Virus record (IMG/VR): IMGVR_UViG_3300030333_004878
Span: 1 to 31,413 of that record
Strand: one strand, 5' to 3'
Length of the DNA stretch: 31,413 nt
From: a virus
Part shown: piece after piece, positions 1 through 31,413 of the stretch
How positions within the stretch are numbered: the stretch's first letter is position 1
Layout of the letters: each line of letters starts with the position of its first letter
Program-made: the position numbers and the translations under genes
Notes under the pieces: generated by a model
What the model was told of the DNA's origin: nothing
Databases searched by the model: none
The model's input: the letters and a program-made list of their open reading frames with translations, nothing else

Positions 1-544
1 CTGTTCCCTCACCGTGTGCGTTACCAATTACGGTTAAAACACTTCCAACAGCAAAATCAATACCATTTGCGTCATAAGAATTAAGAACTTTAATCTTAAT
101 TTTTTTATCGCCTGATTCGTTTGCTGTTCCATCGCCATCAGCATCATTAGTCCATACAGTAATAACACCCTGTCCTAATACAGCTCCTGAAGTTGCAATA
201 TCAACTTCTAAGCCTTCCCAGTGAGCGCCTTCACCTCCTACATTAGAAGATGCTGAATATGCTAAATATCCAGATTCTGTGCCTACTGCAACATCAGCTT
301 CTGCTGTACCGCATGTTATTGTTTGGTTTACCCAAGGATTTCTGTGTTCAAACATTTTGAAAGTAGGGTCGCTCATGCCAGTGATTGTGTTTTGATTAGC
401 AATCACAGTGGTAAAAGGCGTTACATCAGTCCAAAGTTCCTTGACAACATTTGGCTTGATATAGAAATCCCTTCTATCGGTGTATAGTACACCACTACCG
501 CCAAGATTCTTAGCGCCAGTATTTACACTTGCTACGTTTGCCAT
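1..544 (-). CDS. Major capsid protein, N-terminal part (cut by window edge)
   Basis: An open frame runs leftward from an ATG at 544 to the window edge (181 codons seen). It is preceded by an AAAGGAAAA ribosome site 8 to 10 bases upstream. The N-terminus has a short flexible part, then a segment around residues 27-75 (FYIKPNVVKELWTDVTPF and FKMFEHRNPW) of the type seen at the start of HK97-fold major capsid proteins of marine and gut podoviruses, followed by a beta-rich stretch with an acidic DADGDG turn near residue 135. It follows the scaffold-like and portal genes in the usual head-gene order (terminase, portal, scaffold, capsid), which is the main support for the call. The C-terminus lies outside the window. 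Confidence 0.75.
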   Translation of the reverse strand, partial: MANVASVNTGAKNLGGSGVLYTDRRDFYIKPNVVKELWTDVTPFTTVIANQNTITGMSDPTFKMFEHRNPWVNQTITCGTAEADVAVGTESGYLAYSASSNVGGEGAHWEGLEVDIATSGAVLGQGVITVWTNDADGDGTANESGDKKIKIKVLNSYDANGIDFAVGSVLTVIGNAHGEGT

Positions 545-557
545 AGTAAGTTTTCCT

Positions 558-1451
558 TTATCGTTTGTTCGCCATCAAGCCCATATTAAACAAATCTTCA
601 TCTGAATACTCAGGTTCTGCTTGACCAGAAGCAATGCCTGCTGGTGCTGGAACCTTTGCCATCTCAGAACGACTTGCCATAGATTGAGCTTTCTGTCGTG
701 TTGCCACTTCTTGCTGTGACGGAGCAGAGCGCATCTTATCCAGATTAACTAAGTTATCTAGAGTAATAGACTCTGGAGACGAATAATACCGAACAAAGTC
801 CTGAGCTTTATCTGGCGTATAGCCATAATCATTAACAAGCTGACTTAACATAGCATTTTTATTTTGCTCTGCTTGATACTGTGCTTGTCTCTGAGCAATC
901 TCAGCTTCTTTGGCTTTCAGTTGTTCCATAGCTACAATTTCACGCTGTTCTTGATAGTCAATCATACTATCACGAAAGTCTTCCATTGAAACTCTGTATT
1001 TATACGAATCACTGTCTGCATCCATAACTGCCTCAGTGGCATCATAGTTAGTCGGTTTGGTCGGACGGATTGGTTTCTGTGGTAATTCCATCGATTTCTC
1101 TTGCGAGGGAACCGTTGGGGTATCACCAGAAAGTGAAGATGCGACATTTTTTAAAACATCTGGATTTGATTGTATATACTCCGCAATTGGAGCAATATTT
1201 TCAAATTCATTTAGTTTTTTACTCATTTCGTCAAACTCACTTGCCTTTTGGTCGTACCTTGACTGCCAATACTGATAACGCTGTTCATCAGTGTTACCTT
1301 CAGTATTCTCTGGCGTCTGAACTTGTTCTGTTGGTTCAAGTTCTGTAGCGGGTTCGCTTACGTCATTTGTTTCAGCACCATCGTCCCACATGAGGTTATC
1401 CTCTGGGATAGACGGGTCTTCAACAGCAATGACTTCTTGCTCTTCAATCAT
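558..1451 (-). CDS. Scaffolding-like head assembly protein
   Basis: A 297-residue protein. The first 60 residues are strongly acidic (many E, D, P and T), followed by a predicted coiled coil (about residues 58-85) and a longer Gln/Glu/Ala-rich helical part (about 160-200). There is no catalytic motif. This composition and the position between portal and major capsid are typical of phage scaffolding proteins, which shape the procapsid and are removed before DNA packaging. It ends 14 bases before the capsid start and begins 23 bases after the portal stop. A ribosome site (AGGAGAAAGG) lies just upstream of ATG 1451. A virion decoration role cannot be excluded. The assignment rests on composition and gene order, not on a recognised domain. 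Confidence 0.65.
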   Translation of the reverse strand: MIEEQEVIAVEDPSIPEDNLMWDDGAETNDVSEPATELEPTEQVQTPENTEGNTDEQRYQYWQSRYDQKASEFDEMSKKLNEFENIAPIAEYIQSNPDVLKNVASSLSGDTPTVPSQEKSMELPQKPIRPTKPTNYDATEAVMDADSDSYKYRVSMEDFRDSMIDYQEQREIVAMEQLKAKEAEIAQRQAQYQAEQNKNAMLSQLVNDYGYTPDKAQDFVRYYSSPESITLDNLVNLDKMRSAPSQQEVATRQKAQSMASRSEMAKVPAPAGIASGQAEPEYSDEDLFNMGLMANKR

Positions 1452-1473
1452 TGTATATCCTTTCTCCTATTCG

Positions 1474-3681
1474 TCATGAGACGGCAACAGGATTTTGTTG
1501 GTTAGCTTCGATTTCCCTAGTTTCTTCTTTAACCCTGTTTAATTCATCACCCAATCTCATCTCAAACATATTTGATGCTTGTTCTGTACGATTAGCTGAC
1601 TTATTTAACTTGGTCTTGAATTTTTCTACCTCCACACGCTTTCTATCATTTGTGGATTCTCTTTGAGCTGTTTGTAGGTCTCCCTCCAGCTCTTTAATTT
1701 TTTCTTCTTGCTCTTGAACTTGAGCTTGTAATTGTTGCAACATACTGGTTCTTCTAAGAACACCTTCTGTGTCAGCAACTTCTGTTTGTTCTAGAACTTC
1801 TTGTTGGTCTATGATGCCTTTTTCATAAAGACTCATGTAATAATCAAATCTTGCCCATCTATTAGAAGGAAGAGTTCCCCCACTGACTACAATCAAGTCA
1901 TATTGTCCAATAGTTACATCATTAGTTCTTCCTATTATTTCGTTTGTTAGGTCATCATAGATAGGGCTATTAATGGTAGTTTCTCTTTCAGTACCATCAG
2001 GTTTCATGACCCGTATAATTTTTTCATCTGTATATGTTTGCTGAATAAGACTTACAATAACTTTACCCATTTGATTTAAAGATGCTTCTATATCATCTAA
2101 CTTGGATTTAATTCTTCTTTGAGAATATTCATCAATAGCTACTGTACCTTTATATGTGCTTGGAGCAGATGAAGGGTCTCCATGCTGTAATGGGTGAATG
2201 CCAAGAATATGATAAATGCTTTGTTTTGCATCTTCTCTGTTTTTATATAATTCGTTTGGCAGAGGTACTGGCCCAGCAACGACAGGCTGTCCTAATTCTG
2301 GGTCAAACTCAATAACTCCAGTACCAGCTCGAGACCATTCTTCTTCAAGCTGTTTTCTATTCATTGAGCCTCTTGGTATAAGTAACTTTGTATTTGTAGA
2401 TGAAGATGCATGAGCAATAATAAGTGAAGTAATCTTATTGATATACTCTTGAATAGGTTTAATAAACCGTACATCGCTCATTGGATAAGGATTTCGATTA
2501 TGCCTGTTCATTATAGTAACAATCGGATAATCTTCAATATCCATGATATGCATAGCCACCAGCACTCTACCGATTGACAAAACCCTTTTGATTCTATCTA
2601 CTAATACATTATTGCAAACGAGTATTCCCTCTGCCAACAATTCTTCGTATGAAATTGGAGCAAGTTTTGTTTCACTACCTGGAATAGCTTCTTCATGTTC
2701 AGGGCCAGCCATCATTTTAGGTTGCCCTGTTTGCATATCCATCATCATGTGAAACGTACCACCAGTTTGTGCATATACTTGCAATAACTCTTGAACTTCA
2801 TACTTACCCGTAACAAATGATACTTGTCCTTGGGTTTCTACAACCATTGCTGGTTGTTTTAAGAATTCTTGGTAATCTTCATCACTATGGATGTATTCTT
2901 GTCCGTTTGTTGTATCTAGACAATGCCAAAAAGGTAATTTTACTTTTTCATATCTATCTATTATCTCATATGTCCTCACATTAGTTACATCATCAGTAAT
3001 TGGGCCAACTTGTTGGTCTTCATTACCCTCTCTACTTGAGCCAGGATACCTTTCATTACTCGTCTGTGTCATCTGAGATAAAAGAGTTCCTTTGTTTTTT
3101 CCCACTTCTTTTGTAATTGACGGATACATTGTTTTAATTTGGTCTTCCGTAAATAATCTTGCAACAATCATATTGCTAGCATCTTTGCAAAAAGGGTCTC
3201 TTGTTGAGGGGTCTATATATAAATCTAACGGGTCAATGCTTTTTAAACAAACTTCACCACGACCAAAGTCTTTCATTGGGTCTACGTAAGCTTGCATTGC
3301 TCCCATTCCCTTTACATAGTAATCATCTATACATTGTTTTAATTCTGAGCTTCCATTAGAGGTGTCCCAGATATAAGACATTAAATCAGAAAAAATTCTA
3401 CCAATCTTTGTATCGCTATCATCACGACCTGTGGATTGAAATTTAGGTTTATTTGCAGTAAGTAGGGCCTTAGCTTGTTCAACAGCAGGATGAATAACAT
3501 TATCTACTATTGGAGACTGCGCTCTATCTTTAAGTATATCTTGTTGTTTTTTTGTCCACTGGGAATTATTTCGGAACTCGTCATCTTCAACTGCTTGTTT
3601 AGCCCACGATTGACGATGTTCTTGATAATCATCCAGTAGCTCTTCTGATTTTTGTACTTCTGGGTGTAAAGGTGCTGGCAT
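1474..3681 (-). CDS. Portal protein (P22-like size class)
   Basis: The head-tail portal forms the DNA entry ring at one capsid vertex and docks the terminase. From ATG 3681 it is 735 residues; a TTG eight codons upstream (3705) keeps the frame open and would give 743. Neither has a clear ribosome site, so the start is unsure. The middle contains a helix-rich core and a segment around GIHPLQHGDPSSAPSTYKG that resembles the clip/stem region of large podovirus portals. The C-terminal 110 residues are a long charged coiled coil, as in P22-type barrel portals. The length is far above the roughly 500 residues of siphovirus portals. It sits directly downstream of the large terminase, as expected. 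Confidence 0.82.
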   Translation of the reverse strand: MPAPLHPEVQKSEELLDDYQEHRQSWAKQAVEDDEFRNNSQWTKKQQDILKDRAQSPIVDNVIHPAVEQAKALLTANKPKFQSTGRDDSDTKIGRIFSDLMSYIWDTSNGSSELKQCIDDYYVKGMGAMQAYVDPMKDFGRGEVCLKSIDPLDLYIDPSTRDPFCKDASNMIVARLFTEDQIKTMYPSITKEVGKNKGTLLSQMTQTSNERYPGSSREGNEDQQVGPITDDVTNVRTYEIIDRYEKVKLPFWHCLDTTNGQEYIHSDEDYQEFLKQPAMVVETQGQVSFVTGKYEVQELLQVYAQTGGTFHMMMDMQTGQPKMMAGPEHEEAIPGSETKLAPISYEELLAEGILVCNNVLVDRIKRVLSIGRVLVAMHIMDIEDYPIVTIMNRHNRNPYPMSDVRFIKPIQEYINKITSLIIAHASSSTNTKLLIPRGSMNRKQLEEEWSRAGTGVIEFDPELGQPVVAGPVPLPNELYKNREDAKQSIYHILGIHPLQHGDPSSAPSTYKGTVAIDEYSQRRIKSKLDDIEASLNQMGKVIVSLIQQTYTDEKIIRVMKPDGTERETTINSPIYDDLTNEIIGRTNDVTIGQYDLIVVSGGTLPSNRWARFDYYMSLYEKGIIDQQEVLEQTEVADTEGVLRRTSMLQQLQAQVQEQEEKIKELEGDLQTAQRESTNDRKRVEVEKFKTKLNKSANRTEQASNMFEMRLGDELNRVKEETREIEANQQNPVAVS

Positions 3682-3726
3682 TCTGGAGGCGAAATTCCAA
3701 AACAACTATAGGGAACATCTACGGTT

Positions 3727-5208
3727 TTATGCAATTAACCAGTCTTTTGCTCTATTTATAACGCTTTTCTTTAAAGCATGTGCCTCTACTACTTCGTGAT
3801 GTGGTTCATATGAGTTTTTATTTGCATAATATAGTCCATCTAATAAATCATCATGTTTTCCACGAGGAAACAAAGATAGCTCATCTTTCAAATCTTGCAT
3901 AGTATCTAATATATGTACTTTGCCCCTAGAAAATATAGGCTGTAGACTTTCAAGTCTTCTCGATTTACTGTTACGAGGATTTTCCTTAATATTTAAGCCA
4001 GGAATGAAAATATTCTCTTCTTCACTTCTTTTGATGACATATTCTCTTAACATTTCCTGATACCCAACACTTTCTATTCGAGTACGCTCAGAACGGTATT
4101 TTTTATAGTTTTTTACTATTGCCTCTGCTAAATTTAAAGGAGTAGCCCTTTCTCTGTAATAAGGCAAGGCATAGCGATTGCCATCTTTATCCACTGCTAT
4201 ATTAAATATTACAGAGTAATCAGCAGTTTGTTTCGTACTAGACGCAGGGTCTACTCCCGTAAATATATTAACTGGAACTTCTTTTACTTGTGGGAAAGTT
4301 AAATCTAATACAGCATTACCTTCCGCATCGTGCCTTATTTCTCCTTTGTAATATTGCAAGTCTTCTAGTTTAAACAACTGGTCTTCATCGCCTACAATCT
4401 CACACATGTATTCTCTATAAAATACAGAAAGTCTATTAATTGAATCCAGTTCGTCTTTTTTCTGTTTTAATTTTTTAATTGACCACCAATCCTCCCATAA
4501 TGCATAACCCTTATCAAAATCAGGCTTATAAGTAAGATTGAGCCAACCTTTCATTTCTTTCAGTGTTTCCACTAAACACCGCTGATGTTGGGGAGTGCCA
4601 ATAATGATGATTCTTCCCTTTCGAGGGTCTAGTGATGGAACTGCTGATTGTAGCAACCAACGCAGATTAGATTCCATTGCTTCGGCTGTTTTGGTGTTAT
4701 TTTCATCTTCTGGGTCGTCAACAATAATTAAGCTAGGGCGTTGGTTCCCGATTTTTATTCCTCTTAGCTGTTGACCCGTTCCCTTGCATATTATTACTGA
4801 ACCATCTTTTAATTCTATTTCAGACTTTGCCCAGCTTTTTGCTGAATGCTGACCCCAATAACCAAACATCTCTCTACATTGGTCACTATAATCAAGTGTA
4901 TCTTTTATCAAGCCCAGCAATTTTACTGCGTGGTCTTGCGTTCTAGATACCAGAACTATTAATTTTTTACCTTCTCCGAAAAATAAATGATGCATTGGCA
5001 AAACACCACCAACAATAGAGCTTTTTGCATGCCCACGTGGCGCAACGATATTTATTTGCTTATTGTCTGCATTCATAATATGCTTTGCTAAATCATAATG
5101 AAAATCAGGAGATTTAGCTGAAAACATATTGGGAATACATACTTTTCCAAAAAGCATCATATCCTCCTTAAGTTTTAGGAGTATTTGCTTTTTTTTAATA
5201 TCATCCAC
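3727..5208 (-). CDS. terL: Terminase large subunit (ATPase and nuclease)
   Basis: This is the motor that pumps DNA through the portal and cuts it. Visible motifs: Walker A-like APRGHAKSS (residues 56-64), Walker B SLIIVDDPED (159-168) with the catalytic acid after the DD pair, a coupling motif IIIGTPQ (201-207), and the start of the RNase H-like nuclease with GVDPASS (318-324, candidate metal-binding Asp320). A later HDDLLDGLYYA supplies further nuclease acids. A GTG at 5208 overlaps the stop of the gene upstream (TAGTG). An almost ideal AAGGAGG sits five bases before the ATG of codon 18 (5157), so a shorter start is possible, although codons 1-17 form a plausible helix. The motif order is complete, so the gene is probably functional. 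Confidence 0.93.
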   Translation of the reverse strand: MDDIKKKQILLKLKEDMMLFGKVCIPNMFSAKSPDFHYDLAKHIMNADNKQINIVAPRGHAKSSIVGGVLPMHHLFFGEGKKLIVLVSRTQDHAVKLLGLIKDTLDYSDQCREMFGYWGQHSAKSWAKSEIELKDGSVIICKGTGQQLRGIKIGNQRPSLIIVDDPEDENNTKTAEAMESNLRWLLQSAVPSLDPRKGRIIIIGTPQHQRCLVETLKEMKGWLNLTYKPDFDKGYALWEDWWSIKKLKQKKDELDSINRLSVFYREYMCEIVGDEDQLFKLEDLQYYKGEIRHDAEGNAVLDLTFPQVKEVPVNIFTGVDPASSTKQTADYSVIFNIAVDKDGNRYALPYYRERATPLNLAEAIVKNYKKYRSERTRIESVGYQEMLREYVIKRSEEENIFIPGLNIKENPRNSKSRRLESLQPIFSRGKVHILDTMQDLKDELSLFPRGKHDDLLDGLYYANKNSYEPHHEVVEAHALKKSVINRAKDWLIA

Positions 5209-5375
5209 TAGTAATCAGTCCCAATTAGCCTATGAATATCATCTTCATATGCGTTTAAGCCCATATCTGAAGCCACATCTATAAAAACAGCACTAAATGA
5301 TTCTAGTTTTTTTATTTCTTCTTCACTTGTAGCCTCTACTACAAAATGCTTTGTGACAAACTTAGGATTTTCCAT
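5208..5375 (-). CDS. Small conserved-position protein between terminase genes
   Basis: A 55-residue frame (MENPKFVTKHFVVEAT start, IGTDY end). Its ATG lies inside the end of the small-terminase gene (14-base overlap), and its TAG stop overlaps the GTG of the large-terminase gene. Tight overlap on both sides is the main evidence that it is translated. It is acidic, mixed alpha/beta, without Cys, and has no recognised domain. A weak purine-rich stretch (AGAGAGCAAAAAAG) precedes the ATG. Translation through it may couple large-terminase synthesis to small-terminase synthesis. Function unknown. Confidence 0.6.
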   Translation of the reverse strand: MENPKFVTKHFVVEATSEEEIKKLESFSAVFIDVASDMGLNAYEDDIHRLIGTDY

Positions 5376-6123
5376 CTTTTTTGCTCTCTATCTTTAATTG
5401 ACGAGTTTCTTCTGTAGCTATCTCATCAAGTATCTTTTTTGATACATCAATCTGTAATGTATCGGTTTGTTGTGTTTTTGAAGGCAACATATCCATTATT
5501 TTAATATATTGCTCTGCCCCTCTTAGCATATTGCTAGGGTCATTATTTGTTCTAGCTATTGTAATCGCTTCTGCAATCACATCAAGGACATCCCCCTGAT
5601 TTAAGTCCCTATCGTCTAGATATTCTTGTATTTTTTCATCTACCATGCTTGATATCCTTTTTTGCTTAAATAATCTTTTGGCAGTTACGGCTGGTTTTGC
5701 TTGGTCTGGGCGATAAGCCCTCCCTACAGCGTCCCAATCGATTTTTCCAGTGCCAAGCATCATATTAACATATAGTTTTACAGCGTTTTTTGTGCGCTGT
5801 AAGCTTGCTTCACGTTCAATCCAGGGTCTAGTCCCAGTTTGGGAATATTCGCCTGTATCTCTATGAGGTTCGTACAATAACTTAGCATTATCATTAATCC
5901 ACATCCTACCATATGGTACTACTACCTGATATGCTTTCTTATATTTAGCTCTTTTTAGACATTCTGCTACATATCCATCGTCTGAAAGCGCTAATTGACC
6001 CGTTTTTGCCTTTTTCCAGTGAACATAGGACATTTTTTTCTCTTTTGCCTCTTGTTCCGTCATAATCGGGTAAGTAACCTCTTTCCAGTCGTTAATTTTT
6101 AATTTTCTTGATAGGAAGTCCAT
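5362..6123 (-). CDS. terS: Terminase small subunit (DNA recognition)
   Basis: A 253-residue basic protein directly upstream of the large terminase. The central part (about residues 108-205) has the helix-rich layout of small terminases: KNAVKLYVNMMLGTG, then DAVGRAYRPD and a helix-turn-helix-like TAKRLFKQKRISSMV, followed by a long helical oligomerisation stretch with DVIAEAITIARTNNDPSNML and a closing QYIKIMDML helix. The N-terminal 100 residues look like an extra basic region. The C-terminus is charged (KKDGKS). It overlaps the upstream 91-residue gene by 32 bases and the downstream 55-residue gene by 14. Its role would be to select phage DNA and load the motor. Confidence 0.75.
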   Translation of the reverse strand: MDFLSRKLKINDWKEVTYPIMTEQEAKEKKMSYVHWKKAKTGQLALSDDGYVAECLKRAKYKKAYQVVVPYGRMWINDNAKLLYEPHRDTGEYSQTGTRPWIEREASLQRTKNAVKLYVNMMLGTGKIDWDAVGRAYRPDQAKPAVTAKRLFKQKRISSMVDEKIQEYLDDRDLNQGDVLDVIAEAITIARTNNDPSNMLRGAEQYIKIMDMLPSKTQQTDTLQIDVSKKILDEIATEETRQLKIESKKDGKS

Positions 6124-6367
6124 GTATTTTCTTCGGTAATTTGTATTTATCCATTATTTCTTGAGACACATCTAACTTATCCATACACTCATTTAAGAAT
6201 TTTTTTAGATAGTCAGCACCTTGAAAGCGGGGCTTAGGGTAAATAACCTCCTCATTCTTACAAAATGTAACTAAAACCCAAGCAAGCTCCTCAAATGTGA
6301 TTTGGTGCCCATTCACAAAGACAATTCTGTCTTGTTCGTGCTTTTTTCCCTGAGCCAATTCTATCAT
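6092..6367 (-). CDS. Small protein upstream of the terminase genes
   Basis: A 91-residue basic protein (MIELAQGKKHEQDRIVF start) ending in KKIHGLPIKKIKN. It contains a hydrophobic helix ELAWVLVTFCKN and a Lys-rich tail but no motif I recognise. No Shine-Dalgarno sequence is visible before the ATG; the 25 bases upstream are almost only A and T, so the message may be leaderless or weakly translated. It is the first gene of the packaging block and overlaps the small terminase by 32 bases, so a role in packaging or DNA binding is possible. Function unknown. Confidence 0.6.
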   Translation of the reverse strand: MIELAQGKKHEQDRIVFVNGHQITFEELAWVLVTFCKNEEVIYPKPRFQGADYLKKFLNECMDKLDVSQEIMDKYKLPKKIHGLPIKKIKN

Positions 6368-6369
6368 AT

Positions 6370-6382
6370 AACAGTATATATA
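6370..6382. promoter_or_regulatory. Operator-like half/degenerate site (AACAGTATATATA)
   Basis: It matches the ACAGTATAT core seen in the two dyads at 6413-6427 and 6755-6767, and sits just upstream of the first packaging gene. The base composition here is nearly all A/T, so chance matches are likely. Confidence 0.3.
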
Positions 6383-6412
6383 ATATAATAAGCTGTTCTC
6401 TCTACTGTAATG

Positions 6413-6427
6413 TACATACTGTATGTA
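6413..6427. promoter_or_regulatory. Perfect 7+1+7 dyad, operator candidate
   Basis: TACATAC-T-GTATGTA is a perfect inverted repeat around a single central base. A related core, ATATATACTGTTA, follows immediately (6427-6439). The site lies in the gap between two leftward genes, where a promoter for the packaging block would be expected. The shared pattern TAC-n-GTA recurs at 6755-6767, which suggests binding sites for one dimeric regulator. Confidence 0.45.
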
Positions 6428-6476
6428 TATATACTGTTAAAAAACAACTTAACTACAGGGAATGTCAAGAACTTTT

Positions 6477-6671
6477 TCAATTATTCTTACTTTTTTTTAA
6501 TATATTGTCAATAAAGCTCATTCCGTCCTCTATAATAGCTCGTTTTGTCTCTTCAATTTGCGCTTCTGCCATTGAATACTCTAAAACGTAGTATAAATCG
6601 TCAATATCTGAATCTGTTGCTTCAACTTGTTCAAATATGTTCTTTTCAGCATTCCACTTTTCAATTTTCAT
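6477..6671 (-). CDS. Small acidic helical protein at the divergent junction
   Basis: A 64-residue acidic protein (MKIEKWNAEKNIFEQV start) that is mostly helical, with a basic C-terminal tip (KKSKNN). It is the first leftward gene beside the divergent control region. The ribosome site is weak (TTAGG, 12 or more bases upstream). No domain is recognised. Its position next to the operator-like dyads would suit a small regulator or an early inhibitor of a host function, but nothing in the sequence proves this. The 109 bases between it and the next leftward gene hold the dyads described separately. Confidence 0.5.
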   Translation of the reverse strand: MKIEKWNAEKNIFEQVEATDSDIDDLYYVLEYSMAEAQIEETKRAIIEDGMSFIDNILKKSKNN

Positions 6672-6731
6672 GCTGTAAAAATACCTAATGGCAATAGGGT
6701 AACACTACTTTTAAAAAAAAATTTGAAAAAA

Positions 6732-6758
6732 TTGTTTTAGAATGAGTGAGCGTAATAT
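6732..6758 (+). promoter_or_regulatory. Rightward promoter candidate
   Basis: TTGTTT (6732-6737) and TAATAT (6753-6758) are spaced 15 bases apart, slightly short for a sigma-70 type promoter. The dyad at 6755-6767 overlaps the -10 element, so a bound regulator would block it. Transcription would begin just before the hairpin at 6767. Confidence 0.35.
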
Positions 6759-6767
6759 ACAGTATAT
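6755..6767. promoter_or_regulatory. Perfect 6+1+6 dyad, operator candidate
   Basis: ATATAC-A-GTATAT is a perfect inverted repeat around one base, related to the dyad at 6413-6427. It overlaps the proposed -10 element of the rightward promoter. Confidence 0.45.
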
Positions 6768-6805
6768 CTACCCCCCAACGTTTGATGCATGGGGGTAGAC
6801 TTTTT
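6767..6805 (+). terminator. Terminator-like hairpin at the start of the rightward leader
   Basis: TCTACCCCC (6767-6775) pairs with GGGGGTAGA (6791-6799) over 9 bp with a 15-base loop, followed by C and five T (6801-6805). It is GC-rich in an AT-rich genome and has the form of an intrinsic terminator or attenuator placed before the first rightward gene. Its loop is itself complementary to 6861-6875. Confidence 0.55.
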
Positions 6806-6875
6806 CGTTGAGAATTATTACCGTTCATATTCTATTCTCAACGAAGATGTCTCCCCAGCCTGCATCAAAAGTTGG
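6775..6875 (+). promoter_or_regulatory. Long structured leader that competes with the terminator hairpin
   Basis: CCAAC and TTTGATGCA (6775-6789) pair with TGCATCAAA and GTTGG (6861-6875) around one mismatch. GGGG/AGAC (6792-6800) pairs with GTCTCCCC (6849-6856) with one bulged base. Inside this, TTCGTTGAGAAT (6804-6815) and ATTCTCAACGAA (6834-6845) form a perfect 12-bp stem with an 18-base loop. The rod uses both the 3' arm and the loop of the terminator-like hairpin, so the two folds exclude each other. Confidence 0.5.
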
Positions 6876-6891
6876 CCCCTGTACTTTGTAG

Positions 6892-6908
6892 CTCAACATG
6901 CTGTTGAG
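6892..6908 (+). promoter_or_regulatory. Perfect 7-bp hairpin with 3-base loop before the first rightward gene
   Basis: CTCAACA-TGC-TGTTGAG, 30 bases before the start at 6939. Short stems with 3-base loops are how phage N4 virion RNA polymerase recognises its early promoters. A similar role here is only a suggestion. Confidence 0.35.
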
Positions 6909-6938
6909 TGTTTAATCTTTAATTAAAGGGAGGTCAAA

Positions 6939-7262
6939 ATGACAATCGATTTTAAATCTAAAGGTAACAGTATTGGTAAGGTTAATTCTACAATATCTAA
7001 AGAACTGATTTCTAATAGTCTTCAGTTTTGGGCAGATACTTGTGATGCAATCTTTGTATCAACTTCTGATAAGGGTGACAATGTTCAGAAAGCTAAAGAA
7101 AAGCTTATGAAGATTGCTCAATCTCAGAAGTTTGAACAGACTGAACCAACTGAAGTTCCATCTAAATTTGATGGTAATCGTGTGTTTGTTATGAACCGAG
7201 TTCCATTGGAATCAGTTGATGATAACAGTGATTATGCGATGGAACTATTATTGGGTAACTGA
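6939..7262 (+). CDS. First rightward gene, unknown 107-residue protein
   Basis: The start is well defined by GGGAGG seven bases before ATG 6939. The protein is soluble and mixed alpha/beta, with one Cys, an early segment SLQFWADTCDAIFVSTSD and a C-terminal acidic part ending in AMELLLGN. It is preceded by an elaborate leader (6767-6908), which suggests strong, regulated early expression, and followed by an 10-bp hairpin. No family is recognised. As first gene on the injected early strand it could be a host-takeover or regulatory protein, but the sequence gives no direct evidence for this. Confidence 0.75.
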   Translation: MTIDFKSKGNSIGKVNSTISKELISNSLQFWADTCDAIFVSTSDKGDNVQKAKEKLMKIAQSQKFEQTEPTEVPSKFDGNRVFVMNRVPLESVDDNSDYAMELLLGN

Positions 7263-7273
7263 TGCTGGGTGTG

Positions 7274-7299
7274 AAAGGGTTTGTGTATGCAAGCCCTTT
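7274..7299 (+). terminator. 10-bp hairpin after the first rightward gene
   Basis: AAAGGGTTTG (7274-7283) pairs with CAAGCCCTTT (7290-7299) with one G-U pair and a 6-base loop, then one more T and A-rich sequence. It is a plausible weak terminator or a transcript-stabilising 3' stem. The T-tract is short. Confidence 0.5.
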
Positions 7300-7305
7300 T
7301 AAATC

Positions 7306-7320
7306 CGTGCATAAAAACGA
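7306..7320 (+). repeat. 15-base direct repeat, copy 1 (CGTGCATAAAAACGA)
   Basis: An exact second copy lies at 8355-8369, inside the large RNA. Here it lies in the leader of the 45-residue gene. Confidence 0.8.
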
Positions 7321-7355
7321 ATGCTGTAATAAAAACCAACCTATAGGAGTCTAGG

Positions 7356-7493
7356 ATGTCTGTAGTTTTAAATACTGCCAGATATTGGTTAATTGAGTCA
7401 GGTTTCGGTACTTTTGTTGAAATAAGTAGAGAGGAGTTTCCTACTCTCATTTCAGCATTAGCTGAGGCTAGACGTCAACTAATTGATGGTTAG
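7356..7493 (+). CDS. Small 45-residue protein
   Basis: ATG 7356 is preceded by AGGAG at six bases. The product (MSVVLNTARYWLIESGFGTF start, ARRQLIDG end) has a short beta-like N-terminal half and a C-terminal amphipathic helix (EEFPTLISALAEARRQL). No Cys, signal or membrane segment is present. It lies between the first rightward gene and the large non-coding region. Its good ribosome site, normal codon use and sharp end make it likely to be real. Function unknown. Confidence 0.6.
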   Translation: MSVVLNTARYWLIESGFGTFVEISREEFPTLISALAEARRQLIDG

Positions 7494-7590
7494 TTTGGTA
7501 AATGAATTGGATTCGGAGTGTAACGAGCTTGGCAACAGAAATGCGTTATTCCTTAAATTTTAATACTAAATGTAAAAGTGAGCAAGTTCT

Positions 7591-7602
7591 GGATGCATTT
7601 AG
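7591..7602 (+). repeat. 12-base direct repeat inside the large RNA (GGATGCATTTAG), copy 1
   Basis: The exact second copy is at 7683-7694. The reverse complement of its first part (CTGGATGCA) occurs at 7803-7810, so the copies could exchange pairing partners. Confidence 0.7.
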
Positions 7603-7610
7603 TTTTTAAT

Positions 7611-7783
7611 TTCAACGATACCAAAATGATAGATTGATTTTGCTGTGGTCTGAAAAAAAGCGTCCGCTGATTTGTATTCCTAGGATGCATTTAGAGCCAC
7701 GCTAAGTAAGAACTGTGCAAAATCTCTAATTTAATTTCAAGTACTCGAGTGACTGGTTAAAATATCATTTTGGATTCGTTGAA
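7611..7783 (+). other. Long-range 19-bp stem of the large RNA
   Basis: TTCAACGA (7611-7618) pairs with TCGTTGAA (7776-7783), then a 2x2 mismatch, then CCAAAATGATA (7621-7631) pairs with TATCATTTTGG (7763-7773). A stem this long over a 131-base interior is very unlikely by chance and is the best single proof of a structured RNA here. Confidence 0.75.
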
Positions 7784-7936
7784 TAAGTAGTGTGAGTAAT
7801 GTGCATCCAGCTGGTGCGACCTAATATAATCGGTCTCCATGTGGAAAAGACGGTGATTCTTATTCATTATGGGTAAAGCATAAAACACTACTTTAAAATT
7901 TATATAAATAGGTTGTGTTGTGACTATTTATTGATA

Positions 7937-8034
7937 CAGGGGGAGCGGGTGCTTGAGAACTGATTCATTCTTGCTAAGCGCTTAGTATCGGGTCTTTTCT
8001 AAGTCAGAAAGGCTCGTCTAGTGCCTGCTCCCTG
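7937..8034 (+). other. Stem-closed multi-branch module of the large RNA
   Basis: An 11-bp closing helix (7937-7949 with 8024-8034, two bulged G) surrounds three smaller hairpins: AGAA 7956-7959 with 7968-7971 (8-base loop), CTAA 7974-7977 with 7982-7985 (GCGC loop), and CGGG plus CTTTTCT 7989-8000 with 8006-8016 (loop AAGTC). It could be an independent small RNA or a junction of the larger one. Confidence 0.55.
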
Positions 8035-8173
8035 AATTTATATTTATGAAGATGAAAAAAATGAATATAATGTTATATATAGGTGTATGTGTGTTTTCTC
8101 ACTTTTGTGACTATAGACTGTTAACCTTTCCGCTCGAGGATAAATGGACAGTAAACTCAAAAGTGTAAAATAT

Positions 8174-8243
8174 CGCAGGGAATGCTGGTTGCAATATTGG
8201 GCTCATATCCCGATTCTGGTAGGTTCGATTCCTACCCCTGCTA
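8174..8243 (+). tRNA. tRNA-Met(CAT), initiator-like, with reduced D arm
   Basis: Cloverleaf: acceptor GCAGGG 8175-8180 with CCCTGC 8236-8241, plus a C8174/T8242 mismatch at pair 1-72; anticodon stem TTGGG 8197-8201 with CCCGA 8209-8213; loop CTCATAT 8202-8208, anticodon CAT at 8204-8206; T stem GTAGG 8219-8223 with CCTAC 8231-8235, loop TTCGATT. The unpaired 1-72 position and three G-C pairs next to the anticodon loop are bacterial initiator-tRNA marks. The D arm is only TGC/GCA (8183-8185 with 8191-8193) with a 5-base loop that still contains GG. CCA is not encoded. It lies inside helix 8153-8159/8288-8294 of the large RNA. Confidence 0.75.
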
Positions 8244-8354
8244 CTATAATAAGATTGCACTTGATATGTGTAACTACTAAGATATAGTGAGTTTGACAAG
8301 CTAAACTAACCTTTAGTAACTTCCAAATTTATGCTATCGTCACTAATATAATGG

Positions 8355-8369
8355 CGTGCATAAAAACGA
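8355..8369 (+). repeat. 15-base direct repeat, copy 2 (CGTGCATAAAAACGA)
   Basis: Identical to 7306-7320. The last four bases lie in the 3' arm of the TATCGT/ACGATA stem of the large RNA. Confidence 0.8.
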
Positions 8370-8506
8370 TAACAGTTGTTGTGACTGTAGTGTTTTCAAG
8401 CGGTCTCCTAAAGAGATGTGATGGACACAAGGAGTGTTGACCTGTCGTTTTGGTCGGAATAATTTATATTACTCATTACCGAAGATGGAGAAGTCCTATG
8501 TATCGG

Positions 8507-8559
8507 AGAACTTAATAATTCATTTTAACTGTTTAGCTAGCAGTTATTATGAATGTTCT
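8507..8559 (+). other. 17-bp segmented hairpin near the 3' end of the large RNA
   Basis: AGAAC 8507-8511 with GTTCT 8555-8559, ATTCAT 8518-8523 with ATGAAT 8549-8554, and TAACTG 8526-8531 with CAGTTA 8541-8546, separated by a 6-base bulge and a TT/TT internal loop. Loop of 9 bases. Confidence 0.65.
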
Positions 8560-8591
8560 ACGCAATGTTAAGTGTGTGCTAAAGACATCAT

Positions 8592-8623
8592 TGTTATATC
8601 TAAATCGTAACTGTTATATCTAA
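8592..8623 (+). repeat. Tandem TGTTATATCTAA repeat, 20-base period
   Basis: TGTTATATCTAA at 8592-8603 and again at 8612-8623, separated by TCGTAAC-type sequence. It lies between the last hairpin of the large RNA and the next gene. It might be a repeated protein-binding or promoter element. Confidence 0.7.
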
Positions 8624-8670
8624 CCAACGGGGACAGGTGCAATCTTTAAATTATTATGGAGGAAAGTAAA

Positions 8671-8895
8671 ATGTTTAAATACACAAAGCATTATGAAATG
8701 TTTTTACCAGTACATAATATATCTATAAATATATTTAATAGATTTTATATAATCTCTTTTACTATTAAATACCCTTCTTATGATTTTGAAATATGGGATT
8801 TAAATAAAATGAAGAGACTTCATGAAAAAGCTTGGTTTTCTAATAGATTTGATAATTATTTAGAAAATTTAAAAAAGGAGTCAAATAATGACTAA
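8671..8895 (+). CDS. Small unknown protein (74 residues)
   Basis: The frame opens at ATG 8656, but GGAGGAAAG lies at 8658-8666, just before a second ATG at 8671, so 8671 is chosen. The product (MFKYTKHYEMFLPVHNISIN start) is rich in aromatic residues and basic, with alternating hydrophobic strands in the first half (FNRFYIISFTIKYPSYDFEIW) and a helical C-terminal half. No domain is recognised. It overlaps the next gene by 8 bases and is the first protein gene after the large RNA. Confidence 0.65.
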   Translation: MFKYTKHYEMFLPVHNISINIFNRFYIISFTIKYPSYDFEIWDLNKMKRLHEKAWFSNRFDNYLENLKKESNND

Positions 8896-9067
8896 ATACT
8901 TAATGTATGACGAAGAAGTAATTTCAATACTTAAAAAAATAGCAGTAATGATACCAGATGTAAAAACAAGATTTGACCATGTCAGAGGAGATGTGGAGAA
9001 TAAAGAAATAATGGTAGATGCTTTATTTAGAGCAATTGAAATTATTGAAGATAAAGACTTTAAATAA
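8888..9067 (+). CDS. Small acidic helical protein (59 residues)
   Basis: ATG 8888 overlaps the end of the previous gene by 8 bases, with GGAG eight bases upstream. The product (MTKYLMYDEEVISILKKIAV start) is a run of amphipathic helices ending in EIIEDKDFK. Gene spacing and a clear ribosome site support it. Its last codons and stop lie within a terminator-like hairpin (9053-9073). No function can be assigned. Confidence 0.62.
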   Translation: MTKYLMYDEEVISILKKIAVMIPDVKTRFDHVRGDVENKEIMVDALFRAIEIIEDKDFK

Positions 9068-9075
9068 GTCTTTTT
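9053..9075 (+). terminator. Intrinsic terminator-like hairpin overlapping a stop codon
   Basis: AAAGACTT 9053-9060, loop TAAAT, AAGTCTTT 9066-9073, followed by two more T. The stem is AT-rich and moderately stable. Confidence 0.5.
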
Positions 9076-9084
9076 AAAAAAGGT

Positions 9085-9119
9085 CATTGCCAAAAACAAA
9101 TACAAACATAAAGGCAATG
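9085..9119 (+). other. 7-bp stem with A-rich 21-base loop in a gene gap
   Basis: CATTGCC 9085-9091 pairs with GGCAATG 9113-9119. The loop contains almost no G or T pairing potential, so it would present a single-stranded A/C-rich segment. It lies 30 bases before the next gene. Confidence 0.4.
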
Positions 9120-9148
9120 CCAATATAACAATAAAAAAGGAGGACTAA

Positions 9149-9322
9149 ATGTCTATGTTAAATGAAATAACAAAAGAAATGTTTGAAGAATATAAAATAG
9201 TACAAGAGTCTGGGGATTTTAATATGTTAGACCCCGAGGCTAGGGCAGGCACATCTTTAGATAGAAGACAGTGGTATGCAATTATCAGTAATTATGAAGA
9301 ATTAAGTAAAAAATATTCATAA
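9149..9322 (+). CDS. Small acidic protein (57 residues)
   Basis: ATG 9149 follows a strong AAGGAGG at five to six bases. The product (MSMLNEITKEMFEEYKIVQE start, ELSKKYS end) is acidic and helical, with a DPEARAG turn and one RRQWYAIISNY helix. No domain is recognised. It is followed after 10 bases by the histidine-rich gene, probably in the same transcript. Confidence 0.62.
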   Translation: MSMLNEITKEMFEEYKIVQESGDFNMLDPEARAGTSLDRRQWYAIISNYEELSKKYS

Positions 9323-9332
9323 GGAGGATAAA

Positions 9333-9737
9333 ATGAAAATTCAACAAGGAGATGTTGTTTTAGTAAAAATAACTAAAGAAGAATTTGAAAAACAATTTGA
9401 TGATGATAATAGATGGAATAAATTAAAAAAAGAATCCCATACTAATAAAGATGATAAATGCATTCTTGCTTTAGGAGAGCATACTGGTCATCATCATCGA
9501 TTTGAAAAAAATAAAATGAATGGGTTTAGAGCTATTGCTTGGAATAGAGAGCATGGACAGGTTAATGAACCTATATTTGTAGTTATAAAAGAAAATACTC
9601 TTGAACTACAAGGTGATTTTCCTAAACTATATCATGAAGAGCATAATCCTGTAGAAGTACCGCCTGGATATTATAAAAAGGAAATTGTTCGTGAATTTGA
9701 CCATTTATTAAGAGATACTAGAAGGGTGGTGGATTAA
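9333..9737 (+). CDS. Small histidine-motif beta protein (134 residues)
   Basis: A strong AAGGAGG lies before ATG 9333. The protein begins MKIQQGDVVLVKI, has ALGEHTGHHHRF at about residues 45-57, later HEEHNPVEVPPGYYKKEIVREF (about 100-122), and ends RDTRRVVD. His clusters on two strands that face each other (HTGHHHR and HEEH) are what a cupin-like or jelly-roll metal site looks like. Small bacterial and phage proteins with a GHxHR...HEEH.P...PPG.Y pattern exist, often beside a larger partner, as here: the next gene overlaps its stop by one base. Metal binding is inferred; no enzymatic function is known to me. Confidence 0.65.
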   Translation: MKIQQGDVVLVKITKEEFEKQFDDDNRWNKLKKESHTNKDDKCILALGEHTGHHHRFEKNKMNGFRAIAWNREHGQVNEPIFVVIKENTLELQGDFPKLYHEEHNPVEVPPGYYKKEIVREFDHLLRDTRRVVD

Positions 9738-10768
9738 TGAATCATTTACTTAGAAATTGGCATATGCAAAATAGTCATGTAGATAAAACTCTTTCAGTTA
9801 GATTTAATCATTTTAAAGATTTGCCTGTTGGAGCATCTAGTACAGATACTGTTAATTGGACAAATCAAATTTCTTGGATTAAATTATCTAAAACTAAAAT
9901 TGGTATTTATATTAATGGTTCTGGATTCTTTGAATATCCATGTGGTGTACTTGAAAAAGATAAAATAACTATTTATGATAGGTCTTTATTATCTCAGTCA
10001 ACTGTGGCTTTAGGTAAAGAATTTCATAGAAATGTAAAATATTCTCTTAGATGGAGTGAATGGAAAGATGGAGATGATTCAGAAAAACCAAAAAGTGTTC
10101 CTGGTCAAGGATGGATTGCTTGTAAAAATCATAAAAAAGAAGTTCCTGTTGGAATACAATCAAGATGGTTACCTGTTGATGGTTCTCGACCTGAGATAGT
10201 TCCTTTAGTTATTGATTATGATTATAATCTAGTTAAAGTTAGTCTTTCTAAAGAAGTTAAAGCCTTTGCTAAGGAATGGCTTGAAATTAAAAGAGAAAGA
10301 AGAAATAGGAATGCTAGAGCAAGATACCATAATAAAAAAGCTATGGAAAGAGTGCAAAATGGCATTTTTGAAATAGATGACGTATTTCTATTGCAAAATG
10401 TCTCTGTAAGAAGAGAAGTTATTGAACACTTTGGCATTGATAGCATTTTATCTACTCTTGAATGGAAAGAACTCGATGAAGATATTATCGGTGGACGTCC
10501 ATATCAATTAGTAGAGGTTCAAATACCTGATAATAATAGTAGGACAGGTTATAGAATAGGTACTTATTTAAGAATGAAAAATCCATCTACTGGAGAAACT
10601 CATTTTGAAGGAGTGCCTAATCCTTTAACACAGTCTCCTGATAGCAATAGACCTATAACAGCTTGGCAATTAGCTGGTAATTTAAAAGAACCAACTGTTA
10701 AATGTGCTTTGGCTTGGAGAGATAATGACCCTAATCAAAATTATGAAGTGCCAATAGCATTAACATGA
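9737..10768 (+). CDS. Unknown 343-residue partner of the histidine-motif protein
   Basis: The ATG shares its A with the TAA of the previous gene (TAATG), so the two are translationally coupled. The N-terminal half is beta-rich with many Trp (WTNQISWIKL, LRWSEWKDG); residues about 170-210 are a basic helix (EVKAFAKEWLEIKRERRNRNARARY); and the C-terminal third contains VREVIEHFGIDSIL-like and GETHFEGVPNPLTQ segments and ends with an AWQLAGNL...CALAWRDND part. The C-terminal layout recalls proteins annotated DUF6745, which also pair with a small histidine-motif protein. This is an impression, not a computed match. Function unknown. Confidence 0.65.
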   Translation: MNHLLRNWHMQNSHVDKTLSVRFNHFKDLPVGASSTDTVNWTNQISWIKLSKTKIGIYINGSGFFEYPCGVLEKDKITIYDRSLLSQSTVALGKEFHRNVKYSLRWSEWKDGDDSEKPKSVPGQGWIACKNHKKEVPVGIQSRWLPVDGSRPEIVPLVIDYDYNLVKVSLSKEVKAFAKEWLEIKRERRNRNARARYHNKKAMERVQNGIFEIDDVFLLQNVSVRREVIEHFGIDSILSTLEWKELDEDIIGGRPYQLVEVQIPDNNSRTGYRIGTYLRMKNPSTGETHFEGVPNPLTQSPDSNRPITAWQLAGNLKEPTVKCALAWRDNDPNQNYEVPIALT

Positions 10769-10974
10769 TAACGGAAAGAGATGTTATTATGGATAATATC
10801 TATAACAGTATTCAATTAGGTGATTGGCTTGAAGAAATTGAAGATAATGAAGTAAAGCGTAAAGATGTCATCCACTATATGATGGAAGATTTCAGTCTAG
10901 ACAGACCAACTGCTGAACAATTATTGGAAATGTACTATATGGCTAATCAGAACTTAGAACCTATTTGGAAATAA
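10765..10974 (+). CDS. Small acidic helical protein (69 residues)
   Basis: ATG 10765 overlaps the previous stop (ATGA). An internal ATG at 10789 has a better ribosome site (GGAAAGAG, 8 bases upstream) and would give 61 residues (MDNIYNSIQLGDWLEEIEDN start); either start is possible. The product is acidic, four short helices, ending NQNLEPIWK. The spacing DVIHYMMEDFSLDRPTAEQLLEMYY could form a helix-turn-helix-like pair, but the charge is negative, so DNA binding is unlikely. Function unknown. A stem-closed RNA fold follows directly. Confidence 0.6.
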   Translation: MITERDVIMDNIYNSIQLGDWLEEIEDNEVKRKDVIHYMMEDFSLDRPTAEQLLEMYYMANQNLEPIWK

Positions 10975-10976
10975 AC

Positions 10977-11067
10977 TTGTGCCTCTCGAAACAAATCCCT
11001 ACACTATTCAACGCATTTTGCCTTCTTGTATTGGACTCCCAGTAGGTAGATAAGTAGAGAGGCATAA
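10977..11067 (+). ncRNA. Stem-closed structured intergenic element
   Basis: TTGTGCCTCTC (10977-10987) pairs with GAGAGGCATAA (11057-11067), 11 bp with one G-U, enclosing 69 bases. CCTAC 10998-11002 with GTAGG 11042-11046 continues the fold. The interior contains ATTGGACTC, also seen in the element at 18991-19074. It ends just before the AGGAG of the next gene. Confidence 0.5.
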
Positions 11068-11083
11068 CTTTAGGAGATTAAAT

Positions 11084-11311
11084 ATGGATGACTCGAGACG
11101 GGAAGAAAATAGTCTTTTTGAAGTACCTTGGTATTTAAAAGGTCAAAAATATGATGGAGAACGAAAAAACCATACTAAAATAAAAGTCAAATTTTGCAAA
11201 ATATGTAAAATGGCTTGGGAATTTGATAAATATTCAACTGAAAAAGTGTTGAAATATGAAGATTTTCCTAAATATGGCATTGAAAAAAAGGTATGTAAAG
11301 ACTGTTGTTAA
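11084..11311 (+). CDS. Zinc-ribbon-like small protein (75 residues)
   Basis: AGGAG lies eight bases before ATG 11084. The protein is basic, with two Cys pairs: FCKIC at about residues 37-41 and VCKDCC at the C-terminus, separated by about 30 residues. This CxxC...CxxC pattern is a zinc ribbon of the kind used for nucleic-acid or protein contacts. A related pattern is found in the protein at 19566-19871. The last codons run into an 11-bp hairpin. Role unknown. Confidence 0.65.
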   Translation: MDDSRREENSLFEVPWYLKGQKYDGERKNHTKIKVKFCKICKMAWEFDKYSTEKVLKYEDFPKYGIEKKVCKDCC

Positions 11312-11312
11312 T

Positions 11313-11338
11313 AAGTGGGGGAAGTAATTCCCCTGCTT
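11313..11338 (+). terminator. 11-bp hairpin with GTAA tetraloop
   Basis: GGGGAA 11318-11323, loop GTAA (a GNRA loop), TTCCCC 11328-11333, extended outward by wobble and A-T pairs to 11313/11338, then TTATAA. It sits directly after a stop codon. The T-tract is weak, so this is a likely but not certain terminator. Confidence 0.5.
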
Positions 11339-11363
11339 TATAATATAAATTAATATATAAAGA

Positions 11364-11391
11364 TTGACATTAATGCGCTTATATATTAAAT
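11364..11391 (+). promoter_or_regulatory. Promoter candidate after the terminator-like hairpin
   Basis: A perfect TTGACA at 11364-11369 with TTAAAT at 11386-11391 (16-base spacing); TATATT at 11382 would be too close. The placement after a hairpin and before ATG 11405 is sensible, but the -10 match is poor. Confidence 0.3.
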
Positions 11392-11404
11392 TAAGGATAA
11401 GAAT

Positions 11405-11716
11405 ATGGACATAAAACAAGAAACATTAAATAAAATGTATAAAATATCGTATGCTAATATATCTAGCAATACCGATAAGTTAAGAGCATTAATTAAAGGT
11501 GATTATTATGCTCAGGAAATTATTAAAATAAGAAATATGAGCAAATATAAGCTTGTTGATTTTATTAATAATTTAAAAAGTAAAAAGTCTGTTAAACTCG
11601 GATATAAAATTGCCCGCTCGAGTTCTTCAAGAATATATAGAGAGTTGGATATAAAAATTCAACAAGACATAGAACTTATTAATTACGCCCGTAATAGGTT
11701 ATATGCAAAATTCTAA
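11405..11716 (+). CDS. Unknown basic helical protein (103 residues)
   Basis: ATG 11405 follows AAGGATAAGA. The protein is strongly basic, mostly helical (MDIKQETLNKMYKISYANIS start; a KYKLVDFINNLKSKKSVKL middle; NYARNRLYAKF end) and has no Cys. A Ser-rich turn (ARSSSSRIYREL) separates two helical halves. Basic, small and close to replication genes, it could bind nucleic acid, but no domain is recognised. It lies between a promoter candidate and the structured leader of the MazG-like gene. Confidence 0.62.
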   Translation: MDIKQETLNKMYKISYANISSNTDKLRALIKGDYYAQEIIKIRNMSKYKLVDFINNLKSKKSVKLGYKIARSSSSRIYRELDIKIQQDIELINYARNRLYAKF

Positions 11717-11729
11717 GAAGAACTATTAT

Positions 11730-11843
11730 GTGGCCCCCTCGCCTCCTACCTCTTTAATTTCCTTTCAAGGTAAGGATGATAGTAACATAGCAAATTGTCA
11801 TAATAGAGAACATTTTATTGGGTATGTTCTCAGAGGGGGTCAC
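11730..11843 (+). promoter_or_regulatory. Structured leader that sequesters the ribosome site of the MazG-like gene
   Basis: GTGGCCCCCTC (11730-11740) pairs with GAGGGGGTCAC (11833-11843) over 11 bp (one G-U). The 3' arm contains the whole Shine-Dalgarno sequence and ends one base before ATG 11845. Inside are GAGAACAT 11806-11813 with ATGTTCTC 11824-11831 and TCCTT 11760-11764 with AAGGA 11772-11776. When folded, the start should be closed, so opening must be conditional (ligand, protein, temperature, or an upstream helper). Confidence 0.55.
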
Positions 11844-11844
11844 T

Positions 11845-12060
11845 ATGAATAAGAAAATAATAGAAAAAATACAAGAAAGGTTAGAAATTGGTAAAAAAAG
11901 CTATAATGATGAGCTTGATATAAATGATGGCAGAGACTGGTTGCAAGAATCTATTGAAGAAGCTCTTGATAATATAGTTTATTTATCTGCATTTTTATTA
12001 CAAATACAGGAGAAATTAAATAATGAAAATAAATCAAACAAAAATAAGAAAAGCATTTAG
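11845..12060 (+). CDS. MazG-like nucleotide pyrophosphohydrolase (short)
   Basis: The frame is open from a TTG at 11818, but AGAGGGGG five bases before ATG 11845 decides the start. The 71-residue helical protein has ERLEIGKKSYNDELDINDGRDWLQESIEEALDNIVYL: a helix with an E..EE..D arrangement preceded by a basic G-K-K-S-Y turn, as in the small all-alpha MazG-like proteins of phages. Such enzymes bind magnesium through the acids and hydrolyse nucleoside triphosphates, adjusting pools during replication. It is shorter than cellular MazG. Its ribosome site is buried in the leader stem, so expression looks conditional. It overlaps the next gene by 38 bases. Confidence 0.55.
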   Translation: MNKKIIEKIQERLEIGKKSYNDELDINDGRDWLQESIEEALDNIVYLSAFLLQIQEKLNNENKSNKNKKSI

Positions 12061-12226
12061 CGAAGAAGGAATACAGATAGGTGTTGGTACCATGGACATG
12101 ATAAATCGTGAAATTTTAGAATCTGTACGAAGAATGGCAAAAAGATGTAAAGAGGGTAATCTTAAAAGATTAACTCCAGAATTGTTTTATGTTGCTTTGG
12201 GAAAATTTAACAATGGTAATTCCTAA
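12023..12226 (+). CDS. Histone-fold candidate (67 residues)
   Basis: GGAG lies about ten bases before ATG 12023. The 67-residue basic protein reads helix (TKIRKAFSEEG), short loop (IQIG), long helix of about 26 residues (VGTMDMINREILESVRRMAK and on to about residue 46), loop with a basic-hydrophobic-Thr turn (KRLTP), and a short helix (ELFYVALGKF). That is the length and order of an archaeal histone monomer (about 66-69 residues), including the K-x-T-like turn before the last helix. If right, it would dimerise and wrap or bridge DNA. Sequence identity is low, and an unrelated three-helix protein is the main alternative. Confidence 0.45.
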   Translation: MKINQTKIRKAFSEEGIQIGVGTMDMINREILESVRRMAKRCKEGNLKRLTPELFYVALGKFNNGNS

Positions 12227-12404
12227 ATCTATGTCTGATAAGCAAGTAGATATTTTAGCAGACGATTTTGTTTCTTTTTTATATTGGTTAGTAGATGAAC
12301 ATTATATAAGTGACAACTCTAGAGCTGTTGGTTATGTAATTGAAAAGCCCTGGAAATATCAAAAAGAATATGAGGTGTTTAAAGATGAGCAATATGAACA
12401 ATAA
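12213..12404 (+). CDS. Small acidic protein (63 residues)
   Basis: The frame is open from 12189; ATG 12213 inside the end of the previous gene (14-base overlap) is the likely start, and ATG 12231 is an alternative. There is no strong ribosome site, so coupling to the upstream gene is likely. The product is acidic with an aromatic helix (ILADDFVSFLYWLVDEHYIS) and ends KDEQYEQ. No domain is recognised. Confidence 0.5.
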   Translation: MVIPKSMSDKQVDILADDFVSFLYWLVDEHYISDNSRAVGYVIEKPWKYQKEYEVFKDEQYEQ

Positions 12405-12600
12405 AATATATACAAATATTGCAAGTGATAGGTTTAAAAAACTTATTAAACTATTAAGTCAAATTGAAAATACTGATAGACAAAGAATGTCAGTTAGTAG
12501 TCAGAATTGGCTTGATGATATATGGAAGCTATTAGAGCAACCAACTTATGATGAGATGCAATCTCATATTAATAAAAAAAATGAAGAGGAAGAAGAATGA
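12385..12600 (+). CDS. Small charged helical protein (71 residues)
   Basis: GAGG nine bases before ATG 12385 favours this start over the open frame from 12340. It overlaps the previous gene by 20 bases and the DUF932 gene by 4 (ATGA). The product (MSNMNNKIYTNIASDRFKKL start) has a basic helix, a QNWLDDIWKLLEQPTYDEM segment and a poly-Glu end. Function unknown. Confidence 0.55.
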   Translation: MSNMNNKIYTNIASDRFKKLIKLLSQIENTDRQRMSVSSQNWLDDIWKLLEQPTYDEMQSHINKKNEEEEE

Positions 12601-13589
12601 GTCACATGATTGAAAGCATGTTCTATGTTGGGGATAAACCTTGGCATGGACTTGGAACTCCTTTAAAAGACCCTCCTACTATTGGAGAGGCTTTGGACTT
12701 AGCTGGTTTAAACTGGAAAGTCACAAAAAAACCTACATATTATCGCAGAAGTCTTGGTATAGAAGGCTTAAGTGAGACTGGTCACTTTGTAACTGTTAGA
12801 GATAACAATGAAGTGCTTGGTAATGTTGGTAGTAAATATGAAATACTACAAAACGTAGATGCTTTTGCACCATTTAATGTAATAAAAGATTATGGCTATA
12901 CGTTAGAAACTGCTGGTTCTATTGATGGCGGTAAGCGAGTCTGGATACTTGCTAAAACCCCTGATGACTATCTTGTTGGAGACGATAAGATTTTAGATTA
13001 TGTATTATTATATACTAGTCACGATGGAAGTTCTGGTAGTTGTTTTAGAGATGTCTTTATACGTGTTGTTTGCCAGAATACACTGTCAGCGTCACTTTCT
13101 GGTAATAAAACATTTGAATACAAACTAAGACATACTAGTAGTATTAAAAATAGAGTTGATGATTTGGTGAGCAAATTGCATACCCGTCAAGGAAATATAA
13201 GCCAAGCTGTTGATTCTATGAATTCTTTTCTTGATATACCAATGAATGATAAAGACCTTGATATTTATTTAGATGCGGTAATGCCATTTCTAGGTAATAG
13301 ACACAAGGAATCAAATAAAGAACTTGGAATATTAACAAGAAATAAAGCTTTGCCAGTTTATAATGCCATTAAAGAGGCTTTTTACAATGGTAAAGGAAAT
13401 AAAGGTGAGACTTTATGGGATGCTTATAACGCAGTTACTGAGTATCATGACCATATTAAATCTCATAAACAAGATTGGGTAAAAGCTACTCAATTTGGAG
13501 CATCTGCTAAATACAAGAAACAAGCTTTCTTTGTTGCTAGCCAGATAGTTAAAAAACATAAGAAAACTATGATTGGAGGAGTATCTTGA
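12597..13589 (+). CDS. DUF932 phage/plasmid-like protein
   Basis: A 330-residue protein beginning MSHMIESMFYVGDKPWHGLG, the usual start of the DUF932 (TIGR03299, phage/plasmid-like) family, followed by GEALDLAGLNWKVTKKPTYY and later FRDVFIRVVCQNTLSAS near residue 155. The length is normal for the family. These proteins are common in phages and plasmids, typically beside recombination or replication genes. Their biochemical role is not firmly established; a DNA-associated role is usually assumed. It overlaps the recombinase gene downstream by 4 bases (TTGA), so the two are co-translated. Confidence 0.85.
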   Translation: MSHMIESMFYVGDKPWHGLGTPLKDPPTIGEALDLAGLNWKVTKKPTYYRRSLGIEGLSETGHFVTVRDNNEVLGNVGSKYEILQNVDAFAPFNVIKDYGYTLETAGSIDGGKRVWILAKTPDDYLVGDDKILDYVLLYTSHDGSSGSCFRDVFIRVVCQNTLSASLSGNKTFEYKLRHTSSIKNRVDDLVSKLHTRQGNISQAVDSMNSFLDIPMNDKDLDIYLDAVMPFLGNRHKESNKELGILTRNKALPVYNAIKEAFYNGKGNKGETLWDAYNAVTEYHDHIKSHKQDWVKATQFGASAKYKKQAFFVASQIVKKHKKTMIGGVS

Positions 13590-14419
13590 TAGAAGAAATT
13601 CAAGTACCTCATCCTTATCAGTTAAGTAATGAAGATTATGAGGCTGAAAAGGAAACATTAAATACTGGTTATTCTGCTGATTATTTATCTTGGTCTGTTT
13701 GTTGGGATAAGCTAAAACAGCTTTATCCTACTGCTGTACATGAAAAAGTAGTATATAATTACGATGGAAAGCCAATCTTTGGGATTATGATGCCAGATGG
13801 CACTATGGAAGTTCATTGTAGAATAACATATGAAACGCCTGATGGTAATACATATACTCATAATGAATATTTAGCCGTTAGAGATAAGCGAAATCAAGCA
13901 TTGAGCAATCCTAATTCTGCACAAGTAGAAAATACTTATCGTAGAGCTTTGGCTAAAGGAGTTTCAACATTAACTGGCTATGGTATTAGCTTGTGGATGA
14001 ACGAAGACCTCCGTGAGATTATGAGAACAGAAACTCGTATGGATGGCAAACAGCCTCAAGAAGGTGAAATAACAGTTGACCAAAATGTAAAGCTTGATAA
14101 GCTTATGAGAGACCCCAAGACGACACCTGCTGATAAGGAACGTATTAAGGTCTTAAAGGAAAATGACTGGAAAGTAGATGGACATATTATAACTGAAATT
14201 ATAGCAGAGACTCTTATAAAAGATGTTGAAGCTGGAAGACAGAATAATATGAAAGCTACGAAAAAGCAAGTTAATGATTTAATAGAAAAGATTAAAAGCG
14301 ATGATAATGGGTTAACAGACGATATTCGTGGAAAAGCTATTAAATACTTAACTGATAAATCAAGAACAAAAGGCGAACTTACAGCCTTAACTGTCAAATT
14401 AAGTCTAAAGGAGGACTAA
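13586..14419 (+). CDS. DUF1071/Sak3-type single-strand annealing protein
   Basis: The start is TTG 13586 (overlapping the upstream TGA), decided by GGAGGAG five bases before it; the next in-frame ATG is deep in the domain. The 277 residues contain SADYLSWSVCWDKLKQLYPTA (about 29-49), a TYTHNEYLAVRDKRNQAL strand-helix, and ENTYRRALAKGVSTLTGYGISLWMNEDL (about 112-140): the signature order of the DUF1071 group of Rad52-like annealing proteins (Sak3 class). These coat single strands and anneal them during phage recombination. The C-terminal 100 residues are basic and helical (RTKGELTALTVKL end). It is followed directly by the SSB candidate. Confidence 0.82.
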   Translation: MIEEIQVPHPYQLSNEDYEAEKETLNTGYSADYLSWSVCWDKLKQLYPTAVHEKVVYNYDGKPIFGIMMPDGTMEVHCRITYETPDGNTYTHNEYLAVRDKRNQALSNPNSAQVENTYRRALAKGVSTLTGYGISLWMNEDLREIMRTETRMDGKQPQEGEITVDQNVKLDKLMRDPKTTPADKERIKVLKENDWKVDGHIITEIIAETLIKDVEAGRQNNMKATKKQVNDLIEKIKSDDNGLTDDIRGKAIKYLTDKSRTKGELTALTVKLSLKED

Positions 14420-15034
14420 ATGTCATTTACATTAGATAGGCCTGTTAATTCACAGGGAAAAAGCGATTGGCCTAAAGGTGTTTTTATTGACCGTATTAAA
14501 ATAACAGAAGTGGTTAATAAAGAAAGCTCCTGGAATGATTGCAATATACAAGTTACAGGAGAAGATGTTTCTGGTAAAAGCAAATATCCTAAGAAATTCT
14601 TTTTAGGTGGTAAACACAAAAAGGACGGAGATAAATTCGTTAATTGGGGTACTACCAAAAATGGAGTTAAAGGTGGAAGCTGGAAAGTAAGGGATTTTCT
14701 AATAGATTCTGGGGTTGAAAAAAGTTCAAATATGATTGAAACAGATGGAAGCCTTACGCAAGAAGTAATTGACGATTTAATTGGTCGTGAAGTATATATA
14801 TTGCAATATGAATCTAATGGAAAATATAGTCGTGAAACTTGGTTCTATTTTGCACCAGTTCATGGAGACAATCCTGTTAAGTACTTGCTAGACAAGTGGA
14901 ATGGTTTTGATGATAAGCCTGATAAATATCTTCATTCTAATAAAACAGAAATTCAGAATAAAAAGCTTAATACTATGTGGGAAAACCTCCCAGATAATAA
15001 AGCCAATTCTGAACTTGATGATATATTAAGTTAA
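14420..15034 (+). CDS. Single-strand DNA-binding protein candidate
   Basis: AAGGAGG lies six bases before ATG 14420, directly after the recombinase stop. The 204-residue protein is beta-rich with lysines and aromatic residues on strands (KSKYPKKFFLGGKHKKDG, GGSWKVRDFLID, YSRETWFYFAPVHG), then a linker, and ends NSELDDILS. An acidic tip of the DDI type is the hallmark of SSB C-termini that recruit partner proteins. Position after a Rad52-like protein fits as well. I did not recognise a specific SSB family, so an accessory recombination factor is possible. Confidence 0.5.
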   Translation: MSFTLDRPVNSQGKSDWPKGVFIDRIKITEVVNKESSWNDCNIQVTGEDVSGKSKYPKKFFLGGKHKKDGDKFVNWGTTKNGVKGGSWKVRDFLIDSGVEKSSNMIETDGSLTQEVIDDLIGREVYILQYESNGKYSRETWFYFAPVHGDNPVKYLLDKWNGFDDKPDKYLHSNKTEIQNKKLNTMWENLPDNKANSELDDILS

Positions 15035-15375
15035 TGGCTTTTGATTTTAGCAAAGTGCTAAGTCGAACTAATGGTACCAAGAGGCGTGGCAATACTGTCA
15101 TGCTTCTTGAGTTCCTTAAGAAAAATAGGGGACAAACTATTGGAAATCACGTTATTCAAACAAATGCTGTTACGTATTTAAATAATATGTATGGAAAAAC
15201 AGTTTCTCCAGATACCTTAAGTAGACTTTGGAGGAGCTTAAGAGAAGAATATAGTGATGATAAAAACAATTCTACTTTACATCGAAATGGTATAAGTGTA
15301 GTAGAAACAAAGGTTAACGGTTCAGTTCAAAAACATTATCAAATAGGATTTTCAGATGGCAATGGAAGATATTAG
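15034..15375 (+). CDS. Winged-helix-like small protein (113 residues)
   Basis: ATG 15034 overlaps the preceding stop by one base (TAATG), with no ribosome site of its own, so it is coupled. The basic protein has GNTVMLLEFLKKNRGQTIGNHVIQ, then SPDTLSRLWRSLREEYSD as a recognition-helix-like segment, and a two-strand wing (ISVVETKVNGSVQKHYQIGF). That is a winged-helix layout and suggests DNA binding, perhaps at an origin or promoter. No exact family is recognised. Confidence 0.55.
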   Translation: MAFDFSKVLSRTNGTKRRGNTVMLLEFLKKNRGQTIGNHVIQTNAVTYLNNMYGKTVSPDTLSRLWRSLREEYSDDKNNSTLHRNGISVVETKVNGSVQKHYQIGFSDGNGRY

Positions 15376-15559
15376 CGATATAGCTCAATGGGAGCATGTT
15401 GATATTGATTATCCAGCTATTTGTGGACAATGTGAAGAAGTATGTGAAGGAAATTCTATGGAAATTGATGGGATAGGTACATACTGTGCTTATGATGACG
15501 ATGGTTCAGTTTATGGTTGTTATTATGATGTTATGGAGGAAATCAATGAAGAAGTTTAG
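15356..15559 (+). CDS. Cysteine-rich acidic small protein (67 residues)
   Basis: AGGA seven bases before ATG 15356; a second ATG lies two codons later. The gene overlaps its upstream neighbour by 20 bases. The protein is very acidic with YPAICGQCEEVCEGN, YCAYDDDGSVYGCYYD: a CxxC pair plus three more Cys, which could bind zinc. No known family. It overlaps the next gene by 14 bases. Confidence 0.55.
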   Translation: MAMEDISDIAQWEHVDIDYPAICGQCEEVCEGNSMEIDGIGTYCAYDDDGSVYGCYYDVMEEINEEV

Positions 15560-15719
15560 AATACACGCACAAATGGGTAGTGACCTATATTGCGATGTTA
15601 TGGCTATATCTGTAGAAGATGTTCAATTTCAACTTGAAAATGGTATGATAGATGGTGGTTGTTTTACAGAAGATGAAAATTCAGGTTGGTGGGAATATGG
15701 TGCTATAGATGAACTCTGA
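15546..15719 (+). CDS. Small acidic protein (57 residues)
   Basis: GGAGG six bases before ATG 15546 decides this start; the longer open frame from 15486 has no ribosome site and lies inside the upstream gene. The product (MKKFRIHAQMGSDLYCDVMA start) looks like a two-strand/one-helix fold with ISVEDVQFQLENGMIDGG and ends WWEYGAIDEL. It resembles small beta-alpha-beta phage proteins without known function. It overlaps the primase-helicase gene by 11 bases. Confidence 0.6.
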   Translation: MKKFRIHAQMGSDLYCDVMAISVEDVQFQLENGMIDGGCFTEDENSGWWEYGAIDEL

Positions 15720-17571
15720 TATACGTATGGTAGAAGTGGCAACAGGACATGTGTCCAATAGACATCAAGCTGTTCTTCTTGAAAATTTAAATGATTATAT
15801 ATTTAAAAAAGAAGATAGAACGGAAACATACCATAGTTGGTATTTATTTGATGAGCAATTAGGTCAGCATATTAAAGCTACTGGGTCTATTCAAGGATTT
15901 AATGGAGTTTACTATATAAATAAAATTATTCTTGATTTTGACAAAAAGAATCTCACTGATGATGGATTGCTGGGTGCGGTTAGATTCCTTGTTAATACAG
16001 AAATGATAGATGATTTATCAATTGATGAAGACCATATTTTAATATGGTATAGTGGAACTGGTTTCCATATTGAAATTCCAGATTTATTTGGCTTTACCCC
16101 TTCCACAACCCTTCCTTCGACTGTTAAAGAAACTTTAACTTCTTTATTCCCAGAATGTGATTCTATTTATGATGGCGCTCGTATTATTCGTGCAAATTAT
16201 TCATATAATCAAAAACTAGGTAATTTTAAAGTTCCCTTTAATGTTGAAATGCTAAATAAATTTTCTATAGAAGAAATCAAAGAATCTTCTGCTAACTGCT
16301 CTAGTGATGAAATACGAGAAAAGGTTGATGTTATATATAAATTATGGTCTAATATAGAGCCATATTTAGGCGAATATATTAAACAACCATCTTATGATAA
16401 CAAAGCACCTACTACTGTTAGGACTGAATTTAAAATTGACCCTAATAGTGTAGTTACTTGTATGCAAACTGTTCTTGGGCAAACACCACCTGCTGGTGAA
16501 CGCAATGAAACAATGATGCGTATTGCATCTTGGATGAGACGAAATGGAATGCCAGAAAAGGTTGTTAGGAGTACGCTTTCTGATTGGTCGGGATTACCTG
16601 ATGAAGCAAAGAGATGTTCTCAAAGAGTTTTTGATGAAAAATATGAATATAGTTGTAGTGACTTTATTATGTCAAAATACTGTAAACCTAATTGTATTCA
16701 TTTTAAACACAAAGATTACAATTTAAATATATTAAATCCCTCTGATATGGAAGAAAAATATGAAGAGTTCATGATGAAGGACTTTACTAATATGGCTTTC
16801 AATTTTGCAGATTTATATGATATTGATTGTGACTTTTGGGTTTATCCAGGTGAATTAGTAATTGTTACTGGTAATACTGGCTTGGGCAAGTCTACTTGGG
16901 TTATGAATCTTGTTGCTAAATTAAATAATATGAGCTGTTTATTCTTATCTTTAGAGAACAGTTTTCATTTAACATTTAGGAGATTTGTTCAAATGACTGC
17001 CTCTTTAAGCAAAACTGATGTTATGTCTGCTTATCAAAAGCCCGCTCAAGGAGTTTTAAATTTAGAAGGTAAGAAAAAGCCAGAGTATTATAAGGCTTTT
17101 AAGCACATAAATATATTGTGCGAATCCCCTGAATTGAAAAAGCTTCAAGAAACTATTGCCAGAATGCAACCAAGAATAGTTGTTGTTGATACCACTGATA
17201 TGGTTTGGGTAAAAGGTGTTCAAGATGAGCTAAGCAAAATGAATGACATTATTAACGGATTAAAGTCGACAGCTCAAAGTCAAGAATGTATTATTATTGC
17301 TGTTCATCACATTAATAAACAAGCTATGCATGATGGTATCACAACAATTACTAGCTTAAAAGGTAGTACTAATGTTGTGCAAAAAGCAGATAAGGTATTA
17401 GCTATTAATGGTGAAAACAACGATAATTTACGTTCTTTACACTCTGAGAAAGCAAGAGATGATGGAAATATTAAGATAATGTTTGATTTTAATAAGAGAG
17501 ATATGACCTTTAATCAGAAAATTGATTCAGAAGGTTTTGTAGTACCAAAGAAAATAGAAAGCGCAGTATAA
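15709..17571 (+). CDS. Primase-helicase fusion: archaeo-eukaryotic primase plus RecA-fold ATPase
   Basis: A 620-residue replication protein. Residues 1-210 look like an archaeo-eukaryotic-type primase: metal motif LDFD (Asp76, Asp78), SGTGFH (115-120) as the nucleotide-binding SxH-type motif, and an Arg161 strand before a VPFNVE segment. Residues 250-335 include a Cys cluster (Cys303, 316, 325, 329; SDFIMSKYCKPNC) probably binding zinc. Residues 370-620 are a DnaB/RecA-like ATPase: Walker A GNTGLGKST (388-396), Walker B RIVVVDTTD (489-497), and IIIAVHHINKQA (528-539). It would make primers and unwind DNA in one chain. It starts within the end of the previous gene; ATG 15727 is an alternative start. 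No DNA polymerase is present in the window. Confidence 0.85.
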   Translation: MNSDIRMVEVATGHVSNRHQAVLLENLNDYIFKKEDRTETYHSWYLFDEQLGQHIKATGSIQGFNGVYYINKIILDFDKKNLTDDGLLGAVRFLVNTEMIDDLSIDEDHILIWYSGTGFHIEIPDLFGFTPSTTLPSTVKETLTSLFPECDSIYDGARIIRANYSYNQKLGNFKVPFNVEMLNKFSIEEIKESSANCSSDEIREKVDVIYKLWSNIEPYLGEYIKQPSYDNKAPTTVRTEFKIDPNSVVTCMQTVLGQTPPAGERNETMMRIASWMRRNGMPEKVVRSTLSDWSGLPDEAKRCSQRVFDEKYEYSCSDFIMSKYCKPNCIHFKHKDYNLNILNPSDMEEKYEEFMMKDFTNMAFNFADLYDIDCDFWVYPGELVIVTGNTGLGKSTWVMNLVAKLNNMSCLFLSLENSFHLTFRRFVQMTASLSKTDVMSAYQKPAQGVLNLEGKKKPEYYKAFKHINILCESPELKKLQETIARMQPRIVVVDTTDMVWVKGVQDELSKMNDIINGLKSTAQSQECIIIAVHHINKQAMHDGITTITSLKGSTNVVQKADKVLAINGENNDNLRSLHSEKARDDGNIKIMFDFNKRDMTFNQKIDSEGFVVPKKIESAV

Positions 17572-17747
17572 TGATTAAGTTGAATAAAGCAAAAACAGAT
17601 AAAAGTCGTTCAATACGCATGACTCTTTTATGGTTATTTCATTTAGATTGTGGTGTTCACTTTTTAAATGGTTATCATATCAATGCTGGTGTAGGCTTAG
17701 GGCCATGTGAAGTCTCAATGTCATTACATACATGGGATAAATGGTAG
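17571..17747 (+). CDS. Small coupled protein (58 residues)
   Basis: The ATG shares one base with the stop of the primase-helicase (TAATG), and the stop overlaps the ATG of the next gene. The product (MIKLNKAKTDKSRSIRMTLL start) is basic at the N-terminus and has LWLFHLDCGVHFLNGYHINA and two Cys. The overlap on both sides is the main support; there is no ribosome site of its own and no recognised domain. Confidence 0.5.
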   Translation: MIKLNKAKTDKSRSIRMTLLWLFHLDCGVHFLNGYHINAGVGLGPCEVSMSLHTWDKW

Positions 17748-17959
17748 TAAAAGTAAAAAAAATAAAGTTAACTAAAGAAGAATTAGCAGAGCTTGAAAAA
17801 GAAAATCTTTTTAGAAAAGGAGATAACTTTAAAAAGAAATTTGCTAATCCTCATTTTGATGTAGCTAATAAACTTTCCAATGATGCATATAGAAATATGA
17901 ATGGTAAAGATAAAAAGATACATCGTGGATATAAGGAGATGTTAAAAGATAATGAGTAG
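17741..17959 (+). CDS. Small very basic protein (72 residues)
   Basis: MVVKVKKIKLTKEELAELEK start, then a Lys-rich helix and a segment FANPHFDVANKLSNDAYRNM, ending KEMLKDNE. It overlaps both neighbours by 7 to 8 bases. The high Lys content suggests nucleic-acid contact; no family is recognised. Confidence 0.6.
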   Translation: MVVKVKKIKLTKEELAELEKENLFRKGDNFKKKFANPHFDVANKLSNDAYRNMNGKDKKIHRGYKEMLKDNE

Positions 17960-18254
17960 CCCTAGTAAACGTAAAGGGAATGCTTTTGAAAATGAATTGG
18001 TAAGCCTCGCTAAACAGTGGGGCTTATCAGCTCAAAGAGCTTGGGGCTCTAATGGTAGAGCTTTAGGTAAGCACGAAGAAGTTGATTGCATAATTGAAGA
18101 CTTAACGGTTCAAGCGAAACGTAGAAAGAAAATAGCATCATTTCTAAAGTGCGAGCATACCGATATAGTAGCTTTTAGAGAAGATAGAGGAGAAACTTAC
18201 GCTTTAATGCCAATTGATGTTCTCCTCATGTTAATGAAAAAACTAAAAGGATAA
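17952..18254 (+). CDS. Holliday-junction-resolvase-like nuclease (PD-(D/E)XK fold)
   Basis: A 100-residue protein starting MSSPSKRKGNAFENELVSLA: a KRKGxxFE start with Glu13 or Glu15 as first acid, a GSNGRALGKHEEVDCII strand with the metal-binding Asp (about 45), then LTVQAKRRKK with a Q-x-K in place of the usual E-x-K, followed by a helix and a short strand (TDIVAFRED). This is the motif order of archaeal Hjc-like and phage small resolvases, which cut four-way DNA junctions before packaging. The length is typical. The Q-for-E change appears in several phage members. It overlaps the previous gene by 8 bases. Confidence 0.72.
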   Translation: MSSPSKRKGNAFENELVSLAKQWGLSAQRAWGSNGRALGKHEEVDCIIEDLTVQAKRRKKIASFLKCEHTDIVAFREDRGETYALMPIDVLLMLMKKLKG

Positions 18255-18255
18255 T

Positions 18256-18600
18256 ATGTTAAGACTTGTCCAGAAACATAAACCATTATTAGATTTTGAA
18301 GATTTAGATGATGCTGAATTTAAATGGTTGGATTTAGGTAGAGTTACCTATGGATTAAGAAACGATGAAGGCTCTGTTCATGTTCACATGAAAATAGGGT
18401 ACTTAGTTGGAAATAGACCTGATTACCCAGGTGTTATTGTTAAGGTAATTGAAAAATACTATGGTGAAGAGTACGGTATAAGACATACTAGTCCTCACAA
18501 AGTAGAAAGTGTAAACTTTCATAAACCAAATAACTTATCTGATTTAATTGAAAGATTTTCAGGTGAGGACAAAAGAAATGGAGTTTTATATGGAGATTAA
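18256..18600 (+). CDS. Unknown 114-residue protein
   Basis: AAAAGG five bases before ATG 18256, two bases after the resolvase stop. The protein is alpha/beta with a strand-rich middle (SVHVHMKIGYLVGNRPDYPG, VIVKVIEKYYGEEYGIRH) and ends with SDLIERFSGEDKRNGVLYGD. No domain is recognised. It probably belongs to the same transcript as the resolvase. Confidence 0.65.
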   Translation: MLRLVQKHKPLLDFEDLDDAEFKWLDLGRVTYGLRNDEGSVHVHMKIGYLVGNRPDYPGVIVKVIEKYYGEEYGIRHTSPHKVESVNFHKPNNLSDLIERFSGEDKRNGVLYGD

Positions 18601-18886
18601 AACAGAAACTGAAGTTGTTGTTAATCATAAAGTTGGTGTATGGTTAACAATTGAAGAAATCAATACTTGTATTGAAAAATTAGTAAGTGAGACAGGTATT
18701 GTAACTGAATTTGAAAGAAAAATAGCGAGTGATTTATCTGTTATATTAAAGCAAGCTAAAAAAACTATAAAAGATATAGATGACACTCATCTTAAAACAA
18801 CAACAGTTGAAAAAGATGGTGTTGTAACAGAGGCTGATGTTATGACTGCTAATAGTGGAGCTTGTATATCAGGAAATTGTGATTAA
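18578..18886 (+). CDS. Unknown acidic protein (102 residues)
   Basis: The frame opens at 18548, but GAGG nine bases before ATG 18578 favours that start (ATG 18590 is also possible). It overlaps the previous gene by 23 bases. It starts with MEFYMEIKTETEVVVNHKVG, has two long helices (EEINTCIEKLVSETGIVTEF, LKQAKKTIKDIDD), and ends with a Cys-containing tail (ACISGNCD). No family is recognised. The next 216 bases to 19102 hold a structured element and no convincing gene. Confidence 0.6.
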   Translation: MEFYMEIKTETEVVVNHKVGVWLTIEEINTCIEKLVSETGIVTEFERKIASDLSVILKQAKKTIKDIDDTHLKTTTVEKDGVVTEADVMTANSGACISGNCD

Positions 18887-18990
18887 ATAATTGAGGTGTA
18901 TAATTTGTCTCTTTAACTTAATTAAAAATGAAAGGTCTATTTGTTATGTGGATTTTGAAATTTAAATTGATGTTGAAAGCAATTTATTTG

Positions 18991-19074
18991 CTGGTTGGCG
19001 CTAGCACCTCATACTTAAAAGTGAGGGCAGGGACACTAGAATTGGACTCTAAGAGCTTTTCGACCTTCCTGCCT
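18991..19074 (+). ncRNA. Stem-rich structured intergenic element
   Basis: CCTCA 19007-19011 pairs with TGAGG 19022-19026, and GGCAGG 19026-19031 with CCTGCC 19068-19073 (alternative use of one base). AGCAA/TTGCT sits just upstream (18978-18992). The interior has GGACTCTAAGAGC, close to CGACTCTCAAGAGT in the element at 19451-19542. The ribosome site of the next gene lies outside the fold. Confidence 0.45.
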
Positions 19075-19102
19075 GAACTGTAATTAAAACAAGGAGAATA
19101 AT

Positions 19103-19306
19103 ATGTGGTATTATTTTAAATCAATAATGGAAAATACAGTTCCATTTTTATTAGCTTGGGAAGCTTATGTTTTCTTTATGCTTATTTTCTTTTTAAGCAT
19201 TGTAATAAGGCTTAATAGAATGGAAAATAAAATACAAGCTATTTTAGACTACCATGAAATCACTGATTATGATGATGTTCCGAAGAGGAAAGAAATAATA
19301 TTGTGA
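19103..19306 (+). CDS. Small single-pass membrane protein (67 residues)
   Basis: AAGGAG seven to eight bases before ATG 19103. Residues 12-36 form one membrane helix (AWEAYVFFMLIFFLSIVIRL), with a short N-terminus and an acidic and basic C-terminal tail (NRMENKIQAILDYHEITDYD). It overlaps the next small membrane-protein gene by 4 bases. Small membrane pairs at the end of an early or late block are often lysis proteins (holin or spanin-like), but there is no endolysin nearby to support this. Confidence 0.6.
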   Translation: MWYYFKSIMENTVPFLLAWEAYVFFMLIFFLSIVIRLNRMENKIQAILDYHEITDYDDVPKRKEIIL

Positions 19307-19446
19307 TAATTGTTGATATTCCAAATTGGGTAGTATCATTTACGTGGTTTTCATTCGGCTGTTTAATGTTAGCTATTTCTGTTGGCATTGCGCTGTTTGT
19401 TTTGGTACTGTCTTTTGACGGAGTGAAGAATTATTTTTTAAAATAA
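19303..19446 (+). CDS. Very small membrane protein (47 residues), GTG start
   Basis: GTG 19303 overlaps the TGA of the previous gene (GTGA). The product (MIIVDIPNWVVSFTWFSFGC start) contains one long hydrophobic helix of about 25 residues (CLMLAISVGIALFVLVLSF) and a short basic end (GVKNYFLK). The overlap and the clean membrane helix support it; no strong ribosome site is visible, so it is probably translated by coupling. Confidence 0.5.
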   Translation: MIIVDIPNWVVSFTWFSFGCLMLAISVGIALFVLVLSFDGVKNYFLK

Positions 19447-19450
19447 AATT

Positions 19451-19542
19451 AAGGGGTTGGTTTCAACTGAGTCATAACAATAATATAGATTGTAGTTAAT
19501 TTGTTTCACGTAACGACTCTCAAGAGTTTTAACTAACCCCTT
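19451..19542 (+). ncRNA. Stem-closed three-way-junction element
   Basis: AAGGGGTTGGTT (19451-19462) pairs with AACTAACCCCTT (19531-19542): 12 consecutive pairs with one G-U. Inside are GAGTC 19469-19473 with GACTC 19515-19519 and ACAAT 19477-19481 with ATTGT 19489-19493; ACTC-TCAA-GAGT (19516-19527) is an alternative hairpin. It fills the whole gap between two small genes. Confidence 0.55.
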
Positions 19543-19565
19543 GATAAAAAAGAAGATAGCGAACA

Positions 19566-19871
19566 ATGGACTCATTAAAAGAAAAAATGAGTGGGCATTG
19601 GAAATACAAAGAAATAAATAGGTCTAAAATAAGAGACTTAATTTACTTCTTGGGCGAAGATTGGATTGATTACGGTGTATTGGGTAACGATTTAGTTATT
19701 GAAAAATATAAAAATGAAGCTACTAGTGCATATCAACCAAAAAGATGTAATGTTTGTAAGAAATATTGGCACATTACATTGGGTTACAATAAAAAGAAAA
19801 AGAAAGAATACTTAAGAGATTCTATTTTTAACAATACTCCTGCAATAAAAGAAAAATGCTGGAACTGTTAA
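19566..19871 (+). CDS. Zinc-ribbon-like protein (101 residues)
   Basis: ATG 19566, with only a weak GAAGATAG upstream. The basic protein starts MDSLKEKMSGHWKYKEINRS, has a helix and an ILGEDW-like acidic turn, and carries CNVC (about residues 60-63) and CWNC at the very end, about 35 residues apart. This matches the CxxC...CxxC spacing in the protein at 11084-11311, including a Trp after the first pair and the position of the second at the C-terminus, so the two may be distant copies. It is the last rightward gene before the convergent late block. Confidence 0.6.
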   Translation: MDSLKEKMSGHWKYKEINRSKIRDLIYFLGEDWIDYGVLGNDLVIEKYKNEATSAYQPKRCNVCKKYWHITLGYNKKKKKEYLRDSIFNNTPAIKEKCWNC

Positions 19872-19907
19872 TTTATTTTTTTTTATAGAACGAATATAAA
19901 AACGGTG

Positions 19908-21194
19908 TTAGTCATCTTGTGGCATTAAAGCTGGTGCTATAAATGGCAATAAACCAAGCTGAAATTTCTTACGAAGGTCAGACTGCACAGCATTTGGCAA
20001 TGTAGGCATTTGCTTTTCAAGCCATCCTATAAATCCAGCTCCTAGTTCTGGTCTAGAAGGGTCTATAGCTCCTTGCATTGCTCTAAGGTCTTTTGTTGCT
20101 TGACCTGCTCTTCTTATAACATCAAGAGACCTTACTGATATATTATTTGGGTCTCCTAATGTAAATAACTCTTCATAGCCAAAAGGAGGGCCAACATGTT
20201 TATTCCCAGTTAAGTGCGCTAATCTTTCTTGTTTTAAACCCAGCCTTATTGCTGATTGGTCATCTGGTATAATATCCCATAATCCTTTTTTATAAAATTC
20301 ATTCATTTGTTTTTGCCAGCCTTCCCAGCTTTTCATGGGATTTGCCATAAAAGCATCTCTATCTTTAAATGGTTCCATAAGCTTGGCTCTATCTACTGCA
20401 CTTAATAATCCAGCTTTAGTTTTTGCTCCATAATAACTTCCTGAATCAATTGTTTTTTGAGCATTTCTCATTAATTCATAAAATGTATAGTTAGGGTCTG
20501 CTTTAATCCCTTCTAAAAATTTTAATCTATCTGTCATGCCTCTACTAGAGGTTCTAGCCATTTCTCCCCATATACTTCCTTCAAAGGCTCTGCCACCTCC
20601 AGGTGTACCGCCAACTACTACATAAGACCAAGGTTTATCTCGTTGCCATCTTGCTACATTATCGTAAAAATCTCCCATATTATTAATAGTAACACTATAA
20701 TCATCAAGATGAGATACGTCATCAAAATCTGCATCAGCCATTCGAGTATTGATAAACCCATAAGAAATATTTTCTCTTGCTTTACCCTTTGCTGTTTTTG
20801 GAAGGACTGTTCCAAAATTAGGAACATCTATCTTTTCCATATGTAATAATGGTAAATCTGAAAAACCTTTTTCTTTTAAAATAGCTTGAGCTTTTTCTGT
20901 AGGAATTTGCTCAATAGTTTTTGTTTTAGGATTATAAACATTTTGGACATTTGGATTAAAGCGAGATGTTATTAAGTTTGTTTCAGACTTACTTTTTGGA
21001 GCCATAGAAGAGAGTTTTTTAATTATCCCTTTGCCTCTTTTTACTAGGCTTAGTAAGCTTTTTCCAGCTATAAAAGGATTCAATGCTACATCTGGAGCAG
21101 TTCCTGTTATTGGTTCGGGTGCTTTATTAAACCTAAGACGTTTTTCAACGTCTTCTAAAGATTTTTCCCATTTATGTTGATTGTTGTGTGGCAT
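19908..21194 (-). CDS. Unknown virion-block protein (428 residues)
   Basis: It follows the giant gene, overlapping its last 23 bases, and so is probably co-translated with it. The protein is basic at the N-terminus (MPHNNQHKWEKSLEDVEKRL), has a hydrophobic patch around residues 36-50, a beta-rich middle (ISYGFINTRMADADFDDVSH; SYVVVGGTPGGGRAFEGSIWG) with a Gly-rich turn, and a helical C-terminal half ending GLLPFIAPALMPQDD. I recognise no domain. Position and length suggest a second injected or internal virion protein that partners the giant one. Confidence 0.7.
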   Translation of the reverse strand: MPHNNQHKWEKSLEDVEKRLRFNKAPEPITGTAPDVALNPFIAGKSLLSLVKRGKGIIKKLSSMAPKSKSETNLITSRFNPNVQNVYNPKTKTIEQIPTEKAQAILKEKGFSDLPLLHMEKIDVPNFGTVLPKTAKGKARENISYGFINTRMADADFDDVSHLDDYSVTINNMGDFYDNVARWQRDKPWSYVVVGGTPGGGRAFEGSIWGEMARTSSRGMTDRLKFLEGIKADPNYTFYELMRNAQKTIDSGSYYGAKTKAGLLSAVDRAKLMEPFKDRDAFMANPMKSWEGWQKQMNEFYKKGLWDIIPDDQSAIRLGLKQERLAHLTGNKHVGPPFGYEELFTLGDPNNISVRSLDVIRRAGQATKDLRAMQGAIDPSRPELGAGFIGWLEKQMPTLPNAVQSDLRKKFQLGLLPFIAPALMPQDD

Positions 21195-24100
21195 TTTCTT
21201 CTTCTTTCTTACGTTTTCTCATATTTGCACCTAGTTTATGTACAGGTATTCCAAACATAAATTCAGGAAACATTTCAGGAGCTTGCATCGTCATATATAA
21301 ACTTCTAGCTAACCTACCCCCAGGATACATTGTATGAATGTAATAGCTAGTAAACTTGTCCCAATCTCCATTTATTAATCCAGTTATTACTGGCAAATAA
21401 TATCTGTGTACTGGGGCAGTTACTGTTTGTAATGGTGCTAATGCTGGGTGAGGATAGCTACTAAAAAAAGCACGTTCTCTTTCTTCTGGGTCTCCAAATA
21501 GCCATTCTGCTGTTGATTGCATCCAAGACATAGGGGGCGGTAGAGTGCTGTCAAATATCGATGCAACAAAGATACTTGCTAAGGATGCCACCATTAAATC
21601 TTGTGCCATAAAACGTTTTAATCTATCTACTGACTGCTTATCTGTCATTCCGTATTTTTTAGCAGTTCTATAAATATGCCTTCTAAATCTAACTGAATTC
21701 CATGCGAATGGTTGGAATCTAGTTAGTACTTTACCCATAGCTGAACGAGCTATTGCTGGTCTATTTACATTGTGATATAAAAATTGAGTTGCTTCAACGC
21801 CTTTTAATGCCTGTCTAATTAAATAAGGATTATTAAATGCCATATCAGGTACTAACTGACTGTAGGTCTCTCTAGCATGAAGATAATGAGCCATAAAAGC
21901 ATCTGCTCTTAACTTAGCTTCAGATACTCTCATAAACCAACCACCAGATGCTACGATAGAATCCCAAACTCTATGTTTCTGAGCTATTTCTTTCCATTTA
22001 GTTTGAGTCATTTCTTTTGTAAATAATTTTTTTTGAACTTCATTTATAAATGGTCTCATTCTTGTAACAGATAAGCTTTTATCCATTGATGCTTCTGTTA
22101 CATAAAACGATTCCAAAGCCCCGACTTCACTAATCCATCTTCTTATTGTATTTTTATCTGTTATTGGAGTACCGTCTTTTAATTTAGCATCTTTAAATAC
22201 ATGTGTTAATAGCCATTTTGTATCATTGGCTTTAATAAAGTTTCTTAAACCTGCGTTAGATATTGTATTTTGAGAACCTCCAAATATATTACCAAGTGCT
22301 GTTTTAGGATGTGCGAGTAAAGATAAAAGAGACATTTTTGCTTCAAAATTACCAGTATTTACTAATATTTCATGCAATCTTCGCTCTCTTGCTTTTTGAG
22401 TTCTTGGCAATTCGCCATAAAAAGGAAGTTTTGGCTTCTCTATTGTCCCAAATCCTTTGAGTTTTCCCGTTAAACGACCTAACCCCTGTGATTTTATATC
22501 CAACCAATCGATAATAGCTTGGTCAGAAATAGCATATTTAATACCTTTTACCTTATTGTTTTTCTTAAACTGTGTATCACGAAGTAATCTTTCTTTGTAA
22601 TTCATTATTATTTCGCTTACATCTTTTCTGTCTTTATTCTCACTAATATATTTTTCCATTCGTTTCCGCTGGTAACTACTTAACCCAATATAATCCATTG
22701 GCAATATTGCGCTATGTCCCATTTGCTCTTTAATAAAAAGTCTCATTTCGGTAGCCCAAGGTTTTTTAGCATCTGCATCCATTGGATTTAATAATTCATA
22801 TTTTCTAATAGTATCTCTACCAGCCATAGATAAAATATTTTTAAAGAAAGAACTAGTCCATTGTTCAGCGTATGCTTTTAAAACATCAGGAGAATAACTA
22901 AAATAAGGCATTGGTATTTCTCCTCTGACTCCTCCTGAGCCTGGTCTACTTGCAAATCCTCCCTCAACCCAATCTTTTTTCTTGTCTCTATACTGAGCAT
23001 TTAAAAACTCAACTCCCCATTCACCACGAGAATTGTCTTTTAATGATTGCCCAGTCATTATTTCAAAGTCCTGTTCTTGCTTTGCCATAATTTCATCAAT
23101 AACTTGTTTTTTAGTCATTCTCCATTTTTCTGGAACCAATCCTAAAACTGCTTTTATTTGAAATTCGGTTGGTTTATATCTTTTTTTAATTTCAGAAGGG
23201 GCATTTCTAAGCTTTCCTGAGCTGGTTAATAGTGTAAAAAAATCTTCTAATTGCGACTGCAATCTTAATTGCTCATTTTTTATCCAAGGCATAAGCTTGT
23301 CTTTATTGTGCATCATTTGAGGAAAATACCCTTCTCTTACTTGACCAATGCCAATAAAGGCAGTCTCATTTGGTATATTTTCCTGTGTTTTTTTATCAAA
23401 CACTTCTGTTTTTCTATAATTGTTTCTGTATTCTGATGCAACTAGACTATTTGATTTAATTTTATTAAAAGTAATAATCTCTTCTAGGGCGATTTCATAC
23501 TGTACCCTATTTAATAATTCAACACTTAATGGGCTATTTCTATTTCCCATCATTTTAATAAATCCAGCTTCCCCTAATCCTGCTGATTTAATTACTTTAT
23601 TATGAAAATTTTCAATATCAAAGCGACCCCATTTGTCGTAACGTATTAAATCATGTATAATAAGACCATTTTTAGAGTACTCATGGTTATTATCAATTCT
23701 TTTCCAATCTATTTTTTCCCACACACCTTCTTTATTAAATAATCCAGCACCTACCCATGCTTCATACATTTCTTCTTTAAAAAAAGTATCTAATTGCTTT
23801 TGAATATCGCTTATTAATTCTTCTCCAGTTTTTCTTATCGTTTTTCCATCTCTTGTGATATTAAATATTTCTCCACTAAGGTTTTCTATATCTGCTTTAC
23901 TTTGAGCTAGTTCTTCTTGATAAAATTTTGCACGTTCTCCACTTATTTCTCTTTTTGCATTTCGTTGTTTTACAGCTATTTCCATTAATTTTTGGAATCT
24001 TTCTATCCCATTACTTAATGCCTCTACTTCTTGCTTAACGCCAATAGATTTAAATAAATGTTCTTGTAACTGATTTTTTACTGAATCTTCAAACCTTCTT

Positions 24101-27100
24101 ATAGCATTAGAAGACCTTTGTAAGTGAGACATAGCAGATAAAGGCACTTTAATACTAGCTTCTCCCATGCTACCATCAAGGTTCTTGACTGGAGCTTTTA
24201 TTGTATATATGTGATTCATATCATGGGTATTCATTCTTTCTCCCACTGCTTGAGGAAACTGCCAGTCATAAATCTTTTTATACCAAGCTCTGCCTTTAGG
24301 GTCTTTAATTGCTCCCTGCTCTATAAAATCTCTTAAATATCTATCAAAATTTCTTAAATCAGTAAAAGTAGCATTGCGAATGCTTGTAGTTCCTGTAAAG
24401 CCCTGCTCAATCTTCATTAATGTATATAAGTCATCTATTCTTGCAGTTGGCAATGATAAGGTTTTTAATGTCCTTTTAATACGTGGTATTACTTTTTGTT
24501 GAATATCTGCTGGTACTTTACTAGGGTCTACCTTTGGAGCTTCTACATCAAGCAATCTGTCTATTTTAAGCTGTTGTACTTCTGTAAATTCTGGTATGCT
24601 TTCTGGTTGATTTTTTTCAGCAACTACTTTGTCCCTAAAAAAGAACTCAGACCTAATTGTTTTTACTTCTTCTGGTGTTTTATTGTTTAAAACATCAAAT
24701 GTTTTAGCATACCCTTTTAAAAACTCGCTTTTAACGCCATCAGGTATTGCTTGCAATTCCCATGTAAACTTTGGAATTCCAGTATGTTCATAGTTCTTTG
24801 TTAAATTGTCTATATACTCCTGAATCATTTTCTTTTTAGAGTCTGTTTTAGCCTCAAGTAAATCCTGCTTTAAAGAACGCAACCTACTGCCCTTACTAAA
24901 AGTTTGTGGACTTAAACTGCCAAGTAAATGAGAAAAGAAATAATCGTGAGCAATACGAGGGTCTATTCCATATTCCTCTGACCTTTTTGTTATATCTTTC
25001 ATGTACTTTCTAATTAAAACATCAGCATTTCCTTGATTTTCATAAACATTAATATCTTTTTGTTTAAAACCTTTTCTAAATAAGGTTTTAATATGATGTG
25101 CGCCAACTGCTATATAATCCCTAAAAACAATCCAATCATTTTGAGATTTAACTAAAGGCCCATATTTTGTAAAAACGTCTAATTGCTCAGCAGGAATGCC
25201 CTGTATAGAATCAACTGCTTCTTGAATTTTCTTTCTCCACCTTGCTTGTATTTGTTTTTCTGTATCTGATAGCTTTTGCCCTTGAGTTAATTTCCAAGCA
25301 ACATTATTTATATCTTGATAAGGAACATTTTCTCCCTTTGTTTCTGTTCTTAATCCAGCATTACTCATTGCTGTTTTTAGCTTCTTACCAGTTTCTAACG
25401 CAGTAATTGCGCTGTAAATATCCCAAGTATCATTTAGTCTAAAATCCCTTTCTATGGTGGGATGGTGTTTACTAATTGGTTTTTCATGAAACCCTTTTAA
25501 ATCTGCTCTTTCATTAGTGTACATTTTATCAAAAGTATCTTGAACATCTTTAGGTAGCTTTTTTTGTAATCCCTCCCAAATAAAATCTGCATAATCTTGC
25601 TTCCCCAATCCACTATCTACAATCCTTTTTAGTTGTTTACCACTTGGAGTCCTATAGTCTGAATGTCTATTCATCATAATATTAAAAACTTTATCATACT
25701 GAATATTCCAATATTGTGGTTTAATTGTAAGATTTTTACGAACTGCAAATTCTCTTACTAAGGGGTCACGCCATATATTTGTAGCTAAAAGTTTTATTGA
25801 AGAGTCTAAGTTTCTAAAATTAAAATAGCCCAAAGGATTAATATTTATATTATTCTTACTCATATGGTTAGCAATAGTAAGAATTGAATTCATATAATTT
25901 GTTTCTATTTGAGTCGTCTGTAAGGTTTGTTGAACTTCTTGCGTTGAAAAAGGTCTATTTGAGTCATAATTAAACCCATAAAGCTTCTGATTCAAATCAT
26001 AGATTTGATTGTACTCAGGAGAATTCTTTAGCATCCAAAACTTAGGGCCATCTATGTTTTGACCTGCTTCTTCAGGTGTCCATTTCAAATTTTTAAAAGC
26101 ACTTTTCCAAAGTATTTCCTGCATTTGATTTGCATCTGCCATGCGATAATAGTTGGCACTATCTGCTGTTCTAGAAGATGCTTCTACACCAATTACATAA
26201 TACCCATTATCAGCATTTAATATAGTTTCACTAGTTTTACCAGTTAAGCGACCTAATAAATTTCCTTTTTTGCTTCTAACTTCTAAATTTAGATTGCCAC
26301 CTTTATTTGTAATTATATCAGCTAAAACTGTATTCATAAAAGATTTTGTATTTACAACTGTTCCCATCCCTTGCTTACCAGCATAAGAAGATTGCCCTGC
26401 TTTTCTTAAGGCGCCAGGAGACCACTGACTTAATGCATTTTTACTTACATAATCTGCTTCACTTATTCCGTATTTATTTTTCTTTGTACCTAATTCACTG
26501 CCAAATATTTTATCAAATCTCTTATCTTTATTATCAAATAATACTTGAACTCCTTTTTTAGTTCTTTCTAATAAGTTATCGTTTTTAACTAAATCACGCA
26601 TATACTCTTTTGGCAATCCTTGATAAAAGAAAACTTTATCGCCATCAACATCTGCACCATCAATATAAAAATGGTCTCTAGCACGCATATAAACGCCATA
26701 ATCAGAAACATTAACGTCATTACCTACAAACCCATCAAATAACAAAGCCCTTGTTCCACTTATAGCACTTGCAGGAACTCTCATTACTGCCAACATTAAT
26801 TGAGTCCTCATTCTAGCAATTGTTTCTTTAGGTTTTTTAGTATTTACGGCATCTAAAAACTCATCATATGCTTTTTCAAGTGTAGTTGTTTTTCCATCAA
26901 GCCATTTAATTTTTTTATCTTTATGGCTATACCCTAATTTCACATGACCAACTTTTTGAGAAATTATTTTTGCTCCATCCCAAAAATCATATTTTGCATT
27001 CGCCTTTAAACCGCCCGTAATCATCTCCATTATTGGGTCGACACCTGCTACCCAACCACTGCCACTAAACTCCCATTTAGGTTGTGTAAAGCGCTGTAAA

Positions 27101-30100
27101 CGGTATGTATGTATAGCACGCTGATAAAGTTTGCTATTTACAACAGATGCAATTGGATTATAGTCTGTTGCTTTATACCAAGTTTCAAAACTATTGGCAT
27201 ATTCTTTTAATTCTTGCAATCTTTCATGTGCTTCAGGCATTTCTTCTTCAAGTTGCATCTTTCTAATTTTTTTAAATACTTCTAAGTTTAATTCTTTATG
27301 TAAGGGATGAGTCACATCATTAATAATTTCAATAAAATCTTTGTCACTTATTTTAGAAATATCAAACCCTTTTGGATTCGCAAGTTTAGGATTATCCTTT
27401 AAGGCTTTTAAATAAGCGTTATTTTCAGGCGTTCCTCTTAATGGAAACTCTAGAACATCGTTCATAAAGTTATCAAATCCTTTTTCGCTCATTGTAATCT
27501 TATCAAAAAAGGTATGCATCTGTTTTTTAATTGTTGTTGCTTGAGCAGAATGACTGTCCCCATAAACGCCATAATTAATACGAAAGTCTTTAACTGGCAT
27601 TTTAAATGATGGCCCTTGATTATCCATCACTTTAAATGTTTCCTTTCCAGTAGCTTGACCTTTGTATATCTTTGCTCCTTTAGGAATATGTTTTGACGCA
27701 CTTGTTACAACAATCATTGAATTTGGATTTTTTAAAAAATTGTCATACCCCTTTCTAGAAGGATGAACCCCACCTTTTAATAAAAATAACTGACCATTTA
27801 CTTCAACAGCAACAGACGGTTTCATATGAGATGTGCGTTCTTCTAAATGGTTGCTTTTTAAAAATTGTTTATAAAGCTCTGAATGCATTACTACCCAACC
27901 ATCTATTTTACTTTCCCAGGCTTTTTCTACTATATTGCCATTAGCATCTATAACATTATATGTTTCTGGCTTTTTACCCCTAACTAATCTATTTGTAGCT
28001 TTTTTTAATCCATCAATTAACCCCTTAGAATCATCTATTAAGTAAATTTCTATTTCATCAGTATTTTTTGTTATCTTAGAAAAATCTTTTGGATTTACTT
28101 CAAAAAAGGCTTTTGATGCAAACAGGGCTTCTCTTTTTACCCTAGCTACAGCATCTTTAAAATTATAATTTTTTTCGTATAAGTAATTTGATTTAAATGA
28201 TTCTGCATATACCCTATCTAAAAATGCAATATCAGAATTGTCTATAACAGCACCTGTTTCAATTTCAGATGCGATTCCTTCTTTTTTTACTTTTTTATCA
28301 AAACTAAATGCTTTTTCAAATAACTTTTGAGATAATTTCCCCAACGCCTTGCTGGAATGACCAGCAATATTTATTACACCTGGGTTTTTACTTACAAAAT
28401 CTCTTATAGCTTTAATATTTTTTTGTGAAAGACTTGCATCGTTTAAAACAAGCAAAGGCTTGTGGCCATCATAAACGCCTTCTTTAGAATTTCCTTTTTG
28501 CCACTTACCTGTTTGAGCATATCCAATTGTTTTGTCTGTACCAGCAGATGATTTTGTTCGTATTGCAATAGTTGCATCAGCATCATCTACATTTTTCATT
28601 GTTCTTTTTGGATAAATAGAAGGGTCAGCTTCACCTTCAACAACTTTATATCTATCAGCCAAGGCTTTTCTATTAGATTCGCCACTAACTTCTTTAGTTA
28701 TATTCTTAGGGGGAGCAGTACCACCAGTTTCAATACCTAGTTTTTCTCCAGCCCTAAGCCCAGCCATATCAACACCAGATTGCATTCCAGAAATAATCTT
28801 TTTTACAGGAATTTCACCTGTATCTTCTATAGTTTCTGATTTTTTTGAACGATTAATTCCCATTGTTTGATACCAAACATCTCTATCTGTTCTGTAATAA
28901 GCTTCTAGCATTTTTTTATCAACACCAGCTGTGTTCTTAATTATTTCTCCAAATATTTGAGATAATTTTGTTTTTGATATATCAGGATGGAATGGGTATA
29001 TACGTTCTACTCCATTGTCTTTTTTAGGTATTTTTAAATAGAACTTACCACGTTTAGTTAAATCCCCTTTTTGATTCCACAAGTGTTTTTGAATTTGTAT
29101 CCAATCAAGTGGTTTGATTTCTGATTCCATAACACCTGTATCAAAATTTAATTTCTTATCATACGGCTTAAATACTTTCCAGTTTCCATAATTATCTTTT
29201 GATGAAAGTTCGCCAAATTCAAATACTCGAATTTCTTCAGACCAAAGAGGTTCATTTTTTTTGTTTTTTCTATTCTGCATAATTACTTCATCAGCAGGCT
29301 TTGGTTGTCTAGATGCGATAATTTTATTTAATATGTTTTTATACCAAACATTTTCAACTTGATTTTTTTCAACATTAAATGTTACGATAGGTCGTATTTC
29401 TTCTTGTTTTATTCTATTAAATAATTGACCAAGACCACGTTCCATTTCTTTATCTATAACTAATCCTTTGTATTTCTTAGTCAGGGTATCCATATATTCT
29501 TTTAAGACCTTGGTTACATTATCAGATGCTTTTATTTCTTTTTTATTAAATAAGGTAATAGCATCTGATATTACATCTTCTGGCTTATATGGTAATTCAA
29601 CAAGTTTGTCTTGAAGTTTATCTACAAAGCGCTTAATCATTGGCTCTGAGCTAACTTCTGGCTGTCCTTGACTTAAAGCATTTTCAGCTTTAATAATATC
29701 GCTCAGCGTTGTTTTTACTTCTTCAAATGGTTTGCTTTCAAAATGCTCATTTATTACTCTATCTAACGAAGTAATATCTCCATCTTTAATTACTTCTTTT
29801 AATTCTTTATCTGTCAATCTGTTTGCAATTTTTACTATTTCTGGCGTGGCTTTATCAGGGTTAACAATACCTTCATATACTTTTCCAACTATTCTATCCC
29901 TCATTTGCATTTCAGCTACTTTAGATGGAGTTAAATCAGCAACTTCCCCCTTAGCTTCTGCTTTTTCATATTTATCTAAATCTTCTACTTTTTTATTCAG
30001 CTCGCTTGCTTTTCGTTTGTAACTAAGCTTTAAATCTGATTCCATAGCGTCTCTTAATACAGCACTTGCCATAGAAAGAGTATTATCATACATATCGCCC

Positions 30101-31281
30101 AAATGGTGAAAATGAGCATCTTTAACAATTTGTTGAGCTTCAGGTGCTAACTTTTGAAACTCTGGGTTTTTTAACATTCCTCTTACATCTTCAAAGGTAT
30201 ATTTAGGAGTGCCATCTTCATTTTTAGTAGAATTAAATTTATTAAAATAATCATTAGCTTCTTTAGCAACAGCTCCTTGCGCTTGAAACCCAAAAAAGCC
30301 TCCTAGTAAATATTCATATATTTGTGTGGCAGTAGGAGCGCCTTGCATTGTAGCCATTCCCCCTTGAAATGCACTACCAGCAACCATACTGGCTAATCTT
30401 TCTTTATTTCCTTTAGCAAATTCCTTACTGTACTCCCACAATCCTTTCATTCCAGCACCTGCAACTTTTACATTAGGGTGCTGTATCATCTTACCCATTG
30501 TGACAAAGTTTCCTAATCCCCCAAAAGCACCACCAGCTATTCCTCCAAAAATAAGATTGTTCATCTCATTATTTTCGCCATCAAATAATCCACTTAATAC
30601 ACTAGCAACTCCTAAATGACTAGATTGAAAAGCAATATCAAGTGCCTTACCTGCGCCTGTACTTTTATTAATATGTTTTGCTACTTCAAATCCATGTTCG
30701 GCAAGGTTTCTTTTTACCCAGTCTTCTAAAGCATCTGCGCCTAACAATGGAACTGATTTAATGGGGACTTCTACTTTTCCAGCAATACTTACTTTAGAGC
30801 CTTTTCTTAAAACTTCTCCACCGCCCTTTAATACCTCACCAGTGTACCCTAAAGCTCGCCTAGCTTGATTCCATCCTCTTTTTGCAACACCAGCACTTCC
30901 AGCTCTTGTAGCAACTTGCGTAGCAGATAAACCAAGCCTAGCAAATCCAGAGCCACCTAATGTTAATACACTACCAGCTAATGGCAATGCAAACCCTAAT
31001 AAATGCCCCATGCTATGGGCAATAGCTTGAGCTTCGTCTTCTGGTTCTTCAGACCATCCACCCATTGAAAATGGCCCAAGTACACCCTCTGTAAATCCAG
31101 ATGTAAATTGAGAAAGCATGCCACTTGATTTTTGGGCACGCTTAGCACCTTCGATAGAATTATCGAAAGGAATGCCATATATATCAGCGTATTCTTTGAT
31201 TTCAGCTACATCGCTGTCATCATATAGATGAGGATTTAGGTTATAGCCAGTAATCCTGCTTTGTATTTCAAAGGGACTCAC
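21172..31281 (-). CDS. Giant virion protein with single-chain two-barrel RNA polymerase core and SLOG domain
   Basis: 3,369 residues, GTG start at 31281 six bases after the upstream stop. Residues 91-120 and about 245-265 are glycine-rich hydrophobic segments, as in injected virion proteins. Residues about 827-990 contain GMQSGVDMAGLRAGEKLGI and a GGTAPP turn, like YpsA/SLOG nucleotide-binding domains. Residues about 1120-1260 have DG (1127-1128), Lys1154 and Lys1169 (MKPSV, LLKGG), matching the beta-type barrel; R-V-P at 1501-1503 leads to GADVDGD (1542-1548), with Asp1544, 1546 and 1548 as the metal triad of the beta'-type barrel. This order is that of YonO and crAss-like gp14 polymerases. 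Residues about 2985-3010 (LAHPKTALGNIFGGSQNT) and a membrane helix near 3230 resemble C-terminal regions of large polyvalent phage proteins. The role is inferred: injection and early transcription. Confidence 0.8.
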   Translation of the reverse strand: MSPFEIQSRITGYNLNPHLYDDSDVAEIKEYADIYGIPFDNSIEGAKRAQKSSGMLSQFTSGFTEGVLGPFSMGGWSEEPEDEAQAIAHSMGHLLGFALPLAGSVLTLGGSGFARLGLSATQVATRAGSAGVAKRGWNQARRALGYTGEVLKGGGEVLRKGSKVSIAGKVEVPIKSVPLLGADALEDWVKRNLAEHGFEVAKHINKSTGAGKALDIAFQSSHLGVASVLSGLFDGENNEMNNLIFGGIAGGAFGGLGNFVTMGKMIQHPNVKVAGAGMKGLWEYSKEFAKGNKERLASMVAGSAFQGGMATMQGAPTATQIYEYLLGGFFGFQAQGAVAKEANDYFNKFNSTKNEDGTPKYTFEDVRGMLKNPEFQKLAPEAQQIVKDAHFHHLGDMYDNTLSMASAVLRDAMESDLKLSYKRKASELNKKVEDLDKYEKAEAKGEVADLTPSKVAEMQMRDRIVGKVYEGIVNPDKATPEIVKIANRLTDKELKEVIKDGDITSLDRVINEHFESKPFEEVKTTLSDIIKAENALSQGQPEVSSEPMIKRFVDKLQDKLVELPYKPEDVISDAITLFNKKEIKASDNVTKVLKEYMDTLTKKYKGLVIDKEMERGLGQLFNRIKQEEIRPIVTFNVEKNQVENVWYKNILNKIIASRQPKPADEVIMQNRKNKKNEPLWSEEIRVFEFGELSSKDNYGNWKVFKPYDKKLNFDTGVMESEIKPLDWIQIQKHLWNQKGDLTKRGKFYLKIPKKDNGVERIYPFHPDISKTKLSQIFGEIIKNTAGVDKKMLEAYYRTDRDVWYQTMGINRSKKSETIEDTGEIPVKKIISGMQSGVDMAGLRAGEKLGIETGGTAPPKNITKEVSGESNRKALADRYKVVEGEADPSIYPKRTMKNVDDADATIAIRTKSSAGTDKTIGYAQTGKWQKGNSKEGVYDGHKPLLVLNDASLSQKNIKAIRDFVSKNPGVINIAGHSSKALGKLSQKLFEKAFSFDKKVKKEGIASEIETGAVIDNSDIAFLDRVYAESFKSNYLYEKNYNFKDAVARVKREALFASKAFFEVNPKDFSKITKNTDEIEIYLIDDSKGLIDGLKKATNRLVRGKKPETYNVIDANGNIVEKAWESKIDGWVVMHSELYKQFLKSNHLEERTSHMKPSVAVEVNGQLFLLKGGVHPSRKGYDNFLKNPNSMIVVTSASKHIPKGAKIYKGQATGKETFKVMDNQGPSFKMPVKDFRINYGVYGDSHSAQATTIKKQMHTFFDKITMSEKGFDNFMNDVLEFPLRGTPENNAYLKALKDNPKLANPKGFDISKISDKDFIEIINDVTHPLHKELNLEVFKKIRKMQLEEEMPEAHERLQELKEYANSFETWYKATDYNPIASVVNSKLYQRAIHTYRLQRFTQPKWEFSGSGWVAGVDPIMEMITGGLKANAKYDFWDGAKIISQKVGHVKLGYSHKDKKIKWLDGKTTTLEKAYDEFLDAVNTKKPKETIARMRTQLMLAVMRVPASAISGTRALLFDGFVGNDVNVSDYGVYMRARDHFYIDGADVDGDKVFFYQGLPKEYMRDLVKNDNLLERTKKGVQVLFDNKDKRFDKIFGSELGTKKNKYGISEADYVSKNALSQWSPGALRKAGQSSYAGKQGMGTVVNTKSFMNTVLADIITNKGGNLNLEVRSKKGNLLGRLTGKTSETILNADNGYYVIGVEASSRTADSANYYRMADANQMQEILWKSAFKNLKWTPEEAGQNIDGPKFWMLKNSPEYNQIYDLNQKLYGFNYDSNRPFSTQEVQQTLQTTQIETNYMNSILTIANHMSKNNININPLGYFNFRNLDSSIKLLATNIWRDPLVREFAVRKNLTIKPQYWNIQYDKVFNIMMNRHSDYRTPSGKQLKRIVDSGLGKQDYADFIWEGLQKKLPKDVQDTFDKMYTNERADLKGFHEKPISKHHPTIERDFRLNDTWDIYSAITALETGKKLKTAMSNAGLRTETKGENVPYQDINNVAWKLTQGQKLSDTEKQIQARWRKKIQEAVDSIQGIPAEQLDVFTKYGPLVKSQNDWIVFRDYIAVGAHHIKTLFRKGFKQKDINVYENQGNADVLIRKYMKDITKRSEEYGIDPRIAHDYFFSHLLGSLSPQTFSKGSRLRSLKQDLLEAKTDSKKKMIQEYIDNLTKNYEHTGIPKFTWELQAIPDGVKSEFLKGYAKTFDVLNNKTPEEVKTIRSEFFFRDKVVAEKNQPESIPEFTEVQQLKIDRLLDVEAPKVDPSKVPADIQQKVIPRIKRTLKTLSLPTARIDDLYTLMKIEQGFTGTTSIRNATFTDLRNFDRYLRDFIEQGAIKDPKGRAWYKKIYDWQFPQAVGERMNTHDMNHIYTIKAPVKNLDGSMGEASIKVPLSAMSHLQRSSNAIRRFEDSVKNQLQEHLFKSIGVKQEVEALSNGIERFQKLMEIAVKQRNAKREISGERAKFYQEELAQSKADIENLSGEIFNITRDGKTIRKTGEELISDIQKQLDTFFKEEMYEAWVGAGLFNKEGVWEKIDWKRIDNNHEYSKNGLIIHDLIRYDKWGRFDIENFHNKVIKSAGLGEAGFIKMMGNRNSPLSVELLNRVQYEIALEEIITFNKIKSNSLVASEYRNNYRKTEVFDKKTQENIPNETAFIGIGQVREGYFPQMMHNKDKLMPWIKNEQLRLQSQLEDFFTLLTSSGKLRNAPSEIKKRYKPTEFQIKAVLGLVPEKWRMTKKQVIDEIMAKQEQDFEIMTGQSLKDNSRGEWGVEFLNAQYRDKKKDWVEGGFASRPGSGGVRGEIPMPYFSYSPDVLKAYAEQWTSSFFKNILSMAGRDTIRKYELLNPMDADAKKPWATEMRLFIKEQMGHSAILPMDYIGLSSYQRKRMEKYISENKDRKDVSEIIMNYKERLLRDTQFKKNNKVKGIKYAISDQAIIDWLDIKSQGLGRLTGKLKGFGTIEKPKLPFYGELPRTQKARERRLHEILVNTGNFEAKMSLLSLLAHPKTALGNIFGGSQNTISNAGLRNFIKANDTKWLLTHVFKDAKLKDGTPITDKNTIRRWISEVGALESFYVTEASMDKSLSVTRMRPFINEVQKKLFTKEMTQTKWKEIAQKHRVWDSIVASGGWFMRVSEAKLRADAFMAHYLHARETYSQLVPDMAFNNPYLIRQALKGVEATQFLYHNVNRPAIARSAMGKVLTRFQPFAWNSVRFRRHIYRTAKKYGMTDKQSVDRLKRFMAQDLMVASLASIFVASIFDSTLPPPMSWMQSTAEWLFGDPEERERAFFSSYPHPALAPLQTVTAPVHRYYLPVITGLINGDWDKFTSYYIHTMYPGGRLARSLYMTMQAPEMFPEFMFGIPVHKLGANMRKRKKEEENATQQST

Positions 31282-31287
31282 TATAGG

Positions 31288-31413
31288 TTAATAACCTTTT
31301 TGAATCCATCTTTTATTTTTCCATTCTTCCTGTGGAATTCCAAGTTGCATTAGCATAGTTTGTACTTCGTCATAAATAGCTCGAGCTTGAACTGCTTCTG
31401 TATTGTCAATTCC
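31288..31413 (-). CDS. C-terminal end of a further leftward gene (cut by window edge)
   Basis: An open frame enters from the right edge and stops at 31288, six bases before the giant gene start. The 41 visible residues (AVQARAIYDEVQTMLMQLGI, then PQEEWKNKRWIQKGY) are one amphipathic helix and a basic tail. The family cannot be told from this part. It is likely another virion gene of the same transcript. Confidence 0.6.
   Translation of the reverse strand, partial: GIDNTEAVQARAIYDEVQTMLMQLGIPQEEWKNKRWIQKGY

Follow-up and report, generated by a model that had tools for sequence, protein, structure and literature searches.

The question raised by this locus is what kind of enzyme sits in the middle of a giant phage protein, and whether that enzyme enters the host cell together with the phage DNA. 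The window (the whole stretch of DNA analysed) covers the first 31,413 nucleotides of a linear virus record 40,809 bases long. The middle third of the giant protein is very probably a single-chain two-barrel DNA-dependent RNA polymerase; most likely the protein is packaged in a short-tailed phage and ejected with the DNA, and the polymerase would transcribe the first genes. The open reading frame and its parts are as follows.

21172..31281, minus strand: giant ORF of 3,369 aa, with a GTG start at 31281 and the stop at 21172
28798..31281, minus strand: N-terminal part, residues 1-828; hydrophobic stretches rich in Gly/Ala are conserved at 61-120 and 301-360
28360..28797, minus strand: SLOG domain of the cpYpsA type, residues 829-974 (Pfam PF12694, E = 6e-12)
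25672..28242, minus strand: predicted two-barrel RNA polymerase core, residues 1014-1870 (AlphaFold2 model and Foldseek)
21175..25164, minus strand: C-terminal part, residues 2040-3369, with a conservation peak at 2941-3360 and a hydrophobic segment at 3224-3249

The identical GTG start is used by the homologue L001. The giant has a three-part layout composed of an N-terminal part (residues 1-1013), the polymerase (about 1014-1990), and a C-terminal part (about 2040-3369). The polymerase module probably extends past residue 1870, to about residue 1990, and residues 1-828 are likely an ejection or membrane part. The SLOG domain seen in the initial annotation is present, though not as a component of the core, since gaps make up 88-90% of the alignment at 841-1020 across 16 giants. 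Judged from this alignment, SLOG is a lineage-specific insertion ahead of the polymerase core and outside the core machine. The most divergent relative, L046, has a DprA-like (SLOG-superfamily) stretch elsewhere, at residues 375-522, which indicates that SLOG-type insertions recur.

Homologues of the giant come from IMG/VR, where the search yields about 25 related contigs, all uncultivated. Close relatives were found by direct searches. Greater diversity came from a degenerate DNA pattern for DGADxDGDK, whose matches are mostly 33-39% identical, with L027 at 24%; searching with a derived profile then brought the set to about 25 contigs. Full-length homologues are 2,996-3,682 aa long. By tblastn, neither the polymerase region nor the C-terminal part has a detectable relative in cultured phages, and the matches to the N-terminal part come almost entirely from its SLOG insert. 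Bacterial and archaeal genomes were also scanned for the family, with zero relatives found.

The fold of the core was predicted with AlphaFold2. The first model, made with 10 close sequences, had a pLDDT of 48 and was discarded. The second model covers residues 1014-1870, was made with 26 diverse sequences, and has a pLDDT of 81 and a pTM of 0.80; the improvement is due to the divergent relatives supplied by the DGADxDGDK pattern scan. Structure prediction had been proposed in the initial annotation as a check, and the model matches two-barrel polymerases by fold. The first matches of Foldseek against the PDB are six chains of QDE-1 (E 4e-5 to 4e-4, probability 1.00), followed by maize and Arabidopsis RDR2, with a probability of 1.00 for the best eight. 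The alignments span up to 845-851 columns. The remaining rows among the 50 PDB matches listed are chains of two-barrel RNA polymerases from bacteria, archaea, plastids, phages, and eukaryotes. All neighbours among these 50 are two-barrel polymerases. The core is of the YonO, crAss, and QDE-1 kind and not T7-like; the initial annotation had likewise compared it with YonO and crAss-like gp14. With QDE-1 the TM-scores are 0.24-0.38 and the rmsd is 10-16 A, which means a good superposition for parts of the structure only. Against predicted viral proteins, the best matches are unnamed proteins (E 7e-29, TM 0.69); others are the crAss-like cr50_1 (E 2.5e-8) and the phi14:2 RNA polymerase (E 4e-4), and two matches carry the name RNA-dependent RNA polymerase.

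The residues that would form the active site are predicted to lie in two barrels on the same chain, in an active site of the two-barrel type found in cellular and RNA-interference polymerases.

27898..27903, minus strand: D1127-G1128, DG pair of the first (beta-type, DPBB-B) barrel; 25 of 25 sequences
27820..27822, minus strand: K1154, first candidate catalytic lysine; 25 of 25 sequences, in model strand 140-148 (residues 1153-1161)
27775..27777, minus strand: K1169, second candidate catalytic lysine; 25 of 25 sequences, in a KGG motif between two predicted strands
26773..26781, minus strand: R1501-V-P of the second (beta'-type, DPBB-A) barrel; 26 of 26 sequences
26638..26658, minus strand: G1542-A-D-V-D-G-D1548, candidate metal-binding loop; D1544, D1546, and D1548 in 26 of 26 sequences
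26305..26418, minus strand: helix of 38 residues, 1622-1659, candidate bridge helix with conserved G1635-K1636 and K1646

The DG pair, both lysines, R-V-P, and the GADVDGD loop were all named in the initial annotation, and each lies at its numbered residue in the checked ORF. The DG pair and lysines come first and DxDGD second, which is the order expected of single-chain two-barrel enzymes. Indirect evidence favours a placement in which the aspartates of the loop would lie close to K1154 and K1169. DxDxD occurs once in the 3,369-residue protein. A protein of this composition would by chance have 0.68 occurrences of DxDxD and 0.05 of DxDGD. On its own the motif is thus no more than suggestive, and the claim rests on conservation and fold.

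Conservation was scored in a 26-sequence core alignment with identity down to 19%, where only 39 of the 808 scored columns are fully identical. D1127, G1128, K1154, K1169, R1501, V1502, and P1503 are invariant wherever covered, as are D1541, G1542, D1544, D1546, G1547, and D1548. Among 16 full-length homologues compared in 60-residue blocks, block 1501-1560, from RVP to DVDGD, has the top conservation of the whole giant (mean identity 0.75). Some of the 26 sequences were recruited with a pattern or profile containing the DxDGD loop, so the conservation of the loop itself partly reflects how the sequences were chosen. The DNA pattern contains neither R-V-P nor DG nor the two lysines, and their conservation is thus independent of it. 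At the sequence level, the catalytic candidates predicted from a single sequence are confirmed by homologues outside that first reading, and the assignment of active-site residues is well supported. Helix 1622-1659 is a candidate bridge helix, based on its position and on a similar stretch, 'GGKSGVGITAN', in phi14:2. A trigger loop was not identified after the beta'-type barrel within core residues 1014-1870. Together, the AlphaFold2 model, the QDE-1 and RDR2 matches, and the conserved residues bear out a one-chain core with the beta-type barrel before the beta'-type barrel. That the middle of the giant protein has the fold of a single-chain two-barrel RNA polymerase is well supported by the model.

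Comparison of sequences places this core far from known polymerases. Neither the core nor its profiles matched a polymerase family in Pfam, PHROGs, or PDB sequences. Alignment by hhalign to ten crAss polymerases gives E-values of 0.16-0.19, with a score no better than against the reversed template. In the top crAss alignment, which is non-significant, R-V-P falls on R-I-P and GADVDGD on GSDFDID, the expected register. Nothing significant was found by hhalign against P23-45 gp96. The multisubunit beta' family (PF04997) is absent from the record, where the controls worked; the T7-like family PF00940 was unmatched in the record, as was its control. With no significant sequence similarity, kinship to known polymerases is by fold and motif only. 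The same kind of kinship is reported for P23-45 (PMC10770324) and between crAss families (PMC10770324; PMC7886860). The family is a deeply divergent new one among single-chain two-barrel polymerases, while the kind of enzyme is itself known. It is known here only from uncultivated phages, and no profile library that was tried recognises it.

The giant gene is located in a minus-strand late block with structural genes.

1474..5208, minus strand: portal (P22-like) and large terminase of the late block; the portal is phrog_156 (E = 1e-62), with P22-like matches
19908..21194, minus strand: 428-aa gene that overlaps the giant ORF at its end; in L005, L013, L002, L050, and L052 a homologue comes after the giant gene

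The block is composed of the portal, TerL, a 1,076-aa tail-type protein, several proteins of 145-260 aa, and the giant. By position, it probably includes the major capsid gene. The portal and TerL implied by the initial annotation are thus present, and the giant polymerase protein shares their block, as had been proposed. TerL has only about 27% identity to any cultured phage. In relatives with enough flanking sequence, a tail- or stabilisation-like gene of about 1,000 aa is followed by several genes of roughly 90-500 aa and then the giant; in L046, medium-sized genes precede the giant. Direct repeats considered as promoters within the window belong to short, chance-like families only.

From gene order, layout, fusion to the giant protein, and the parallel with N4, we infer packaging and injection; catalysis and early transcription are proposed for the predicted polymerase. 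In this mechanism, virions of a short-tailed phage would carry the giant protein in the capsid and eject it along with the DNA. The N- and C-terminal parts may aid passage and membrane anchoring. The first barrel would give the DG pair and lysines 1154 and 1169, and the second the Mg2+-binding aspartates 1544, 1546, and 1548, followed by the bridge-like helix. Transcription of the first phage genes would then fall to the polymerase, in the manner described for N4 gp50, phi14:2 gp66, and P23-45 gp96.

Other readings of the giant differ in how much of this they accept. A two-barrel polymerase could be made in the infected cell as a non-virion enzyme, like YonO and P23-45 gp64, and lie near structural genes by chance. 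YonO does act on late genes from within SPbeta (PMC5467207). Here, however, the core is fused to about 2,400 further residues in full-length homologues, the giant gene lies directly behind tail-type genes, and the large fused polymerases of N4, crAss, and P23-45 are virion proteins, which makes a non-virion enzyme unlikely. The barrels could also be a degenerate pair kept for structural use, in an ejection or tape protein that retained the fold and lost the activity. Extreme sequence divergence would fit such a protein, and activity is predicted here from sequence and model. The candidate catalytic residues are nevertheless among the most constrained of the protein, the opposite of decay, and loss of activity is highly improbable.

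An RNA-copying polymerase of the RNA-interference (RDR) type is suggested by QDE-1 and RDR2 at the head of the PDB matches and by the two viral matches named RNA-dependent RNA polymerase. Yet several of the matched QDE-1 entries contain DNA templates, the context is a dsDNA phage, and the crAss-like polymerase, which is RDR-related in structure, transcribes early phage genes (PMC7886860). An RNA-copying enzyme is very unlikely on these grounds. That the protein is not a polymerase at all, with a Ca2+-binding loop or another DxDxD motif matched by chance, draws on the 0.68 occurrences expected in a protein of this size. R-V-P, DG, and both lysines are conserved along with the loop, and the structure search, which returned two-barrel polymerases, largely refutes a chance match and leaves it almost no probability.

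As a probably packaged two-barrel polymerase, the giant resembles several described enzymes. In crAss-like phages, phi14:2 gp66 (gp77 in KC821624) and other virion RNA polymerases likewise have both barrels on one chain within a large virion protein, with R-[IV]-P about 40 residues ahead of G-x-D-x-D-x-D. The loop is DVDGD here and DFDID or DFDVD there, and the tested structural proteins of this phage give no match to phi14:2. The crAss-like phages are about 90-105 kb, whereas this record is 41 kb and its relatives reach about 51 kb (with one contig of 89 kb). The nearest solved folds among the 50 PDB matches listed, QDE-1 and RDR2, are eukaryotic RNA-interference enzymes, with 8-11% identity and a TM-score of at most 0.38. 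The crAss-like polymerase, too, has structural kinship with RNA-dependent polymerases of eukaryotes, although its role is early phage transcription (PMC7886860). YonO of SPbeta is, by description, a single-chain phage polymerase homologous to multisubunit RNA polymerases that transcribes late genes from within SPbeta (PMC5467207); unlike the giant, it is described as about 100 kDa and not fused to a giant virion protein. P23-45 gp96 has a DxDGD two-barrel polymerase fused into a giant virion protein (PMC10770324). There the phage is long-tailed and the polymerase forms the N-terminal portion of a tape measure of 5,002 aa, while here it is central and encoded in a podovirus-type late block. The initial annotation had called this enzyme larger than its crAss counterpart, which does not hold: the RNA polymerase genes of crAss002, crAssphage, and Fpv2 are 12.2-13.2 kb, and gp96 of the Thermus phage P23-45, at 5,002 residues, also exceeds it.

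The virion polymerase of N4, gp50, is T7-like, in contrast to the two-barrel enzyme here. The dimensions are similar: the giant and the vRNAPs of N4 (gp50) and the Schitoviridae share a length of about 3,400-3,500 aa and a layout in three parts, with the polymerase near residues 1000-2100. In N4 gp50, the RNAP occupies residues 1007-2101 of 3,500 (PMC12633501). The N4 gene order gp53-gp52-gp51-gp50 is close to the order here. The N- and C-terminal parts have no significant similarity to gp50 by hhalign, so the earlier proposal that this enzyme replaces the polymerase within the N4 scaffold becomes an analogy.

An N4-sized giant with a two-barrel enzyme indicates that the general arrangement, a polymerase inside a large ejection protein, occurs with a different enzyme. 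It is possible, if somewhat short of probable, that a family of uncultivated short-tailed phages arrived, apart from N4, at a three-part ejection protein of N4 size with a QDE-1-like two-barrel polymerase. If this is true, the same machine arose twice, each time with its own unrelated polymerase fold, or a single ejection scaffold had its polymerase exchanged. The enzyme class is now placed in a podovirus-type genome of only about 41-51 kb, in a giant with the dimensions of the N4 vRNAP.

The polymerase core of the giant protein (window 25672-28242) is matched by four predicted viral structures in BFVD, the unnamed proteins A0A516LW39, A0A516LAI4, A0A516L9L2 and A0A516M3R5. E-values reach down to 7e-29, far better than against any solved structure. 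Judged from these models, the four proteins are probably additional members of the same polymerase family.

Two of the giant proteins carry inserted domains.

Window 28360-28797: cpYpsA SLOG domain, inserted ahead of the polymerase core.
L046 3475-13350: giant protein of the relative L046 (the same contig as L027), with inserts at residues 1718-1824 and 375-522.

The window's SLOG domain resembles SLOG proteins of Maribacter phages. The L046 protein is the most divergent homologue. Close to the N-terminus, at residues 375-522, it has a SLOG stretch of DprA-like type. It also contains a phrog_9995 domain (residues 1718-1824), inserted C-terminal to the DxDGD region and shared with giant Pseudomonas phages.

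The window also contains a hairpin and further genes.

Window 6785-6865: hairpin in the non-coding stretch where the minus-strand block meets the plus-strand block.
Window 12597-14419: DUF932 protein gene and adjoining Sak-type single-strand annealing protein gene.
Window 15709-17571: primase/DnaB-type helicase, after that pair.

The plus-strand block next to the hairpin begins at 6939. The hairpin is strong when folded as DNA: its energy is -19.8 kcal/mol, where shuffled sequences average -5.6 (z -7.1). It is 78% conserved in L090, the closest relative, whose stem carries a compensatory change. Rfam has no family for it. It is possibly an early-region control element or a terminator.

The tail module of the same virus record, in the part labelled L004 that extends beyond the window, encodes a large protein.

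L004 2665-5895 (record 33664-36894): tail-module protein of 1,076 aa.

This protein begins ...IRDFSGGINRG... at its N-terminus and has no match in PHROG; homologues occupy the equivalent location in relatives.
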